The translations under genes were made by a program, and so were the position numbers. From the IMG/VR virus record IMGVR_UViG_3300009537_002640, positions 142,496 through 206,495 of that record: 64,000 nucleotides of DNA; one strand, written 5' to 3'. Under the pieces are notes generated by a model. That model ran no database searches, was not told where the DNA came from, and saw only the letters and a program-made list of their open reading frames with translations. The stretch comes from a virus. Each line of letters starts with the position of its first letter. Position 1 is the first letter of the stretch. Below are positions 1 through 64,000 of the stretch, in pieces.

Positions 1-939
1 GCGAGCACGGTGACTCAAACCAACAACTCTTACATTTGCAGGAATATGCACGGTGGATTCATAGGTATAGTTTCCTTCTTTGACGTATACAGTTCCGCCA
101 AGTGTAGCTAATGAATCTACAGCCATTTGCATAACAGAGCTGGTTGGCCCATAGTAGTTACCGTAACTGTCTGTACCATCTCCAACTGTAACAATATTTA
201 CATCATCTGCATCGACCAGGGTTGGGCCAGTGTATCTATAGAAAGTAGCGAATAGGCTGAACCTACCGCTTGCATTTGTTGTACCATCTCTGTCGCCGAA
301 CACATTAAATGGATTAAATACACTACCCTCCCCGCTTATTGGTGAACCAGTTAGTCTAACTATACCATTTGCATAGTCAACAGTCCAACGTGCGTCACTA
401 CCAATTCCATTTTGAGCTGTAGGGTCAGCAGTGATTGGAATAGCTCCATAGCCTACGTATGCATCTAGAGTTCCACCATTATCATAAGCGGGGAATAATG
501 CCAGTTCGAAACCACGAGTTGTGACGTCATCATCGGCTGCGTGACCTCTGCCGGGAGACAAATCAGGTGGCACCAAATGCTTTATGCGCACTCGTTCTAC
601 ATCTACCGGGTCATCAGACTCGGGAACGGAATGAACTGCCATGAATGTTTGTGAACTTTGAGTATCATCTATACTTGAAGATGGGACAGAATACAGTAAT
701 GTTTTATTGTGACGAGTTGCAACAGCACCGCCACCGTATCCATCGTCGCCGTAATCAGGAGAGGCAAAATTACTTAGAGCAGTAGGGGTCTCACTGAAGA
801 TATCATCTCTTAGTACAATAGTAGATGTACCAAAAGGCTCTTCGTGAACGGAGTAATCAGGACCCAGCGTATTTGCTTTACGCTGAGCAAGCTTATCTGC
901 TAAAGCAATTTTTTCCTTTTCCAAGTCAGTAGTTGACAT
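1..939 (-). CDS. Partial tail-fibre/appendage protein with start of a beta-helix
   Basis: The 3' end runs off the window; 313 codons are visible from the ATG at 939, which has a GGAGAGAG ribosome site 5 nt upstream. The product is acidic and beta-rich. Around residues 185-195 it has a DYANGIVRL strand like one in the 22884-23744 protein. The last visible 35 residues (GGTVYVKEGNYTY, then VHIPANVRVVGL) look like the first coils of a right-handed pectin-lyase-type beta-helix, a fold common in phage depolymerases and tailspikes. It carries the DGY/DAY tripeptides typical of this region. Enzymatic activity cannot be judged because the rest lies outside. It starts 14 bp after the preceding gene stops. 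Confidence 0.8.
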   Translation of the reverse strand, partial: MSTTDLEKEKIALADKLAQRKANTLGPDYSVHEEPFGTSTIVLRDDIFSETPTALSNFASPDYGDDGYGGGAVATRHNKTLLYSVPSSSIDDTQSSQTFMAVHSVPESDDPVDVERVRIKHLVPPDLSPGRGHAADDDVTTRGFELALFPAYDNGGTLDAYVGYGAIPITADPTAQNGIGSDARWTVDYANGIVRLTGSPISGEGSVFNPFNVFGDRDGTTNASGRFSLFATFYRYTGPTLVDADDVNIVTVGDGTDSYGNYYGPTSSVMQMAVDSLATLGGTVYVKEGNYTYESTVHIPANVRVVGLSHRAR

Positions 940-953
940 TTACACTCTCTCCA

Positions 954-3620
954 TTACGGTAACAACTGTAACAAAGTCATTATCTTTTGTTTTGAAACTT
1001 CTCTTTCTTCTTCGTGCTGTCCAAAGTATGTAACTTTAACAGCAATCTTATTTTCGGTATTAGCGTTATTTCTAGGGCCAAAAGTAAAAGGCACGGTAAA
1101 ATCACCGGCAGTTCCAGTTACTGCTCCTGCCAATGCCCCATCACCATTTTTATAATGTCCGGTTCTAAACAAACGCCCTATATCAAGCCAACCAGTGCTA
1201 TTAGAATCCCATCCAGGAATCTTTACTTCGATTTTTCCAAACCTATCTCTTTCGTTAGCTTGTTTGTACCTAATGTCCTCAAAAGATATTAGTGAATTAC
1301 CATCGCTCATAATTCTTAATTTACCACCGCTTATAGCATAACCTAAGCTAAATGTTCTGCGATAAGTTCTGTCACCAGTAAGAGCACTGTAGTCTCTGGT
1401 GGTGGAAGAATTATTGGGGACAATACCGTTGCCCACTGTGTAATCATCCTGTGGATAAATCAACCCAGGAATATGTGCTTCATCTGGCACAAATCTACCC
1501 CCGCACTGTAGACTGGGGGTTGATGCTATACTGTCTGTACTAGTTATCACAGTCGCAGCATATCCATCTGTAGGACCTAAAAACTCATGTGTGTCTACAA
1601 CCCTATAGCTTTCGTCTGTAAACCACTCAGTCGTATCTGTAGATCTGCTACTACTATATCCATTAACCAATATTCTGTTTACAAAATCCACGCCATACGC
1701 ATCATAACCATCGCCAGGGCCAAAAGGATAGTATATAGTTGCCCTAATATATCCCCTTGTAGAAAATACATTGGGAGCTGGATGCAACCTGGTATCTATT
1801 GATGGAATGCCGATAGCTACATCACCAGCATCTTTAGCAAAATAAAATGCCTGGTCGTTGTGATCAGGAAGATTTGATGCGGAATATTTAGTGTATCCAT
1901 CGTCAAGCAATTCGCTAGCGTCAACTTGGGCACCGAAGACACCTGCATCAGTACCATGCGGAAAATTAAACACATTGGTGTCGAATTTTAATATCTCTTC
2001 CCGCAAATATGTTTTGTTAAACACATTATTGTCAGAACGTAATTCCACTTCAAACTTATTATTATCTGTTACTATAGAAGTATAATAGGCAATTCCAGAA
2101 AGAAATACTAAATCGCTAGTGGGAGATATTGGATTATGAGCATCATTAATATCCGTTCTAACAGGAATTAAGTTTACATGTTCTATTCCTGGCCTAGTAG
2201 GACTGTTATCTACATAAAAATTAACTATGCGGGTATAGTTCTGCGGGTCCTCATTAAAGTCCGGAACTGAAGTTTCTAAATTGCTGTATACTTCAGCTAG
2301 TGCGGGTTCTCCTCCAAAATCGCCAGCAGTATCTTCAGTCACATAATGAACTATACGGTAAGCTGATAGATTATCGTTTGCGTCTGTTTCCGTGATACCT
2401 TCTGGGGAAGTTAGCTCCCCACCAACAATGTCAGGGTTTGAAAGTGGAATTAGATATCTAGCCATTTGGAGACGGCTAAAGTCATTCTCATAATCATCGA
2501 AAATGTTTTCTCCGCTAGCATTAATGTTAGAGCTATAATCTTCAAACACCGGTTTTCGATCGTAAAGCAATATACTATCGAAATTGGTTAATGTAGGGGT
2601 ATAAACCTGTTGTCCTGCAGCACGTATGTTTTCGTTAAATATATTCTTTAGGTTCAAGACTGCTATTGGGAAAAACTCAGACGCACCACGCAATTTACGC
2701 TGAAGTACCAAAGTTCCACGGTCAGCAGGGAAAATTATTCCGCTCATCATTGCCTGAAGTCTACTAGTACTATCTTTGTCAATTGCAGTCCTAGTAATAA
2801 ACTTAGTCTCTTTAAATCCAACCGATGGTAGGGAAAAGAATCCTGGAACAGCATCCATCCTGTATACTTCAAACTCATCTTCTTTAGGCGGAACCCGTAA
2901 TGGATCCGACGTTCTAGCTATTCGAATTTTTTTAGTTGTATCTCCACCAGATGATATAGTTTCTATATCACCAGCATCTAGTCCAGAAATATCTACAGGC
3001 GTGCCATCAGATTCTCCGGGTGCTCTCCAGGTTAGTGTTTCTGTTCCTACACCGCCTCCCATTTTGAGAAAGGCTCCAGTGCCAGGGTCGGTGTTGCTAC
3101 TTACGTCAATAATTTGAATTCCGCGAATACCAGCATTTCTTGGCTGAGTTTTCTTCATAACATTCTCGCCATTTCCGCCAGTGGTATTGAAAACATGCAA
3201 GCGTCCATAACCATCATACCAGTCAGGAATGCCATCGTTAGGAACTTTAGAATTGTCGAATCCTATTTGATCAGGACGAGGAGGAACTAGAGAGCCTAAT
3301 TCTGAAAGAACGCCCTCGACATCATCTTCGAAATAGTTGTCATCTGAGTCTAGCACAGAAATGGCACTTGCATCGTGAGCATCTTCTGGGTCAGCTTCGT
3401 GTGCTAAAATCAAGGCACGCACATCACCGATTTCATCCAGTCGGGCCCTAACGGTCGCAAATGTACCCGAAGGCTGAATGCCCAATTCCTGCTCGATTTT
3501 TACAATCGCGTCTCGCAGTCTATTGGGGACCTCAGCCCGAATTTCATCAATCTGATTACGGACCAGTGGTAAGGTCGCGTAACCATCAATTGCCTCGGGA
3601 TATACAGAAAAATTAGCCAT
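954..3620 (-). CDS. Large virion appendage protein (888 aa)
   Basis: Starts at an ATG with AGAGGAT just upstream. Residues 10-60 (LPLVRNQIDEIRAEVPNRL, then RDAIVKIEQELG and GTFATVRARLD) form a helical N-terminal module of a kind I associate with phage fibre and baseplate-peripheral proteins, probably an attachment or trimerisation segment. The remaining 800 residues are beta-rich with many Asp/Asn/Gly turns and no recognisable catalytic motif. Five DGY tripeptides are present, including DWYDGYGRLHVF and GDGYDAYGVD. A candidate promoter element lies 43 bp upstream in the gap from the preceding gene. A tail-fibre or baseplate decoration role is inferred from context; the exact function is unknown. 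Confidence 0.8.
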   Translation of the reverse strand: MANFSVYPEAIDGYATLPLVRNQIDEIRAEVPNRLRDAIVKIEQELGIQPSGTFATVRARLDEIGDVRALILAHEADPEDAHDASAISVLDSDDNYFEDDVEGVLSELGSLVPPRPDQIGFDNSKVPNDGIPDWYDGYGRLHVFNTTGGNGENVMKKTQPRNAGIRGIQIIDVSSNTDPGTGAFLKMGGGVGTETLTWRAPGESDGTPVDISGLDAGDIETISSGGDTTKKIRIARTSDPLRVPPKEDEFEVYRMDAVPGFFSLPSVGFKETKFITRTAIDKDSTSRLQAMMSGIIFPADRGTLVLQRKLRGASEFFPIAVLNLKNIFNENIRAAGQQVYTPTLTNFDSILLYDRKPVFEDYSSNINASGENIFDDYENDFSRLQMARYLIPLSNPDIVGGELTSPEGITETDANDNLSAYRIVHYVTEDTAGDFGGEPALAEVYSNLETSVPDFNEDPQNYTRIVNFYVDNSPTRPGIEHVNLIPVRTDINDAHNPISPTSDLVFLSGIAYYTSIVTDNNKFEVELRSDNNVFNKTYLREEILKFDTNVFNFPHGTDAGVFGAQVDASELLDDGYTKYSASNLPDHNDQAFYFAKDAGDVAIGIPSIDTRLHPAPNVFSTRGYIRATIYYPFGPGDGYDAYGVDFVNRILVNGYSSSRSTDTTEWFTDESYRVVDTHEFLGPTDGYAATVITSTDSIASTPSLQCGGRFVPDEAHIPGLIYPQDDYTVGNGIVPNNSSTTRDYSALTGDRTYRRTFSLGYAISGGKLRIMSDGNSLISFEDIRYKQANERDRFGKIEVKIPGWDSNSTGWLDIGRLFRTGHYKNGDGALAGAVTGTAGDFTVPFTFGPRNNANTENKIAVKVTYFGQHEEEREVSKQKIMTLLQLLP

Positions 3621-3662
3621 TTATGATCCTCTAGATATAGGTGTAGCGTTCAAATTAATGTG

Positions 3663-3676
3663 AATTTATTAGTATA
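3663..3676 (-). promoter_or_regulatory. Candidate phage promoter element
   Basis: On the minus strand this reads TATACTAATAAATT, one of six copies of TA(Y)TAATA(W)TT found in gaps of this window. It lies just after the stop of the 3684-5396 gene and 43 bp before the start of the next gene. A TATATC hexamer follows about 24 nt downstream. Short arms TGAAT/ATTCA flank it. The promoter role is inferred from position and recurrence only. Confidence 0.4.
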
Positions 3677-3683
3677 TTCATAG

Positions 3684-5396
3684 TTATAAGCCGCTAGGAT
3701 ATTGATATATAACATCCGTCTTATCGTGCCTTCTCATACGAAATTGCTGTCTTCCTGAGTCGCCCAAAACCAAAATGTTTCTGGTAACATCCAGCACTTC
3801 ATACCTAAATTCCTCAAAGAATTCACCGGTATTCTTATCTCTATTAAATAGTATGATTAAATCTCTGTCTTTTAGTGTAGGAATAGTGATTGTCCATGCT
3901 GTCAGTTCACTTGGGTGTGTAAGTCCTTGGTCTCCTTTGATTTCAAGGTCATCTGTGTATGGATGAACCCTTACCATTATCATTCCAAACACATTACGCC
4001 AGTGCTCTGAAATTGGACGGGTATTGTTATAACGGTCATATCCGCCGTCAAAACCTACACCATAACAATATGCACATCTGGTACGCTGGTGCTCCCGGCG
4101 CATACTGATACAAGCACAGCGTTTTCCTGTCCATTTTCTCTTCAATAAAATAGCAGGCATTCCGGTTACTTGTAGCTGTAGGTCTAGTCGAGCAAGATTT
4201 CTTTCCTGCAGGTCTAAACCGCGCACACCATTAAATTCGCCGCCTACATAGCTGTTTACACATCGCCCATCCAGCGTGTCTTGTAGGCTGGGGCGATGAT
4301 ATCCTTTAAAATCGTACGCAGGGAAATCTTCATTCTCAGCATCCGATATAGAAAAATCTGGGGTTATATCGTCGGCATTAGCTGCCCTATAACCATCCTC
4401 GTCTACATTGTAATCTCCAATAGCGTCGACATTGCGAGGAGTTCCATTATCTTCATGCCACGCCGCCGTATCGTTCAGTATTACAGTATTACCGTCCTCA
4501 ATACCTCTAAACAATTGAATGGCTGAACCAATTGCGTGGGTAGAGATTAAAGTAGTGAATGCGCCTCTTCCGGTGTCCTCTATATAGAAGTTCTCGCCAT
4601 CCTTAGATTCATATTGGATTACTTCGGAGCCAATATGTAAAAATCCTTTCTCAGGATATCCATTAGTGGTACTAACATTAATAGTTGCCCCGTAAGCATC
4701 AATGTCATTCTCTAGAGTTAAAACCTCTGGGTACTGATATAAATCCTCGCCTATTTGCTCAAGCTGAGTTAAGTCAAAATCGTTAGGGTCGTATTCAACC
4801 GCTCTTACTGCAAAGTATCTTAGTTTACCAGGCGGGACATTGATAACAACCTGGCGGGCTGTAGTAATTGCCCTTGGACCAGAATTAAAAACACCAAATC
4901 GAGTAGATGATACATAAATGTTGTAATGTATTTGTTTATTAGAGTCAGCAGGAACAGCCTCGCCCCAAGTTAGACGAAGCCCCATTCCATTTCCAACGTC
5001 TTCAATTCTACGCACTCCCACCAAATGCAACCAGGTAGGTTTTTCACGACAGCCAACATGTGCTGATGCTGCTTGCCCACCTGATGCTCCTGATGGAATA
5101 CCCGCTGGAGCCATTGTGAAACTATAGCGCTGAGTATTAGAGGTCATACCATCTTCAGCGACCCACTCCCATTGGTCATAATAAACGCCTGCATCTAGTG
5201 TTTTTGGAGAATCCCACGTAGCTTGATAAAAACCAGTGGACAAACGAGTAACTGGCAGTACGGCAATTAAGTTCCCACCAGACGCAGCATCATATATTCT
5301 AACCGCATTCACTGTGAATGGGTCGAACAAAGAGCCGTTCTCGTAGAACTTTATGCCGACATCTATTTCTTGTCCTATTAGACCACTGCGTGCCAT
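3684..5396 (-). CDS. Virion protein with Ig-like N-terminus and CxC/CxxC cluster
   Basis: 570 residues. Residues 1-95 (GQEIDVGIKFYENGSLFDP...TGFYQATWDSP) form a beta-sandwich-like module that recurs at the N-terminus of 18826-19731 and, more distantly, in 5408-5788. The middle has a fibronectin-like stretch (LRLTWGEAVPADS...YNIYVSSTRFGVF). Near residue 427 there is a cysteine cluster, C427-x-C429 and C441-x2-C444, followed by YGVGFDGGY. A CxC...CxxC.G.GF.GGY arrangement is seen in several phage structural proteins and suggests bound zinc. Two DGY/DAY motifs occur. Start ATG has GGAGT upstream. Probably a tail or baseplate adaptor; specific role unknown. Confidence 0.8.
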   Translation of the reverse strand: MARSGLIGQEIDVGIKFYENGSLFDPFTVNAVRIYDAASGGNLIAVLPVTRLSTGFYQATWDSPKTLDAGVYYDQWEWVAEDGMTSNTQRYSFTMAPAGIPSGASGGQAASAHVGCREKPTWLHLVGVRRIEDVGNGMGLRLTWGEAVPADSNKQIHYNIYVSSTRFGVFNSGPRAITTARQVVINVPPGKLRYFAVRAVEYDPNDFDLTQLEQIGEDLYQYPEVLTLENDIDAYGATINVSTTNGYPEKGFLHIGSEVIQYESKDGENFYIEDTGRGAFTTLISTHAIGSAIQLFRGIEDGNTVILNDTAAWHEDNGTPRNVDAIGDYNVDEDGYRAANADDITPDFSISDAENEDFPAYDFKGYHRPSLQDTLDGRCVNSYVGGEFNGVRGLDLQERNLARLDLQLQVTGMPAILLKRKWTGKRCACISMRREHQRTRCAYCYGVGFDGGYDRYNNTRPISEHWRNVFGMIMVRVHPYTDDLEIKGDQGLTHPSELTAWTITIPTLKDRDLIILFNRDKNTGEFFEEFRYEVLDVTRNILVLGDSGRQQFRMRRHDKTDVIYQYPSGL

Positions 5397-5407
5397 AAGT
5401 TACTCCA

Positions 5408-5788
5408 TTAAACTGGTTCTGACTCGTAGACTCTCACATCTTGTTCACGTGAAGTGTGTATATCTACATCTATTCCTTCTGCTGTGGGAAAGTTTTCTAT
5501 GCGATAAAACATCACATACCTGTCTTCTCTCGTGTTACCTGTGTTTCCTGGAAGATTATATGTGTATCTTCCAGGCTCATTAGTAGAGTCCACCTCGAAA
5601 ACATCCAATTCTGTGCGAGCTGATACCCAAGCAGTACCGCTCCAATACTTAGTATCAGAATCTCTTTTTATCGTAAGAGTGATATACGGAATCTGCCCAG
5701 TTATACCATCGCCAGTAGTCGCGTCTAGTATGAGCAATTCAGTTATTATATCATCTCCAACATTCCAAATGTGCGGTCCACCACTCAT
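5408..5788 (-). CDS. Small Ig-like virion protein (126 aa)
   Basis: A single predicted beta-sandwich domain with the pattern VGDDIITELLILDATTG...PYITLTIKRDSD...PGRYTYNLP, a set of strands resembling the N-terminal domains of 3684-5396 and 18826-19731. It starts at an ATG with AAGGAG 8 nt upstream and ends 11 bp before the next gene starts. No catalytic motif. It lies directly downstream of the giant fibre gene, so it may be a fibre-associated adaptor or a free copy of the same attachment domain; that is inference. Confidence 0.75.
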   Translation of the reverse strand: MSGGPHIWNVGDDIITELLILDATTGDGITGQIPYITLTIKRDSDTKYWSGTAWVSARTELDVFEVDSTNEPGRYTYNLPGNTGNTREDRYVMFYRIENFPTAEGIDVDIHTSREQDVRVYESEPV

Positions 5789-5800
5789 ATATCAAACTCC

Positions 5801-8800
5801 TTAGTAGAAATCGTTCCAGGTTGTACCATCCCAACCCTGATGCTTCTTAGTAGATGTATTGAAAATTACCATGCCCTCAATTGGCTCTAGAGCGTCTCTT
5901 TCAGTTGTAGTAAGTCTTGGTGGTAAGAAGACACTCCCAACTGTTAGCTCATTACCCACATCTAGATTGCCATCGATGCCAGAATCTCCACCAACACTAA
6001 TTCCTGATGAGAAAGTTGTATAACCGTCAGAAGCTATATTGACTTGCTCTGCACCAGCTGTAATTAATGACAACTCATTTGCGCCAGCAGAACCTATTCC
6101 AGTGTCATAGTCAGACCAAGCAGGAACTAATGTAGGATTAGTTGCACTGGCTGCCTCATTCATTACTGTTCCAGAGCCACTTGTTGCGCCCGATATCTGA
6201 GATGCATTAATGAAGAATGCATTTATGCCCAGAGCAGCTATTCCTATCGTATCATCTTGAGTTTCATAAAACCCTGTATCGCCATCTCCAAATGATATTG
6301 TTGGAGTAGCAGCATCATTTTCTGAAGGTAGGGATAGTTTAGAACCTGTAACTGGAGCTTGTCCAATACCTATATTGCCAGATGTATCTATGGTTAAATG
6401 TGTATTAGTTCCTACTGTTGCATTGCTACCAATTTTGAATGCCTCGGAATCATCATTGTCAATACCTACAGTCCAATCCTGTGTAGCAGAAACACTCAGT
6501 TCTAGCTTGGGATCGCCGCCAGCTGATTGTGCCTCAGCCAAAAATACTGAATCGCTTCCAGCAGTAGAATTAGTGTTGTATACTCGAATGTCTGTATAGG
6601 CGCCATCATTAGCTTGTTGTACATCCCAAGTGGCAGCAGGAGCGGCAGCTATACCGGCATCACCACCAGTAGGGCCAATGCGCATACGAATATTACCACC
6701 AGGTATACTGCTATCCCCTATTACAAACTCTCCACCCAAAGATCTATCTAGCCCAACATACCATAAATCTCCTCCGCTTAGAGAGATATATGGGTCGCCA
6801 CCAGAAGTAGCTAAATCAAGTCTGGCATGACTACTGCTGCCTGAATCCAAATTGGCTATATTGGCAACTACAGATCCTACTGTGGTTTTGCGCATCGACC
6901 AATCCCAAATACCAGTAGTAGTGTGGCCTATTGCAATAAACCCTAGAGAGTCAATACGCATTACCTCACTACCAGCTGTTGATAGTGCTAGTACATCATC
7001 AGATGCCTCCCACCAGCCAGTATCACCGTCACCTAAATTTAATAGAGGAGTTGTTTCGCTTCCGGCGCCTGGTATATTTACAGCTGTAGCCCCACCAGTT
7101 TCAGTGATAGTCAGTCCTTCTACTCCGCCAGCTATTAGAGATATCGCGTCCGCTGCTCCTGAACCCACACCGGTATCCAAATCAAATCTAAAACAATATA
7201 CTGGATTGGTTGCAGTGCTTATTTCGTTACGCATATGCCAGCCACGAGTAGATTGCGCTGCGGCTAAGTCATCAAAACTAGCCCACCATCTAGATGTACC
7301 AACGGAACTGAAGTACACAGCATCGTCGGTAAGTTCGAAGAATCCAGTGTCACCATCACCAAAAGCTATAGTCGGTATCGCCTCGTTGTTCACAGACGGC
7401 ACTATTAAACGACTGCCACCCTGTACTTGTAAATCACCATAAGCATCAATTGTTGGTTGACCCGAGCCACTTGTAATGCGCAATCCTTCAATAGAATTAC
7501 CTATTAGGCTTACAGAACCTCCAGCGTCTATGTTTATATCACGAGTACCTAGAGCTTTTACTACACCAGGATCTGGCCATAACACAATGCCCTCTGAATC
7601 TACTTCTGCTTTAACTCCGGAGCCTGTACTAAATCCTAATCTATTGGATCCGATTCTGTATATTCCTGTATCTGTATCAGATAGGAATGAAATGCTAGGC
7701 AATACAGAGGTTCCATCTGCTACAAATAAACGCCCACCACCCTGAATATTGACATCGCCATAAGCATCTACGGTTGAATTATCGCCTTCAGTATTTCTAG
7801 TGAAACGCAAAGCCTCTTGCCCATCTACTATAGCAGATAGATTATATATACTTCCACCAGCACCTAGACCGGAATTTATACCGCTACCAGTTCTTACACT
7901 AGCATTAGTGTCTGATGGCGAACTAGCTGACAAATTACCACCACCAGCTGCAGAACCAAATTCTGATGATGTAAATGACCAAGCATTCGAACCACTTATA
8001 GATACACCTATTACGGTATCACTAAATGCATTAAATCCAGTATTTCCAGAGCTGCCGAAACCTATAGTTGGTGAAGAGAACCCTTCGACACCAGTTGTAT
8101 TCGGAAATATCAATCGATGATTCAATTGTAGGTTGTTGTTAACCCTATCAAAGTACAAGTCATTATCGCCAGCCAAAGTGCCGGAACTAGTAAAGAATGC
8201 CACATAGCCATCAGCACCTTCTTCTGCCGTAAGTCCACCACCTCCGCCGTAACCATCTAGAGCCTGTAGAATGACCTGAAATGTTTCTGATAGGTCATCG
8301 TTATTTATGGCTCCAGCTACATTTAGATCTCCATTAACATTTATGAATGGTGACCCAGTAGCATCAATTCTTATGCCCTCAATATTATTGGCGATGAGTG
8401 AAAGTTGACTTGTGCCAGCCGTACCAATACCAGTGCCAGAATCCAATGCATCTGGATTGAACGTAGGGGTGGTAGCAGTGGCATCAAAACCACGCATACT
8501 TGGGCCACCCGAAACAGTAGACGAATAATTGACACCGCTCCACGTAAATCTAGCAAAACCACCAAGAGATATTTGTATAGTGTCATCAGCAGATTCATAG
8601 AAGCCAGAATCACCATCACCAAATGTTATTGTAGGCGTTGATGGAGCATTTATCTGTGGGACAAAAAATCTGCTTCCAGTATTAACATGTAGTCCTGTGC
8701 TACTAACATAAGCTCGGGTACTTCCGGCTGTACCAATCTCTAGCTGATTAGTACTATGGTCGAAAATTATGTTTCCGCTCCAAGTTGAATCGGCATCAGC

Positions 8801-11800
8801 AAAAAGCAATGCTCCAAACCCAGTAGTGCTAGAGCCTATAGTAATTCCAACATTACTACCACCCTGGACAGTAAGATCATCATACAGAGCAGACGGAGTG
8901 CCACCATAGCTTGCACCCATAGTAACAGTAGTGGCACTACCTGATTCTGTTATTCGTATGCCTTCAACGCCACCAGCTACCAAGGACAATTGATTAGCAG
9001 CAGCTGAACCTATGCCAGTATCGGTATCGTTTCTACGCGGTACTAGTGTAGGATTGGTAGCGCTAGATATTTCATTCAATATACCTGGACCACCAGTATT
9101 GACATTTTCCATACCTATGCTAGAAAAATCGAATATCTTACTTCCACCAGTAGCAAGGCTTAGAACATTATCTAGAGCAGCATAAAAGCCAGTATCTCCA
9201 TCACCAAAATTTATGGTTGGTGTACTTGCAGTCCCACCAGTTGGAAAATTAACATCAGTTGATCCACCCGATTCAGTAATACGAAATGCCTCAACACCAC
9301 CAGCTGCAAAACCCAATATATCTGCACCGGCTCTAAACATACCAGTATCAAAATCTGATGCAGTGGCAAACGAGTATCCAGGAGTAGATGCAGAGCCACC
9401 AGCTGATGCTACAACGCCACTACTGGAGAACCATCTATCTGATGAATCTATTGTCCATTTCAAATTGCCAGATACGGAAAATGCAAGACTGGTAGAACCA
9501 AACGGAATGCCCATACCAGTTCCAGTGGCTGTATGAAACGAATACCCTGGAGTTGCTACTCCGCCACCACCACCAGCAAATAGACGACCCTCGACATGCA
9601 ACCCATCAGTAGGAGCAGTATCAACACCGGCATCTCCACTACCAATAACTACACCGCCAGCAACATCGAGTTTATTTAGTGGAGCAGTAGTTCCTATACC
9701 TAGTCGGTTATTAGGTCTATCCCAGAATAAATCGTTATCACCAGCTATACTATCACTACCAGTAAAGAAAGCAATATACCCATCAGCACCTTCGGTAGCT
9801 GATATGCCACCACCTCCGCCTCCACCAGCAGGGAAAGATGCTCCAGTACTAGAATTAAATTCAGCTACTGGGACACCATCATCGCTTAAGCACAAAGAGC
9901 CATCTTCAGTGACACTCCAAGTGAATGTGCGATTCGGCCTTCCTTCAGCAGTAGTAGAAACTATGTGCAATGATTCTGGTCCGAGATACAAGTCACGCCA
10001 ACGCAAATCAGGAGTGCCCAATCCCCACATATTATCCGTATGGGGCATCAAGTAACCATCAAAGTATCCATCGCCAGCTACATGCAGCTTAGCTTCAGGA
10101 GACCCAGTGCCAATGCCAACCTCTCCAGTAGTAGATAGCGTCATATTAACAACGCCACCAGAACGGAATCTTAGTTCTTCGTTAACATCGGCTGTTCCAT
10201 ATTGTACATAGTTGCCGGAATTTCTTAATAATACGGAGGAGGTGCCTATACGATAGTCAGAAGCTGTATTAATAGCGCCAGTAGTGGTAATTGAATGATT
10301 AGCTAATGCTACTGTTGGATCTTCGCCAAAACCTACTCTTCTGGCATCTGGACTTATAGATATTACTGGAGTACTACCAGCATATAGTCGCAAGAAACCT
10401 TGTGTGGTCCCGGGTGTCTTTTCAATCTTCCAGGAATAGTCCCGGCCAGTAGTTGTTTCAGCGTCAGTAGATATTATATGTATTGAATCCGTACCAAGAT
10501 ATAAGTCTCTCCATCGCAAATCAGGAGTACCTAATCCCCACATATCATCGGTACGTGGCATCAAGTAGCCGTCGAAATAACCATCGCCAGCTACATGTAA
10601 AAGTGCATCTGGAGCGTTAGTACTAATACCAACTCTCTGGGTATCTGTTATTCGTATAGCCTCTGTTCCACCAGTAACAAATCCTAATTGATTAATGGTA
10701 GCGCGATACATACCAGTATCGCCATCATTATTAAAGCCATAACTTACTACACTAGTGCTTCCAAAACCACTCTGTATTCTTGCTCCAGAATCAGCTGCGC
10801 TAAATATAGACGAGCTATTGGATATAGACCAAGCAGCCTGATTGTTTGTGGCAAAACGTAATGTTGCTCCGCTAGCATATATTCCAGTTCCATTACTAAA
10901 CGTAATTGCAGGATTGGTTGGTTCATCTAATGTTGGTAGAACTATTTGTTGTGCATAAACAGATCCAGTGATAGTAGAATCTCCAACCAAACTAGTGTCA
11001 CCATTTACAGTTACATACCCATCTTCAACACGGATGCTCTCAACTCCACCGGCAATCATAGATAATTGATCAGCACCAGATGAACCAATTCCAGTATTAG
11101 AGTCTGATTTATTAGGGACCAATGTAGGATTTGTAGCTGCAGCATTTTCACGCAAAAGTGCTGGTCCACTAGTTAAATCTGCTTGTATGCTAACATATGT
11201 GGTATACTGACCAGCGTCCCATGAGCCTCTAATAGACCCAAGGGTAGAAACAGCCAGGACATCATCACTACTTTCATAAAAGCCGGTATCAGTATCTCCA
11301 AAATTAATCGCAGGAAGACTGGCGGTTCCAGCAGACGAAAATGTAGTGTCTTGACTTATTACAACTGCAGCAGAGTATGCAGCAATTTTAGATCCTCCTC
11401 CAACAATAATAGCTACCTCTCCTGCGGCCCCGCCAATACCATTGCCGAAAGAACCCTTTCTGGGTATTATTGTCGGATTAGTACTTGATGAAGTCTCGTT
11501 TAGAAGCTGAGCCCCTACACTAAATGCAGAAAAGGAGCCACCTGACATCCTCCATGCTTCTGTACCATTAAAAGTGAACACAAAATCCGTAGTATCTAAA
11601 TCAATATTGTATGTAGAAGCAGAATCAAAAGATAATAAATCAACGTTAACTATGCTATTGCTGCCCATATCCAAGGAGTTACCCATAGTTAGGGTGCCAG
11701 ATATTGCAGTTTGTCCTATAACCCCTAGTCCTGCACCAACACTTAGGTATCCATCTGTACTAACAGTTATATTACCACTAGATTCAGATATTCTTAACCC

Positions 11801-14800
11801 CTCTACCCCGCCAGCAATTAGGGATAGTTGGTCAGCACCAGCACGGCCAAGCCCAGTATCAAGATCTTGTTTATGCGGAGTGATTGTAGGAACGGTGCTT
11901 GTGGCCTCCACATGTCTTATAACAGGACCGCCCGATAATGCAGAAAGTAAACCAAGTCCGGTATTTATTCCGAAAGCCCATGTGCCACCAGATGTAAATC
12001 CAATCGTGTTTGTAGTAACATGATAAATACCAGTATCAGTATCAGAGGCAAAAGTAAATCCTGGTTCTGATACTGACCCCGGCGAGACGGTTATTTGTCC
12101 GGCTACTTCCAAAAGCGTAGACGGAGATGTAGTTCCGATACCCAATCGATTATTTGTTCTGTCAAAGAATAAATCATTGTCCCCAGCTATTGAGTTGGCA
12201 CTAGTAAAGAATGCTACATATCCATCAGCGCCTTCAGACGCTGTAATGCTGCCACTACCATACCCATCAAGAGCCTGTGTGATAACTTGTAGCGTTTCAG
12301 ATAAGTCGTTATTTAATATTGCACCGCCGATGCTTAAATCACCGCCAACACTAGCATCATACAGGAGATTGATATCTGTAGTCCCATCCGCAACTGTTAA
12401 AAGAAGCGTGTCTGTACCACCACCATCACCATCAGTTGTCCAGAGTTCTAATTCGCTAGATGAAGAGTTATATATCCACCAATATCTTGTGATAAATCCA
12501 GCACCAACATTTTGTCCAATACCAAGTCTTCTATCATCATACGCAACCGAATTGCTAATAAAGGTTATGGTAGTGGCGTTAGCCTGAAAAGCAAGAGAAT
12601 TATGGTGGTAAAATTGCATATTACCACCAGTGTCTTTTATATAGGTGTCTGCTGTTGTATCTAGATTAAGGATAAATCTAGCATTTTCTTGCATTTGTAA
12701 ATTACCATAGGCATCTATAGTTCCACCACCGCTGCCATCACCAGTAATGCGTAGTCCTTCCCAGCCACCAGCTATAAGTGAAAGTTGATCAGTAGCAGCA
12801 GCTCCAATACCGGTATTTGAATCTATCCACATTGGAAGAAGAGTTGGAACAGTACTGCTGGCATTTACTCTTGAAAGAGCTGGTTGGGAACTATTGGAAG
12901 AGCCTAAGTAACTGCCATTTGCAAGCCAGAGAGAAGTTCCAGCAATTGCTATTCTAAGATTATCATCGGATGTTTCATAAAAACCAGTATCTCCATCACC
13001 AAATGCTATTGTTGGCATAGAAGCATTATTTACAGATGGTACTATAAGCCTACTATTTCCATGTACTTGTAAATCACCATAAGCATCTACTGTTGCTCCA
13101 GCTACATCTAAGTCGCCAGTTATTCGTAAACCTTCATAGCCACCAACTATAAGAGATAATTGATCTTGAGTAGGAAACCCACCATGACCAATGCCAGTAT
13201 TGCTATCGAACCTTGATGGTAATAAGGTTGGTGTAGTTGGGCCTGCACCAGTATCAGGAAAACCTGCCGCAGTAGATGTAGACGGACCAGATTGCCCGTT
13301 TGATTGAAATACCCAGCGTCTATTTCCTGCCACTGCTACATCTAGTTCATCATCTACTCTTTCATAGAATCCAGTATCGCCATCACCAAAGGCGATGGTA
13401 GGCATAGTGGCATCATTAATCTGTGAAACTATTAGGCGACCATTGCCTTGTACCTGCAAATCACCATAAGCGTCTATAGTTCCGCCACTATCACCATTTG
13501 GTGTCACATACAATAGATAATTGTTAGCCGCAGCGAGCGCTAAACTCCCCAACCCAGTATTTACTATGCCTTCAGACTGATTATGTGTTAGTAACAAATA
13601 TTCATTAGGGTTAACACTAGTGTCATTATTGCTATGTATAATAACCGTAGGATCTGCAAAAGCTCCATGTCCATGATCGACAGCTGTATTTGCGTGAGTG
13701 GTGAATATCATGCTTTTGGCAGTATCACCAAGTGCCCATACCATTGTTGGTTCTGTTTGCTGAGTAGACCAATCTATGAACACATCATCATCAGAACCAA
13801 ATGTGAAATTAACATTATCTTGGGTTACTGGTCTAGCATAAAACCTAGAGATAGCATCAAAATGTACCTCACCATCGACTTCAAGTGCCCCACCTATAAT
13901 AACACTGCCACTTGTAAGACTATGACTAGAACTTGCGCTGGTTCCTAATTGAAGTGCAACAGCGCTATCTGTGATTAGATTGCCATTGAAATCCAGGTCG
14001 GTTGTTCCATCTGTCACTGATAGTAGAAGGGTATCTGTACCTCCGCCATCTCCATCAGTTGTCCATAGCTCAAATTGGGTTCCACCAGAATTATATTCGA
14101 ACCAATAAACCGGGGCTGCTGATACAATACCTACCCCTAGTGGCATATCATTTGATGTTTTTAAGCCAGTTGTAAATGTTGCTGAATTACCGCCAGCAGC
14201 TTGAAAAACATTAGCGCCATTATGTACAAATTGAAGGGTGGAGCCAGTAGAATGAATATAAGTATCAGAATCATCATTGGAATTAAGTATGAGTCGCTGA
14301 TTATCTCTTAGACTAATATTACCATCGACAATTAGATTATCTTGTATTCCAACACTATTGTGAACAGCTAAATATCCATCAACTATTAAGTCACCATAAA
14401 TATTGGTGACAATTGTGCCACTTTCTGTAATACGTATGCCTTCAACTCCACCCGCAATTAGAGATAAAATATCACCTGTAGTGGTATCTGCACCTAAACC
14501 GGTATCATTATCTAAACTAAAGGCGTAAACAGGGCTAGTCGTTGATGCGGGCTGGTTTCGCATCTGGGGTCCGTTTGAAGTTGTTCCAGAAAATGCATTT
14601 CCTACTATTTTGAATCGTGCGCCACCACCCGTAGCAAAACCAATCTGATCAGCTGAAAGATTAAATATACCAGTATTGGGATCAGATATAAATGCTATAC
14701 CTGGTAACGATTGAGAGCCATCTGCCACTAATAATTGCCCAGGAACTCCTACTTCACCAGTATCAGTAATAGACAGATATTCATCAGCAGCTTGTCGTAT

Positions 14801-17236
14801 TCGCAATGTGCCTTGCGATGTAACGCCAAAGTTCCAATCTCGCAATTCCCCCACATCAGTTTCATCAGGATTGGTTCTGATATGAAGTGAGCCTGGGCCT
14901 AGAAATATGTCTTTCCATCGTAAGTCTTCGGTGCCTAATCCGTAAGCATCGTCTTGCACAGGATTCACATAACCATCAACGAGATTTTCTACTGTATTAG
15001 ATATTAGATATCCATCTACCTCTAGAACCCCAACTATAAGCCTACCCGTTACAAAAGCGTCACCAGAAACAGAAAGTTCATATTCAGGGTTATCGAAACC
15101 TATCCCTATACGACCATTATCTACATATAATGAGCCTTCTGCAACATGTAATCGTGTTGCAGGAGAAGAAGTTCCTAAGCCAAGGCGATTATTCATTCTA
15201 TCCCAATAGAAGTCATTATCACCAGCAAGAGCCCTGGTTCCAGTAAAAAATGCTACATAGCCGTCAGCACTTTCGGTGGCGGTAGTATATCCATCTAGGT
15301 CTTTGGTTATAGTTTGAAGAGATTCGGTTAGGGCGCTGTTTATTAGGTCTCCACCAACACTTAGGTCACCAGCTATATCAACAGAATTATCGAAAAACGA
15401 TTGCCCGCTTACAGCTAAAACATAGGGGGAAATAGTAGCACCACCAATACCCACTCGTTGGAAGTTGTCTATTCTAACTGCCTCGCTGCCACTAGTTATT
15501 AGAGATATTTGGTTGGTAGTGTTAGCACCTATACCAGTTGTGGGATTATTGCGTCTAGGCAATAGGGTGGGATTCGTGCTAGATGCAGCCTCATTTAGTA
15601 TAGAACCACCTGTTGTTGTGGAACTTTGTATATAGCCAGCACCTATTATCCAGCTTTCGGACCCAGCGAATGTTAAGCTTATAAGGTCATCTGATGATTC
15701 ATGTATTCCAGTGTCGCCATCACCAAACACTATCGTTGGCTCATTTACAGCGGTTCCGCCAGGCACCAATATTCTATGACCAATAACCAAATTATTATTG
15801 GCTCGATCAAAGTATAAATCATTGTCTCCACCTATAGTACCGTCACCAGTGAAGAAAGCCACATAACCATCCGCCCCTGCTGATGAAGTTACATATCCAT
15901 CTAGACCTTTAACTATAGTTTGTAATGCATCAGAGTGTTGTGTGTAGTGCTCAGATTCAGTAGACACCAGTCCTTGTAAATCAGACGATAGGGCATAACC
16001 ATCCAGGGCGTCACGGATTTCCTGGCGCTGTTGTGAGCTATCAACCCAACGCTGGTCTTCTACCGTCGATAAAGCATATCCATCTAAATCCTTAGTTATA
16101 GATTCAATTGCACCAGCATGTTGTTGATAATGCTCTTGTTCTGTTTGATAAATACCCTGTAAGCTAAATGCATATCCGTCAGACGCATCGCGCAAATCCT
16201 GCAATTGTTGACTACTATCAGACCACCTTTGGTCCTCAATAGAAGTCAGTGCATACCCATCAAGGTCACTTAATATAGTTTGAATGGCGACTGAAACTTG
16301 AGTATGGTGTTCTTGCTCTGTTTGACCATAGCCATCTAGGTCTTTAAGTATAGTTTGTATGGTCTCAGCAATTTGTTGCTTATGTTCTTCTACAGTTTGA
16401 GCCAATCCAGTGTCCGAAGAGTATCCGTCCAAGTTGGATATAATTGTTTGAATTGCTTCTGAATGCTGAGAATAGTGTTCTTGTTCTGTAGTAACCAATC
16501 CTTGCAGATCAGTATCTAAAGCATAGCCATCTAGAGAGTCTCTAATCTCTTGTAATTGTTGTGATGAATCAATCCATCTTTGATCTTCCACCACAACAGA
16601 CGCATAACCGTCTAGATCTTTACGAATAGTCTGCACTACATCACTGTGTTGTAAATAATGCTCTAATTCTGTTTGCACTTGTCCCTGTAGGTCAGATGCC
16701 AGAGCATAACCATCTAATGCTGTTCGTATATCTTGTAATTGTTGTGAGGAATCAATCCAACGTTGATTCTCTATGGTGAGAATTGCATAACCATCTAAAT
16801 CAGATAAAATGATTTGCAATGCTTGTGAAAATTGTGTGTAATGTTCGCTTACAGTTTGATCTGACGCATAACCATCCAAAGCTCCGGGAGGGATTTCTGC
16901 TGTGCCATAACCATCTAGGTCTTTAAGTATAGTTTGGATTGCGCTAGATAATTGAGAATAGTGTTCACTTTCAGTTTGGTCAGTAGCGTATCCGTCTAAT
17001 GCACCGCCAAAGTCCACATTAGTTTGGGTAATATCCTTAATGGTTCTTATGCCAGTAGAATCTTTGAAGACAATATTTTTGTCTTCATCGACAGTAATGT
17101 ATACCTCGTCGCTACCCAGTCCTAACAGTCCTGCTGGGTTGTCCGTACCAATACCAACATAGCCATCAAGCCTATAAATATCACCCTGACTATTTATGGC
17201 CCATCTGGTAATACCTATAGCAGGAATAGTAGCCAT
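5801..17236 (-). CDS. Giant modular tail fibre (3811 aa)
   Basis: Starts at an ATG with AGGAGAC upstream and is unbroken to TAA. Residues about 80-455 are twelve coiled half-repeats, eight of the type EHYxQxSxAIQTIxxDLDGY and four of the type EDQRWxDSSQQLQxIRxALDGY. The rest is built from about 15 beta-modules with the signature FGDGDTGFYE..DD.(I/L)....G followed by a (G)VEG(I/L)RI strand. These are interleaved with ADGYVAFFTG...DNDLYFDR.NN.L.IG units and RWRDLYLG units. The C-terminus (LTTTERDAL, EGMVIFN, GWDGTTW) is a common terminal cap of phage fibres. By eye it has about 33 DGY and 6 DAY. Role: long receptor-binding fibre, probably trimeric. No intramolecular chaperone or lyase motif was recognised. 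Confidence 0.9.
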   Translation of the reverse strand: MATIPAIGITRWAINSQGDIYRLDGYVGIGTDNPAGLLGLGSDEVYITVDEDKNIVFKDSTGIRTIKDITQTNVDFGGALDGYATDQTESEHYSQLSSAIQTILKDLDGYGTAEIPPGALDGYASDQTVSEHYTQFSQALQIILSDLDGYAILTIENQRWIDSSQQLQDIRTALDGYALASDLQGQVQTELEHYLQHSDVVQTIRKDLDGYASVVVEDQRWIDSSQQLQEIRDSLDGYALDTDLQGLVTTEQEHYSQHSEAIQTIISNLDGYSSDTGLAQTVEEHKQQIAETIQTILKDLDGYGQTEQEHHTQVSVAIQTILSDLDGYALTSIEDQRWSDSSQQLQDLRDASDGYAFSLQGIYQTEQEHYQQHAGAIESITKDLDGYALSTVEDQRWVDSSQQRQEIRDALDGYALSSDLQGLVSTESEHYTQHSDALQTIVKGLDGYVTSSAGADGYVAFFTGDGTIGGDNDLYFDRANNNLVIGHRILVPGGTAVNEPTIVFGDGDTGIHESSDDLISLTFAGSESWIIGAGYIQSSTTTGGSILNEAASSTNPTLLPRRNNPTTGIGANTTNQISLITSGSEAVRIDNFQRVGIGGATISPYVLAVSGQSFFDNSVDIAGDLSVGGDLINSALTESLQTITKDLDGYTTATESADGYVAFFTGTRALAGDNDFYWDRMNNRLGLGTSSPATRLHVAEGSLYVDNGRIGIGFDNPEYELSVSGDAFVTGRLIVGVLEVDGYLISNTVENLVDGYVNPVQDDAYGLGTEDLRWKDIFLGPGSLHIRTNPDETDVGELRDWNFGVTSQGTLRIRQAADEYLSITDTGEVGVPGQLLVADGSQSLPGIAFISDPNTGIFNLSADQIGFATGGGARFKIVGNAFSGTTSNGPQMRNQPASTTSPVYAFSLDNDTGLGADTTTGDILSLIAGGVEGIRITESGTIVTNIYGDLIVDGYLAVHNSVGIQDNLIVDGNISLRDNQRLILNSNDDSDTYIHSTGSTLQFVHNGANVFQAAGGNSATFTTGLKTSNDMPLGVGIVSAAPVYWFEYNSGGTQFELWTTDGDGGGTDTLLLSVTDGTTDLDFNGNLITDSAVALQLGTSASSSHSLTSGSVIIGGALEVDGEVHFDAISRFYARPVTQDNVNFTFGSDDDVFIDWSTQQTEPTMVWALGDTAKSMIFTTHANTAVDHGHGAFADPTVIIHSNNDTSVNPNEYLLLTHNQSEGIVNTGLGSLALAAANNYLLYVTPNGDSGGTIDAYGDLQVQGNGRLIVSQINDATMPTIAFGDGDTGFYERVDDELDVAVAGNRRWVFQSNGQSGPSTSTAAGFPDTGAGPTTPTLLPSRFDSNTGIGHGGFPTQDQLSLIVGGYEGLRITGDLDVAGATVDAYGDLQVHGNSRLIVPSVNNASMPTIAFGDGDTGFYETSDDNLRIAIAGTSLWLANGSYLGSSNSSQPALSRVNASSTVPTLLPMWIDSNTGIGAAATDQLSLIAGGWEGLRITGDGSGGGTIDAYGNLQMQENARFILNLDTTADTYIKDTGGNMQFYHHNSLAFQANATTITFISNSVAYDDRRLGIGQNVGAGFITRYWWIYNSSSSELELWTTDGDGGGTDTLLLTVADGTTDINLLYDASVGGDLSIGGAILNNDLSETLQVITQALDGYGSGSITASEGADGYVAFFTSANSIAGDNDLFFDRTNNRLGIGTTSPSTLLEVAGQITVSPGSVSEPGFTFASDTDTGIYHVTTNTIGFTSGGTWAFGINTGLGLLSALSGGPVIRHVEATSTVPTITPHKQDLDTGLGRAGADQLSLIAGGVEGLRISESSGNITVSTDGYLSVGAGLGVIGQTAISGTLTMGNSLDMGSNSIVNVDLLSFDSASTYNIDLDTTDFVFTFNGTEAWRMSGGSFSAFSVGAQLLNETSSSTNPTIIPRKGSFGNGIGGAAGEVAIIVGGGSKIAAYSAAVVISQDTTFSSAGTASLPAINFGDTDTGFYESSDDVLAVSTLGSIRGSWDAGQYTTYVSIQADLTSGPALLRENAAATNPTLVPNKSDSNTGIGSSGADQLSMIAGGVESIRVEDGYVTVNGDTSLVGDSTITGSVYAQQIVLPTLDEPTNPAITFSNGTGIYASGATLRFATNNQAAWSISNSSSIFSAADSGARIQSGFGSTSVVSYGFNNDGDTGMYRATINQLGFVTGGTEAIRITDTQRVGISTNAPDALLHVAGDGYFDGYLMPRTDDMWGLGTPDLRWRDLYLGTDSIHIISTDAETTTGRDYSWKIEKTPGTTQGFLRLYAGSTPVISISPDARRVGFGEDPTVALANHSITTTGAINTASDYRIGTSSVLLRNSGNYVQYGTADVNEELRFRSGGVVNMTLSTTGEVGIGTGSPEAKLHVAGDGYFDGYLMPHTDNMWGLGTPDLRWRDLYLGPESLHIVSTTAEGRPNRTFTWSVTEDGSLCLSDDGVPVAEFNSSTGASFPAGGGGGGGISATEGADGYIAFFTGSDSIAGDNDLFWDRPNNRLGIGTTAPLNKLDVAGGVVIGSGDAGVDTAPTDGLHVEGRLFAGGGGGVATPGYSFHTATGTGMGIPFGSTSLAFSVSGNLKWTIDSSDRWFSSSGVVASAGGSASTPGYSFATASDFDTGMFRAGADILGFAAGGVEAFRITESGGSTDVNFPTGGTASTPTINFGDGDTGFYAALDNVLSLATGGSKIFDFSSIGMENVNTGGPGILNEISSATNPTLVPRRNDTDTGIGSAAANQLSLVAGGVEGIRITESGSATTVTMGASYGGTPSALYDDLTVQGGSNVGITIGSSTTGFGALLFADADSTWSGNIIFDHSTNQLEIGTAGSTRAYVSSTGLHVNTGSRFFVPQINAPSTPTITFGDGDSGFYESADDTIQISLGGFARFTWSGVNYSSTVSGGPSMRGFDATATTPTFNPDALDSGTGIGTAGTSQLSLIANNIEGIRIDATGSPFINVNGDLNVAGAINNDDLSETFQVILQALDGYGGGGGLTAEEGADGYVAFFTSSGTLAGDNDLYFDRVNNNLQLNHRLIFPNTTGVEGFSSPTIGFGSSGNTGFNAFSDTVIGVSISGSNAWSFTSSEFGSAAGGGNLSASSPSDTNASVRTGSGINSGLGAGGSIYNLSAIVDGQEALRFTRNTEGDNSTVDAYGDVNIQGGGRLFVADGTSVLPSISFLSDTDTGIYRIGSNRLGFSTGSGVKAEVDSEGIVLWPDPGVVKALGTRDINIDAGGSVSLIGNSIEGLRITSGSGQPTIDAYGDLQVQGGSRLIVPSVNNEAIPTIAFGDGDTGFFELTDDAVYFSSVGTSRWWASFDDLAAAQSTRGWHMRNEISTATNPVYCFRFDLDTGVGSGAADAISLIAGGVEGLTITETGGATAVNIPGAGSETTPLLNLGDGDTGWWEASDDVLALSTAGSEVMRIDSLGFIAIGHTTTGIWDWSMRKTTVGSVVANIANLDSGSSSHARLDLATSGGDPYISLSGGDLWYVGLDRSLGGEFVIGDSSIPGGNIRMRIGPTGGDAGIAAAPAATWDVQQANDGAYTDIRVYNTNSTAGSDSVFLAEAQSAGGDPKLELSVSATQDWTVGIDNDDSEAFKIGSNATVGTNTHLTIDTSGNIGIGQAPVTGSKLSLPSENDAATPTISFGDGDTGFYETQDDTIGIAALGINAFFINASQISGATSGSGTVMNEAASATNPTLVPAWSDYDTGIGSAGANELSLITAGAEQVNIASDGYTTFSSGISVGGDSGIDGNLDVGNELTVGSVFLPPRLTTTERDALEPIEGMVIFNTSTKKHQGWDGTTWNDFY
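15871..16999 (-). repeat. Coiled-coil half-repeats encoded in the giant fibre
   Basis: Twelve in-frame units of about 23 residues plus linkers, alternating between an EHYxQ type and an EDQRW type. Each ends in (L/S)DGY followed by a short non-helical linker. The DNA copies have diverged at synonymous sites, so this is an old amplification kept at the protein level. It probably forms a segmented trimeric coiled-coil stalk near the virion-proximal end of the fibre. Confidence 0.8.
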
Positions 17237-17250
17237 GTATATTAAGTCTC

Positions 17251-17763
17251 CTAATCAGTTTCCATTAATTCCTCTTTCTTGTCTTTACGGTCCTTTCCAT
17301 CTATATCGTGATAGTCTAATAAACCATCAACATAATCTTCAGCCTTTGCAGGAGACTCGTCGCGCTTTTTATAATCCACCTGAGACTGAAATGCTTCCAT
17401 TTCTGTTTCTCTATCTAAATATTCTTTTTCCCCTTTATTAGGGTCAACATTGTCAGTGAATTGCTGAAGGAAGTGCACCAGTTCGTGCACCAGATAGTGA
17501 GTAGGATCCTGTCCCTTTTCTACTAGCTTCTTATTAATGTAAATCTTCTTGTCTTTAGTTTTTGCTGATACATCTAAATCAGCAAATTCTACAGGCACAT
17601 CATCTATCTTGGATAGCGGGACATTATACTTGTCAAATTTTTCTTTAACCTCAGGATCAGATTTTATCTTATCTTTCATCTTCTGAACCAGCTTGGTCCA
17701 ATCCGGTCCCGCCCTCTTCGAGATTCTGGTTATTGTCTGGTGTCTCTTCGACAGTTTGCGCAT
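17251..17763 (-). CDS. Zinc metallopeptidase-like protein (HELVH)
   Basis: 170 residues from the ATG at 17763; a GTG at 17772 adds three residues. Residues 93-97 are HELVH inside THYLVHELVHFLQQ, the HExxH zinc-binding and catalytic motif of gluzincin-type peptidases. The downstream ETEMEAFQ could supply the third, glutamate ligand. The C-terminus is a charged Asp/Lys tail. The N-terminus carries two copies of the window's recurrent tag, KLSKRH and RISKRAG. That tag supports this early start although it overlaps the preceding gene by 95 bp. Targets might be host peptidoglycan-associated or virion proteins; unknown. Confidence 0.75.
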   Translation of the reverse strand: MRKLSKRHQTITRISKRAGPDWTKLVQKMKDKIKSDPEVKEKFDKYNVPLSKIDDVPVEFADLDVSAKTKDKKIYINKKLVEKGQDPTHYLVHELVHFLQQFTDNVDPNKGEKEYLDRETEMEAFQSQVDYKKRDESPAKAEDYVDGLLDYHDIDGKDRKDKKEELMETD

Positions 17764-17932
17764 CTTTTTCACCCATCAAGTATAGTTGTCTGCTTTGCTC
17801 TAAGCTAGCTATTCGAGATTGGGCTGCCGCAACTGCTGTCTTTAATCCCAAAATCTCTAACTCTAATTCATCCATTGTTTCTGGTTGGCGATAACCTACA
17901 TATTCTACAAAAACTTTCTCTGGCTTTCTCAT
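17669..17932 (-). CDS. Small coiled-coil protein (87 aa)
   Basis: Residues 18-55 (MDELELEILGLKTAVAAAQ...IASLEQSR) form a predicted coiled coil. The C-terminus is acidic and Asn/Gln-rich. The ATG at 17932 has AAGGAGT 5 nt upstream. The last 95 bp overlap the metallopeptidase gene in another frame, an unusually long overlap here. It resembles small coiled-coil accessory proteins found between fibre and lysis genes; no specific function can be assigned. Confidence 0.65.
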   Translation of the reverse strand: MRKPEKVFVEYVGYRQPETMDELELEILGLKTAVAAAQSRIASLEQSRQLYLMGEKDAQTVEETPDNNQNLEEGGTGLDQAGSEDER

Positions 17933-17942
17933 TACTTACTCC

Positions 17943-18407
17943 TTATTCGCCAAGAAAAAACTTGGCTAAAACTAGACCTAACGCCAATAAGCCCGGAACT
18001 ATAGTTGCCACAAGCTTTAAGAACCCAAGAGTTTTTTCTCTCTTAAATTCAGCTTCGGTCTTCTTATCCTGATTTACTAGATTTTTTACACCACTAACTC
18101 TTTCGTGTAGTGATTTTTCCATCTCTTTATCGTCTTTAGTATGTTCCTCTAACTCTTTCTCCAAGTCAGATAGGTCTTTCTCCAATAATGCTAGTCGAGT
18201 GATAATAGATTTTTCTCCATTACCATCTCTAACTACGTGAGACAAATACTGAACTTTTTCCTCTATGCCATCCAGCTTTCCTTTGAGCACAGCCATAGCT
18301 GTAGCATTCTCTCGCAATTCTCCCAGCAACGTTTGCACTAATGACGTAGTGGCCTGTAAGCTTTTTGCAAGATCTTCAGCGAGCGCATTATTCTCCGAGG
18401 TGCTCAT
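17943..18407 (-). CDS. Coiled-coil protein with C-terminal membrane segment
   Basis: 154 residues. Residues 1-125 are strongly helical and charged, with heptad-like stretches (ITRLALLEKDLSDLEKELEE). Residues about 130-152 are one hydrophobic segment (LKLVATIVPGLLALGLVLAKFF) ending four residues before the C-terminus. This layout, a soluble coiled coil plus one tail anchor, resembles XhlA-like hemolysin/holin-associated proteins. With the adjacent metallopeptidase this could be part of a lysis or membrane-interaction cassette, but no endolysin is adjacent. The ATG has GGAGAAT upstream. Confidence 0.7.
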   Translation of the reverse strand: MSTSENNALAEDLAKSLQATTSLVQTLLGELRENATAMAVLKGKLDGIEEKVQYLSHVVRDGNGEKSIITRLALLEKDLSDLEKELEEHTKDDKEMEKSLHERVSGVKNLVNQDKKTEAEFKREKTLGFLKLVATIVPGLLALGLVLAKFFLGE

Positions 18408-18582
18408 GTAATTCTCCAGCCCTCTTAGCCATTTCCTTACAGTGTTCCTTGTTCTCCTTTAGTTTGGAAAGGGTGCCGTTACCTAATTCATGGGTAAGCT
18501 CTTTAAGATACTCTATTAGTTCTGCCAAGGTCTTATCTTTGGTATTTTCGCTAAGTAGTTCATCAAGTGATTTGTTGCTCAT
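18388..18582 (-). CDS. Small helical protein (64 aa)
   Basis: Start set at the ATG at 18582, whose A is also the last base of the upstream TAA stop (TAATG), implying translational coupling. The product is an all-helical, charged protein (SLDELLSENTKDKTLAELIEYL...) with one Cys-His pair (EHCKEM). It overlaps the next gene by 20 bp. No family recognised. Its position between a small beta protein and a membrane-anchored coiled coil suggests an accessory virion or lysis-related role. Confidence 0.6.
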   Translation of the reverse strand: MSNKSLDELLSENTKDKTLAELIEYLKELTHELGNGTLSKLKENKEHCKEMAKRAGELHEHLGE

Positions 18583-18815
18583 TATGCCTGTGCTCCTATT
18601 ACGCCCCAATCACCCCCGCTAGCTGAAACATAAACGATAGACGTTGGTCCTATTTTGATACTGTATAATCCAGGCGGTACCGGCACAAAATTAACCCCAT
18701 CTAAGCTAAAGGCAAATGTGACGCCGGAATCTACCCCAATATTAAGTTGTCCGATGGGACGGTCAAACTCAAGAGTAGCATCGGTTGTTCCTGAAAAAGA
18801 TGTATTGGCTGCCAT
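18582..18815 (-). CDS. Small beta-rich virion protein (77 aa)
   Basis: Compact beta-strand pattern (FDRPIGQLNIGVDSGVTF; AFSLDGVNFVPVPPGLYSI) ending in a Gly/Ala stretch. The ATG has AAGGAGAAACC upstream. Similar small beta-sandwich proteins such as 37208-37519 (also with a FSFDG/YSFDG-like strand) occur elsewhere in the window, so it is probably a structural cap or decoration protein. No enzyme motif. Confidence 0.65.
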   Translation of the reverse strand: MAANTSFSGTTDATLEFDRPIGQLNIGVDSGVTFAFSLDGVNFVPVPPGLYSIKIGPTSIVYVSASGGDWGVIGAQA

Positions 18816-18825
18816 TGGTTTCTCC

Positions 18826-19731
18826 TTAGATAATTTGCCGTTGTCTCAGATGGCGTAGTCTTAAGAAATTAGGACTCACGGCGGTAACCCTAAATGTTCC
18901 CAATCCTAATGGCCCAGGCTTCATATTTACCTTAATGAACTTAAGCTTTTCTCTGTAAGCCTGCATCTGGGTACTAAATTGACTATTAAGAAGTTCAGAT
19001 ACTTGCGGTGGTTGGTAACTCACCCCATTATCTGTAATAGTAAACTCGCGGCCCCGTTCAATAAGGGCTTGTGCTGCGAGTGCTAAAATTAACGCCCCCT
19101 GAATCAGTATGTCCATAAATTGGTTAACAAACATATCATCAGCGAACGTAAAATGTGTAAAGTGCGGGGTTTGGTTAAATTCAGACAGGCTGTTTATCAA
19201 AAAACAGATAAGCTCGTTGTTGCTAAAAATAGGACAATCAACAAGCTCATATCCACCGGCTCCATCAGGAACCTTAACTTTGCCATCACTTTTTAATCTC
19301 TTTTTAAGAACAGCAAGAAGTTTGTTTATATTACACACTTCTGCCTTACTGAAAATGAAATCATATTCATCTCCTGGCTCGTGGTCAGGAGCATCTGCTT
19401 GTTCCATAGAGCCAGAGGACAATACCAAAAACTCGAATTCATGTTCGACTTCTTCGTTGCCTATTAACGCAACCCACCTGTCTGCCCAGTAACCATCTGG
19501 CGCAGTTAGGGGAACTTCATACGAAAAATGATACAACCCTGGATCGTCGGCAAGAGATATGCCGATATTTGTAAGTGCCTGTCTAACTGTGCCAGTCGAA
19601 TCTCGAATCTCAACCCTGGGAATATTGTCAGCATTAACTGGCTCGCCCAATTGGTTTAAGAATCTAACGTATAGGTCTACTACCTGCCCTCGTAATGCGA
19701 TACGACTGATAGGTTTGATATCCGTTGACAA
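18826..19731 (-). CDS. Virion protein with Ig-like N-terminal domain (TTG start)
   Basis: 301 residues. The start is TTG at 19731, justified by GGAGGATTTTC immediately upstream and by homology of the first residues to other window proteins. Residues 10-105 (GQVVDLYVRFLNQLGEPV...PGLYHFSYEVPLTAPDGYW) match the Ig-like N-terminal module of 3684-5396. The C-terminal 180 residues are helical with a hydrophobic stretch (IDILIQGALILALAAQALIE) and end in a basic tail. The region around residues 155-200 (ELVDCPIFSNNELICF) is reminiscent of phage neck/baseplate proteins. Probably a baseplate or tail structural component; unassigned. Confidence 0.75.
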   Translation of the reverse strand: MSTDIKPISRIALRGQVVDLYVRFLNQLGEPVNADNIPRVEIRDSTGTVRQALTNIGISLADDPGLYHFSYEVPLTAPDGYWADRWVALIGNEEVEHEFEFLVLSSGSMEQADAPDHEPGDEYDFIFSKAEVCNINKLLAVLKKRLKSDGKVKVPDGAGGYELVDCPIFSNNELICFLINSLSEFNQTPHFTHFTFADDMFVNQFMDILIQGALILALAAQALIERGREFTITDNGVSYQPPQVSELLNSQFSTQMQAYREKLKFIKVNMKPGPLGLGTFRVTAVSPNFLRLRHLRQRQII

Positions 19732-19758
19732 GAAAATCCTCCAGGATTAAAGTACTCA

Positions 19759-20709
19759 TTAGGAGGCGTCTTCCTCACCAACCTCCTTAATCTTCATCAC
19801 AGTAGCGCCTTCAGCAGTTTTGGTGGCCACCTGAGAATCAAATCTTTCCTCGGCTTCGTCCTCTATGATTTTATCACCAATGACTTGTGCCTCAACTTCA
19901 ATGACGGTAGCCTCGGGCAAATCATCCACTTTTACACCCAGCTCTTCTGCCCTTTTGTTAAGAGCCTGAATTAAATCCATATCCCGTTCCGCTAAAAATG
20001 TACCCTCTTGCGGAGTTATTACATTTCCTCGAACACTAGGCTTAATTTCTTGCTGAACTGGTGGAATTGGCAAATCCTCAGGTTCATCAGCTGGTGGCTT
20101 TGTTACCACAAACGGCTGCGACTGATTAACTTGATTAGCTGGTTGTGCCACTTTGCCCATCGGATGACTTAGTGCTGCCTGCTGTGCTTGCATAGTAACT
20201 ACAGACTGCTTGCTGATTGGGTTAGTAGTCCCAACAGGTTCTGCTTGTGCCTCAGCAGGTGGAGCAGGTTCTTCGTCCTGCTTAGCTGATACTACAACTG
20301 CAGCACCAACTCTTTCCTGCGACACGGCCTCACCCAAGTCATTAATCCCATAATCGGCGAACCCAAAACCTTCAGAGCTTTCTTCCTCCTCAAGCTTAGG
20401 ATTTCCTGGCTCTACCACTACCGAAGTATTGGTCTTCTTAACTAGAACAGGCTCATTGCTCTGCTTAATATGATCCAATGTTGCAGGACGTGGAGTGCTT
20501 GGCCCCTCTACAGGAACAAGAACGCCACTGCTCAGTCTTTTTGCCAAAGAACCACTTTCTAGCGAAGCCTTAACCTTATCTTGAGTTAGATAAGGATTAA
20601 CCTTGAACACATTAACTGTCTTGCCACGAGGAACCTTGACACCCAAATCACTGAGACTAACATCGGACGCACTATCATTTCTTAACCACAGCGTTGCTTC
20701 CTTAGTCAT
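19759..20709 (-). CDS. Virion-associated protein with disordered middle (316 aa)
   Basis: Residues 1-60 form an ordered module (LWLRNDSASDVSLSDLGVKV...NPYLTQDKVKASLESGSLAKRL). It has the LSDLG..V..G....V...NPYLT layout I recall from phage head/tail-associated proteins. Residues 65-240 are Pro/Glu/Gln-rich and look disordered (PPAEAQAEPVG, DEPEDLPIPPVQQEIKP). The C-terminus is helical and acidic. The ATG has AAGGAGAG upstream. It sits between the cold-shock gene and an Ig-like virion protein. Function unknown; a flexible linker or scaffold role is plausible. Confidence 0.7.
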   Translation of the reverse strand: MTKEATLWLRNDSASDVSLSDLGVKVPRGKTVNVFKVNPYLTQDKVKASLESGSLAKRLSSGVLVPVEGPSTPRPATLDHIKQSNEPVLVKKTNTSVVVEPGNPKLEEEESSEGFGFADYGINDLGEAVSQERVGAAVVVSAKQDEEPAPPAEAQAEPVGTTNPISKQSVVTMQAQQAALSHPMGKVAQPANQVNQSQPFVVTKPPADEPEDLPIPPVQQEIKPSVRGNVITPQEGTFLAERDMDLIQALNKRAEELGVKVDDLPEATVIEVEAQVIGDKIIEDEAEERFDSQVATKTAEGATVMKIKEVGEEDAS

Positions 20710-20711
20710 AC

Positions 20712-20957
20712 TTACTCTCCTTGATCTTCTGGTGCTTCTTCGGTAACCTTAACTTGCTCTGCCTGCTCTCCGTGATGGTTAGCGCCTAGAACATAGGATA
20801 CCTTCTGTCCGGGCTTTAGGGTCTTGAAACCGCCCATATCTATATTGCTCCAGTGTACAAATAAATCACCGGAACCGTCATCCTTGGTTATAAAACCAAT
20901 ACCCTTTTTTGGGTCGAACCAGCACACTTTGCCGGTCAATACTGTATTATCTGACAT
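20712..20957 (-). CDS. Cold-shock domain protein
   Basis: 81 residues, the usual length of the CspA family plus a short acidic tail. The OB-fold nucleic-acid-binding motifs are clear: RNP1 as KKGIGFITKDD and RNP2 as DLFVHWSNI, with GKVCWFD in the first strand. Such proteins bind single-stranded RNA/DNA and melt mRNA structure. Cold-shock proteins are rare inside phage structural blocks. The gene has its own long leader with stem-loops and a candidate promoter element, unlike its tightly packed neighbours. The ATG has GGAGACAG upstream. Confidence 0.92.
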   Translation of the reverse strand: MSDNTVLTGKVCWFDPKKGIGFITKDDGSGDLFVHWSNIDMGGFKTLKPGQKVSYVLGANHHGEQAEQVKVTEEAPEDQGE

Positions 20958-20988
20958 CTTCTGTCTCCTCTTTATTTCTTCATAAAAT

Positions 20989-21009
20989 GCGCGGATTTAT
21001 ATACCGCGC
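20989..21009 (-). promoter_or_regulatory. Leader hairpin 1 of the cold-shock gene
   Basis: Perfect 6-bp inverted repeat GCGCGG/CCGCGC around a 9-nt AT-only loop, 32 bp upstream of the cold-shock start codon. In the minus-strand RNA it is followed by AUUUUAUG. It could be a 5' UTR element or a weak terminator of the preceding gene. Confidence 0.45.
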
Positions 21010-21023
21010 TGAAGCTTAATTGT

Positions 21024-21044
21024 GGCAGAATATACACCTCTGCC
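21024..21044 (-). promoter_or_regulatory. Leader hairpin 2 of the cold-shock gene
   Basis: Perfect 6-bp inverted repeat GGCAGA/TCTGCC with a 9-nt loop, 14 bp from hairpin 1. Together with the palindromic element at 21048-21068 it makes three consecutive potential stem-loops in the 114-bp gap. Confidence 0.4.
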
Positions 21045-21047
21045 TAC

Positions 21048-21071
21048 ACTAATATGAGAAATATTAGTAGT
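21048..21071 (-). promoter_or_regulatory. Candidate phage promoter element within an inverted repeat
   Basis: Minus-strand ACTACTAATATTT at 21071-21059 matches the TAYTAATAWTT element. Here the element is also one arm of an 8-bp inverted repeat (ACTAATAT, 5-nt spacer, ATATTAGT). A TATATT hexamer follows about 24 nt after the element. It begins one base after the stop of the 21072-21371 gene and about 100 bp before the cold-shock start. Confidence 0.4.
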
Positions 21072-21371
21072 TTACTCGTCGCTATTATTTGAATCAGTGG
21101 AATCCTGTTCAGGCTGTGGAGGAGGAGCGATTAGCCCTTCTTCCTCGGCTGCCAGCTCCAGCACAACAGAAATAGCGCCTCGGGTTCTGAGTAGGTCTTC
21201 TTCTATGCCCTTAAGCCTCAGACGAAGCGATTTCAGCTCTTCCTGCTGTATATTTTGGAGGGTTTCTAGCTCTTTCAACTTCTTCACATACTTCCTGGTA
21301 GAGTCCTTTAATGCGCTATCTTCTCCTGCACGTTCATTCAAGTACCCTATTACATCTTGCTCTGTAACCAT
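21072..21371 (-). CDS. Coiled-coil protein (99 aa)
   Basis: Almost entirely helical, with a long coiled coil from about residue 20 to 75 (KKLKELETLQNIQQEELKSL; RLRLKGIEEDLLR) and a Pro/Gln/Asp/Ser-rich acidic tail. The ATG has AGGAGAG upstream and begins 4 bp after the phosphoesterase gene stops. No family recognised. It is last in a run with patatin and phosphoesterase before the cold-shock gene. Confidence 0.65.
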   Translation of the reverse strand: MVTEQDVIGYLNERAGEDSALKDSTRKYVKKLKELETLQNIQQEELKSLRLRLKGIEEDLLRTRGAISVVLELAAEEEGLIAPPPQPEQDSTDSNNSDE

Positions 21372-21374
21372 ATC

Positions 21375-22022
21375 TTACTCTCCTATAATCTTATGGTAAA
21401 CCTTACCATCTTCAATTATCAGGTAAGTTCCATCCAGCATTATGCTACCGCTATCATGGATGTGCTTACCGTCCTTATATTGGGTTCCTGTTAAGTGTGT
21501 ATGTCCCATAAGGATATTGTCGCCAGGATTCCCAAAATTGTCTATGATTTCCTCTCGTTTTCTTCTGGTTCTTTCTTCGTATAAGGGGTTATCTCTCATC
21601 ATCGTCTGAAAGTCTAACTTGAACAAACGATGGCCCCAAGAATGGATATTCGCTAGAATTTTAGAATACCACGCTTGGTCATAAAATGGATACACCTGAT
21701 GCCCATGCAGAGCCAAAAAGTGCTTATCGAATCTATACATATTAAACACTTTAGCGCCAGGAATATAGTGTTGGTCAGCCTTTACTGGGTCGTGATTTCC
21801 TGCGACCCAGATGACCGGAATATCTCTTGCTATATCGACTATCGCATCTATCACCTTGCTTTCTCTAACTGCTCGACGATAACCTAACATCCAACAGTCC
21901 ACTATATCACCATTTAGGAGTAGTCTATCATAGTCTTCTTTCTTCAACAACTCAACAATGTCGTCTTCGTTTCTTAGACGTGCATCACCAACATGCAGGT
22001 CAGAAAAGACTAATGTTCTCAT
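21375..22022 (-). CDS. Calcineurin-like metallophosphoesterase (LpxH-like)
   Basis: 215 residues with the complete two-metal signature: SDLHVGD (D8, H10), LNGDIVD (D39), AGNHD (N76, H77), LHGH (H106) and MGHTH near residue 173. Length and motif spacing match the LpxH/YfcE-type branch, whose members cleave phosphodiester or pyrophosphate bonds such as in UDP-diacylglucosamine. The real substrate is unknown; a nucleotide, lipid-linked or nucleic-acid substrate is possible. It starts 1 bp after the patatin gene ends and has only a weak AAGG ribosome site, so it is probably translated by coupling. Confidence 0.88.
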   Translation of the reverse strand: MRTLVFSDLHVGDARLRNEDDIVELLKKEDYDRLLLNGDIVDCWMLGYRRAVRESKVIDAIVDIARDIPVIWVAGNHDPVKADQHYIPGAKVFNMYRFDKHFLALHGHQVYPFYDQAWYSKILANIHSWGHRLFKLDFQTMMRDNPLYEERTRRKREEIIDNFGNPGDNILMGHTHLTGTQYKDGKHIHDSGSIMLDGTYLIIEDGKVYHKIIGE

Positions 22023-22023
22023 T

Positions 22024-22884
22024 TTACTGTGCCTTTTTAGCCACCATATAACCGTGAGAAATCATCTTCTGGATTTCGTCCGGATTGAATTCCAGTAGGC
22101 TTTCGCTTAGGATTTTCTCGGGACGATAAACATTAATCTTCACATACTTTTTGTCAGGACGCGCCCCTACTTTAACTAGCTCATTTATTAGTAGAGCAAT
22201 CCTAACATCATTTTGTGCAGTTTCGTCTGACATGATAGACACGCTTCGGAGTGCAACTTCCAAAGTGTTTCCTGGATTAGCTTGAATCTGATCCATGCTT
22301 TCTGTTGAGCAAAGAATAACATCTACTTCGTCTGCACCCAAACCAATAACATTACCAAGAGGAGTAACATCACGAACTCCGCCATCTGTATAAAGTTCGC
22401 CCTCTAGCTCGACAGGTAAAAGCATTCCTGGAAAAGCTGCACTACCAAGAACAGCATCTGCTAAACGTGGGTAATCTTCGCCAAACATCCTATAATCTCC
22501 AGACTTCAAAGATACCGCGCCAACTCGTAATGTGTTGCCAGATGCTAAAATTTTCTTTTGGTCAAGGGTTCTATATATCATTTCTTGTAAAGGCTTCGAG
22601 TTGAAAAGTGCATTTTTCCAAAGCCCATGCAGTTTTCCAAAAGGACACCATCTCTTATAGACACTTTTAGTATCTATTTTAGACCACAAACCCTCAAGAC
22701 CAGCAATAGCCTGACCCTTTTGTTCTGGCTTAAACATGGCTAGATAGGCGGCGTTAATAGCGCCTACCGAAACCCCCAAATAAGTATCGTACTGTAATCC
22801 TTTGTCACCCATAAGGTGCTTCAATACTCCAACTTGAAACGCGCCGAACTGTCCCCCGCCGCTCAATATCAGTGCTCTTTTCAT
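22024..22884 (-). CDS. Patatin-like phospholipase
   Basis: 286 residues. The patatin hallmarks are present: oxyanion loop SGGGQFGAF (G9-G14), nucleophile elbow GVSVGA with S39, and the catalytic aspartate in TDGGVRD (D167). Patatins are serine-aspartate dyad lipases that hydrolyse phospholipid acyl esters. The start codon overlaps the upstream stop (TAATG) and has GGAGG upstream, tying it to the virion gene 22884-23744. In a phage it could act on host membranes during entry or lysis. No signal peptide is visible. Confidence 0.92.
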   Translation of the reverse strand: MKRALILSGGGQFGAFQVGVLKHLMGDKGLQYDTYLGVSVGAINAAYLAMFKPEQKGQAIAGLEGLWSKIDTKSVYKRWCPFGKLHGLWKNALFNSKPLQEMIYRTLDQKKILASGNTLRVGAVSLKSGDYRMFGEDYPRLADAVLGSAAFPGMLLPVELEGELYTDGGVRDVTPLGNVIGLGADEVDVILCSTESMDQIQANPGNTLEVALRSVSIMSDETAQNDVRIALLINELVKVGARPDKKYVKINVYRPEKILSESLLEFNPDEIQKMISHGYMVAKKAQ

Positions 22885-23744
22885 TATTCATCCTCCGATG
22901 TTCCATAGAAAGTTGCTACCGCTATATCTCCAGTAAAAGCCATATCATTTTCAAGTTTAATCCTAATCTCCATTCCGTACGACGACACTAAGTCTGTAGT
23001 TCCGCGATCTTTGTAGTGCCATCTAAATATGTGTATAGGGCCCTTCATTGCCCTCCATCCGGACCCACCCATTTGCGGAATATTTGGATAAGCCAGTTGT
23101 GCATCGTTTATGTAATCTTGCATGGTCTGATAATAGGTTGCGCTACCTATTGGTATCTTTGTCCCAGACGGTATTCCGGGCATTAGCTGTGGTGCGAATA
23201 CATCTACAAACCCATAGGCTTGGAATACCACAGTATCGGTAAGTACTATTGTTTCAGCACTAAACTGAACTTCTACTTCAGTCACCCTTAATACCTTGCC
23301 ACTATCCGGTGCAATAGTCCAAGAAGAACCAGTCTCATAATAATAGGTCATTAGCACCTCTGGGTCTCCGACCAACGCTGAGTTGAAAATTACCTGACCA
23401 TTGTCGTAGTCTATAGTGTAATCACCATCATAGGCATCCGGGCTGTTTTCAGTTTTAGCATATCCGTCAACTGTTATGGTTGGACTATATTGTGCACGTA
23501 GCTTTCGCTCACCAGTTATTTTGCCGTGATTGACATCAATAAGATAATCGTTCGCTATAGAAAAAGTGGTAGCATCACCATCATCGGTAAGAACTTCATC
23601 TTCTACCAGTGTAGAAGAAGGATACCAGGTTGTACGATCGCACCAGTTTACTGATATAATATCCACCCTTTTTTCTTCGGGCGCAGATATATCAATTTTA
23701 GGATACCCCCTAGTAGAGGTAGGAGTTTTTCTAAAGTCTGTCAT
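22884..23744 (-). CDS. Beta-rich virion/baseplate-type protein (286 aa)
   Basis: Beta-strand pattern with the strand pair YTIDYDNGQVIFN, found in many phage baseplate and fibre-associated proteins and echoed in the 1-939 gene. It contains DGY and DAY motifs. The C-terminal half (HIFRWHYKDRG..., YGMEIRIKLENDM) is also beta-rich and shows no catalytic motif. It is coupled to both neighbours through TAATG overlaps; its own ATG has AGGAGG 9 nt upstream. Structural role inferred. Confidence 0.75.
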   Translation of the reverse strand: MTDFRKTPTSTRGYPKIDISAPEEKRVDIISVNWCDRTTWYPSSTLVEDEVLTDDGDATTFSIANDYLIDVNHGKITGERKLRAQYSPTITVDGYAKTENSPDAYDGDYTIDYDNGQVIFNSALVGDPEVLMTYYYETGSSWTIAPDSGKVLRVTEVEVQFSAETIVLTDTVVFQAYGFVDVFAPQLMPGIPSGTKIPIGSATYYQTMQDYINDAQLAYPNIPQMGGSGWRAMKGPIHIFRWHYKDRGTTDLVSSYGMEIRIKLENDMAFTGDIAVATFYGTSEDE

Positions 23745-25003
23745 TATGTTAGATCCTCCTTGCCATAATGAATGAATGCTCTAAATCTGGTTAGACTTGA
23801 TAAATCATCTTTTATAACTATGTCCAACCTCTTATTACCATCTATTCTTATAGATGCTGGTTCTGGCTCTAGCTTAAAGGTTACCATCTTTTCATTGTCA
23901 AAAAAGTCTATTATGTTTTTGGCATCAAATCTTCCAAATAAATCAGTGTTATCCTTTATAGTTATCGACCATCTTACTGGAGAAGATTCATACGCATCAG
24001 GATTGTATTGTCTTATGATAATTCCGTTTTCTAGTCCACCAGCGATGTTAGCAAATGCCGTAGAACTCCACCCTGAGTCACCAGTAGCTATAACAAAACA
24101 TATGGACCCTACATGCCAAGCCTCATACGCATCGGGTGTTACGGAAAAAGTGTATGGCCCATTTGCTGCTCCGCTATCAAGCAACTCTATGTCGTCAAAG
24201 TAAAAGTGTTGTCCGCCCTTGCTCGCGTACTTAAAATGTAGTTTTTGAACCAAATTACTACCTAGTTCAAAATCAGCAATAGGGATTGTTACTTTCTGCC
24301 AAACATCTAAATCAAAATCAGCAACATAATCGGCCACACTTAAAGCAGTGCCTTTGGTTGAACCGCCTGATGCTTTCCATAATACCTGTAAGTCAGAGCC
24401 AGCAGGATAAGCCTTAGGTTGCATCCAGAAAGACAAGGTAGAGTAGTTGGCAGCAATATCTAGTTCACTTCCATTATCTAGTTTAGTCTGATTGCCTGCC
24501 GAAGTGGTGGTTGAGTCTAATCCATCTGTTCCACTATGTGCTGCTGAAGCCGAGTTCTCTCCCTGTCCAGTTAGCTCCCAATCATCACCAGCATCAGCGG
24601 TTCCATTCCATACTACTGTAGCTGAGCCAGACAAACTAGCATCCATTGCCAACTCTTCATATCCATCAGGGGTTTGTAAGAATTTCGCTTGGCTTAAACA
24701 TAACTCTCTATGTGCGGTTACAGGGGTGTTATTAGAGGTTACTGGTTTTGGACGAATATTCTCAAGCCCAACTATTGTGGCTATAGCATCATCCCTGCGT
24801 CCAACCTCAATAACATCATCATAAAAATTAGCCTCAAAGTCGCCCCAGGTGTCAGCAACTACCCGTGTCTCATAAACAGTATCGCGGTTACCTGCCCAAA
24901 GAGTGCCCTTTTGATAGCCGTCCTCCCAGAAGTATACCTGGAAGCTATTGTTTTGAACTACTTGTTTCCAAACAGAGTAGCTGGTATGAAGTATATCTGT
25001 CAT
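23744..25003 (-). CDS. Virion protein with carbohydrate-binding-like jelly roll (419 aa)
   Basis: Start set at the ATG at 25003, which overlaps the preceding TGA (ATGA) and has GGAGGG upstream. Residues about 140-270 (LSFWMQPKAYPAGSDLQVLW, then WQKVTIPIADFELGSNLVQK and FYFDDIELL) have the strand order and FDDIEL ending of carbohydrate-binding jelly-roll modules (CBM-like). This suggests surface glycan binding. The flanking regions are beta-rich, with TPDGY, TPDAY and NPDAY motifs. Probably a tail/baseplate adhesin. The ligand cannot be told from sequence. Confidence 0.75.
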   Translation of the reverse strand: MTDILHTSYSVWKQVVQNNSFQVYFWEDGYQKGTLWAGNRDTVYETRVVADTWGDFEANFYDDVIEVGRRDDAIATIVGLENIRPKPVTSNNTPVTAHRELCLSQAKFLQTPDGYEELAMDASLSGSATVVWNGTADAGDDWELTGQGENSASAAHSGTDGLDSTTTSAGNQTKLDNGSELDIAANYSTLSFWMQPKAYPAGSDLQVLWKASGGSTKGTALSVADYVADFDLDVWQKVTIPIADFELGSNLVQKLHFKYASKGGQHFYFDDIELLDSGAANGPYTFSVTPDAYEAWHVGSICFVIATGDSGWSSTAFANIAGGLENGIIIRQYNPDAYESSPVRWSITIKDNTDLFGRFDAKNIIDFFDNEKMVTFKLEPEPASIRIDGNKRLDIVIKDDLSSLTRFRAFIHYGKEDLT

Positions 25004-25581
25004 AGAGCCCTCCAAACTATAATGCCACTTTGTATATCTCGGCTAGTACTATTATCTGTAGATTTCATTTTGACTTGTAATGATGTATCTATGCACAATG
25101 GGTCAGGCGGCACCCACATCCAACGATTAGGTGCATATTGAAAAATATCAAAATTGCTTGTCGAATTACCGGAGCTACCATAACTATAATAGCCACTGTT
25201 ACCGCCGGTTCCTAACTGCATATCCTCTAACTCCTCTAAATCAAATCCATCACCTGTTGGAAACACATCTGTGCCATCAATGGTTACTTGAATATATATG
25301 TGGTCTGAGTCTACCTCAAATAGCAACTTGTAAAATATAGCTGGACCGTTAATAGTATGAACAACATCAAACCCGCTACTGTATTTGGGTAAATCATGAT
25401 CATCCAATCGTTCGTATTTGAGGTTTTCTACACACCCTCCTCCATCACTACCAGGAAAAGGCCGCGTTTTGGCAGAGACAAGCACCCTATTAGCATCTAT
25501 AGCTGCATCTCTCTCTACACTAATGGGATTCCCATATCCATCAGTAGCTGTAACTGGATTTAATACTACTACTCCGCTCAT
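25000..25581 (-). CDS. Virion protein (193 aa)
   Basis: Starts at an ATG that overlaps the preceding TGA. Predicted beta-rich with Gly/Ser/Tyr-rich residues 125-145 (GNSGYYSYGSSGNSTSN) and the core FYKLLFEVDSDHIYIQVTID. One DGY near the N-terminus (TATDGYGNP). No family recognised. By coupling and position it belongs with 23744-25003 and 25578-26405 in one structural unit. Confidence 0.7.
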   Translation of the reverse strand: MSGVVVLNPVTATDGYGNPISVERDAAIDANRVLVSAKTRPFPGSDGGGCVENLKYERLDDHDLPKYSSGFDVVHTINGPAIFYKLLFEVDSDHIYIQVTIDGTDVFPTGDGFDLEELEDMQLGTGGNSGYYSYGSSGNSTSNFDIFQYAPNRWMWVPPDPLCIDTSLQVKMKSTDNSTSRDIQSGIIVWRAL

Positions 25582-26405
25582 GTTAATGTCCTCGTGATAC
25601 TAGTGATTCTGTTGCCTTGATAAGTAAACGTCTCAGTTAGAGTTTCAACTGCAACCCCGCTAGAGTTATATTGGATTGTTACAGCCTGAGATACACGGTT
25701 ACCGTTTGTGTAGCTAAACTGCTCCTCTCTTATCTTGGTGGTTTTTCCTACGTCAGTCCAAACTGTAATGTTTGATACTTTGTTGCCGTTTACATAGGTA
25801 ATTTCTTCAAAAGAATCTTCGGCTATGTTGTGAACTAGCTCATCCAAACCTCTATGATTAGTAGTTTGTAAATATCCATCCAGTGTTCCAGGGGGTAATC
25901 CAGAACCTCCTGAATACCCGTCTAGTGCATTCTGTAAGACGGTGAGCTGGTTGCTTAATATATTTACGTCAGAGACAAGCGCGTATCCATCCAGCAGCGC
26001 TTGAGATATGTATCCATCTAACAAAGCAGAAGATAGGTATCCATCCAGGAAATTCTGAACAAAAGTTACCTGTTGTCTTAGTGCTCTACCAGCATAGCCA
26101 TCTAGGTCTCTTAGAGGAATTCGTTTATGTGTGCCAGTACTCGCATCATAAATCGGTATAAGATGAATGTTTTCATCTGACTCTTGGGTTATTGGAAGAC
26201 TAGATAAATCTAATACTATTTGCACACTGCCTAAAGAGTAGTCTGGCCTAGCATCTCTCCAATCTAAAGAGAGTTGAGAGTAGCCGTCAGTTAGCTCATA
26301 ATCCCCTTGTATGCGCACACCCTCACCAGCTTCCAATGTAGGGCTATCGGGGGTTTGGCCAATGATAATCTCATCAGTTATTGTAGCAGGGTTTGTAACA
26401 GCCAT
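25578..26405 (-). CDS. Fibre/adaptor protein rich in DGY motifs (275 aa)
   Basis: Seven DGY tripeptides in 275 residues, five of them at the ends of short helical segments between residues 100 and 185 (LDGYLSSALLDGYISQ, ALLDGYALVSD, VLQNALDGYSGG). The C-terminal 75 residues are three or four beta-hairpin repeats of the type TYxNGNxVS..T(V/I) with Tyr-Asn-Gly turns, resembling a short YD-repeat-like stack. The N-terminus looks like a fibre attachment segment (ITDEIIIGQTPDSPTLEAG). Probably a trimeric short fibre or fibre connector. Confidence 0.75.
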   Translation of the reverse strand: MAVTNPATITDEIIIGQTPDSPTLEAGEGVRIQGDYELTDGYSQLSLDWRDARPDYSLGSVQIVLDLSSLPITQESDENIHLIPIYDASTGTHKRIPLRDLDGYAGRALRQQVTFVQNFLDGYLSSALLDGYISQALLDGYALVSDVNILSNQLTVLQNALDGYSGGSGLPPGTLDGYLQTTNHRGLDELVHNIAEDSFEEITYVNGNKVSNITVWTDVGKTTKIREEQFSYTNGNRVSQAVTIQYNSSGVAVETLTETFTYQGNRITSITRTLT

Positions 26406-26408
26406 GAT

Positions 26409-27398
26409 TTATGCCACCCTCGACATCTGAAACGTTAGCCTATAAATACCACCAAAAAAACTAACAGCAGAACCATTGCCATTGTAAACTCTCATTGTCA
26501 TATAGTCGTTCGCAGATAATTGAACCATCCTAGAGTGTTCTCCGTTCAACTCAATCACATCACCCTGATGCTCATAATGAAGAGAATGAAATGCATCATT
26601 CTTGTAAAAATATATACCCACAACACTTGCTGTATAGGATATAGAACAATGACCAGTAACCTGATATATACCATCTACAGGGGCCACAAGTTTATGAGAA
26701 TTTGCGCGAATTTCATAAGTAGTAGTTCCATCCGGAGTCGTGTCCCATGCATTTCCAACGGTCAAAGTATCAGATGTATTACTAGAAACCTTTCTCCATT
26801 GGCCGGAACCAGTGCCGCCTGTTAGTAAAACTATATAGCCTGTATATGCATTAACAGTCCAAGTTTGGGTTGTATCCTGCAGAGTGGTAGAGGTTTGAGT
26901 TCCAGTAGCCGTTCCACTATCAGTAAGAGACGGATCATGCATCGAAGATTCAGTTTCAAACTCAGTACTATTAAACGGAATATCAGTTGACGCACCAGAT
27001 TTAGTTACTAGTGAAAAAAAATCACTATAAGCACCTACAGCATATGACAGACTCTTCCACGTGCCCACCCCTGTACTATCAGCAGTTAAGACGTACCCAT
27101 CCTGTGCCCCAGGAGGAAGCTGGAAGCCTTGGACTTTAGCTAGCCCATCTACATCCAATTTTTCAGTAGGGGATTCAGTTCCGACACCAAGATTTCCGGC
27201 CACATAACCATCGCCATCACTCTTGGCAAAAAAGGTAACGCCACCAGTGGAGTTGACAGCTCTAACCCCACTGGTGCCATCGTTTGTTGTGACTGCCAGA
27301 AAGACATTATAACCATCAACACCTAACTCATCATTGTCATCACGGATCCACCCTTCGCGGACCCCATCTTCGGGGTCTATTTTACCAAAGGTGCCCAT
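26409..27398 (-). CDS. Short tail-fibre-like protein (329 aa)
   Basis: Contains the fibre modules GNLGVGTESPTEKLDV and LPPGAQDGYVLTADSTGVGTW, both widespread in phage fibres. The C-terminal domain (residues 230-329; YQVTGHCSISYTASVVGIYF, then LNGEHSRMVQLSANDYMTMR) has the C1q/TNF-like jelly-roll pattern that often ends receptor-binding proteins. Three DGY motifs. ATG with AGAGGC upstream. Likely a receptor-binding fibre tip. Confidence 0.8.
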   Translation of the reverse strand: MGTFGKIDPEDGVREGWIRDDNDELGVDGYNVFLAVTTNDGTSGVRAVNSTGGVTFFAKSDGDGYVAGNLGVGTESPTEKLDVDGLAKVQGFQLPPGAQDGYVLTADSTGVGTWKSLSYAVGAYSDFFSLVTKSGASTDIPFNSTEFETESSMHDPSLTDSGTATGTQTSTTLQDTTQTWTVNAYTGYIVLLTGGTGSGQWRKVSSNTSDTLTVGNAWDTTPDGTTTYEIRANSHKLVAPVDGIYQVTGHCSISYTASVVGIYFYKNDAFHSLHYEHQGDVIELNGEHSRMVQLSANDYMTMRVYNGNGSAVSFFGGIYRLTFQMSRVA

Positions 27399-27411
27399 TA
27401 GTTATAGCCTC

Positions 27412-30303
27412 TTATACTATATTTTGTGCTACATAACAAACCTTAACTAGATGCACATTAGCATCCTTAGGATATGTATCTGTTCCAGCATCACCCCTAC
27501 GTACCAGGTTGACCACTATCAGGTCATCAGTGAGGCTTACATCTCCTGCTGATATCGCAAGGTTGTCTTCTGTACTTTGTAATTCATCAGCTGTTCCTGC
27601 CGCAGTTTGCAGATAATCAACATTTGTAGATGCTGAGGAAGCTAATTCGGTCAAAGCAAGAGATTTGTATTCAAGTCTCCACTCAACATCTCCAGCATCA
27701 GCAGTCTCTGGAGACCATATTACTTCTAGCTCGATGTCACTCAACCCATCCCAATCTGCAGGAACAGGCATTGTCCATTGAGTCCTAGAAGTACTCTTTT
27801 CTTTGTATGCCAGTCCGGGTGTGCCAGAAATATTGGTAACGTTAACTACACCGTTCTTTACGCCGCCGTCTATATCTAGCCACAAGCACTTCTTATATGT
27901 AGTGTCTAGGTTTTCCAGGCTTAGGTCACTTAGATAGCCATCAATTGCCTCAAGGGCAGATTGAACAGTATCATCTGTCATGTCTGGGCCAAACGTTGTG
28001 AACACAAGGTTGTTAGTTCCAACCAAGTCAGCACCTGCAGTAGCATTGTGCTTTGTAGTTCCACCGGCATCACTCAAGGCAATAACTGTTCCGCCATGGT
28101 TCGCATTATTTAGGTAGATGTCTGTCCAACCATTAGTTGCATTACCAAGTGAATCAGTGTTATCTGTAGCAGGTATAACATCTGAGCCATTGCCGTCTAG
28201 AACAACTCCGCCAGCACCATCTAGTGTTAGCGCACCAACCGAAGTGCTGAAGTTTGAAGCAGCATCAGCATCGATACTAACTGGGCCTATGGTATCAACA
28301 TCCATACCGCCGTCAGCAGTTACTCGGAATTGCTCAGTACCAGCTATAACCACATCGCCATCTACAGCGTTGGTTGTTATTGTTGCATCTCCACCGTCTG
28401 CATCATTATCATATGCAGTCTGGAGTGTTGTTGCCTGTGATACACCAACTGATAAATACTGGAGATAACCATCAATAGCCTCAAGAGCAGATTGTACTGT
28501 ATTGTCAACCATGTCTAATCCGAAGGTCAGACTAAAGTTTTCAAAATTTGTGCCTACTAGATCAGCACCAGCGGTAGTATTATGAGTAGTAGTACTACCA
28601 GCTGCACTTAGGGCTATAACAGCTCCACCATGTAGCGCATTGTTTAGATATATATCAGTCCAACCATTAGTTGCACTACCCAGGGAATCTGTATTGTCTG
28701 ATGCAGGGATTACATTAGAGCCATTGCCGTCTAGAACAACTCCACCGGCACCATCTATAGTGACCGTACCAGCTGTGGTTGTAATATCAGAAGAAGCACC
28801 GGCATTTACAGTGAATGCGCCAGATAAGCTTGCATCAAATGTTGCACCGTCTTGGTCAAAGTCGCTATCCAAGTCTATACCGCCTGTAGCAGTTACTTGG
28901 AACGCCTCGGTACCAGCTATTACAACATTACCATCTGTAGCATTAGTTGTAATAGTAGCATCCGAACCATTTGGATCATTATCGTATGCCCGCTGTAGTG
29001 TTACAGCATCAACCTCAGCATTGATGAAATCGCTAAAGTCGCTAAAATAAGCATCAATTGCCTCAAGAGCAGACTGGACGGTGTTGTCAAACATATCACC
29101 GCCAAAAGTCTCGAAATTGGTATAATTGGTACCAATCATATCGGCACCAGAGTAATCATTATGTATCTCTGGTCCACCTGTACCAATATCACTCAAATCT
29201 AGAGTCGCCGCATCTTCTGCAAGATATGGCAACGGTCTAAAGGTTTGAGCCTCTGGGGTTACATTGCGGTCTATAGAAATTTCCCATCTGCCCTGAGTAT
29301 CATCCCAGTGAAACTCTACGTAACCATCTGAGCCTACTTCCATCTCTATACCGGTTGTGCCAGAGAATGAGGGCTCGGTACCAACATTCAATCGCACTAA
29401 TCGGTCTTCAACGAATAGGTCTTCAGTGTTTACTGTAGTGGTGGTACCTTGAACTGTAAGGTCACCATCAATAACCATATCGGAAAGAACTCGAACATCA
29501 ATTTGTTCGGGGGAAAGATCACCAAGACGAAGTTCATTAACGCTTGTCTCGGCTCGTAAGAATTCAGAACCAGCTCCTTGGTCAACTACGAAGTCTGAAC
29601 CAGGAGATTCTAGTCTGTTTATGATATCACCAGAACTGGTAACCTCAAAAGTAAGATTAGCACTATCTACGGTGAAGTTTGAGTCTAGGTCAGCAGCTAT
29701 TGTTACTGCGCCTACGGTATCTACATCAACACCACTATCAGCTGTAACCCTAAATGCCTCGCTACCAGCGATTACAACGTCGCCGTCTAGTGCATTGGTG
29801 GTGATTGTTGCATCTCCACCATCATCATCGTTATCATAGGCTTGTTGTAGAGTAGTTGCGCTTAGAGCTGCTACTTGGGAAGCAAACGCGACACGCTCCC
29901 ATGCAAAAGCGCCATCAGAGTTTACGTAGAGATAACCATCGTTGTAGTTTGTACCAAATGAACCTTGATTTCCGGCTATAGTGCCATCTGGATTAACATT
30001 GAACATATGAATATCAATGCCAGTTACCTCATCCTCTAGACTTACAAATGCCTCATTAGCTTTGCTTTCACCTCTAACTAGAACATTGCCGCCATGAACT
30101 TCAGCATTACCAGCTATGGACAAGTATCCGTCACTGGTGCCTACTATAACGCCAACGTTGTCAGAGTCCAAGACACGAAATTCGGTGCCGCCGCCCGAGT
30201 CGCCGAGTTTTATCTCAATATTTTGGACTTCAACATTCCAATCATTGGTTTCTACGTCGCGGTTAAAACCCTGTTGTACCGCATTTTCATAATCAAAAGC
30301 CAT
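27412..30303 (-). CDS. Tail fibre with internal triplicate repeat (963 aa)
   Basis: The N-terminus (AFDYENAVQQGFNRDVETN) looks like an attachment segment. From residue about 150 there are three copies of a module starting TLQxAYDND..G.DATITTNA.DG and containing VVIAG(S/T)E(A/Q)F(R/Q)VTA. These alternate with (L/I)..ALEAID(G/A)Y segments and VLDGNGS.VIPA.DNTDSLG modules. The C-terminal 130 residues (WSPETADAGDVEWRLEYKS; NLAISAGDVS; DDLIVVNLVRRG) are paralogous to the C-terminus of the next gene, 30323-31261. Five DGY motifs. ATG with GGAGG upstream. Long fibre or side fibre. Confidence 0.85.
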   Translation of the reverse strand: MAFDYENAVQQGFNRDVETNDWNVEVQNIEIKLGDSGGGTEFRVLDSDNVGVIVGTSDGYLSIAGNAEVHGGNVLVRGESKANEAFVSLEDEVTGIDIHMFNVNPDGTIAGNQGSFGTNYNDGYLYVNSDGAFAWERVAFASQVAALSATTLQQAYDNDDDGGDATITTNALDGDVVIAGSEAFRVTADSGVDVDTVGAVTIAADLDSNFTVDSANLTFEVTSSGDIINRLESPGSDFVVDQGAGSEFLRAETSVNELRLGDLSPEQIDVRVLSDMVIDGDLTVQGTTTTVNTEDLFVEDRLVRLNVGTEPSFSGTTGIEMEVGSDGYVEFHWDDTQGRWEISIDRNVTPEAQTFRPLPYLAEDAATLDLSDIGTGGPEIHNDYSGADMIGTNYTNFETFGGDMFDNTVQSALEAIDAYFSDFSDFINAEVDAVTLQRAYDNDPNGSDATITTNATDGNVVIAGTEAFQVTATGGIDLDSDFDQDGATFDASLSGAFTVNAGASSDITTTAGTVTIDGAGGVVLDGNGSNVIPASDNTDSLGSATNGWTDIYLNNALHGGAVIALSAAGSTTTHNTTAGADLVGTNFENFSLTFGLDMVDNTVQSALEAIDGYLQYLSVGVSQATTLQTAYDNDADGGDATITTNAVDGDVVIAGTEQFRVTADGGMDVDTIGPVSIDADAASNFSTSVGALTLDGAGGVVLDGNGSDVIPATDNTDSLGNATNGWTDIYLNNANHGGTVIALSDAGGTTKHNATAGADLVGTNNLVFTTFGPDMTDDTVQSALEAIDGYLSDLSLENLDTTYKKCLWLDIDGGVKNGVVNVTNISGTPGLAYKEKSTSRTQWTMPVPADWDGLSDIELEVIWSPETADAGDVEWRLEYKSLALTELASSASTNVDYLQTAAGTADELQSTEDNLAISAGDVSLTDDLIVVNLVRRGDAGTDTYPKDANVHLVKVCYVAQNIV
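28041..28950 (-). repeat. Recent in-gene duplication in the 27412-30303 fibre
   Basis: Segments around 28060-28420 and 28590-28950 are near-identical over long runs (for example GCCATTGCCGTCTAGAACAA occurs in both at about 28186 and 28716). They encode the same DGNGS...DNTDSLG...NGWTDIYLNN and TLQxAYDND units. Lower divergence than in the giant fibre indicates a more recent duplication. Confidence 0.7.
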
Positions 30304-30322
30304 TTGAAAGCCTCCGTTGAGT

Positions 30323-31261
30323 TTACTCTATTCCTCTTCCTGTGTATTCCATTCTAACCAAGCCCACTTGTGCTGCAGCTCCGTATGTATCGCTGCCATC
30401 GTGTACTCTCTCTACGTTTATTATTAGAATGTCACCAGCATTTATATCTAATGATGATATAGCTAAATTTTGCCCCGTATCGGTTAGCCTATTTGCTACT
30501 CCCGGGGACGCTTGAACAAATGAAACCGAAGTCATAGTGCTATCTACATCATCAGAATCACTTGTAAGGGATCTATATCGGATATTCCAGTGTACATCTC
30601 CTGCGCTTGCATTTCTCGGAGACCAGAATACCTTGACGACTATATCTGTCCCGAACACATAATCCTCTGGAACAGATGCAGAGTATCTCACTCTGCCTAC
30701 GCCGCTGGGTTTGTCTAAAAATCCAAGAACTGGGGAATCATTTACATGGCCTATTTGAACATTGCCATTTTTCATGCCTCCAAATATATCAAAATCCTTA
30801 TATTTGGAGAGGTCTTGACCAACACTAAAGCTGAGGTTTGCTACATATGCATCTAGTGACTCCAGGGCCTCTTGAACCGTATCTCCTTCTGCAAGGAAAG
30901 AGTTAGAGTCGTCATAGAGTACCTGGTAGCCATCTATCAGTCCATTTATAGATGCCCGCTCATCAATAACTTCCAGCACTATGCCGCTTGCTATTTCTAC
31001 CCGAGCTATCTTGGTGCTGAGAGTAGGAAAACCAGTGGTATTATCTAATACCAGCTGGTCATACTCATCTAGATAAACATAAAATGTAGCCGTTGCCCCG
31101 ACCCAGCTCGGATCAGACACATTCACAATGCCAGCAAAAGTCTTCCCGCTAGCGTAATTGCCGCCAGCGATATTTATCGCGTCGGCGCTAGCGTAGGACT
31201 TGGTAGCACGGAGGGCATCAAAATGCCCCTGTAACTGTCCTGAAGTGGGTTTATTGGTCAT
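30323..31261 (-). CDS. Fibre-associated protein (312 aa)
   Basis: The N-terminal 110 residues (LQGHFDALRATKSYASADAI; YVYLDEYDQLVLDNTTGFP) are a beta-rich module followed by a helix ending in TVQEALESLDAYVANLS. This matches the ALEAIDGY helices of 27412-30303. Residues 155-312 (WSPRNASAGDVHWNIRYRSL; NLAISSLDINAGD) are the same C-terminal domain as in 27412-30303, so the two proteins share a receptor-binding or oligomerisation end. A candidate promoter element and a hairpin lie in the 80-bp gap upstream. Ribosome site weak (AAGGCG). Confidence 0.78.
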   Translation of the reverse strand: MTNKPTSGQLQGHFDALRATKSYASADAINIAGGNYASGKTFAGIVNVSDPSWVGATATFYVYLDEYDQLVLDNTTGFPTLSTKIARVEIASGIVLEVIDERASINGLIDGYQVLYDDSNSFLAEGDTVQEALESLDAYVANLSFSVGQDLSKYKDFDIFGGMKNGNVQIGHVNDSPVLGFLDKPSGVGRVRYSASVPEDYVFGTDIVVKVFWSPRNASAGDVHWNIRYRSLTSDSDDVDSTMTSVSFVQASPGVANRLTDTGQNLAISSLDINAGDILIINVERVHDGSDTYGAAAQVGLVRMEYTGRGIE

Positions 31262-31275
31262 AGATTCGCCTTAGA

Positions 31276-31299
31276 CCACGGCCCTTATCTATACCGTGG
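31276..31299 (-). promoter_or_regulatory. Leader hairpin before 30323-31261
   Basis: Perfect 6-bp inverted repeat CCACGG/CCGTGG with a 12-nt loop, between the candidate promoter element and the start codon 15 bp further on. It may structure the 5' leader; function unknown. Confidence 0.4.
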
Positions 31300-31312
31300 A
31301 TTATTAATAGAA
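31299..31312 (-). promoter_or_regulatory. Candidate phage promoter element
   Basis: Minus-strand TTCTATTAATAATC, a copy of TAYTAATAWT, 38 bp upstream of the start of 30323-31261 and about 30 bp after the preceding gene's stop. It lacks the third T of the other copies. Inference from recurrence in gaps. Confidence 0.35.
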
Positions 31313-31341
31313 TTATCCCTGTATTAAATTGTACTTAGGCA

Positions 31342-31557
31342 TTATGAGATGCCTTCAATGCTCTTAATTGCTGTCACGTAGCCATCAAAAAAATCATCTA
31401 CAGTATCAGTAAAAACCGGTGTATCTACATTGAGATGAACTGTCTTAGCTAACGCCGGGTCACCATCATCACAAACCCTGTATACAAATTTCGCTGAATT
31501 GGCGCCATTTTCATCGCCCAATATAACCAATCTTACTGATTCTAGTTGCTTAGCCAT
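31342..31557 (-). CDS. Small virion-associated protein (71 aa)
   Basis: Pattern SVRLVILGDENGANSAKFVYRV...AKTVHLNVDTP suggests a small beta domain followed by a helix containing FFDGYVTAIKSIEG. The strong AGGAGG site is 9 nt before the ATG. It is flanked by fibre genes on both sides. No family recognised; a small chaperone or cap for the neighbouring fibres is possible. Confidence 0.65.
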   Translation of the reverse strand: MAKQLESVRLVILGDENGANSAKFVYRVCDDGDPALAKTVHLNVDTPVFTDTVDDFFDGYVTAIKSIEGIS

Positions 31558-31580
31558 CGCTTAAATCCTCCTGATATTTA

Positions 31581-33374
31581 TTATGTTAATGTAGTGGAAT
31601 ATGTAGTTCCACTAATCCTTACTTTTAACTCCCGTGTTCCGCCGTTATCTGTTATCCAAACATCGCCGTCTTCTAGCGTTGTTGGGTCAGAAGCAAAAAC
31701 TGGGACATTGAGTGGGGCCAATTCTGTATCAGCTCCTGCTCGAATCTTATTAGCTACCTCAAACTCCTCAGCTACATATCCATCTCCCTGCACATATAGC
31801 TTGGCGCTTGGGTTATTTACGCCTATACCCAAATTGCCAACACTGGTTAGGCGTATATGCTCAGTAAAAACACCATCGTCCATCAGCTCAATTGCCAGAT
31901 AGGTATTCTCTGACGAATCGGTAGCATCCTCTGTGCCTGAAGTAATCCTACTGGCATTAAACAAGGCACCACCAGTATTCTCCAATCTGGTGAGTATGCC
32001 TGAGCCAATCCCGGTTAAAGCACCTATAGGGTGAGAGGTAGTTCTCTCTACAATGGTAGAATCTACTACTGTGCTTCTACTTGCTGTATCTTTCTGTATC
32101 AACAGAGTAGACTTAGTTTCATCGATTGATTTAACCCTCAATCCCTCTGCAGCTCCCTCATGATTCACATCCAGGGTGGGAGTTGGGTTGGTGCCTGCAC
32201 TTGTTCTCAATCTTAATGCAGAGCCAGTTGTTAAAGTCTGAGTAAACCTTATTTGGCCGTCGTCTACTGTTATGTTTTTAGCACCACTTGGACTATTATC
32301 GTAAGCGTTCTGTAGGTTGGTTGTTCCTCCACCTCCTCCGCCTAGAGAGCCGGGAAGAATCATAACATCAACTACAGCATCATAATCTACATTATCGGCG
32401 AACTCTATACTGGTAGTATCTCTTTCCACATAACATTGTGGAGAGAACTGAGCGACACCATTCAGGAAGACCAATAACCTATCTTTGCCTAATGGATATT
32501 CATAGCCGTCCAGAGTGTATACTGTATTAAATGGAGTATTATCTGCATCGGAACCATACTTTCTGATATGGTATACTTGTCCAGTAATCCCTATGCTCTG
32601 CAGATACCCATCAATCTCTGTTATGGCATCCTGGACATTGTTGGCAAAGATAATGCTGTTGCCAGAATCATCATAACCTATTTGATACGCATCTATATCT
32701 ACTCTAAGCTCAGGACAATCTTCAGTTGGTACAACTATCAGACCGTCGCCAGCTATACTCTGAATATCCAGAGATACCTGAGTATATCCTTCAACCGTCT
32801 CTACGTTTATATTACATCCAGCTATAACTTCGTAGCCATCCCCACTGCCTCCTTGGTGAGGGCCTACTCCGAACGCTACCAAATCTGGGTCTAAGTCTTC
32901 AGGAGCAAACTTAAGGAACTCTCTGATGGGCGCCCAGGCATAAGTTATTTGAGTCCTAAACCCAGGAGTGGTTACAACCGGTGTATAGGTCTTAATCTGA
33001 AATGTCTTATAGTTTATAGCATACTGGCCAGCAGAAGTAAGTGTTGTAGCAAAATCTACTTCGGTGGCAAATATAGCTGCTGCAGTAACACCAGCATCTT
33101 CGCTGGTAAACGTAACAGATGTGGTTTGTCCACCAGTAGCACCGCCTATATCATCTCTAGCAGCATTTAACACGCTGCCTTCTTCAGTTAGGCCAGCTCC
33201 CGGGCCGCGCTGTAGGGTTATCAATGAACCAGGTGGCAAGGATACAATATCAGCGGCAGTGACTAATTCAAGAGTCACTTCCTCTACGATACGCTCATCA
33301 CCACTATGTTGGTGTCCGGTTCGAGCAGCAACTCGCTCTAAACGAACAACCCTGGTATCATTAATAACGGTCAT
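31581..33374 (-). CDS. Tail-fibre-like virion protein (597 aa)
   Basis: The N-terminal 170 residues (RVVRLERVAARTGHQHSGDE...SLPPGSLITLQRGP) are beta-rich. The centre contains NNVQDAITEIDGYLQSIG and DRLLVFLNGVAQFSPQCYVE, the latter a common fibre strand motif (LVFLNGV.Q....Y). The C-terminal half has standard fibre modules (GNLGIGVNNPSAKLYVQGDGY; DVWITDNGGTRELKVRI). Four DGY and one DAY. The Gly-rich hinge GSLGGGGGGTTNLQNAYDN resembles the LQxAYDN units of 27412-30303. Likely fibre or adhesin. Confidence 0.82.
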   Translation of the reverse strand: MTVINDTRVVRLERVAARTGHQHSGDERIVEEVTLELVTAADIVSLPPGSLITLQRGPGAGLTEEGSVLNAARDDIGGATGGQTTSVTFTSEDAGVTAAAIFATEVDFATTLTSAGQYAINYKTFQIKTYTPVVTTPGFRTQITYAWAPIREFLKFAPEDLDPDLVAFGVGPHQGGSGDGYEVIAGCNINVETVEGYTQVSLDIQSIAGDGLIVVPTEDCPELRVDIDAYQIGYDDSGNSIIFANNVQDAITEIDGYLQSIGITGQVYHIRKYGSDADNTPFNTVYTLDGYEYPLGKDRLLVFLNGVAQFSPQCYVERDTTSIEFADNVDYDAVVDVMILPGSLGGGGGGTTNLQNAYDNSPSGAKNITVDDGQIRFTQTLTTGSALRLRTSAGTNPTPTLDVNHEGAAEGLRVKSIDETKSTLLIQKDTASRSTVVDSTIVERTTSHPIGALTGIGSGILTRLENTGGALFNASRITSGTEDATDSSENTYLAIELMDDGVFTEHIRLTSVGNLGIGVNNPSAKLYVQGDGYVAEEFEVANKIRAGADTELAPLNVPVFASDPTTLEDGDVWITDNGGTRELKVRISGTTYSTTLT

Positions 33375-33380
33375 CTAAGT

Positions 33381-33590
33381 TTACACCTTTTTCAGAACAC
33401 TGCAGTTTATCTTTATCATCTCCCCGCAGTCAAACCTAACGCGAGTCCAACTTCTTTTGTCTCCCATGAGATTTAATACTATACTGCTGCACTCACAAAA
33501 ACATCTATGTCTGTGTAGTTCAACATACTTCTCCTCTGTTATTTCCACAGGAGCATTCTTTTTCATTTCTACAAGAGGATGCTTAGACAT
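33381..33590 (-). CDS. Small Cys-rich protein (69 aa)
   Basis: Contains HRHRCFCECSS near residue 30 and two more cysteines (FDCGEM, INCSV), a possible metal-binding arrangement, with a basic, helical N-terminus. The ATG is preceded by AAGGAGTTACT. It lies between two large fibre genes. No known family was recognised. Too small and unlike a classic zinc ribbon for a firm call. Confidence 0.6.
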   Translation of the reverse strand: MSKHPLVEMKKNAPVEITEEKYVELHRHRCFCECSSIVLNLMGDKRSWTRVRFDCGEMIKINCSVLKKV

Positions 33591-33599
33591 AGTAACTCC

Positions 33600-36500
33600 T
33601 TATGTTAAGTACGCCAATGCAATCATATCTACCTGTGGCGCCTTACCAGATGCATTGGTTGTTAACGTTATCTCTATATAGATGTCTTTATCTATAATAT
33701 CTGTAGCTGGAGGGTCGAACGCTATGTTGATATCCTTATTCTTGCCAAACTTAAAACCAGATTGAGGGGATACTTCGAAGTCAGTGGTTAAGTACCAGTT
33801 GGCATTTGTGTGTGGAGGAATAGCTGCATAAGGATCATCTGTGCTTATACGAATATCTATCTGGCTACTATTATTACCCAAGTCAAATCTAGTGGAATTT
33901 TGGTCCCAGTCAGCAGGAGCTGTAATATTAACATTCCTATACGATGTACCAGCAGCAAATCCAAAGACCATAAATCGTATATTGGACCCCTGAACTCCTG
34001 TAGGATTAGTGGTCAGTCTTATCCTCTTGCTGCGCCACACATATTTGGCAGTGCTAGCTCCAGTAGGATTAGCTTCAGTTCCCCCGTGTGAATTAGGAAC
34101 ACTTATTTTAGAGCCCCAGAAGTTTGCAGCGAACAAATCAACTCCAACCGTACCAGTATTGTTCTCTGTAAGCTGGTCATTAGATAGGTGCTGCGAAAAA
34201 GCCTCTGGATTAGCCAGATCTATAAGCGTCAAGTTAGTAAAAGCACCATCGTTCACATAGGCCACAATACCATTGTTGGCATCCCAAGCTTGTATTTCAG
34301 CGTCTGTAACTCCTAAAGGAACAGCACGGGCATTTTGAGCGACAGTAAATTGAGATAAACTACCTCCGTCACAGAATATAGTGCCATTAGAGCCGTCTAC
34401 CTCAGAGCCACGAACAGTTCTATATACAGCTGAAGAGTTATCATCTACAATGCGAATCCTTCTGTTTATCATAAACGCTCTAAATGAATCAGAAGATACC
34501 TGAAATGCACCACCTGAAGTTCCATCAGTAATAAATGCAATCTCACTAGCAATGTTATCTATACCATTTGCTGATAATACATCTTCATTAGTTGCCTCGT
34601 CGTAACAGGTTGAGGCTTCAGTAACAGTGGCATCATTTCCAGTAGCATGGAAAATGGACGCTCTGCCGATAGCTCTTCCTTGGTCATCATTTCTGGTACT
34701 TCCAAGATTGGTAACAAATGGGCCTCTATACTGAAAAGTATCTAGCTGTGGAATAGCTACAGCCGAACTCGCTCCCCAAGGAGAGGCATCAAAGGTACAC
34801 GAATCTCCTGCGTCTATAGGGGCATTCATTCTGACCGTGACGTATACGTTTTCTCCATGCCTTGTAAGAATATCATTGGCTGTTATGCTCTGAACACCGG
34901 AACTAAAGTTATGTTCGCATGCTTGTTCAGTATTGTCCTGGTTGTCTGCATCGTCATCCATTACATTGTAGCCGTCGTAACCGTCGTTCAGATATCCATC
35001 GATAATATCTACGTCTATTTGAACATCTAAGATTTCTGGCGGAACTACATCTATACAGAACTCCTCATCATTATTATCAATAGGGTCTGCATCCAGCGGC
35101 AACTTATGGCTACAGTTTATAGCGGTATGCAAAATAAACTCTGTGCACCCACTTGTATCAGGAGGATTGCTCACTGTCAAAGTAGCTGTAAACGTATCAC
35201 CTGGAAGTGAGCCACTTAATGGAGACAGAGTTCCTTTATTTGGGTCGGCTATAGTTATTTCTGGAAGCTCACTCAAACAATCATTAAAAATGAATCTTAC
35301 TCCATGAGTTCCATCACATAGAATTGGAGAGGTTAGGTTGTATGCACCCGTATTATCTCTTCGCCATCTAATAGAACTAATCCTAGGCGGCGTATCATCT
35401 AATCTAATCTGTAAGTTTCTGGTAGTTTCTGAACAGTTAGATTGCTTTCTCGCCCTAATTCTAAAATTGGTAGTTGTGAGAGAAGTGCACCCCTGGTTTT
35501 CTTCAATGCCAGAGGCGCCTAGATCCCACGTTATCTTCTTATTCACCGCATAAACGGTAGGGTCAGGAATAGTGAACCTACCGTTCGGCGAGGAATAAAG
35601 AATTTCGGTGAAGTCAGAGACATCCATGTAGGCATCTACTGACTCCCCGAACTTAAGGCAGAACTGGCCAGCTGGGTAAATTAAGTCGAGGCTCTCATCA
35701 AATGATTCGATTACGGGAAAATCGTTATCAAATAATACTAGAGCATCGCCCACTGTAGAAGTACTTTCATTGGCTATATTGCCAAGGAAATCTTCAGCGG
35801 TTACATTAATGTCGGCGTACCCATTGGGCTGGCCAGTTCTTGCCACAACTGTCCCCGTCCAGATGCCCGAGCCAGGAGAAGTCTCGGTTAAGGCAACAGT
35901 TGATTGTATTGCATCACCTGCATCGACATCTACAGATGTAGCTAATGCGTATCCATCCGTGCTGGTTGTGACGGTGACGTCAAAGCTTTGTCCAGCTCGC
36001 ACGGCGGTTTGTTGAGTACCTGTAAAAGCACAAATGGGGTACTCGAATGTTATGCTTATTATATTAGGCCCTAAGGTGCGTCTCTCTACTACGATGGTCT
36101 TAGTGTCATTAGTGTGACTTCCCCCAAATATGAAATAGAAATATCCATCAGGGAAACCATCTACAGAATCAAATTCTGGGTCATCGAAACTAAATACTCC
36201 GGTAGTAAATTGAACCTCGCCATCCTTGCGATTGCCAGAGATAAATGTCTCGGTAGCAGTCGCGACCTCTTCAAATAAAAATTCGCCCTCAGTCAACACG
36301 GTGGTCGGCTGAAGGCTGTCGATTAGTGTAGCGTTCTTAAGAACGGTATATGTAATTGTGGGAAGAGGCTCACCGTCTATGGTGTGCCTTAGAGTTACGC
36401 CCCTTATTTCTAGGTCGCCTGAACCCATAACAAATTGGTTAAAGCCATACCTTGTGATGGAGCCGGAAGTTGCTGGGCCCGCAACATTGCCTAAGGTTCC

Positions 36501-37187
36501 TGAGCCTGCGCCAGAAACCTCTAATTCATCTACTTCTATAAAGGGATAGTAGCCATCTCCGGAAGAGACAACTATTGTGTCGCCGTCACCATCTGTTAAC
36601 TCAGTCCAACTGCGCTCTACACCAAACGGATCTACAAAGTAGAACTCGTCATTCTTGATATAGATACCACCTTTACCAAGTTCAAATGGGTTGGTGTCAA
36701 GGTTAGGAAGAACTAGACCATCGCCTAATTCTAATTGACAGGCGATATAAGCATCGCCTAATACCTGGAGCGCAAGTCCACAAGGGCTCGCATGCTCTAC
36801 AGATAGAACGGGCTCGTCAAAGAATTCGTCTGATACACTAAATTGCACTAGAGGAAGCGCAGGAGAAGGGTTGGAAGAGAACACACTAAGGCCCCTTCCG
36901 ATGTTTTCGGAATTATCAATATCTACTGCAGCATCAGCGGTAGATGTATTTCCAGTTTGTTGTACGAAAAGAGCAGAGCCAGTGCCTGCGTTGATAAGAG
37001 TAAAGACATCTCCAGCACCAGTGCCGGTCTTATTAATACCAGACGCAGGAGATGTTAAAGTACGAATCGCCGTAGTGATCAGATACTGTGGATGGTCATC
37101 ATCCAATAATCCCGTCAGTAAACCATGATCATTATAACCGTCACCGCCCGTGCCTCCCGTAAAACGTCTGCCGACAAACTTAGACAC
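33600..37187 (-). CDS. Large adhesin/tailspike-like protein with Ig-like repeats (GTG start)
   Basis: 1195 residues from GTG at 37187, supported by AGGAG 8 nt upstream. Residues 24-36 (LTGLLDDDHPQYL) are the collar motif found near the N-terminus of many phage fibres. Residues about 390-610 hold Ig-like domains (GQSFDVTVTTSTDGYALATS; SGIWTGTVVARTGQPNGYAD), each followed by FPVIESF- or PPRISSI-type linkers as in bacterial adhesins. The C-terminal 450 residues are beta-rich (TYRNVNITAPADWDQNSTRF). Seven DGY tripeptides are present, three clustered in IDGYLNDGYDGYNV. Likely host-surface adhesin; no enzymatic motif seen. Confidence 0.85.
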   Translation of the reverse strand: MSKFVGRRFTGGTGGDGYNDHGLLTGLLDDDHPQYLITTAIRTLTSPASGINKTGTGAGDVFTLINAGTGSALFVQQTGNTSTADAAVDIDNSENIGRGLSVFSSNPSPALPLVQFSVSDEFFDEPVLSVEHASPCGLALQVLGDAYIACQLELGDGLVLPNLDTNPFELGKGGIYIKNDEFYFVDPFGVERSWTELTDGDGDTIVVSSGDGYYPFIEVDELEVSGAGSGTLGNVAGPATSGSITRYGFNQFVMGSGDLEIRGVTLRHTIDGEPLPTITYTVLKNATLIDSLQPTTVLTEGEFLFEEVATATETFISGNRKDGEVQFTTGVFSFDDPEFDSVDGFPDGYFYFIFGGSHTNDTKTIVVERRTLGPNIISITFEYPICAFTGTQQTAVRAGQSFDVTVTTSTDGYALATSVDVDAGDAIQSTVALTETSPGSGIWTGTVVARTGQPNGYADINVTAEDFLGNIANESTSTVGDALVLFDNDFPVIESFDESLDLIYPAGQFCLKFGESVDAYMDVSDFTEILYSSPNGRFTIPDPTVYAVNKKITWDLGASGIEENQGCTSLTTTNFRIRARKQSNCSETTRNLQIRLDDTPPRISSIRWRRDNTGAYNLTSPILCDGTHGVRFIFNDCLSELPEITIADPNKGTLSPLSGSLPGDTFTATLTVSNPPDTSGCTEFILHTAINCSHKLPLDADPIDNNDEEFCIDVVPPEILDVQIDVDIIDGYLNDGYDGYNVMDDDADNQDNTEQACEHNFSSGVQSITANDILTRHGENVYVTVRMNAPIDAGDSCTFDASPWGASSAVAIPQLDTFQYRGPFVTNLGSTRNDDQGRAIGRASIFHATGNDATVTEASTCYDEATNEDVLSANGIDNIASEIAFITDGTSGGAFQVSSDSFRAFMINRRIRIVDDNSSAVYRTVRGSEVDGSNGTIFCDGGSLSQFTVAQNARAVPLGVTDAEIQAWDANNGIVAYVNDGAFTNLTLIDLANPEAFSQHLSNDQLTENNTGTVGVDLFAANFWGSKISVPNSHGGTEANPTGASTAKYVWRSKRIRLTTNPTGVQGSNIRFMVFGFAAGTSYRNVNITAPADWDQNSTRFDLGNNSSQIDIRISTDDPYAAIPPHTNANWYLTTDFEVSPQSGFKFGKNKDINIAFDPPATDIIDKDIYIEITLTTNASGKAPQVDMIALAYLT

Positions 37188-37207
37188 GCTATTTTCTCCT
37201 GTTTATA

Positions 37208-37519
37208 TTATGCCTGGTGTCTCCATGCCTCTACTCTAACGAGTACAGGATCGCCTGGTGTAGCCCTCCGAAACCACACTTTGTTTTGAAATCTGTTATC
37301 AAAGACTATCCCTTCGCTGGGCCTGAGCGGAGTCATATCTCCGTGTACAGTTGTCCCATCGAAAGAATATTGAATTACATCAGCCTGGTTATCACTTTCT
37401 ACCATCAGTGCTATTCCCACCGAGGTAAAATTCCAACCAACTCTGTGGTCAGAAAATGAAGTTGAGCTGACGTATAGTTTGTCAAAGAAATTGATGTCTT
37501 TGCGCCGATTAGTCGCCAT
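37208..37519 (-). CDS. Small beta-rich virion protein (103 aa)
   Basis: Strand pattern ALMVESDNQADVIQYSFDGT...GDMTPLRPSEGIVFDNR...VWFRRATPGDPVLVRVEAWR is that of a small beta-sandwich and resembles the 18582-18815 protein. The ATG has AGGAGG upstream. A candidate promoter element lies 54 bp upstream and a conserved-loop hairpin just before that, so this gene probably opens a transcription unit covering the fibre module. Confidence 0.7.
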   Translation of the reverse strand: MATNRRKDINFFDKLYVSSTSFSDHRVGWNFTSVGIALMVESDNQADVIQYSFDGTTVHGDMTPLRPSEGIVFDNRFQNKVWFRRATPGDPVLVRVEAWRHQA

Positions 37520-37572
37520 TGACTAAACCTCCTGTAAAAGCTGGACACACTTATAGGGTTCAATAAAGGCGA

Positions 37573-37586
37573 AAATATTAGTATAT
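37573..37586 (-). promoter_or_regulatory. Candidate phage promoter element
   Basis: Minus-strand ATATACTAATATTT, a full match to TAYTAATAWTT, 54 bp upstream of 37208-37519. A TATAAG hexamer follows 17 nt later. It comes directly after the hairpin at 37610-37628, a terminator-then-promoter layout. Confidence 0.45.
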
Positions 37587-37609
37587 GCGGGAAGGTAAAA
37601 TAAGGTAGG

Positions 37610-37628
37610 ACGAGCCACAAAGACTCGT
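37610..37628 (-). terminator. Conserved-loop hairpin after 37631-37954
   Basis: Stem ACGAG/CTCGT (5 bp) with minus-strand loop TCTTTGTGG, 2 bp after the stop codon of 37631-37954. The loop matches those at 38878-38904 and 50697-50723. There is no U-tract directly after it (CCUACCUUAUUUU), so it is not a canonical intrinsic terminator. Confidence 0.45.
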
Positions 37629-37630
37629 TA

Positions 37631-37954
37631 TTATTGAGGTAATTGGGATATTTTAGCTATTAAATAGTCTTCATAAAACTGCTCTAATCTGGTAGGTTTG
37701 TATATTTGTCCGGTCTCGGCAAACCCTAAACCCATATCGGTAGTTATAGACTTTTCGACTAAATAACTATCTATTGGCTTGCTGTAGTCTATAAAATCGA
37801 TGGAGTTTAACTGTTTGAACCAAGGATACATGTTTATAACTACTCTCATACTCAGTGATGACTCTAGGCTTACCACAACCCTGGTGCTTGTGTCCAGCTC
37901 TACACGCCACCAGTGCAAATCGGTGCACTTCTCTAGGATATCAGATGCCCTCAT
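37631..37954 (-). CDS. Unrecognised protein (107 aa)
   Basis: Mixed alpha/beta (HWWRVELDTSTRVVVSLESSLSMRVVINMYPW), ending in a helical segment (RLEQFYEDYLIAKISQL). It overlaps the preceding gene by 14 bp and lacks a clear ribosome site, so translation is probably coupled. It sits between a nuclease-led unit and the fibre module. No motif allows a functional call. Confidence 0.6.
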   Translation of the reverse strand: MRASDILEKCTDLHWWRVELDTSTRVVVSLESSLSMRVVINMYPWFKQLNSIDFIDYSKPIDSYLVEKSITTDMGLGFAETGQIYKPTRLEQFYEDYLIAKISQLPQ

Positions 37955-38468
37955 TGTTTAATCCAGACAGTTTGTAGGCGAGCCAGTCGTGCTTTAGATC
38001 ATGGAGATGGCTGTATACCGTTCCAGTACACATAAGCTTCAGGGTATGTTGATAACTCTCACCTATAAGCTCTATTTCTGATGGCTTGGTAAGCTCCTTG
38101 AATTGCTTGGGATGCTTGTCAATAATAGTTGCTTCCTGTTCAGTTAGAAACAATATGGGGTCTGAAGAGTAAATGTCATCGCAATAGCACCTTAAGCCCT
38201 CTATTCCGAGCCGTTTCTTGATATTCTCTAGCTCTTTGGCCTCTTCCAAAGCCTGTTCTAGCTCCAAAACGTCGCCAGTGGGAGCTAAATTGTGCTGAAT
38301 GTACTCTATTTCGTCGAGTAACTTATTCAGGAAGTCGTAGTCTCTCCCCCGCAAACTTTGGAGAAGCTTATCCTTAAACGTGGGAGAGAGATGCTGCGTG
38401 AACATATCATTAGAATATTCTAATGCATCAATAAACTCTTGTCTTAAATCAGTATGTCTAAAATCCAT
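37941..38468 (-). CDS. Unrecognised helical protein (175 aa)
   Basis: Mostly helical with a coiled-coil stretch (VLELEQALEEAKELENIKKR) and a LRCYCDD cysteine pair near residue 107. The N-terminal HTDLRQEFIDALEYSNDMFT is reminiscent of phage tail-assembly or neck accessory proteins, but I cannot assign it. It starts 15 bp after the thermonuclease gene with a weak AAAGAG site. Probably in one operon with 38483-38836 and 37631-37954. Confidence 0.6.
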   Translation of the reverse strand: MDFRHTDLRQEFIDALEYSNDMFTQHLSPTFKDKLLQSLRGRDYDFLNKLLDEIEYIQHNLAPTGDVLELEQALEEAKELENIKKRLGIEGLRCYCDDIYSSDPILFLTEQEATIIDKHPKQFKELTKPSEIELIGESYQHTLKLMCTGTVYSHLHDLKHDWLAYKLSGLNNEGI

Positions 38469-38482
38469 ATCTTACTCTTTCT

Positions 38483-38836
38483 TTAGTATTCTGCTGTCAC
38501 AGCGAAGCCATTTTTAACCAGGTATTCATTTAGTGTTTCTGAGCTATCTGCTAAATATATGTAGGCGATATAGCGTCCGTATTTGCCAGTTTTATCTTTC
38601 TCAGTTTGCACGACAACATCCTTGTTCAATATCAATCGCTTAACTTCTTCTGTAGCAGCTATGCCCTTTTTGTACTCTTCAGAATCCTTTTTAACGCCAT
38701 GAGTTTCAGGAGTATTTATTCCAGCAAGCCTAACCCTTTCTTTCACATAGACTTTTAGCCCCAAATCTAAATCTAGGTCTACAGTGTCTCCGTCGACTAC
38801 ATTATAGCAATGCGCTTTATAAGTATAGAAATCCAT
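38483..38836 (-). CDS. Thermonuclease (staphylococcal nuclease homologue)
   Basis: 117 residues, the length of a bare SNase OB-fold domain. Signature elements are present: VVDGDTVDLDLD, VRLAGINTPE (R36, E44) and DKTGKYGRY (R88). These supply the calcium-binding acids and the two catalytic arginines. No signal peptide, so it should act in the host cytoplasm or be carried in the virion. The ATG has AGGAGGATTACT upstream. It is the first gene after the capsid terminator. Confidence 0.93.
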   Translation of the reverse strand: MDFYTYKAHCYNVVDGDTVDLDLDLGLKVYVKERVRLAGINTPETHGVKKDSEEYKKGIAATEEVKRLILNKDVVVQTEKDKTGKYGRYIAYIYLADSSETLNEYLVKNGFAVTAEY

Positions 38837-38873
38837 AGTAATCCTCCTATTACATTATACCCCGTCCACGATC

Positions 38874-38904
38874 ATAAAAAAAGGAGCCACGAGGACTCCT
38901 TTTT
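38874..38904 (-). terminator. Intrinsic terminator after the major capsid gene
   Basis: Stem AAAAAGGAG/CTCCTTTTT around the 9-nt loop TCCTCGTGG (minus strand), followed by a run of seven Ts. It begins about 31 bp after the capsid stop. The A-rich left arm makes it potentially bidirectional. The loop belongs to the TCNTYRTGG family seen at two other places. Confidence 0.8.
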
Positions 38905-38934
38905 CGTTTTATGGGTTGTTACCGTCAGCTAGAA

Positions 38935-39960
38935 TTAGCCTGCTGCTACATCCTTACGGCCAACTGCTACACCACGTGGGTTGACAATACCGATTCCGAT
39001 ATTTTCGTTCACGACCCAACCTAGCTTGAGCTGCTTGGGCTCATCAGCTGGGAGAACTTCAATATCTTGACGGATTGGCATTACACCAACGAACTCAGGG
39101 TCAGCAACACCGAAGATAGTTCCAACAGGAACAATCTTAGAAACGATGATGTCTGCGCCCCAAAGGTGTGCAAAAAGACCAGTCTGTAGGATTTCACGCT
39201 GAGTGACCATATCTACCTCTCCACCAGTGCCAGCTGCCTGACCACCGCCAGAGCCCCAGTTTAGAATATCGTTGAACTCAACGATGTTCATTAGGAACTT
39301 GGTAGTTACTAGGTCCCAACGGTCTACCTGAACTTTAATCTCAGAGAGATCGCGCTTTAGAAGACCTGCATCCGCGATATCCTGTGCAGTATTCTCGCCA
39401 CCGAGAGAATCATCACCTGCGAAATCCAGAGCTGCGAAGATGTTGGCATCCTCTTGTGCCTGAATTTCCTGACGTGCTTTCTGCTGGGCACGGTCGATGA
39501 CGTTAAATCTACGACGCTTCACCTCAGAAATACGTACAGTTGGGTTTGAAACAATCTCAAACTCAGGGACTGTTACACGGTCTGCGAAGACACGAGACTC
39601 GGGTGCGGAGCCGTTGCTAGAAATAACAACTGCGCTCACATCGATATCACGGTCATACACAGGCAGTGCACCTTGTGGTAGGGGGTCTACGACTAGAACT
39701 CGACGACCGACGCCTTGGTAATCCAAGTTACGACGAATTGGGTTCGCCATAGCCTGACCAAGAGCAACCTTTCCTTCCTGAGTCATAAGAGCACGACGAA
39801 CTAGCTCGTCCTTCTGCTCCTCTGTGAAAGAAGGCTGACCAGCAAGATTCTGGTTAGCCGATTGGTTCTGCTGGATGATAGACGCAAACTTTACAATCTG
39901 CGCTAACGCATCACGACTATCAACTGCGTTCAACTCCCCATGTGTATTAAACATACTCAT
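38935..39960 (-). CDS. Major capsid protein (HK97-fold type)
   Basis: 341 residues from the ATG at 39960, chosen because GGAGGT lies 6 nt upstream. Features of large myovirus-type capsid proteins: a helical N-terminal arm, a central region (RRVLVVDPLPQGALPVYDRD, then VPEFEIVSNPTVRISEVKRR), an AQQKARQEIQAQEDANIFAA spine-like helix, and a C-terminal beta domain ending NENIGIGIVNPRGVAVGRKD. Context agrees: a decoration-like gene immediately upstream, head genes before it and a strong terminator after it. By family knowledge it would form the icosahedral shell. The name rests on my recognition of the pattern, not on a database match. Confidence 0.8.
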   Translation of the reverse strand: MSMFNTHGELNAVDSRDALAQIVKFASIIQQNQSANQNLAGQPSFTEEQKDELVRRALMTQEGKVALGQAMANPIRRNLDYQGVGRRVLVVDPLPQGALPVYDRDIDVSAVVISSNGSAPESRVFADRVTVPEFEIVSNPTVRISEVKRRRFNVIDRAQQKARQEIQAQEDANIFAALDFAGDDSLGGENTAQDIADAGLLKRDLSEIKVQVDRWDLVTTKFLMNIVEFNDILNWGSGGGQAAGTGGEVDMVTQREILQTGLFAHLWGADIIVSKIVPVGTIFGVADPEFVGVMPIRQDIEVLPADEPKQLKLGWVVNENIGIGIVNPRGVAVGRKDVAAG

Positions 39961-40164
39961 GAAAGTACCTCCAAAAATTAACCTACGGCTCTTCTGGTCG
40001 TATATTGGTCCGTCCCATAAGAGTCCATAGAGTATCAATTAGTTTTGATTTTCTTCGTCGGTATAACCGACAGGTGCACAACGAAGTCAAATCAGGTCTT
40101 ACAGAGAATCGAAATGTGGGGCCGGGCAATACCAGCCCCACAATCGTATTTAGCTTAAGCTATG
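39961..40164 (-). promoter_or_regulatory. 204-bp leader of the capsid gene
   Basis: The longest gene-free stretch in the window. It holds an 8-bp hairpin at 40115-40142 and a 5-bp hairpin GTCGG/CCGAC at 40057-40071. A weak TTGACT...TATACC pair and ACTAATTGATAC (an imperfect relative of the candidate promoter element) are also present. The capsid ribosome site lies at its left end. Probably allows separate, high-level capsid expression; which element drives this is unclear. Confidence 0.35.
40115..40142 (-). terminator. Stem-loop between decoration and capsid genes
   Basis: Perfect 8-bp stem TGTGGGGC/GCCCCACA with a 12-nt loop, 23 bp after the stop of 40165-40878. It is followed on the minus strand by UUUCGAUUCUC, too weak a U-tract for efficient termination. 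It may be a partial terminator, an mRNA-stabilising 3' end or a processing site before the capsid leader. Confidence 0.45.
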
Positions 40165-40878
40165 TTATGCGTTGTGAGTTGCACCGAGATACTGGAACTT
40201 AACTCGGTCAAATGTCTCAGCAGCACCAACTAGCTTGCCAGGGGTGGTTACTAGAGATCCACTACCTGAGGTTTCTACAAACATACCGATTTTGTCAGCT
40301 GCCGCGACTGCCGCAGTAGACACGCTGAGCTTACCTGAAGTAGGCTCACGGTATAGTAGGTCACCTGGTAGAGGAGTATCATTTAGGCCACCGGGTCCAC
40401 CTGGGCTACCAGATGTATTTGGGTCTAGTGATGCATGTAGAGCATCGCTAGAAACCGCGTACAATCCTGGCTTGTCCCACGCTGTCACCTTACCAGAACC
40501 TGCTGCAGTGTGAGGTCCTAGCAAAGAACCGCCACTGGAAGTTGTGGTAGCAAGACCAACCGGCGTACCGATTAGCTCACCAAACAAGGTGCCATAGTGT
40601 GCCTGACCGTCGTCTAGCAAGTAGAAAAGCTTACGAGTCTCAGTTGCAGTATCGGCGATACGAAGCACTGGACGACTTGCAGTAGGGGTACCTACGTCAA
40701 CTTCGTCTGCAACGTAACCGTCGAGAACATCTGATGCTGCCTTTTCGCTTGCACTGTTGGTGCGAGATGCCTCGTCTAGAGTACCAACCTCACCGCCAAG
40801 GACGTTTGCTAGATCTGTGTCTAGGCAGTCAAACTGACCCAAAGGCTGAAGACCTGGCTGTAATAGATATAATGCCAT
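40165..40878 (-). CDS. Putative head decoration protein (237 aa)
   Basis: Start set at the ATG at 40878 with GGAGG 8 nt upstream. Gly/Ser/Thr/Pro-rich, beta-rich protein (GKVTAWDKPGLYAVSSDALH; DTPLPGDLLYREPTSGKLSV) with the PG-LYAV and GD-L-Y pattern common in capsid decoration or stabilisation proteins encoded immediately before the capsid gene. One DGY. A candidate promoter element lies 91 bp upstream, so it probably opens the decoration-capsid unit. Assignment rests on position and composition. Confidence 0.6.
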   Translation of the reverse strand: MALYLLQPGLQPLGQFDCLDTDLANVLGGEVGTLDEASRTNSASEKAASDVLDGYVADEVDVGTPTASRPVLRIADTATETRKLFYLLDDGQAHYGTLFGELIGTPVGLATTTSSGGSLLGPHTAAGSGKVTAWDKPGLYAVSSDALHASLDPNTSGSPGGPGGLNDTPLPGDLLYREPTSGKLSVSTAAVAAADKIGMFVETSGSGSLVTTPGKLVGAAETFDRVKFQYLGATHNA

Positions 40879-40968
40879 TTTGTTATCCTCCAAATTAGTT
40901 TTTGGGTGGTAAATTCTCACTGACGAAGCAAATTCGATATAGAGAACAACCTTCTTATACTTACATCT

Positions 40969-40981
40969 AAATATTAGTAGA
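40969..40981 (-). promoter_or_regulatory. Candidate phage promoter element
   Basis: Minus-strand TCTACTAATATTT, full match to TAYTAATAWTT, 91 bp before the decoration-like gene and 14 bp after the preceding stop. Arms ATCTA/TAGAT flank its core, as ATCTAT/ATAGAT do at 56376-56388. TATAAG and TATATC hexamers follow downstream. Confidence 0.45.
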
Positions 40982-40994
40982 TTTCTTTCGCGAC

Positions 40995-42515
40995 TTAGTA
41001 GTTATTTACTATGTTAAATGCTTCAATTAGGGTATTTCGGTCGGTTATTCGGCCATCTGGGGCTACTAAGGCACCAGTCCATTCGTCGGTTTTTGACCTT
41101 TTATTGAAGTCTTGCTCTAATCTTTTCAGGGTCTGTATCGTATTTCGGTCTACTCGTCCAGTTTGCTGTATACCCAAAAGACCTTGTATCTCAGAAACCT
41201 CATTCTTACCAGGCTCTTTAATGGTCATGCCAGGAGTCTTGGATATATCGGCTGAAACACCCAGTCGTTCTGCTAATCCTACCAAAGTATTAGTTGATTC
41301 TTGAACAAAAGTAGTTATCTTCTGACCTAATTGTTTGGCTAATTCTGGATTATCGCTACCCTCTACAACCGTCTGCCAATCTCCAAGAGCGCCGTTGATG
41401 TCATTTATTTCTTTAGACATCTTAGTTACATACATCTGGATTGCCCTTTCTGCATTTTCGCCTTTCAGAGCACTATCTACACCTGCAGAAAGTCTTGCCA
41501 TATCGGATAAGGAGCCTTTAGCTTCATTAACCACTACCCTTCCTCTACCAGATACTTCTAACCTGGATAATTCAGAGGAAAGCCCATTGCTTGCTTTGCT
41601 ATTTTCTGCTGGAGGGTTATCGTCAAACCAACTATATATCTTTAACAACGCTGCCCCACCTGCCAATGCTGCAGCGGACAACCCTAATCTCCTTGCAGTA
41701 TCACCCACAGTTAGACCCATAATTTTCTGTCGAGTGGTTAGCTTTCCACCGCCTGCAATTAGGTCTGCTATTTTGTCTTTTGACATTAGCTTACTTAGTC
41801 GAGCGTTATTCTGAGGATTAGCCAGCCACAATTCCAATTGACGAGATGCCGCAGGATTCCTCTTAAGAGCTATATATTTTCTCACGAATGCCGTGTCAGA
41901 ACCAGATGTGGTTTGCTTCATAATATTCTGTGTCAGATTGAAAGCCTCTTCGTATTTTCCTCGTGCTTGTGCAACACCAGGATGAGTCATTGGGGCATCT
42001 GAGGAGCGTAATACATCAAGAGCACCTCTTACATTACCACTATTAGCATTTTGCCATGCACCAGATAGAGTTTCCATCAACTTTTGATTCTCAGTCACTC
42101 TACCCTGCAAGTCCATCAGCATCTGTTCTGCTTGTTCATGTGCAACTTGGTCTAATTGTTGTGGGTCTACTTTTTTCGTAGGATAAACAGTTCTAGTAAG
42201 CCTTTGAATTTCTCGCTGGTCTTCTAGAATTTCAGCCCTAAGTCTTTGCAAAGCTTTAGATAAGTCGCCGTGTCCAGAGCGAACAAGCTTTGTAACCTCT
42301 GCTCCAGCTTTTTCTCCGAGGTCACTAACCTGTTTAAAATCAGTCACAAGCTTTTCAGCCATTCGGGCAGCACCCTCTGCACTTTCTTCAACTGCTTCTT
42401 TTCCAGCGCGAGCCCACCATTTAGCAGATGCACGAGCAAGATCATCGCTGGCACTACCAAATGCTTTAGCAACAGCTTTAGCTACTGGGCTTACCAACTT
42501 TCTAAGTAGGCCCAC
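40995..42515 (-). CDS. Internal virion/ejection-type protein with hydrophobic segment (506 aa)
   Basis: Start is a GTG at 42515 without a convincing ribosome site, so the exact start is uncertain. Long helical region (residues 1-260), then a hydrophobic stretch (LGLSAAALAGGAALLKIY, about 275-292), then more helices. The C-terminal 65 residues (EIQGLLGIQQTGRVDRNTIQ, then DGRITDRNTLIEAF) faintly resemble a peptidoglycan-binding type 1 repeat. Same layout as 43698-45335. Helical proteins with a membrane-like segment next to the capsid gene are often ejection or inner-body proteins; inferred. Confidence 0.65.
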   Translation of the reverse strand: MGLLRKLVSPVAKAVAKAFGSASDDLARASAKWWARAGKEAVEESAEGAARMAEKLVTDFKQVSDLGEKAGAEVTKLVRSGHGDLSKALQRLRAEILEDQREIQRLTRTVYPTKKVDPQQLDQVAHEQAEQMLMDLQGRVTENQKLMETLSGAWQNANSGNVRGALDVLRSSDAPMTHPGVAQARGKYEEAFNLTQNIMKQTTSGSDTAFVRKYIALKRNPAASRQLELWLANPQNNARLSKLMSKDKIADLIAGGGKLTTRQKIMGLTVGDTARRLGLSAAALAGGAALLKIYSWFDDNPPAENSKASNGLSSELSRLEVSGRGRVVVNEAKGSLSDMARLSAGVDSALKGENAERAIQMYVTKMSKEINDINGALGDWQTVVEGSDNPELAKQLGQKITTFVQESTNTLVGLAERLGVSADISKTPGMTIKEPGKNEVSEIQGLLGIQQTGRVDRNTIQTLKRLEQDFNKRSKTDEWTGALVAPDGRITDRNTLIEAFNIVNNY

Positions 42516-42556
42516 AGGTATAGCTGTTTTATGTAGTGGACTTACCCGACTGCTGA

Positions 42557-43087
42557 TTACCCTTCGTCTGTCGGTGCCTCGTCGAAAGGGGGGCCAGCCT
42601 CCTCTGCAAGTAGAGCTTCTAGTTCAGCATCTATGTTGTCTGCAGAATCATTCATGGCACTCAGTGTATCAGACATCTGGGTCACAACTCTTTTCGCTGC
42701 ATCAGTTAGAGAGTTAGCTACATCAGTTGCACCAACTTCTTCTGCAGCTTCAGCCATTTTTACTAGACGAACAACAGTATGAGCATATCTACCCACCAAG
42801 GAGCCGGTTGGGCTTTTATTCAACATTTCTATGAGCTTCTTCTGCTGCTCTACTTGATTTTCTACCAAGCCACCATCACCGCGAGCTTCTGCAACATAGA
42901 CTGGCTCTGGATGAGCCTCCTCTATTATGCTCTTCTCTGGCTGGTCTAGTCTCTTCTTTCGGATAGTTTCTACATCCTCTTGGTAAGGATTAGGCTCTGG
43001 TAATGCGGTCTTCTTAAGACCTAAGACATTAGTTTCAGAAGCAATCTTTAGAAACTCTATCATAACCTCGGAATTTTCCCAATTCAT
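42557..43087 (-). CDS. Head-region protein with shared N-terminal tag (176 aa)
   Basis: Begins MNWENSEVMIEFLKIAS, the same N-terminal tag as 43698-45335 and 45347-46969. Residues 57-84 (EEAHP, then GLVENQVEQQKK) match the EAHPGG/VEQQKK cassette of 45347-46969. Residues 106-132 (RLVKMAEAAEEVGATDVANS) are a copy of the helical hairpin shared by nine window proteins. The C-terminus is acidic. ATG with AAGGAGCTAAAT upstream. Likely packaged inside the head or scaffold-associated; function unknown. Confidence 0.7.
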   Translation of the reverse strand: MNWENSEVMIEFLKIASETNVLGLKKTALPEPNPYQEDVETIRKKRLDQPEKSIIEEAHPEPVYVAEARGDGGLVENQVEQQKKLIEMLNKSPTGSLVGRYAHTVVRLVKMAEAAEEVGATDVANSLTDAAKRVVTQMSDTLSAMNDSADNIDAELEALLAEEAGPPFDEAPTDEG

Positions 43088-43089
43088 AT

Positions 43090-43698
43090 TTAGCTCCTTG
43101 GCCCCATATATCCTTGGGGACCATAATTTTTCGGGTCTAGCGATGGGTCTTTTGGAAGAAACTGAAAAGCACCAGCCATCTCTTCACCCTTCTCTCTGGC
43201 ACCCTCTTCATTTCCACTAGTAAACATATCGTAAATTTCGCCTATCTTGGTAAAGCCAAAAGCAAACAGTAGATACTTAGCTGCACGCCAAAGATTCTTT
43301 AGTAGTGCTCGTGGACTTATAACATATTTCCATATGAACTTAAGCACCACACTTGCGAACGCTTCCTTTACTATCTGGTTTTCCATAGAACTAGCGATTT
43401 TGTTTATTCGTTCATCGTTTAGGTTGGCTGTTGCTGGCATTCCAAAAAGCTGTGTAGTAACACCTTGTTCATCGAGCCATCTACCAAAGTCCTCTAACCC
43501 ATATCCGTAATTAGATAAAACTTTATCAAGGGCAGTTATCATCATTCCGCTCCAACCGAAAACAGATGGGGCGTATGATATCAATCTAAAAAGATTTTGC
43601 CCGGGGCCTTGATCGGTTCTCCACATACCTTGAACCATTTTCTTTATGCCTTCTGCAACAAATGCTCGTTTTGAAATATATCGCATAGCTTTGTCCAT
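43090..43698 (-). CDS. Tagged membrane-associated virion candidate (202 aa)
   Basis: Start placed at the ATG at 43698, which overlaps the preceding TAA (TAATG); the open frame extends upstream but would overlap the neighbour by 76 bp. The N-terminus MDKAMRYISKRAFVAEG carries the window's (L/I)SKRA tag. Hydrophobic or amphipathic helices are visible (NLFRLISYAPSVFGWSGMMI; WRAAKYLLFAFGFTKI). The C-terminus (PKDPSLDPKNYGPQGYMGPR) is Pro/Gly-rich. It lies in the set of internal-virion candidates next to the capsid gene. No family recognised. Confidence 0.65.
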   Translation of the reverse strand: MDKAMRYISKRAFVAEGIKKMVQGMWRTDQGPGQNLFRLISYAPSVFGWSGMMITALDKVLSNYGYGLEDFGRWLDEQGVTTQLFGMPATANLNDERINKIASSMENQIVKEAFASVVLKFIWKYVISPRALLKNLWRAAKYLLFAFGFTKIGEIYDMFTSGNEEGAREKGEEMAGAFQFLPKDPSLDPKNYGPQGYMGPRS

Positions 43699-45335
43699 TA
43701 TAGAATCGAATTGCGTCCCTGAAAACGGCCATAGTTCCTCTTTACATAATCTTGTAGCATAGGCATGCTCCAATCAGATGGAGGGGGCAGTCCTCTTGGT
43801 CCCTTAAATACCTGTGACACCAGTCGCACTTGATTCTCTCTACTAAAACCCCTATTAGCTAGCCAAGTTTGTGCCGGTGTTCCATCAATAAACTTGTTAT
43901 TGAGTGCAGCTAAAATTTCTGCACCTGTAGGGTTCCACTTATGAGGCTGCTCTTCAACATCATAGGTTCCGCCACCATACTGAACTCCAGTCTGTCGCTC
44001 TTGTGGAGCTGCACCAGGCTGAGTACTTTGTTGCACTGTCTGTGACAGAGTATTAACCTTTTGGCTTATAGCATTCAATACAGCAGGATTTTTACCAACT
44101 ACCCTATAGTCTGTTTGTGGCACATTCATCCACTGACGCAAACGAGGAGACGAATTCATAAATGTCTCCAGCGCCTTTTGAGTATTTGGTCCATAAATGC
44201 CGTCTTCATTGATTCTGCTTGCGCCAGTACTATATGCCTGGTTAAGATAGTTCAAAGACTGTTGCATGCTTGTTACGGCTGGATTCCTTCTGGACAATTG
44301 TCGCTGAGTCCTCTCTTTCTTAGCCGCTCCAGCTGGCCCCCTAAGAGTAACTTGAGTTCCGTCGCCAAGTGTTAGAGCGCGTTTAGACAACCGCTCCTTA
44401 GAGCTTGCTGTAGTAGCAGCAGTGCCTAAGGCTTTTTCAAACAAGCCATGAAGCATAACTAAACTCTGAACGTTGTTCTTAACATCTTCAAGAGTTGCAC
44501 TCTTTGATGCCAACGCTTCTGCCAAGTTGTATCCTGCTTCTTCGCTCTTATTATCGAATTTAGGAGGTCCGCCAAAGCGCTCAGAAAGCTGGTCATACAT
44601 AGATTTTACTTTCTGCCCAAGCTCAGCAAGGTCCTTATTTAAAGTCTGCCCATATTCCTCGACAGCTTTCTGCATAACGGCCTTTTGTTCAGATGCTGCT
44701 TTTTCTTTTAGCTGTAACATAGCAGTTAGTGTCTTATCAATTGCCTGTTCAGCCTGCTCAGCATCACCAGATATCAAACCACCATAACCCCAATCGGTAA
44801 GTTTTGGCTTCAATTGCGTAGGAAACCACTCCTTAAGGCTAACAAGATACTTTGTAAGTTCTGTTAGAGCATTAAGCTTACCTTTGGTTTGTTGAAGTTT
44901 CTCTTCCTCAGACTCAGGAACATCCTGAACGCCCATAGCCGCCTTAAACTCTTTTAGTTTGCCGGTGACTTTTTCTATCTGAGCTTTGGTTTGTTCGTCC
45001 TTAGGATCTAAGTCCTCAAACCTTTCCACTAAATCATCCAAATTATCATCAGCCAGCTTAGTAGCCTGCCAAACAATAGTAGCTCCAAGAATAAGAGCCA
45101 TTGCCGCCCAGCCTGCTGGTCCTGCAGGAGCAAACATTCCAGCTACTGCAGCGGCTTTACCGGTGACACCAAGAGCTAATGCGGCTTTAGCAGCACCAAT
45201 AACTGCTGCCTCCGTAGCTACATTGCTTAATATAGCTTCGCCCCAGTCAGAACTAGCGGCTTCTTTCACTATAGCAGGGGCCATAGCAATACGCGCATAT
45301 TCCTGCATGATTTCGCTATTTTCAAACTGAGACAT
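43698..45335 (-). CDS. Internal virion/ejection-type protein with peptidoglycan-binding domain (545 aa)
   Basis: Start chosen at the ATG at 45335 with GGAGAG just upstream. Residues 4-17 carry the N-terminal tag (FENSEIMQEYARIA). Residues 36-90 are hydrophobic/Ala-rich (AAVAGMFAPAGPAGWAAMAL, then ILGATIVW), probably membrane-inserting. Residues 95-300 are helical. Residues 316-320 are an internal LSKRA. Residues 350-395 (VTSMQQSLNYLNQAY, then INEDGIYGPNTQKALETF) fit the peptidoglycan-binding type 1 (PF01471) pattern. It would suit a head-packaged protein that crosses the cell wall during DNA entry; that role is inferred. Confidence 0.75.
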   Translation of the reverse strand: MSQFENSEIMQEYARIAMAPAIVKEAASSDWGEAILSNVATEAAVIGAAKAALALGVTGKAAAVAGMFAPAGPAGWAAMALILGATIVWQATKLADDNLDDLVERFEDLDPKDEQTKAQIEKVTGKLKEFKAAMGVQDVPESEEEKLQQTKGKLNALTELTKYLVSLKEWFPTQLKPKLTDWGYGGLISGDAEQAEQAIDKTLTAMLQLKEKAASEQKAVMQKAVEEYGQTLNKDLAELGQKVKSMYDQLSERFGGPPKFDNKSEEAGYNLAEALASKSATLEDVKNNVQSLVMLHGLFEKALGTAATTASSKERLSKRALTLGDGTQVTLRGPAGAAKKERTQRQLSRRNPAVTSMQQSLNYLNQAYSTGASRINEDGIYGPNTQKALETFMNSSPRLRQWMNVPQTDYRVVGKNPAVLNAISQKVNTLSQTVQQSTQPGAAPQERQTGVQYGGGTYDVEEQPHKWNPTGAEILAALNNKFIDGTPAQTWLANRGFSRENQVRLVSQVFKGPRGLPPPSDWSMPMLQDYVKRNYGRFQGRNSIL

Positions 45336-45346
45336 ATAGCTCTCCA

Positions 45347-46969
45347 TTAGATATTGATGAATTGCTTTATTTGATCAGGGGTTAGGCTTTTAACTGTTCC
45401 TGCAAACTCCTGCTCTAATTTGCCCATTGCAGCTTCTGGGGTAAAGAAACGAATCATAGATTTATAAGATTCTCTAGCCCTAGTACGCAAAGCTTGTTCT
45501 AATTCTGGTGCTCGGCGAAGAGGAAGTCTAGGAAATCTTTTTTGAAACGTCTGAAGCATCAACTGCTCTGCCGCTTGTGGACTCGGACCCTGTGGTTGAG
45601 CCTCCCCCGGCGCCGTCTCTTCTTTCTTTGCTGTTCCAGCACCCTGATTCTGTACTGCATCAAATATAGCTCTAAAGCCAGCCTTACTCTTTACGGCTGC
45701 CCATGCATCTGGATACTTTTGGCGTAACACGTTAGCAAGCTGCCTATCAAAAGGTTGATTTGCTTTCGGCTGTAAGCCCACCATAGTTCTAAGTCGATTT
45801 TGCAGCTGAGTTAGCCTCATCTTTTTCTTATCTTGAGTAGTAGCAGTACCAGATTCATCGAGATTAATTTCTCCTGCTCCAGCAGCCTCCCAACCCTCTG
45901 GGGTTGTAGGAAACCCTGTTTGAGGGTCAACCTTCTGCTGAGTAGTTGCTACTCCAGAATCTTGCTGTTGTCTGCGTTGAGCTAACATTTGTTGTTCTGC
46001 TTGGAGATTAGGAGACCATTGTGCAACCATTGGCTGCACAACACTAGGTAGGTCAGGAGCATTTTTGCCCCATCGAGATTGAAGTTTTTGTAGTGCACTC
46101 ATTGCTTCAGTCAAAGTAGGCATTGAGGTTCCTTGCCACTCACGAATTACCATAGGCTTATTGAATCTCCCACCCAAATCAGCTTGGTTTAGAGCATCCA
46201 ATACCTGCTTCTTAAATTGTTGTGCCGCAGGACTCGCAGCAACCTTTACTTTTTTTTTTAACAGTGAGTCAACACGGTCAGCCGCCTTAACGTACCCAAG
46301 CTTATCCAGTCGGTCAGCTAGATTTAGAAGAGCTGCGTAAGTTCCCTTGGGCATGCTTAACGCAACCTCTACATCCTTCTTTTGCTGCTCGACGATGGTC
46401 TCTACCAAATTCTCATCAGTTTTGCTGTGAGTAAGTTCGGTCCTAGTGCCACCACCCGGATGAGCCTTATCTACTAGCTGTTCGCCAGTCTCGCCAGATA
46501 CATCATAAAGCTTTTCTTCTGCGGTTTTCATATTCTCCATCTCTGCGGATTGTTGTTTGGTTAGGTCCAACTCAGGAAGTTTGGCGTGGGTAAGAGGCGT
46601 AACCCAAGCGTTTGTTACTTCTGTGTGAAACTTTTGAGCTGCAGCCTGTACTTCTGGATTATTAGCGTATGCTTTGGTCCAATGAGCAACTACGGCGTCA
46701 CGAATTCGACCCAAAAATAAGCCAAGCCTCTGATTAGGAATCTTGCCATAGTATTTGGCATGAAACTTATTCATAGCCTGAGTAGCATCCATAAATGGAT
46801 TCTTTGAGCGCATGAGCTGATTAATGGTTTGTCTCATCTCATTAGCAGCTGGACCAGCTTCTTTCAACAGCTCCTCATCTGAAGCTTGTTTGACTAAGCC
46901 CTTGTTAGCAGCAATGTTTGCAAACTCTCTCATCACTTCGCTATCATCAAAATTGTAATTGTGTCGCAT
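45347..46969 (-). CDS. Tagged head-region protein with helical-hairpin module (540 aa)
   Basis: N-terminal tag FDDSEVMREFANIA at residues 7-20. Residues 168-198 hold KAHPGGGTRTELTHSKTD and LVETIVEQQKK. Residues 214-238 are a copy of the shared hairpin (LNLADRLDKLGYVKAADRVD). After an A10 homopolymer encoding KKK, the rest is Gln/Pro-rich and helical with several repeated QxxFxxRxPRLP- or LRxMVGLQPK-like segments. No catalytic motif. Possibly a scaffold or inner-core protein; the conserved N-terminal half suggests targeting to the prohead. Confidence 0.7.
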   Translation of the reverse strand: MRHNYNFDDSEVMREFANIAANKGLVKQASDEELLKEAGPAANEMRQTINQLMRSKNPFMDATQAMNKFHAKYYGKIPNQRLGLFLGRIRDAVVAHWTKAYANNPEVQAAAQKFHTEVTNAWVTPLTHAKLPELDLTKQQSAEMENMKTAEEKLYDVSGETGEQLVDKAHPGGGTRTELTHSKTDENLVETIVEQQKKDVEVALSMPKGTYAALLNLADRLDKLGYVKAADRVDSLLKKKVKVAASPAAQQFKKQVLDALNQADLGGRFNKPMVIREWQGTSMPTLTEAMSALQKLQSRWGKNAPDLPSVVQPMVAQWSPNLQAEQQMLAQRRQQQDSGVATTQQKVDPQTGFPTTPEGWEAAGAGEINLDESGTATTQDKKKMRLTQLQNRLRTMVGLQPKANQPFDRQLANVLRQKYPDAWAAVKSKAGFRAIFDAVQNQGAGTAKKEETAPGEAQPQGPSPQAAEQLMLQTFQKRFPRLPLRRAPELEQALRTRARESYKSMIRFFTPEAAMGKLEQEFAGTVKSLTPDQIKQFINI

Positions 46970-46982
46970 GATAATACCCCTA

Positions 46983-48014
46983 TTATCGGAAACGAGCTAG
47001 TCGCTTCTCTAGTAATTGTGCCGCCGAATTTATATCCTTGGCCCGACCCTTCTGAATCATTTGTTGTAACACCCTCATTAAGGTCCCTGTATCTTTATAG
47101 GGTCTTGGTACCTTTGGGTTTTGAAATACCTTCTGTCGTATTGCTTGTGCCGCCTGCTGTAATTGAGCAGGATTGGCCTGCTGTGCCGGTCTTTGCTGTT
47201 GAACAGGTTGTCGTGGAGCTTGCTGAGTCTGCTGTTGCTGCTTTCTAGCTTGCCATTGCTGTTGCATTCTTTGCTGAGGTGCAGTATTACGAGGGGGATT
47301 TTTCTCCATTTGGCCCATCTCATCCCATATATCTGCGCCCTTAGCTATAGATTCTTTGATTCCACGAATAACTTTCTCAACCTCATATGCCTCTGAATGC
47401 CTTCCTTCTGCACCTAGACGATATGCAGTGTCCTCTAGACGATTCAGAAGTATCAAACTAAGCCCTTCAGGACCAGAACCTTCTTCTGGAACACTTACAT
47501 CATGTGCCTCATCGCTAGAGCAACGAGGGCAGTCACAATCAGGCCCACATGTACACTTGCCTTCTTCACAACCGCAGTCACATTTTGCCTTAGCATCCTC
47601 AGCGTCTTGTTCCATTAGCTCTTTTAGCTTTTCTTCAGCGTCTTCCACTGTTTCTTCATCGGGCTCTTTCTTTGCAGGAACTTCATAAACCAATCTTTCA
47701 TCTTCGCTCTTCTCTTTGAGCTTTGGCAAACTACTCAAATCATAGAAATCCCCAGCGACTTTTTCAAAATCACCAGGTAAAATGACTGATTTAAGTTGGC
47801 GATGAAAGTATGCCATGTCATTTGAACCAGCTGTTTGTCCAAGGGCAACACGATGACGCATTTCTTTGATGAAATCGCCTAGTAATGTATTAACCTCTTT
47901 GCTAGAGGCCAACTTTTGTGCTACAATACGCTGCCTTTCATCATCAAGTAGATGAGCTACTATATTGATAAAAGTGTCCTTGTCGGATGCATGTATATAG
48001 TCAAAAAGATTCAT
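46983..48014 (-). CDS. Head-region protein with metallothionein-like Cys cluster (343 aa)
   Basis: The helical N-terminus (LFDYIHASDKDTFINIVAHL) is followed by an acidic stretch. Eight cysteines fall within residues 145-165 in a CxCxC...CxC...CxCxxC arrangement. Residues about 180-206 (LLNRLEDTAYRLGAEGRHSE) are a hairpin copy. The remainder is extremely Gln-rich (residues 235-290) before a helical C-terminus (YKDTGTLMRVLQQMIQ). ATG with AAGGAG upstream. Role unknown; metal storage or a structural zinc/iron cluster is possible. Confidence 0.65.
   Translation of the reverse strand: MNLFDYIHASDKDTFINIVAHLLDDERQRIVAQKLASSKEVNTLLGDFIKEMRHRVALGQTAGSNDMAYFHRQLKSVILPGDFEKVAGDFYDLSSLPKLKEKSEDERLVYEVPAKKEPDEETVEDAEEKLKELMEQDAEDAKAKCDCGCEEGKCTCGPDCDCPRCSSDEAHDVSVPEEGSGPEGLSLILLNRLEDTAYRLGAEGRHSEAYEVEKVIRGIKESIAKGADIWDEMGQMEKNPPRNTAPQQRMQQQWQARKQQQQTQQAPRQPVQQQRPAQQANPAQLQQAAQAIRQKVFQNPKVPRPYKDTGTLMRVLQQMIQKGRAKDINSAAQLLEKRLARFR
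47520..47582 (-). other. Metallothionein-like cysteine cluster
   Basis: Encodes residues 145-165 of the 46983-48014 protein: cysteines at 145, 147, 149, 154, 156, 160, 162 and 165, with Gly/Asp/Lys/Pro spacers and no aromatic residues, as in metallothioneins. Metal binding is inferred from composition. Confidence 0.5.
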
Positions 48015-48023
48015 CGTTGCTCC

Positions 48024-48719
48024 TTAGAACCATAAAAATTCAAGAGTTTGGTCAATTCCACTCGGTGGCCCTGTAACCATTGCTATACCAGGATGACTTG
48101 CAGTTGGTGGTGCTGTAGTCAGCTTTCCCTCTGCATTGACAAACAATTGGGCATTTACCACATATCGTTGTCTTGTATCAAACTGGTCTGTCTGAAAGAT
48201 TCCTCTTGCGAACCAAATTGTCATTCTTCCGCTACCTACTGTAGTGTTGTCTCCAGGAATATTTGGTATTCTGTAGACATAGCTAACAATCACACGTACA
48301 GAGTCCGGAATCTGGTCGCCGTCTGAATCATAATTTAGCTCTGTGCCCGCTGGAGCTGTAATCACCCCATTTACATCGTTGAGCGAAAGCCCCTCGACAT
48401 CAGCAACAAAGCTGTTTCTAACCACATTAGCAAATCTAAGAGTTTGCATTTCATCTTTGGCGGATACATAAGTGTACCCATCAGCAGCTAAAACACCAAC
48501 CGCTGGTATAATAACCACTTCGTCTGTTACTGGTGCTGTAAAAGCCGAAGTATTAATGTCATCTATAATACCAAACGGTGCTGTGCCATCCGAAACGCCA
48601 CAAACAATTTCATTGCCTATAACTTTTAGCTGAGCTATTTGCCCTGGTTGAAACTCCGCAGTGGGGTCAACCGGAAAGCTTAGAGGCAAAGTATTACCTA
48701 CTTGAATCAGTCTTAACAT
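48024..48719 (-). CDS. Beta-rich head decoration/fibre-like protein (231 aa)
   Basis: Pattern GQIAQLKVIGNEIVCGVSDG, then PFGIIDDINTSAF, then VLAADGYTYVSAKDEMQT is typical of phage capsid-surface or structural proteins of the PFGI(I/L)DD kind. The C-terminus (QLFVNAEGKLTTAPPTASHP, then LEFLWF) is a common terminal strand. One DGY. Ribosome site modest (CGAGGC). It sits among head genes, so a capsid decoration or neck role is most likely. Confidence 0.7.
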   Translation of the reverse strand: MLRLIQVGNTLPLSFPVDPTAEFQPGQIAQLKVIGNEIVCGVSDGTAPFGIIDDINTSAFTAPVTDEVVIIPAVGVLAADGYTYVSAKDEMQTLRFANVVRNSFVADVEGLSLNDVNGVITAPAGTELNYDSDGDQIPDSVRVIVSYVYRIPNIPGDNTTVGSGRMTIWFARGIFQTDQFDTRQRYVVNAQLFVNAEGKLTTAPPTASHPGIAMVTGPPSGIDQTLEFLWF

Positions 48720-48748
48720 AAATTAGCCTCGCAAGTGGTCAAAAACAA

Positions 48749-49096
48749 TTATTCAGTTTCTGCTTGCAAATCGCGAACGATTACACGCAACGCTTCATCA
48801 ACTGCTGAAGAAGCATCATCTGCACCAGCCTCATCCAACTCTGTAGCAAGCTTGGTAAGTTCCTGAAGAACACCTAGAACGACAGCTTTCTTTTTCTTCT
48901 TGTCATCCTTTTTGTCTTCTTTCTTCTTATCCTTCTTATCTTCCTTGTCGTCCTTCTTTTTCATAAAAGGAGGAAGCTTCTTATCATCCTTGTCGTCGTC
49001 CTTCTCATCATCTTCCTTTGCAGCAGTAACCATTAGCCCCTGCTTGCTCAAGAGATTGTGAAGTTCCAACATCATTTCATCGCCAGATCGTGACAT
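48749..49096 (-). CDS. Small Lys/Asp-rich protein with helical hairpin (115 aa)
   Basis: Start placed at the ATG at 49096 with AGGAG upstream, 1 bp after the preceding stop. Residues 25-70 are low-complexity Lys/Asp (DDKDDKKLPPFMKKKDDKED). The C-terminus (LTKLATELDEAGADDASSAV) is a copy of the shared hairpin. Charged low-complexity regions of this kind occur in phage scaffolds and internal core proteins. Function unknown. Confidence 0.65.
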   Translation of the reverse strand: MSRSGDEMMLELHNLLSKQGLMVTAAKEDDEKDDDKDDKKLPPFMKKKDDKEDKKDKKKEDKKDDKKKKKAVVLGVLQELTKLATELDEAGADDASSAVDEALRVIVRDLQAETE

Positions 49097-49097
49097 G

Positions 49098-50486
49098 TTA
49101 TTCTCCTCTGAGTTTATCAATAAATTGACCTTCTGGACCATAATCTTCCATGTTCCACAAGTGCTCGCGGCTCTTAGTGTTTACTAAGTAGCCAGTATCT
49201 AAATCTTCTTCCGATAATTCCTCGACATCGGTTTCTCTATCAACATCTTCTTCGTTCTTAGGTTCCCATTCTTCTTCAACAAATGTCCCTTCTGGGGCCT
49301 CCTCTAAGGTTCCAAACATCGGGTCAACCATATATCGGCGCTCATCTTCCTCTCCCGGACGTCTTTTCAGCTCCTTGAAAACTCCGTGTGGCTCCCAACC
49401 TTTATCGGTGGGGTCTTTTTCTCGTTCTTCTTTAGGTCGTAAGTCTACAAAACGCTCCCAGTCTGCCGCAATCGCATCTAGTTCTGTAGCTAGTTCGTGC
49501 TGGCCTTTGACATCCAGAACTGTTGCCACTTTTGCAAGCCTCATGGCTATTTTCAAATATAATCCTTTGTTCATATTAGCCTCATGAAGAGAACGTCCAC
49601 CAGTAAGTTTTATGTACTCTTTTCCTAAATTATTTCTCCAGCCCTGTACGGCTCCTCTAAATTTACGCATCATTGGGGACTTAGGATCAGCGCCCTTATC
49701 CAACAGTTGCTTATATTTTTCCATCTCTATAGCTATGCGTGTTTTAAGTACCTTTACAACCCTATCTAGAAAAAAGTTTTTGTAACGTTCTGTCTCTTTC
49801 CCATCACCTATCTGAGCCCACATACCAATTCTTCTACCTAGCTTCTGAAATTTACTCTGGGTATTTAAATCTTTAGCAAACAGCTGTCCTTTTTCATCCG
49901 ATTCAGCCACCCTAACGATTGCTTCAAATAAATTTGGCAAATGTCTGGCTAGACTATGTGCCACACCTGACTTTTCCCAAGTATTAGATGCGTCTAGAAG
50001 CACCAGCGGATCATTTTCTATAAGAAACTTTGCACCCTCATGTATATATGGCTCAAATTGTGGGTCTGTTCTTCTACTATACTGATTAAAAAAGTAGATT
50101 ATTCGTTCTGGATTACCCATAACCTCGTTATCAAGCACCCAGCCAGTAATTGGATCGTAAAATGTCTCCTTCATATATCTGCCAGCCAAATATGCCATTG
50201 GATTTCGTCTGGCCACAGTAGCAGCATTTTGAGCATCTTCCAATTCTTCCGAACCACTATAAGTTTTTAGAACATCATCTAGGCTTAATTCATGCATCAT
50301 AGTAGGAGATATGCTTAACGATGATGAGGGAGTTTCTATGTACTTCACTCCAGGTGTCTGAGTAATATCTTCACCACTATACTCTACTGGTTCTTGCGTC
50401 TCAAATGTAGGAAGTGGTGGAATAGGAACTGGCAACTGGTCTTCGTCGTCACCCGACCACTTGAATATCATATTGCCTATTCGCAT
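49098..50486 (-). CDS. Head-region virion protein (462 aa)
   Basis: Helical protein with N-terminal Pro-rich residues 15-35, a central globular helical region (RIIYFFNQYSRRTDPQFEPY; SLARHLPNLFEAIVRVAESD) and a hairpin copy near residue 315-340 (LAKVATVLDVKGQHELATEL). The C-terminal 100 residues are acidic. ATG with GAGGATGGCTA upstream. It lies directly after the protease/scaffold transcription stop region. No family recognised; structural or assembly role presumed. Confidence 0.65.
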   Translation of the reverse strand: MRIGNMIFKWSGDDEDQLPVPIPPLPTFETQEPVEYSGEDITQTPGVKYIETPSSSLSISPTMMHELSLDDVLKTYSGSEELEDAQNAATVARRNPMAYLAGRYMKETFYDPITGWVLDNEVMGNPERIIYFFNQYSRRTDPQFEPYIHEGAKFLIENDPLVLLDASNTWEKSGVAHSLARHLPNLFEAIVRVAESDEKGQLFAKDLNTQSKFQKLGRRIGMWAQIGDGKETERYKNFFLDRVVKVLKTRIAIEMEKYKQLLDKGADPKSPMMRKFRGAVQGWRNNLGKEYIKLTGGRSLHEANMNKGLYLKIAMRLAKVATVLDVKGQHELATELDAIAADWERFVDLRPKEEREKDPTDKGWEPHGVFKELKRRPGEEDERRYMVDPMFGTLEEAPEGTFVEEEWEPKNEEDVDRETDVEELSEEDLDTGYLVNTKSREHLWNMEDYGPEGQFIDKLRGE

Positions 50487-50498
50487 TAGCCATCCTCA

Positions 50499-50672
50499 TT
50501 AATTCATTTCTTTAGGTTGCTGCTTATCAGCGACCCATGAATCCGCATAAAATTCAAAGTAGCCTGCGATTTCTTCTTCACTCAGGCCCTTATTTCGTAA
50601 ATCTTCTATCTCAATTTGCATTTCCAAATCTGTTAACAGATTCTTCATATTGTCAGCGACTAAGTTGAACAT
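50499..50672 (-). CDS. Small acidic helical protein (57 aa)
   Basis: Start taken at the ATG at 50672 with a moderate GAGAG site. An in-frame GTG at 50717 would add 15 residues but lies inside the 50697-50723 hairpin. Helical and acidic (MFNLVADNMKNLLTDLEMQI; LSEEEIAGYFEFYADSWV). No family recognised. It is the first gene after the hairpin that follows the protease/scaffold gene. Confidence 0.55.
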   Translation of the reverse strand: MFNLVADNMKNLLTDLEMQIEIEDLRNKGLSEEEIAGYFEFYADSWVADKQQPKEMN

Positions 50673-50696
50673 AACGAGTCTCTCGATGTAAGGAGA

Positions 50697-50723
50697 GGCG
50701 GAGTGCCATAATGACACTCCGCC
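50697..50723 (-). terminator. Strong conserved-loop hairpin after the protease/scaffold gene
   Basis: Perfect GC-rich 9-bp stem GGCGGAGTG/CACTCCGCC with minus-strand loop TCATTATGG, 38 bp after the stop of 50761-54789. The 3' flank (UCUCCUUACAUCG) lacks a U-run. The loop matches TCNTYRTGG of the capsid terminator and of 37610-37628. It may be a terminator, RNA-processing site or protein-binding site. Confidence 0.55.
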
Positions 50724-50760
50724 CTTCGTATGAATTCTGCTCCTGAATACTAGCCCTTAA

Positions 50761-53700
50761 TTAGCGCCAATTAAGCTGTGCCAACTGCTCATTTAGGCTT
50801 GGGGCATTAACTGGTTCTGGACTTGCGGTAACAGTCATTGATTGACCGGCACCATCAGCTCCTACACGGGGTAGGGAACCGCCCTTCCTAGAATTGTAGT
50901 TAGCTACTACACGCTTATTTGACTCAAAAGCTGCGTCATCAAAGTTCATCAGCTGGTCAACGTATCCCTCAAGGGATGCCTGAGTAGAAGCGATTAGCCC
51001 CTTCTCCTGAGCCTGGAGACCTACTGCATACGCTCTGCGTAGCTTGGTCTTGTACTCTCCGTTGTCAGCTTCCTTCTTCTTAGAAGCAAACTCTTTGCTC
51101 AAGTCTGCACCGAAGCTACCAGTGTCAGGACCTTGTGCCCAGAACTTCTTCCAGTAAGAAGCTGCTGCTGAGTCAACCTTACCCTCAGCCACCAACCTAT
51201 CAACATCTTCAGCCTTGAGTGCGCCCTTAACAATTGCCTCTTGAATGAGAGCAGCTGCCTCACGCACATTTCTTGGGCCAGATTCAGCGACATCTCGCAT
51301 TACATCGTGAATCTCAGAAATGGTTTCAACATGAGCACCGTCTGTCTTGGTATGAGTTAGCTCAGTTGTAGTACCCTTTCCGCCTGGATGAGCCTCAAAG
51401 TACTCTTTCTGAGTTGCATTCTCTGCCTTGCCCAAATCCAACTCATACTTTCCAAGGATGTCACCTGCTTGAGCAAGAAGAGCATCACGCTCAGCCTTGC
51501 GAGCAGCCATTACAGAATCTAGAGCTTCGTCAACTGCGAAGTCACCATCATCTGCCATCATTGCCCCACCACATGACTCATCATGTGCATGGTCCTCGGC
51601 ACACATTGGTGCATCTGCATCATCCTCGTCTTTCTTCTTCTTTTTCTCATCCTTCTCATATTCATCTTCTTCATCCTCGTCGGACTCTTTATCCTTTGCG
51701 AGGTCAGGATGCGTAAGCTCGCCCTCTGGACCTTTTTCTTGCTTCTCTTCCTGCAGAAGCTTCATTAGAGAAGCCTCATCAGCATCAGTTAGAGCATAGT
51801 CCATCTCGTCGCCCATACCCATCATGTCCATATCACCCATAGCCTTAGCTAGAAGTGCAGCACGATTTTGAGCACGGACCCTTAGAGCTTGTTCTAGAAG
51901 TTCAGCAGCCTTCTTCTCGGCGTCAGACTTTTCGGACTTCTTATCTTCCTTCTCGTCCTCATCATCTTCATCCTCGTCTTTCTTCTTTTTCTTAGCTGCT
52001 TCTTTCTTCTTCTTATCCTCTTTGTCATCCTCATCTTTGTCTTTCTTGTCTGCCTTTTCGTCTTCCTTATCATCGTCTTTCTTCTTGGCAGCTTCTTTTT
52101 TCTTATCTTTCTTCTTCTTATCCTCTTTATCATCCTCATCTTCATCGTCGTCTTTCTTCTTCTTAGCCAAGACAACTTCAGCTTGAGCAAGTAGAGTCTC
52201 GCTGTCGGCTAGAGCTTGAACAGCTGCACTAAGAACACGGCCCTTAGTTTCACCATCAAGGTCTTCTGCCTTATCAAGAGCTTCGCTCACAAGAGCTAGC
52301 TCATCAGCAGACTCATCTAGGAGGGAGTGAACCTCCATAGCCTCATCGCGGAACGCTAGAGTTTGTTCCATTGGACTTTCGGAACCACCTTCGCCTTCCT
52401 CGTCGACCTTAACTTCAATGTCGACTAGTTTCTCACCACCCTCATCAACAGCCTTGCGGATGTCGTCTAGAGCAGTTTCAATCTTAGTGAGGCCAGCTTC
52501 TACCTTGCCCTTGAGATCAGGCTCATCTTCCTTCTTCTCTGGTGCAGGTGCTTCACCCTCAGGAGCTGCAGGAGCAGCTTCTGGTGCAGGTGCGTCTCCG
52601 CCTGGAGCTGGTGCTCCACCTGCTAGAGGGTCAGCTCCACCGGGAGCCAAAGGATCTTGAGCACCCTTTAGGAGATATGAAACCTCATCAAAGCCTTCGG
52701 TGCGGATATGGCGAATAATATCCTTTCCGTAGTCCTTGGAGCTTAGATAATCCCAGTTCTCATCAAGCTGGTCATCAAAGATTTCCTTGCCGGTTGCAGT
52801 TAGAATCAACTTGTCACCAGCATACACATCCCAACGGGATGCATCCTTGACTAGATTGCCTTGGTCATCAGCGACCTTGGTAAACTTTGCACGAAGGCGG
52901 GCACGCAACCACATCTTCTTTACTTTCTCGTCGCCAGGAACCATACCATCGGTACCGCCCATGTCGTAGATGCCTTGTAGGTGCTTATCTTCGTTATCGC
53001 GGATTTTGTCCGCTTCCTCTTTTGGATACTTTTCCTTGCCAGGGGTTGGCTCATTGATACCACCACCGCCTAGCCAGTAAGCGCGACGTCGTAGTCTACG
53101 CTCCTGTAGTTGAGCTTCAGTTAGCTTTCCATCTTCAGCTGCATCCTTGTCAGTCTTCTGAACCTGCTCTAGCAGTGCTTGACGGCGTAGTTTACGCTCC
53201 TCAATCTCTGCTTTCTTCTTGTCGGCTTTACCGCCGCCAAGATTGCGGGTTTCCCACGTTCTTCCTTCATCGCCTGGGTGAAGACCTTCGGATCCAGTTT
53301 CTAATGGCTCGCCAACCATTTGCTTATCTTCAGTGTCACGGATTTTATCCGCTTCTTCCTTCTCATACTTAGGCTTACCTGGAGTAGGCTCATTAATGCC
53401 GCCTCCACCTAGCCAATATGCTCGACGTGCTTTGGCACGGGCACGTAATCTCGCAGAATTCATATTGTCGTCCTCCTTAGAGACTGTTTTTAACTCATTG
53501 AATGATTTACTTAGTTTTTCTATCTTGGATCGAAGGAGACGTATTTCATTAAAAAGAACACCCAGGTTTCCGTCTCCCTCTAGACTAGCCAATCTCTGAC
53601 TAGGCTCGACTGATATTGGTGTAGTGGTAGTGCGATACGTACCTTCACCGTTGCCAGCCATTGGACTTACACTTGGCTCTGACCCACCACCAGTAGCTGG

Positions 53701-54789
53701 TAAAGCAGGAGGAGCCTCGTCTGTTTCAGTATTGCCGATGCCGAATTTGGCAGCTAATACCTCTTCGATTTTTTCTTTTAGAGCAGGGTTGGTTACAGCC
53801 TTCAATGCCGCGACCAATTCACCCATATCCATATTTTCTAGACCATGTATGGGTGAGCTTTTAGCCTCTACTCTTTTAGTCTTTTGTTCGAGTTTCATTA
53901 GCGTGTTAAGCTTAGTTTGCATTTCGTTGATGTTGTCAGCAAGCGCTTGTAGTTCAGTTGGGTTTACACAGGCACCAACTAGCAACTCGTCAATACGCTC
54001 TTGTTTTTGTTCAGCGTAATTCTGCAAGCTTGCGACTATTTGTCGGATTTTTGCCAGACCATCAGCGCCATTAACTACGAGGCTTAGCTCGATTGGGCTT
54101 AGGTCTAGGTTCACTTCGCCATAATTTGTGCGTCCACGAACATGATGACAATAGTCTCGTTCGGTTCTCGCTACATGGCCACATTCGGTGCATACGGAGC
54201 GACCGACTGCCGTACCCATTGATACGCAATTAGCATATCCGGTTTCTACTTTGCGTGCTAGGTCAGGGTAATTCTTCCTATCTAACGCAAATAAAGCATG
54301 AACCCTCTTAAACTTAGGGTCATAGTAAGTATCGATTATTATTCCACGAATGCCGTCTACGCTATCACTCTTGTGGTCTTTGCATAGTGGCTTTCCTACC
54401 CAGTTCTTGTAGGCTTTTAGCAGCTCATCTTCAGGAAAAATGTCACCATTAGCATTCTTGTAGGGCTTTAGTCCATCAGGAGATTCCCATTTCACAGAGT
54501 GCTCGTTGCCCTTTACCTTAATAGGCACGAAAGACCCCTTAGCTGGCTTACCATTAGAAGCTAGAACGGGCTCACCTGTATCCTGGTCTATCAAACATGC
54601 TTCAGCAGCATGCATCATAATAGCGTGGCCATAAAGAAAGTCACTAGCTCTTGGAGCAATCCTCTTTAGCTTCTTGGCTAACTTAACAAACCTTTTGGCG
54701 ATTTGTTCGTCCGCTAGAGCTTCTTTCGGTGTCATCAGATTTGTGTCTGGTGAAAAGCTTAGATTCTCTCCGATTTTCCTAATAGCCAT
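50761..54789 (-). CDS. Prohead protease-scaffold-like protein (1342 aa)
   Basis: Residues 90-250 look like a phage prohead maturation protease: KPLCKDHKSDSVDGIRGIII (H139), LARKVETGYANCVSMG (S190) and a conserved end NLDLSPIELSLVVNGADGLA. Between them is a zinc-type cluster, C200-x2-C203-G-H...Y-C214-H-H. Residues 260-440 are coiled coil. Residues 456-489 and 569-603 are a direct repeat (RAYWLGGGGINEPTPGK). Residues 715-755 are Ala/Pro-rich, 876-958 Lys/Asp-rich, and 1132-1158 carry the EAHPGG/TELTH/VE motif. Scaffold-like helices close the protein. Fusion of protease and scaffold would fit head assembly; protease identity is by pattern only. ATG with GAGGAG upstream. Confidence 0.72.
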   Translation of the reverse strand: MAIRKIGENLSFSPDTNLMTPKEALADEQIAKRFVKLAKKLKRIAPRASDFLYGHAIMMHAAEACLIDQDTGEPVLASNGKPAKGSFVPIKVKGNEHSVKWESPDGLKPYKNANGDIFPEDELLKAYKNWVGKPLCKDHKSDSVDGIRGIIIDTYYDPKFKRVHALFALDRKNYPDLARKVETGYANCVSMGTAVGRSVCTECGHVARTERDYCHHVRGRTNYGEVNLDLSPIELSLVVNGADGLAKIRQIVASLQNYAEQKQERIDELLVGACVNPTELQALADNINEMQTKLNTLMKLEQKTKRVEAKSSPIHGLENMDMGELVAALKAVTNPALKEKIEEVLAAKFGIGNTETDEAPPALPATGGGSEPSVSPMAGNGEGTYRTTTTPISVEPSQRLASLEGDGNLGVLFNEIRLLRSKIEKLSKSFNELKTVSKEDDNMNSARLRARAKARRAYWLGGGGINEPTPGKPKYEKEEADKIRDTEDKQMVGEPLETGSEGLHPGDEGRTWETRNLGGGKADKKKAEIEERKLRRQALLEQVQKTDKDAAEDGKLTEAQLQERRLRRRAYWLGGGGINEPTPGKEKYPKEEADKIRDNEDKHLQGIYDMGGTDGMVPGDEKVKKMWLRARLRAKFTKVADDQGNLVKDASRWDVYAGDKLILTATGKEIFDDQLDENWDYLSSKDYGKDIIRHIRTEGFDEVSYLLKGAQDPLAPGGADPLAGGAPAPGGDAPAPEAAPAAPEGEAPAPEKKEDEPDLKGKVEAGLTKIETALDDIRKAVDEGGEKLVDIEVKVDEEGEGGSESPMEQTLAFRDEAMEVHSLLDESADELALVSEALDKAEDLDGETKGRVLSAAVQALADSETLLAQAEVVLAKKKKDDDEDEDDKEDKKKKDKKKEAAKKKDDDKEDEKADKKDKDEDDKEDKKKKEAAKKKKKDEDEDDEDEKEDKKSEKSDAEKKAAELLEQALRVRAQNRAALLAKAMGDMDMMGMGDEMDYALTDADEASLMKLLQEEKQEKGPEGELTHPDLAKDKESDEDEEDEYEKDEKKKKKDEDDADAPMCAEDHAHDESCGGAMMADDGDFAVDEALDSVMAARKAERDALLAQAGDILGKYELDLGKAENATQKEYFEAHPGGKGTTTELTHTKTDGAHVETISEIHDVMRDVAESGPRNVREAAALIQEAIVKGALKAEDVDRLVAEGKVDSAAASYWKKFWAQGPDTGSFGADLSKEFASKKKEADNGEYKTKLRRAYAVGLQAQEKGLIASTQASLEGYVDQLMNFDDAAFESNKRVVANYNSRKGGSLPRVGADGAGQSMTVTASPEPVNAPSLNEQLAQLNWR
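51916..52164 (-). repeat. Low-complexity Lys/Asp/Glu coding tract
   Basis: Encodes residues 876-958 of the protease/scaffold-like protein, almost only K, D and E (KKDDDKEDEKADKKDKDEDD). The DNA is a run of CTTCTT/ATC triplets on the plus strand and is open in more than one frame, which is a by-product of composition. Probably a flexible charged linker or nucleic-acid mimic. Confidence 0.8.
52981..53424 (-). repeat. Direct protein repeat RAYWLGGGGINEPTPGK
   Basis: Two copies, encoded at 53323-53424 and 52981-53085, 113 residues apart in the same protein. Each continues with K.KY.KEEADKIRD.EDK. The DNA copies differ at several wobble positions, so conservation is at protein level. Possibly a repeated binding or cleavage segment in the scaffold part. 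Confidence 0.75.
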
Positions 54790-54792
54790 TGA

Positions 54793-55530
54793 TTACTCCT
54801 CGTCTTCTTTTTCTTCGTTTAACCAGAAATTTTCCATTTCTTCTTGAGAAATCTCTTCTGTCTCGTGACCAAAGTCTTCATCGTCATCAGGGCCCCATTG
54901 CGACTTATTAAGAGCATCTTCTTCTTCATCTGGGTCTGGTAAATACTGCTCTTCCTCTCCAGGTTCCACTTCTTCTACGCCACCTGGACCTGCCCTAAAA
55001 GCACCAAGCATTTCCTCTTCGTCCAAATCTTGCTTTAGATTAACGTTGGGAGAATCAATGGCCTGGTCTGAACTAAAAAAGTCTAGAGCTGCTTGGCTTT
55101 CGTCGTCATTAGCTTCGTCCTTACCCAAATCTTTACGTAGCTTTTCGAAATCAGACTTAGAGGGACGCTTGCCGAAAGTCATTGTGTAAAAGTCTTTCTT
55201 AGCAGAGTCTAAGCATTCCTGAGTCCTTTCCATATCCTTAATTACTTTATCGAGTCCTAGTTCCTTTATAGCATCAGCAATATCGAAATAACGCATACGA
55301 CGAGATAATTCGCCCAGCCCCTTACAACCATTATGCATAGCGTCTTCTGCATCCACCAGAAACACTATCAGGCTCTTCTTAACATCATCATTCAAGCCTT
55401 TTAGAGGGGCCTTTGGACGTGCAGCCTTAGACCGCAACACACCATCGACAGCGCCAGCCAAGTCGAATTTTTTCTCTTGGTCCAGTTTGTCAGCAAGCCT
55501 AATCAAAGCATTAATATGCTTAGCGTCCAT
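54793..55530 (-). CDS. Head-region acidic protein with helical hairpin (245 aa)
   Basis: Start set at the ATG at 55530 because AGGAGGAG lies 7 nt upstream; an earlier in-frame Met would overlap the neighbour more. Residues 4-32 (INALIRLADKLDQEKKFDLA) are a hairpin copy at the very N-terminus. A helical domain follows (SLIVFLVDAEDAMHNGCKGL), and the C-terminal 90 residues are strongly acidic (EEVEPGEEEQYLPDPDEEED). Possibly assembly- or portal-associated; no family recognised. Confidence 0.65.
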   Translation of the reverse strand: MDAKHINALIRLADKLDQEKKFDLAGAVDGVLRSKAARPKAPLKGLNDDVKKSLIVFLVDAEDAMHNGCKGLGELSRRMRYFDIADAIKELGLDKVIKDMERTQECLDSAKKDFYTMTFGKRPSKSDFEKLRKDLGKDEANDDESQAALDFFSSDQAIDSPNVNLKQDLDEEEMLGAFRAGPGGVEEVEPGEEEQYLPDPDEEEDALNKSQWGPDDDEDFGHETEEISQEEMENFWLNEEKEDEE

Positions 55531-55702
55531 GTTCACTCTCCTCCTGATTTTCTGTGCCACACTTGCATAAGACATCGTTATTTTCACCATCCAAAGCCAC
55601 TACGGTAAGGGGTTTTCCACACTTGTCACACTTCTTTAGTTCCAAGTCGTCATCATAAAATCCCTTAATTGGCTCAGGGTCACCTGTTTTTACGAATGCC
55701 AT
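55520..55702 (-). CDS. Small zinc-ribbon-like protein (60 aa)
   Basis: Start at the ATG at 55702 with GAGGG upstream, 1 bp after the previous stop. CDKCGKPLTV and VLCKCGTEN give two Cys pairs (CxxC and CxC) separated by about 17 residues, as in a short zinc ribbon. Acidic tail. It overlaps the next gene by 11 bp. Possibly nucleic-acid- or protein-binding; unassigned. Confidence 0.65.
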   Translation of the reverse strand: MAFVKTGDPEPIKGFYDDDLELKKCDKCGKPLTVVALDGENNDVLCKCGTENQEESEHGR

Positions 55703-55703
55703 G

Positions 55704-56294
55704 TTATCCCTCAATAAGTTGTCTAATGATTCTAGAGCGCTTTTTCATGCGAAATCGCATATCGCTTAATTTCATCTTGCCTAAAATATCCTGGTCAATG
55801 TGTGTAACAAATTGGCTATCTATTACATCAACTATCGACTTTTGTCTTTTTTCGATTTGCTGGGCCAGTTGCTCTAGTGTTTTGGTAAAACCATCACGGT
55901 CGGTTTCGTTCAATAGGCTCATCATTGCTTCTGCGCCATCGGACAACTCGCCAACCTCAGCCACCAGAACTTCACGCAACCTAATCATCTCTGGGTCGCT
56001 GATTTCTGAGAGCTTCTCCAGGTTTCCCTTTACCTTTGTGAGAAATGTATTAAACTTAGTCTTTATCTTCTTCCTATATCTAAGCAATTTCCCTCGATAT
56101 TTATTCTTCAGATCATCCTTAGATGGGCGTTCATTTGCCACTGAATCTTTAAGGTCTACAATGGTTTTAACTGCTGAGTCCAAATCTTCCAAGCTATCAA
56201 CGAACTCTTTTTTTACAGCTTTGGCAACCTCACGCTCTTGGGGCGTGATATCTAAAGTCATTTGTGGTCCAGCTGTTGCGTTGGATATTTTCAT
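55704..56294 (-). CDS. Coiled-coil, scaffold-like protein (196 aa)
   Basis: Entirely helical and charged (TPQEREVAKAVKKEFVDSLE; LLRYRKKIKTKFNTFLTKVK; LEQLAQQIEKRQKSIVDVID) with a basic C-terminus (MRFRMKKRSRIIRQLI). No enzyme motif. ATG with GAGGG upstream. A candidate promoter element lies 82 bp upstream, so this gene may open the unit that includes the protease/scaffold gene. Confidence 0.65.
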   Translation of the reverse strand: MKISNATAGPQMTLDITPQEREVAKAVKKEFVDSLEDLDSAVKTIVDLKDSVANERPSKDDLKNKYRGKLLRYRKKIKTKFNTFLTKVKGNLEKLSEISDPEMIRLREVLVAEVGELSDGAEAMMSLLNETDRDGFTKTLEQLAQQIEKRQKSIVDVIDSQFVTHIDQDILGKMKLSDMRFRMKKRSRIIRQLIEG

Positions 56295-56375
56295 TAGTTG
56301 CCCTCACCATATTTATATGCCCTCAGATTCCTCATAAAGAGTAGATTATACACTGGTCCGTATATATCTATCGAC

Positions 56376-56388
56376 AAATATTAATAGA
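56376..56388 (-). promoter_or_regulatory. Candidate phage promoter element
   Basis: Minus-strand TCTATTAATATTT, match to TAYTAATAWTT, flanked by ATCTAT/ATAGAT arms, 82 bp upstream of 55704-56294 and 12 bp after the preceding stop. A perfect TATAAT follows about 25 nt after the element. Confidence 0.45.
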
Positions 56389-56400
56389 TTTCAAGGGCAT

Positions 56401-57177
56401 TTATCGAGTCGAATCCCCGTAAGGACTCTCTAAATTACCATACCCGCTGTAAAAATAGGCATCGCTAAAGCCTTGAAACATACCAGCATTCTGATTATCA
56501 GTCACTCCTGTGCCAACTCTACCGTTAGAGCGAACCAAATCATCTAGCCCGTCTAGTGCCTCATCTGAGTTGTAGTACTCTGCCATCTCTTCTAACTCTT
56601 CGTCAGTCAATTCTGGCTCAGGAGGCATATTTTCAAGTGCCTCTAGCTCTTCTTCAGTATACTCTTTAACAGCATTATCCAACTCAGTGGCTTCTTCAAA
56701 TCGACCTTTTTCATCTAAGTCAGATGCTATTTGTAGAAGCCTAGCAGCTAATCGTGCAGATTCTGGTACATTAAACATACTATAACCTCCGCCTGTGCCA
56801 TCTCCACCTATATAACCCTGATTTTCAACGTTAGATTGCTCTTCCGGAATATAATCGGATGTCAAATCCTCTAAAGATGAGTCAATTGCTGCCATTGTAT
56901 CATAAAGAACCTTTGCCTTATCTATGAATCCGGCTTCTTCCAGATACTTAGCAAGGTCTGAAAGCTTAGACAAAGTGTGGGTTTCGGCATCCATACTATC
57001 ATTAGCATCGTCGTCTTTGTGTTTAAAGTACTCTACCTGCTGCTCTCTCTTTTCAGCCTGGCCACGGGAACTATAAGGGCCGCCAAGCTGTTTACGCTTG
57101 CCGTCCTTACCCTTCTTTCGAGAGAATAGCACGTATCCTTTGTCGGTTTTCCTAATGATTGCTGTTTTTATTAGCAT
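56401..57177 (-). CDS. Protein with two helical hairpins (258 aa)
   Basis: Residues 12-52 (GYVLFSRKKGKDGKRKQLGG, then PYSSRGQAEKREQQVEYFKH) match a short beta-beta-alpha module widespread in phage proteins (VLxSKKGxxLGG-PYxSxxxAxKRxxxxEYFKH). Two hairpin copies follow: LSDLAKYLEEAGFIDKAKVL (about 70-95) and LLQIASDLDEKGRFEEATEL (about 145-170). Then come an acidic stretch and a Gly/Tyr-rich C-terminus. The ribosome site is weak. Probably a virion or assembly protein. Confidence 0.68.
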   Translation of the reverse strand: MLIKTAIIRKTDKGYVLFSRKKGKDGKRKQLGGPYSSRGQAEKREQQVEYFKHKDDDANDSMDAETHTLSKLSDLAKYLEEAGFIDKAKVLYDTMAAIDSSLEDLTSDYIPEEQSNVENQGYIGGDGTGGGYSMFNVPESARLAARLLQIASDLDEKGRFEEATELDNAVKEYTEEELEALENMPPEPELTDEELEEMAEYYNSDEALDGLDDLVRSNGRVGTGVTDNQNAGMFQGFSDAYFYSGYGNLESPYGDSTR

Positions 57178-57184
57178 ATCGCAC

Positions 57185-57553
57185 TTATTCCTTAGTTTCC
57201 GGTGTTAATCGTTTATCTCGTATATCTTTAGATACTTCTTTCCAGGCTGGCTGTAATACTATAATGTCGTGCTGGCCATTTTGTCTGATAGCCGCCACAA
57301 AGAAAAATGTCTTAGACTTTCTTATTTCCGCTTTTTCGCCAGAACGCAAAGTGAATCTAGTTAATGGCTCAGCATTAGCATAGTCCCAAGCCATTATCTC
57401 GTGTATATCTCTTTTTTTTAACCCTTGCATTTTAGGGTCGTTTGCAAATAGTCTTTGCCAATATTCACGCGCAGAACGGCTTACACCTACACCAGCACTG
57501 GTAGGGGTAAACACGCCGCATTTGTAAATATCGTGTCGAATAGATAACATCAT
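57185..57553 (-). CDS. Unrecognised basic protein (122 aa)
   Basis: Start at the ATG at 57553, which overlaps the TGA of the protease gene (ATGA). The open frame continues upstream but would overlap by 52 bp. Sequence is mixed alpha/beta: MMLSIRHDIYKCGVFTPTSA, then SRSAREYWQRLFANDPKMQG, then AEIRKSKTFFFVAAIRQNGQ. An A8 run lies at 57410-57418. No motif gives a function. Coupled translation to the serine protease gene suggests co-expression. Confidence 0.6.
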   Translation of the reverse strand: MMLSIRHDIYKCGVFTPTSAGVGVSRSAREYWQRLFANDPKMQGLKKRDIHEIMAWDYANAEPLTRFTLRSGEKAEIRKSKTFFFVAAIRQNGQHDIIVLQPAWKEVSKDIRDKRLTPETKE

Positions 57554-58260
57554 TTTCCAACTAGTCGCAAAAATCTCTCTATCTTGTGTGATGGAATGCA
57601 TATCCCTAAATGGTCAAATGCTGTATGCCCCATGGAAAGTAGACCTATAACCTCTCCGCTATCATTGAATACAGGGCTACCGGAGTTTCCTCCTGCTGCC
57701 GCTGCCGATATGATAAGCCTATCTCGGATTAATGGAGTAACATCTTTTGACGGATTGATAACCACACCAGGCTCTTCATACATCATAAACCCCAATGGTG
57801 CGCCCACTAACATCACTTTGTCTTTTCGCTTCACTGTACTATAGTCAGCGAACTTAACAGGCTTTAGATTATGCTTTGGTAGTCTCATCAAACAAAGGTC
57901 GTTTGATTCATCCATCTCCAGCATCTCTACGCCGTTTCGTTGTATCTCTACATCTTCTAGTAGATACGTTAACTTGATATTGTCTTCTAGTATGTCCATT
58001 ACTTGAAGCTCAAATATAGCAACACAGACATGACCAGCTGTTATTAAATGGTCTTCATCATAAGCAAAAGCAGTTCCGTTGATCTCGTTAACACTTTTTC
58101 TCGCTTTTACTGAAACCATGCCCACTGAGCGGGCAAGGTTGGTTGGCAAATCCTCTCTTCTAGCTTCCTCTTGCTGAGTAACTACTACTGGCTCGGGAGC
58201 ATGTACATTTATAGAACACCCCGTAAGCATTAACACTAGTAGCACAAAGATGCGTTTCAT
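57550..58260 (-). CDS. Lipoprotein trypsin-like serine protease
   Basis: 236 residues. The N-terminus MKRIFVLLVLMLTGCS is a lipoprotein signal with lipobox LTGC (C15), so the mature protein should be lipid-anchored outside the cytoplasm. The catalytic triad is visible: H77 in LITAGHVC, D121 in SNDLCLMRL and S193 in GGNSGSPVF. This is the chymotrypsin/DegP-like protease fold without PDZ domains. Start and stop overlap both neighbours (ATGA). A secreted lipoprotein protease in a structural phage block is unusual. It could act on cell-surface proteins, possibly in superinfection exclusion; that role is a guess. Confidence 0.9.
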   Translation of the reverse strand: MKRIFVLLVLMLTGCSINVHAPEPVVVTQQEEARREDLPTNLARSVGMVSVKARKSVNEINGTAFAYDEDHLITAGHVCVAIFELQVMDILEDNIKLTYLLEDVEIQRNGVEMLEMDESNDLCLMRLPKHNLKPVKFADYSTVKRKDKVMLVGAPLGFMMYEEPGVVINPSKDVTPLIRDRLIISAAAAGGNSGSPVFNDSGEVIGLLSMGHTAFDHLGICIPSHKIERFLRLVGK

Positions 58261-58886
58261 TCGTCTGAGGAACGCTCTTTGGTTTTTGCCATTGTATCTA
58301 ACATGTCATCAAACTGACTAGCTAGTTTGGTGTCTCCTTGCTCATCTAAAAAGCTTGCAATTGAAACCAGGTCCTCTGGTTGCATCCTTAAGCCTACTCG
58401 CTGAGCCAGGTCAGCCACTACTTCATCAATAGCCCTGGCCTCGTCATAAAGACCATCCTTATCTAGCTTGTAAGCAACTTTGAATAATTTAGCTAACATG
58501 GAATCCCTCCTTAAACTAGATTCTTTTTCTAACTCCTTCTGAAGCTCAATTTCCTTCTTCAGCAAGAATGATAGACGTTTTGCCTCTTCTTCTGTTATAT
58601 CATCTCTTTCCTTTAGGCGATGTATGTTCTCTGCAACCTCATCGAGTTGCTTTCGTGTTCGTTCTTTGGATGCCTTCTTTTCTGGAACTCGGTCCCGTTT
58701 AGATATTTGCTTTCTTTTCTTTTCAGTGAGATTATGAAACCATATATCTCCTATAGTGGCAGCTATCTGTTCCTCAGAGTACTCAGGAGAGTTTTTCTTT
58801 ATCTCCTTTTTCATCTTATCAAACCACTTCTTAGGTGGGCGTTGTTTCTTTTGAGATTTTTCTTTTGCAATTACCCGTTGAGTCAT
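58257..58886 (-). CDS. Protein with two helical hairpins (209 aa)
   Basis: Start at the ATG at 58886 (MTQRVIAKEK) with AAGGAG upstream. An upstream Met is in frame but would run through the preceding gene. Residues 15-60 (PKKWFDKMKKEIKKNSPEYS, then EEQIAATIGDIWFHNL) resemble a motif common in phage structural proteins (xYSxEQ...A.xIW). An ISKRD variant of the LSKRA tag follows. Two hairpins close the protein: LFKVAYKLDKDGLYDEARAI and LVSIASFLDEQGDTKLASQF. Function unknown. Confidence 0.68.
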   Translation of the reverse strand: MTQRVIAKEKSQKKQRPPKKWFDKMKKEIKKNSPEYSEEQIAATIGDIWFHNLTEKKRKQISKRDRVPEKKASKERTRKQLDEVAENIHRLKERDDITEEEAKRLSFLLKKEIELQKELEKESSLRRDSMLAKLFKVAYKLDKDGLYDEARAIDEVVADLAQRVGLRMQPEDLVSIASFLDEQGDTKLASQFDDMLDTMAKTKERSSDE

Positions 58887-58897
58887 TTGAAAGCTCC

Positions 58898-59218
58898 TTA
58901 TACAATATCTCGTGTCTTTCCGTTTCGTGGACGGCCATAGTGAACAGTAGAGGTGGTGCTGTCGCTTAGGCGGAAGCCAGAACCTACTTCCCAAAACATT
59001 TTGACAAAATCTTCGCTTATGTAAAACTCATTACCTTTATCGTTCCTAAGCTTTAGAATACCACAGTCTTCATCGTAATCTATAGGGGTAGCGATAACGA
59101 TTGTGTAGGACTGTGCATCACCATCAGCATAAGATAGCCACTCAGAATCCAGGTCGATAAAAAGCTCTAACTTCTTGTTAAGAAAGTTAGTAGCTATGAA
59201 TTTGCCATTTTTTGCCAT
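58898..59218 (-). CDS. Unrecognised small protein (106 aa)
   Basis: Beta-rich (KLELFIDLDSEWLSYADGDA, then YTIVIATPIDYDEDCGILKL, then FYISEDFVKMFWEVGSG). ATG with AGAGGAT upstream. It lies between the RelE-like gene and a hairpin-containing gene. No motif recognised. Confidence 0.6.
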   Translation of the reverse strand: MAKNGKFIATNFLNKKLELFIDLDSEWLSYADGDAQSYTIVIATPIDYDEDCGILKLRNDKGNEFYISEDFVKMFWEVGSGFRLSDSTTSTVHYGRPRNGKTRDIV

Positions 59219-59230
59219 TTTAATCCTCTA

Positions 59231-59629
59231 TTAAGTATTGTATCGGGCTTTTCCACGAGTACCAACATATTTTAGTCGTATATGTCTATTGGACGCATCA
59301 ACTTCCCAAATTGCCGCATAAGCTGATCTTCCGCCTGTTAAATGACAATGAAAGAGTCCAGAAGATAATAGTTTACTAAAGTTAGGCCATTTATACAGGT
59401 ATGGACTTTTTTTCAGATCCGTAATAAGATTATGTGCAGTTTCTTGAATCCGCTTGGGCAATTTCGAAATCCCCTTTAATACTGACTTCGGAATATCCAC
59501 AGTCCATTCTTTTGCAGTTTCTGGGTCGGAAGAGTATGAAATTAATATCTCATCTATTTGATCAGCAATATCATAATATCCTAGTTTGTCTAGTCTATTA
59601 GCCACATTGCACAGTGTTTTCAAAAACAT
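59231..59629 (-). CDS. RelE-like toxin-fold protein with N-terminal hairpin (132 aa)
   Basis: Residues 1-28 (LCNVANRLDKLGYYDIADQI) are a copy of the shared hairpin. Residues 45-132 fit the RelE/ParE mRNA-interferase-like fold: LPKRIQETAHNLITDLKKSP, then KLLSSGLFHCHLTGGRSAYA, then IRLKYVGTRGKARY, where a YVGTH-type end is usual. No antitoxin gene is adjacent. RelE proteins cleave mRNA on ribosomes. Here the fused hairpin suggests association with virion proteins, so it may be delivered or structural; inference. It overlaps the upstream gene by 32 bp and has GGAGGGG upstream. Confidence 0.7.
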   Translation of the reverse strand: MFLKTLCNVANRLDKLGYYDIADQIDEILISYSSDPETAKEWTVDIPKSVLKGISKLPKRIQETAHNLITDLKKSPYLYKWPNFSKLLSSGLFHCHLTGGRSAYAAIWEVDASNRHIRLKYVGTRGKARYNT

Positions 59630-62600
59630 TATTCCCCTCCATTTCCCTGTATAGCTCTAGTCGTCCCGCTCGTTTTGACAAAGCTTTTGGTTTAGAGCTG
59701 GCAAATCTAGAATCCCTTTTGAGTTTAGCAACAGAATCATAAAACATTACCATCTCGTATGGAACGTCCAGTACGTTTCTATTATCCTCTATTCGTATGC
59801 TCTTATGTGGAGGCATCTTTTCAAGAACATTCTGTATTGTCTTCAAGTAGCTGTCTGAAAGTGCACCAGGAACATCAAAGGTAGAAAACATATCCATTTT
59901 AGCAACCCTCATCCAACCCTTAGATAATGCATCCTCATAAGTAGGTTCTTCGTCCGGACCAAAGTAACCAAAAAACTCTGGATGGTCCTTTATAAAGAGT
60001 ATATGTCCATTAGGCGCATCATAGAGCTTGCCATCCGGAGAAAACCACCAGGCATTGTAATCTGCTCGCTTAGATAGTGATTTCTTACCAAATGGAATAC
60101 GCTTCTTATTTCCACAGCTCCATACTTGAACATGGTTAGCTGTCCAAGAACCACTTGGTACTTCGCCATCGAACTTCTCTTTAGGTGGTTCCATGTATTC
60201 AAGTGTCACGTGAGGTTTGTAGGATGGAAAATGATCATCAACCTCTACGCCTGCTTCAATCAAAGCTTTTTTCAGTGCCTTGTGCAACTTATGTAACTCT
60301 TTGGACACCACAGCCATCTTAGCAATCTTACAATTATCAGAATGCTTGGTTGCAGGAAAGTAAGTCGGCTTCTTATCTAGTTCTAACTTTATAGGGCTAA
60401 AGTCCTTGATAACATCACGTACCACGCCATACACAGTCTCCTGCTTTTTCTCAGGCACATCTCCTATGTACAATACTGTTACATGAGTGGCGCTATCGTC
60501 GTGTTCGCCTAAAGAGGGAAATTGCTTAGACATGTCTTTTGGCAGAAGTATAAACACACCAGCACCATGTTTTCTGTCCTTTTTCTTCTCGTCTCTTTTA
60601 GAAAGCTTCTTTACGCCATCCCTAATTGATAGTGATTTCTTGCTTACCATTTCCTCTGCCCACTCTGGCAGTTCAAGCTCCATCTTATTAGGGTCTTTTA
60701 TGTTGCGTGCATTATTGGCGCTCTCTATGTAGTCAGGATAGTCCTTGTCCAAACCTAAGTCAAAGAAGGAATCAGGGTTGGTATCTACTAATTGAACTAT
60801 TGCGCCGCGACCAAGCTCAGGGAACTTATGATGTAAGTGATAGTAGAAGAATGCACGTGCATCTTGCTGAGACAAAGCCTCAGCTGCAGCTTCTAGTAAC
60901 TCCTTAAACTCATCTTCTTCGCGCTCATGATACTTGAATACAAAATAGAACTTGGCATTGTCCTCTAACATGTTTTTCAATGCAAGAGCCTCTTCCTCTG
61001 GGCATTCTTTATGTAGCCCGCGATAGAAGAATGCATCAGGGTCGTTCTCTGCTAATTGTTTAGCTTCGTTGTCGCTAACATCGTGAATATCGTGCTCTGG
61101 CTCTTCCTCGTCTCTGTGTCTAAAGATAGGAGCCTTCTCAAACCAGTCACCCATCTCATCATCTTCGCCATGACCCATGTCTTCGTCATTAAGCTCATTG
61201 TTGATTTCAAATATAAGGTCTGGCACAGTTTGATTGTGTGCTATTTTGAAAGCATCAGCAAACTTGCTAACTATTTCATTAGGCACACCAGATGCCACCA
61301 TGTCTTCATACAGATACGGAGCTATGGTTATTTGGTCATAGTACTCTGGCTCTGCATAAGCTCTACCCAAATACCTCTGCTTGGCACTCGTTAAAGCCTG
61401 TGGGTCGAACTTAGCTTCGTATATGTTGACATGAACAGCATTATTTACCGGCTCAATTTTAGCCGTCATTCTCACCGGGACATCTTTGTCTCCTGACAAT
61501 ACCTTTACCGCTCTAGCTATAGCATTTAGGTCTGCTCCAGAAACATCAAATGCTGTTCCCTTAAGGTGTGCTGGATGTTTCTCTGGCACTTTAGGCGGGC
61601 CAACTATGTAGCGAAATTGCTTAGTCAGAATCCTGGCCTTTTGTGCAGGGTCAGTTACAGTAGGGTAGTATATGTTAGCACGATATCTTTTCCACGCATT
61701 TTCAATGATTTTAGTCTGGTCTTCTAGTGTGCGAGAGCCAGAAGTTAAACGTGCCCCAGGTGGTAAAAATGGGCTTAGCATTGCCCATGCACTTAGTATA
61801 GTTTCATTAATCTTAGCCCTAGGAGAAATATTTAGTGCTTTCCTCTGATCCTCAGATAACTGCACTCCTCCCTCCTCTTTAGGAACAACACTTACAGATG
61901 GAGAAAGTTTCTCTTTCATTTCCCTAACTCTCTCTGTATGCTGCTCGGTTAGCGCCCTAACAGATAGTGATTGGCGCTTAACCATACGAGGCTGTTGTTT
62001 TTGATAAAGAGCGGCAACGAAATCTTTCATAGGAGGCATGACAACACTGCTGCCCAAAACTACATGAATAGCGTTATTGGCTGGCTCCACCAAAGAGCTT
62101 ATAACCTGAATAGAGCCAGGGAACGCTGCAGCAACCTCCATAAGGGTCTTATTAATGGCCCTAAGATTACTTCCAGTAATATCAAATGCTACACCTTCCT
62201 GATGTTCAGACTCGCCAACGAAAGCTATATCTGGTACCTGTACACCCTTAGGAGACTTATTCCTAATATAGCTTACCATTTGATTGAGGCGCCTCTTCTC
62301 TCTGCGATTAAAATCCTTGTCGTTTACGGCCTTCCAATACATTACTCTCAACTCTTGGTCTGTTATCCCAAGCTCTTTAGAGAAAGTAGTATGATAGACA
62401 CCCTGGTTTCGCTTCCACTCGCCAGGCTTACCAGCGTAACTTCTCCAGTACTCCAAAACTATCTTGGCCTGTTCACCTGCGCCACGATAAGCACTACTAA
62501 GGTATGTATTGTTTGGCATAAACGGAGCTATTATTCTCCATGCGCGTTCAATGCTTGGGGTTAACGTCGCGGACTCGTACACATTAGTGACGTTTTTATT

Positions 62601-63470
62601 AACGTCTACCAGTTGTGCATAGTTCTCCCATCGAGACGGGTCAGTTACCGGCGCGTTTACATCTACAGGTGGAGTAGGAGTATGCTTAATGGTGCTTACA
62701 GGAAGCTCTTCTTCCTCCATATATGATTGCGCTCGTATGCTAAAAGCCTTCTTTTCCTTTTTCTCTTCTTTACCTTCGTGCTTTTCTACAAGTTCAGGGT
62801 CAAGATACTGATTCTTGAGAGTAGAGGCTTTGTGACCAACTATATCTGCCACCTCCTCTAGTGCCTCTTTAAAATCCTTCTTCTTTAACATTTCCTTCAT
62901 AAGACGATTGGCGTGAAACCCTCGCAAATCTTTAGCGCTGATATCAAATGGTTTCAGATATCTATTAACGGCACGATCCCAAATCTTCTTACCATCGATT
63001 TCAAATATGAAGTCATCAGCCTTTTTACCCTTCATAAGGTCTCTGATAGCCTTAATAACCTCATTATTTTCAAGCACAACGTTTTGTTCCACTTCACCTT
63101 TTCCAGGAAAATCAAAAGTCATTTTCCCTGAGCCGCCCTTAACGTGCTTTACTTTAAGAGTAGATGCTCCGTAGGTTCCTTCACGAGCAGATTCCTCATT
63201 ACCAATGCGCATAGCTGTCTCATCCATAATTCCAACTATGGCTGCAATAGCTTTGGTTCGTTCATCATCGGACTTTAGGTCTTCGCGATACTGCTTACGC
63301 ACCTTATCAAGCTCTTTTTCCAACTTCTTGAGCTTATCTTTCTTCTCTTCCCAGCGCTTTTCAACATGCTTCTCGTCGTATACCCACACGTATCCCTTAT
63401 CGGTCTTCTTCTTTTCCTTGTAAGCCGGTTTGTCAGAGGTAACTTTTGCTCGTTTACTTAGCAGGTTCAT
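59598..63470 (-). CDS. Multidomain protein: topoisomerase IB-like, two M15-like, 2H phosphoesterase
   Basis: 1290 residues. Domain 1 (about 15-235) is type IB topoisomerase/tyrosine recombinase-like. R88 (MRIGNEES), K124 (FPGKGEV), R183 (KDLRGFHAN), H213 (VGHKAST) and Y222 (NQYLDP) occur in the right order; the R88-K124 (36) and H213-Y222 (9) spacings match poxvirus topoisomerase. Domains 2 (300-475) and 3 (550-685) resemble D-Ala-D-Ala peptidases (SEHQEGVAFDITG...NNAIHV; HLKGTAFDVSG...NNAVHV), with H, D and H ligands but no usual ExxH. Residues 800-920 hold three FF..(G/H)L repeats. Domain 4 (about 970-1120) has two HxT motifs (H996, H1087). An LS(K/I/V)R(A/D) tag stands at nearly every boundary. 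Probably a virion protein. Confidence 0.78.
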   Translation of the reverse strand: MNLLSKRAKVTSDKPAYKEKKKTDKGYVWVYDEKHVEKRWEEKKDKLKKLEKELDKVRKQYREDLKSDDERTKAIAAIVGIMDETAMRIGNEESAREGTYGASTLKVKHVKGGSGKMTFDFPGKGEVEQNVVLENNEVIKAIRDLMKGKKADDFIFEIDGKKIWDRAVNRYLKPFDISAKDLRGFHANRLMKEMLKKKDFKEALEEVADIVGHKASTLKNQYLDPELVEKHEGKEEKKEKKAFSIRAQSYMEEEELPVSTIKHTPTPPVDVNAPVTDPSRWENYAQLVDVNKNVTNVYESATLTPSIERAWRIIAPFMPNNTYLSSAYRGAGEQAKIVLEYWRSYAGKPGEWKRNQGVYHTTFSKELGITDQELRVMYWKAVNDKDFNRREKRRLNQMVSYIRNKSPKGVQVPDIAFVGESEHQEGVAFDITGSNLRAINKTLMEVAAAFPGSIQVISSLVEPANNAIHVVLGSSVVMPPMKDFVAALYQKQQPRMVKRQSLSVRALTEQHTERVREMKEKLSPSVSVVPKEEGGVQLSEDQRKALNISPRAKINETILSAWAMLSPFLPPGARLTSGSRTLEDQTKIIENAWKRYRANIYYPTVTDPAQKARILTKQFRYIVGPPKVPEKHPAHLKGTAFDVSGADLNAIARAVKVLSGDKDVPVRMTAKIEPVNNAVHVNIYEAKFDPQALTSAKQRYLGRAYAEPEYYDQITIAPYLYEDMVASGVPNEIVSKFADAFKIAHNQTVPDLIFEINNELNDEDMGHGEDDEMGDWFEKAPIFRHRDEEEPEHDIHDVSDNEAKQLAENDPDAFFYRGLHKECPEEEALALKNMLEDNAKFYFVFKYHEREEDEFKELLEAAAEALSQQDARAFFYYHLHHKFPELGRGAIVQLVDTNPDSFFDLGLDKDYPDYIESANNARNIKDPNKMELELPEWAEEMVSKKSLSIRDGVKKLSKRDEKKKDRKHGAGVFILLPKDMSKQFPSLGEHDDSATHVTVLYIGDVPEKKQETVYGVVRDVIKDFSPIKLELDKKPTYFPATKHSDNCKIAKMAVVSKELHKLHKALKKALIEAGVEVDDHFPSYKPHVTLEYMEPPKEKFDGEVPSGSWTANHVQVWSCGNKKRIPFGKKSLSKRADYNAWWFSPDGKLYDAPNGHILFIKDHPEFFGYFGPDEEPTYEDALSKGWMRVAKMDMFSTFDVPGALSDSYLKTIQNVLEKMPPHKSIRIEDNRNVLDVPYEMVMFYDSVAKLKRDSRFASSKPKALSKRAGRLELYREMEGNNVFENTVQCG

Positions 63471-63753
63471 TAATGTTCTCCGGGTCTAAGTTGCGTACGT
63501 ATCGTTTGTTTCTTGTCATCCAATCTAATAGTTTGCCCAGGTTTCTAATTACAACTCTTCTGTGCCATGTGGGCTCCATAGTGCAAAGTGTATCGTATAT
63601 ATGTCGTGCTGTCTTAATAACCTCATCAGCGTGCGAAGGACTAGAGTGCTTTTTGGCAATATCGAACTCTATTTTGAGTGTTCGCATAGCTTTATTGATA
63701 GTGTGAGTATTCTCGTAGTCCAAGAATATGTTCATTTTTGCCAGCATATTCAT
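63454..63753 (-). CDS. Unrecognised helical protein (99 aa)
   Basis: Helical and basic (INKAMRTLKIEFDIAKKHSS; VIKTARHIYDTLCTMEPTWH; VVIRNLGKLLDWMTRNKRYV). It overlaps the following large gene by 17 bp and starts 11 bp after the preceding gene. Several in-frame Met codons lie near the start; the first has an AAGGG-like site. No family recognised. Confidence 0.6.
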   Translation of the reverse strand: MNMLAKMNIFLDYENTHTINKAMRTLKIEFDIAKKHSSPSHADEVIKTARHIYDTLCTMEPTWHRRVVIRNLGKLLDWMTRNKRYVRNLDPENINEPAK

Positions 63754-63763
63754 GAGCTAACCC

Positions 63764-64000
63764 TTATACTGGTGGAGGACCACCAGCTCCTCCGCCACCT
63801 AGACCACCGCCACCTGGTGGAGGGCCACCCATGCCTCCGCCTGAACCGCCTCCTGGGCCTCCCATAGGTGGCATTGGCGGACCACCGCCTCCACCACCAC
63901 CTAATGGTGGTGGGCCACCCATACCGCCACCAGGACCGCCCATTCCACCTGGGCCTCCTGGCATTGCTCCAGGAATACCAGACTCTTCGGCTCCTGGAGT
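63764..64000 (-). CDS. C-terminal part of a Gly/Pro/Met-rich protein (partial)
   Basis: Only the last 78 codons are inside the window; the gene enters from the right edge. The visible part is low complexity, GGPGGMGGP-type, ending GGAGGPPPV. The segment before it (TPGAEESGIPGA) is acidic, so the frame clearly continues beyond the window. A Gly/Pro-rich tail at this position, upstream of protease and capsid genes, would fit a portal protein end, but nothing in the visible part proves it. Confidence 0.6.
   Translation of the reverse strand, partial: TPGAEESGIPGAMPGGPGGMGGPGGGMGGPPPLGGGGGGGPPMPPMGGPGGGSGGGMGGPPPGGGGLGGGGAGGPPPV

Follow-up and report, generated by a model that had tools for sequence, protein, structure and literature searches.

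We identified a protein of 1290 amino acids in a phage head-gene cassette that belongs to the polyvalent proteins of phage heads, or works like one. In our preferred reading, to which we give a probability of roughly 60%, it comes from the head of a large tailed phage and is a polyvalent protein both built and used as a polyprotein, cut at or near LSxRA joints and ejected. The new element here is a pentapeptide, [LIF]S[KILV]R[A/D], at the joints between modules.

Results

The window (the whole stretch of 64,000 nucleotides analysed) encodes this protein in a single uninterrupted open reading frame (ORF) at the end of the 206,495-bp IMG/VR record (Table 1). Based on PHROG profile matches and gene order, the portal gene is immediately upstream, and the gene for a prohead protease/scaffold protein, followed by that for the major capsid protein, is downstream. 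The ORF thus lies between portal and prohead-protease genes, in the head-gene neighborhood described in an initial annotation of this DNA. At least two domains of disparate biochemical activity occur within the polypeptide (Pfam, Foldseek), and no embedded zincin or assemblin-like peptidase module was detected by Pfam search and comparison with relatives. A search for portal relatives in 84,980 prokaryote species genomes, intended to provide a host link, found none.

Table 1. Coordinates of the features discussed (residues are those of the 1290-amino-acid protein).
Feature	Position	Strand	Basis
Whole ORF, proposed modular polyvalent protein (polyprotein)	59598..63470	-	ORF reading, Pfam
LSKRA, residues 4-8, N-terminus	63447..63461	-	motif scan
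Topoisomerase IB module, residues 9-242; pentad R88 K124 R183 H213 Y222	62745..63446	-	Pfam, PDB phmmer, homologues
FSIRA, residues 243-247	62730..62744	-	motif scan
M15/VanY-like module 1, about residues 285-495; H423 D430 H469	61986..62618	-	Pfam VanY 0.0021, conservation, Foldseek
LSVRA, residues 502-506, low-confidence linker of model	61953..61967	-	motif scan, AlphaFold2
M15/VanY-like module 2, about residues 540-700; H635 D642 E673 H680	61371..61853	-	conservation, Foldseek
Conserved helical module, about residues 755-940, 62-71% identical in relatives	60651..61208	-	alignment, model
LSIRD, residues 947-951, first of tandem pair	60618..60632	-	motif scan
LSKRD, residues 956-960, second of tandem pair	60591..60605	-	motif scan
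2H phosphoesterase module, about residues 968-1125; H996xT, H1087xT	60096..60569	-	Pfam 3.5e-10, Foldseek 1.3e-8
LSKRA, residues 1132-1136	60063..60077	-	motif scan
W module (WWxSPDGxLY), residues 1137-1255	59706..60062	-	comparison with relatives
LSKRA, residues 1264-1268, near C-terminus	59667..59681	-	motif scan
Trypsin-like protein	57550..58260		Trypsin_2 E 4.8e-15 (Pfam)
Prohead (head maturation) protease fused to long scaffold-like region	50761..54789	-	PHROG head maturation protease 1.3e-15
Head-cassette protein, LSKRA at residue 320 just before peptidoglycan-binding-like domain	43698..45347	-	Pfam, motif scan
Head-cassette protein, likely start MRYISKRAFVA	43090..43773	-	motif scan
Major capsid protein, conserved DEL[VI]RRALMT near N-terminus	38935..40038	-	PHROG 1.2e-78
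Small HELVH zincin-like protein, starts MRKLSKRH...ITRISKRAG; alternative processing peptidase	17251..17772	-	motif scan

The N-terminal module is strongly predicted from sequence to be a topoisomerase IB, which may relax DNA. PF01028 spans residues 41-242 (E 7.5e-31), and R88, K124 and R183 align with catalytic positions of human and archaeal topoisomerase IB in PDB phmmer alignments. H213 and Y222 show the H-x8-Y spacing of the vaccinia enzyme. All five residues of the pentad named in the initial annotation are present in 11 of 11 phage homologues, at identities down to 26%.

Sequence and modeled structure also strongly predict a 2H phosphoesterase domain, in agreement with the two HxT motifs noted earlier, which are typical of this duplicated fold. 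The segment matches PF13563, its HVT motifs (996 and 1087) are kept in all relatives that possess the domain, and structural matches were drCPDase (E 1.3e-8) and LigT (E 5.8e-7), both with Foldseek probability 1.00.

The initial annotation also described two tandem DD-peptidase-like domains. The H/D/H ligands are conserved (H423/D430/H469 and H635/D642/H680, in a SxHxxGxAxD...H zinc-ligand pattern, are kept in three homologues, among which E673 of the second copy is invariant), and VanY/VanXY proteins were the first seven PDB matches to the AlphaFold2 model (pLDDT 64), with probability up to 0.97. Against this, the structural E value was 0.04, and PF02557 (VanY) matched the first copy only, with 18.3 bits versus a curated cut-off of 25. 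The Gly of the pattern is missing from some relatives' modules. An M15 fold is likely, not certain, for both modules, which we regard with moderate confidence as putative peptidases. The earlier annotation had proposed comparing predicted structures by segment and looking for catalytic residues in homologues; the comparison returned the 2H and VanY-type matches given above, and the pentad, the M15 H/D/H residues and both 2H motifs were all present. The helical and W modules and the seven copies of the joint motif were absent from that annotation. For the helical and W modules, no fold could be assigned from the weak AlphaFold2 models (pLDDT 64 and 54).

Seven LS[KIV]R[AD]-type copies occur along the chain. 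Counted as [LIF]S[KILV]R[A/D] in nine related ORFs (14,125 amino acids in total), the motif was observed 47 times versus 0.58 expected, with a maximum of 4 in 1000 shuffles, and 33 of the 47 sit in ORFs other than those of the window genome (G0) and a relative (G1) in which it was first noticed. All 47 lie outside Pfam domains, whereas 11.9 would be expected inside them (P ~ 1e-6), and in the AlphaFold2 model the joints fall in low-pLDDT linkers. The rest of two genomes showed no comparable excess (8 versus 4.3 expected; 4 versus 2.6 expected), and offset controls inside the polyproteins gave counts near expectation. Tandem motifs are spaced 8-11 residues apart, the LSIRD/LSKRD-type pair recurs in L041 and L053, and one motif is at the extreme C-terminus (L057).

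The serine of the motif is encoded by TCN as well as AGY codons and its arginine by mixed codons, so we conclude that selection acts at the peptide level. Because of this diversity, no exact DNA pattern for LSKRA is present in the window. A DNA-level joint signal is ruled out by the codon diversity.

Modules start right after the motif, or a variant differing by one or two residues, in all cases for topoisomerase IB (7/7), W (5/5), 2H (5/5) and CCA (4/4), wherever the module sits in the chain. Relatives reorder modules and swap in others: CCA-nucleotidyltransferase (PolyA_pol/HD), LigD phosphoesterase (LigD_N), LigD primase-polymerase (Prim-Pol), zincin and ART-like domains. In L040 the zincin module stands at the N-terminus and in L041 at the C-terminus, and another relative, G2, has one too; the W module is present in two copies in both G1 and L057; and one relative encodes an ATP ligase with the tag. 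Searching with the protease led to a more distant clade (L034-L037), where the stretch read contains no polyprotein of this kind. The 2H query led to L050, which has a fusion of 2H and topoisomerase IB domains with the order reversed and no LSKRA joints. L050 may have a joint peptide of its own, [KR]VA[ST], and there are hints of group-specific joint peptides in L050 and Rctr197k.

Other head-cassette proteins also carry the joint motif at their N-terminus, and the protein with LSKRA before a peptidoglycan-binding-like domain also occurs in G1 and G2. In alignments, the protease/scaffold protein carries conserved SARLRARAKARRAYW and KLRRAY sites, and both it and the major capsid protein carry conserved L-x-x-R-A sites. 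Other head proteins contain 9 L-x-x-R-A sites versus 4.0 expected. This excess is modest, and the sequences only hint at a site common to the polyprotein joints and the scaffold and capsid proteins.

Discussion

The initial annotation treated the product as one protein that might work on the cell wall first and on DNA or RNA later. There is one ORF, but action as one chain is improbable, as the repeated, module-bound LSxRA joints suggest that it is probably cut into separate enzymes. We propose that the modules are translated as one chain and then carried into the prohead, and that cleavage at or next to the Arg-Ala bond of [LI]S[KIV]RA, which marks each module start, would separate them. The pieces would leave the head with the DNA by ejection and, after entry, may act separately. 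The M15 units would act on peptidoglycan cross-links, topoisomerase IB on torsion in the DNA as it enters, and the 2H unit on phosphates, cyclic or 2'-5', in RNA ends or signalling nucleotides. It is possible that the scissile bond does not follow Arg, because a few module starts have one of the residues L, E and C in that position or next to it (ISKLA, ISKEA, LSRLA, LSKCA).

The cutting enzyme is suspected to be the prohead protease, for which the protease/scaffold protein is the candidate in the window. This assignment is a guess, because the known prohead proteases of T4, phiKZ and SPN3US cut after Glu, not Arg. Cleavage by another peptidase, either a zincin (within some polyproteins or as the small HELVH protein) or the trypsin-like protein, is possible but on balance unlikely. 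Some relatives have zincin modules, G0, G1 and G2 all encode the small HELxH protein, which bears the motif itself, and a trypsin-like enzyme would suit Arg at P1. Zincin processing has also been proposed for polyvalent proteins, in the part of the survey used here (Iyer et al. 2017, PMC5512222). However, a zincin module is missing from the window polyprotein, the trypsin-like protein carries a lipoprotein signal and did not appear in the head-cassette stretches read from the relatives, and among these candidates only the prohead protease is known to work inside proheads.

We consider it slightly less likely again that the chain is uncut and is packaged and injected whole, with LSKRA a capsid- or scaffold-docking tag multiplied by gene fusion. 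Separate head proteins with the motif at their N-terminus are consistent with this, as are the uncut entry of N4 virion RNA polymerase into the head, the start-like site (GGAG-N5-ATG) inside L040 ahead of its topoisomerase IB module, as after a recent fusion, and the targeting of P1 DarB by a short N-terminal signal, as described in the portion of the report used (PMC9024508). However, one targeting tag per chain would suffice, yet there is one per module, and tandem tags, or a tag only two residues away from the C-terminus, would be useless as N-terminal signals; from the sequences, these features appear more compatible with cut sites than with docking tags. The two readings overlap, since the T4 targeting sequence is itself the cut site, and the motif may have been a capsid-targeting tag of genes that were once separate and have passed it on.

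That the motif represents internal translation starts or DNA recombination sites, with no peptide function, is very improbable: the L040 start and the module shuffling, which a recombination site could drive, would accommodate it, but most motifs have no ATG just upstream, and the free codon variation excludes a conserved DNA site or RNA signal. Although every sequence is a metagenomic contig, a chimera, low-complexity repeats or chance can be dismissed, as several independent contigs from different samples share the architecture, the motif and the head-gene order.

The cargo across these phages (topoisomerase IB, LigD phosphoesterase and primase-polymerase, ATP ligase, CCA-adding enzyme and 2H) resembles a kit, delivered at entry, for the repair of DNA ends and tRNA. 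No Ku, the component needed to complete a LigD-type end-joining kit, turned up in four partial records. We see about an even chance that tailed phages more generally have cargo polyproteins, in which exchangeable enzymes with LSxRA cut-and-load tags are reshuffled and cut in the prohead by the phage's own maturation protease, other groups doing likewise with their own joint peptide.

Comparison with known systems

RNA-virus polyproteins also combine several enzymes in a single chain, separated by short cut motifs that recur; those are replication proteins without homology to this one, whereas here the chain would be cargo of a tailed dsDNA phage, with cutting proposed. T4-type internal proteins have an N-terminal capsid-targeting sequence that is cleaved by gp21. 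In T4, phiKZ and SPN3US, a short N-terminal peptide of ejected head proteins is both entry ticket and cut site, and scaffold and capsid proteins share that site, which may be compared with L-x-x-R-A here. The motifs of T4 and the giant phages have Glu at P1 (L/I-x-E; A-x-E), whereas the window joints would have Arg there. The SPN3US prohead protease gp245 cuts after A-x-E, mostly trimming N-terminal propeptides, whereas the window joints lie between several enzymes (PMC10052503). The large defence proteins DarB and DdrB of P1 are packaged and bear a capsid signal at the N-terminus, and DdrB is proteolytically processed beforehand; their domains are different, and the part of the report used here does not describe a recurring joint motif or module shuffling (PMC9024508).

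Topoisomerase IB with an intact pentad is also encoded near the portal, in the head cassette, in Xanthomonas phage PhiXhv-15, LR745208, L050 and L069/L070. It is fused to a preceding 2H-like domain in L050 and to an M23 peptidase in L069/L070. These differ from the window protein in partners and order, and have no LSKRA joints except the N-terminal MLLSRRA / MILSRRV of L069/L070.

The initial annotation knew of no phage protein with this layout, but the kind is already known. Polyvalent proteins, in the part of the survey used here, are likewise large chains of disparate enzymes encoded beside portal and head genes, with 2H, DD-peptidase, zincin, ART and InPase domains listed, and they are generally proposed to be packaged, injected and active once inside the cell (Iyer et al. 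2017, PMC5512222). That part makes no mention of topoisomerase IB, LigD and CCA modules or of a repeated joint peptide, and processing into units is proposed there to occur via embedded zincins or a C-terminal assemblin-like peptidase (PMC5512222). Such peptidases, common but not universal in polyvalent proteins, are the answer proposed so far for the cutting of these head proteins; the window protein instead has LSxRA joints. A module-bound peptide offers a testable cut-site candidate and a guide to true module borders, which would allow the cargo of uncultured large phages to be named. If confirmed, a protein fused behind LSKRA could be loaded into such heads, as with the T4 and P1 signals.

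Enzyme modules and head-gene setting

The gene at 59598-63470 on the minus strand, close to one end of the 206,495-base IMG/VR virus record, comprises 1290 uninterrupted codons. The initial annotation had assigned to its product a topoisomerase IB (TopIB) pentad, R88, K124, R183, H213 and Y222. This was confirmed, as the first three residues match catalytic residues of solved TopIB enzymes in PDB alignments and all five are kept in 11/11 phage homologues, at identities as low as 26%; the spacing of H213 and Y222 is vaccinia-type. The domain with two HxT motifs is indeed a 2H domain by Pfam, with drCPDase (E 1.3e-8) and LigT (E 5.8e-7) as matches of its model, both at probability 1.00; both motifs are retained in all relatives having the domain. 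The proposed tandem DD-peptidase-like pair fared less uniformly: the Pfam match to VanY falls under the cut-off, but H/D/H is conserved in both domains, the second additionally having an invariant Glu, and VanY and VanXY are the top matches of the modelled region (probability up to 0.97, E 0.04; modest pLDDT of 64). Conservation and modelling suggest that both are likely M15 folds and predicted peptidases. The activities of these enzyme domains are predicted. The chain also has a helical module and a W module.

Features of the window; residue numbers refer to the 1290-residue polyprotein
Feature	Position	Match	Remarks
Topoisomerase IB	residues 41-242	Pfam 7.5e-31	
VanY	residues 326-438	Pfam 0.0021	weak, under cut-off
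2'-5' RNA ligase/2H family	residues 989-1118	Pfam 3.5e-10	
Joint motifs	LSKRA 4, FSIRA 243, LSVRA 502, LSIRD 947, LSKRD 956, LSKRA 1132, LSKRA 1264		
Portal (C-terminus)	63764-64000		followed by small ORF, then polyprotein gene
RelE-like toxin domain	59231-59629	PHROG 0.0034	weak; overlaps 3' end of polyprotein gene
Trypsin-like protease	57550-58260	Trypsin_2 4.8e-15	lipoprotein signal; within head cassette
Prohead protease	50761-54789		long scaffold-like tail; after polyprotein gene
Major capsid protein	38935-40038	PHROG 1.2e-78	after polyprotein gene
Proteins with helical-hairpin tag	45347-46969, 49098-50486, 54793-55590, 56401-57177, 58257-58994		also 59231-59629, by eye

The annotated head-gene setting also holds, with portal, prohead protease and major capsid genes flanking the polyprotein gene. 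Portal, small ORF and polyprotein follow one another in this order in the window and in its relatives L041, L053, L055 and L057, and the ORF list of L002, a stretch of the related phage G1, has it likewise. The G1 portal gene (L002:5345-9586) has two apparent intein-like insertions, and its major capsid gene (G001 89188-92467) lies in three pieces with stops between, as if by introns.

We found no counterpart of the trypsin-like protein in the head-cassette stretches read from relatives. A second recurrent tag, the 21-residue helical hairpin LxxLAxxLDxxGxxxEAxxID, recurs in the head cassettes of the window, L002, L043 and L041. It occurs in many small head-cassette proteins, often N-terminally, as ahead of the RelE-like domain (5 copies in the window phage G0, all within the head cassette, 9 in G1, 7 in the related phage G2 and 3 in L041; shuffling expects none), and is possibly another prohead-targeting or scaffold-binding element.

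A recurrent peptide at module borders

The modules are bordered by a pentapeptide, [LIF]S[KILV]R[A/D] (LSKRA for short), whose strict definition was fixed after inspection of G0 and G1. Homologues were retrieved by sequence (L002, L040, L041, G2) or via the portal (L053, L055, L057); all contigs compared are metagenomic and several partial. Nine ORFs (14,125 aa) contain 47 strict motifs against 0.58 expected (maximum 4 in 1000 residue shufflings), 33 of them outside the G0 and G1 ORFs where the pattern was first noticed. Pfam envelopes contain none of them, where 11.9 would be expected (P about 1e-6), shifted-spacing patterns of the same letters are near expectation in the polyproteins, and the remainder of the two genomes shows little excess (8 against 4.3 expected and 4 against 2.6). 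Codon use at the motif is variable, with both serine codon families present, and the conserved element is therefore the peptide.

Whatever module precedes, TopIB (7/7), the WWxSPDGxLY or W module (5/5), 2H (5/5) and the CCA-type nucleotidyltransferase (4/4) start directly behind the motif or a form of it altered at one or two residues (ISKEA, LSKCA, SQRCA, ISKRL). A zincin module is ahead of TopIB in L040 and C-terminal in L041; further modules in G1 are a CCA-type nucleotidyltransferase that carries an HD domain, a 2H, W in two copies and a LigD 3'-phosphoesterase. G2 modules include LigD primase-polymerase-like, 2H, zincin and LigD phosphoesterase. The motif directly precedes a peptidoglycan-binding-like domain in G0, G1 and G2, and lies ahead of an ATP ligase domain in G1. 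It also occurs N-terminally in small proteins of the head cassette that are encoded separately (MALSIRHMAG in L041, MKPISLRHKIV in G1, MRYISKRAFVA in the window). L057 has 13 strict motifs across two consecutive ORFs, the last of them two residues short of the C-terminus.

In the ATP-dependent-ligase-like protein L002:1318-2532, PLSLRH at residue 90 separates the N-terminal domain from the ligase domain; this N-terminal domain and motif are joined to a different small domain in L041 and L040. At L057:15010-15060 the CCA-nucleotidyltransferase module is divided over two ORFs, where a TAATG overlap lies in a short stretch that is out of frame; this reflects a frameshift, a split gene or a sequencing error.

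Proposed processing

Our best reading is that the polyprotein would be loaded as cargo into the prohead and its chain cut at or beside LSxR|A. The proposal that LSKRA is a targeting tag left over from gene fusion also has support, as an internal GGAG-N5-ATG lies ahead of TopIB in L040. However, cut sites fit better than docking tags with motifs repeated in tandem at distances of 8-11 residues (window 947/956, L041 969/980, L053 1915/1926), the low model confidence at the joint separating the two M15 domains and the C-terminal copy. In T4 the targeting sequence and cut site are a single element, so by analogy both readings may be true.

For cutting at LSxR|A, the prohead protease would be the first suspect. 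Conserved L-R-x-R-A sites in its scaffold region and a conserved DEL[VI]RRALMT in the major capsid protein are suggestive only, because the T4, phiKZ and SPN3US enzymes cleave after Glu (for SPN3US, PMC10052503) and some joints lack Arg. Alternatively, a zincin or the trypsin-like protein may be the cutting enzyme.

Comparison with other phages and polyvalent proteins

LSKRA joints were not found in two independent lines with TopIB beside the portal, LR745208 and L050. The 1765-aa protein behind the L050 portal (L050:7130-12427) has the reverse order, an N-terminal 2H-like domain and then TopIB, with [KR]VA[ST] as possible joints in place of LSKRA. In a more distant phage group, TopIB is fused to an M23 peptidase directly after the portal (L069:11889-13211, M23 E 9.8e-26; L070:12069-13370); these proteins start with MLLSRRA or MILSRRV, and in them TopIB has been combined with a cell-wall peptidase independently. 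The 2039-aa polyvalent protein of Virus Rctr197k_173 (L011:14778-20897) combines two InPase domains with ParB-like, DUF7178 and 2H domains, and its recurring [LV]TAAD[VL] peptide may be its own joint.

The initial annotation knew of no precedent for the layout of the window protein, but the class is known. Polyvalent proteins, as defined by Iyer et al. (PMC5512222), have a domain list including 2H and DD-peptidase, and many occur in head-gene contexts; the window protein agrees in architecture and setting. Iyer et al. propose that embedded zincins or assemblin-like peptidases process them. Relative to the available portion of that paper, which mentions neither, the TopIB module and the joint peptide are new.
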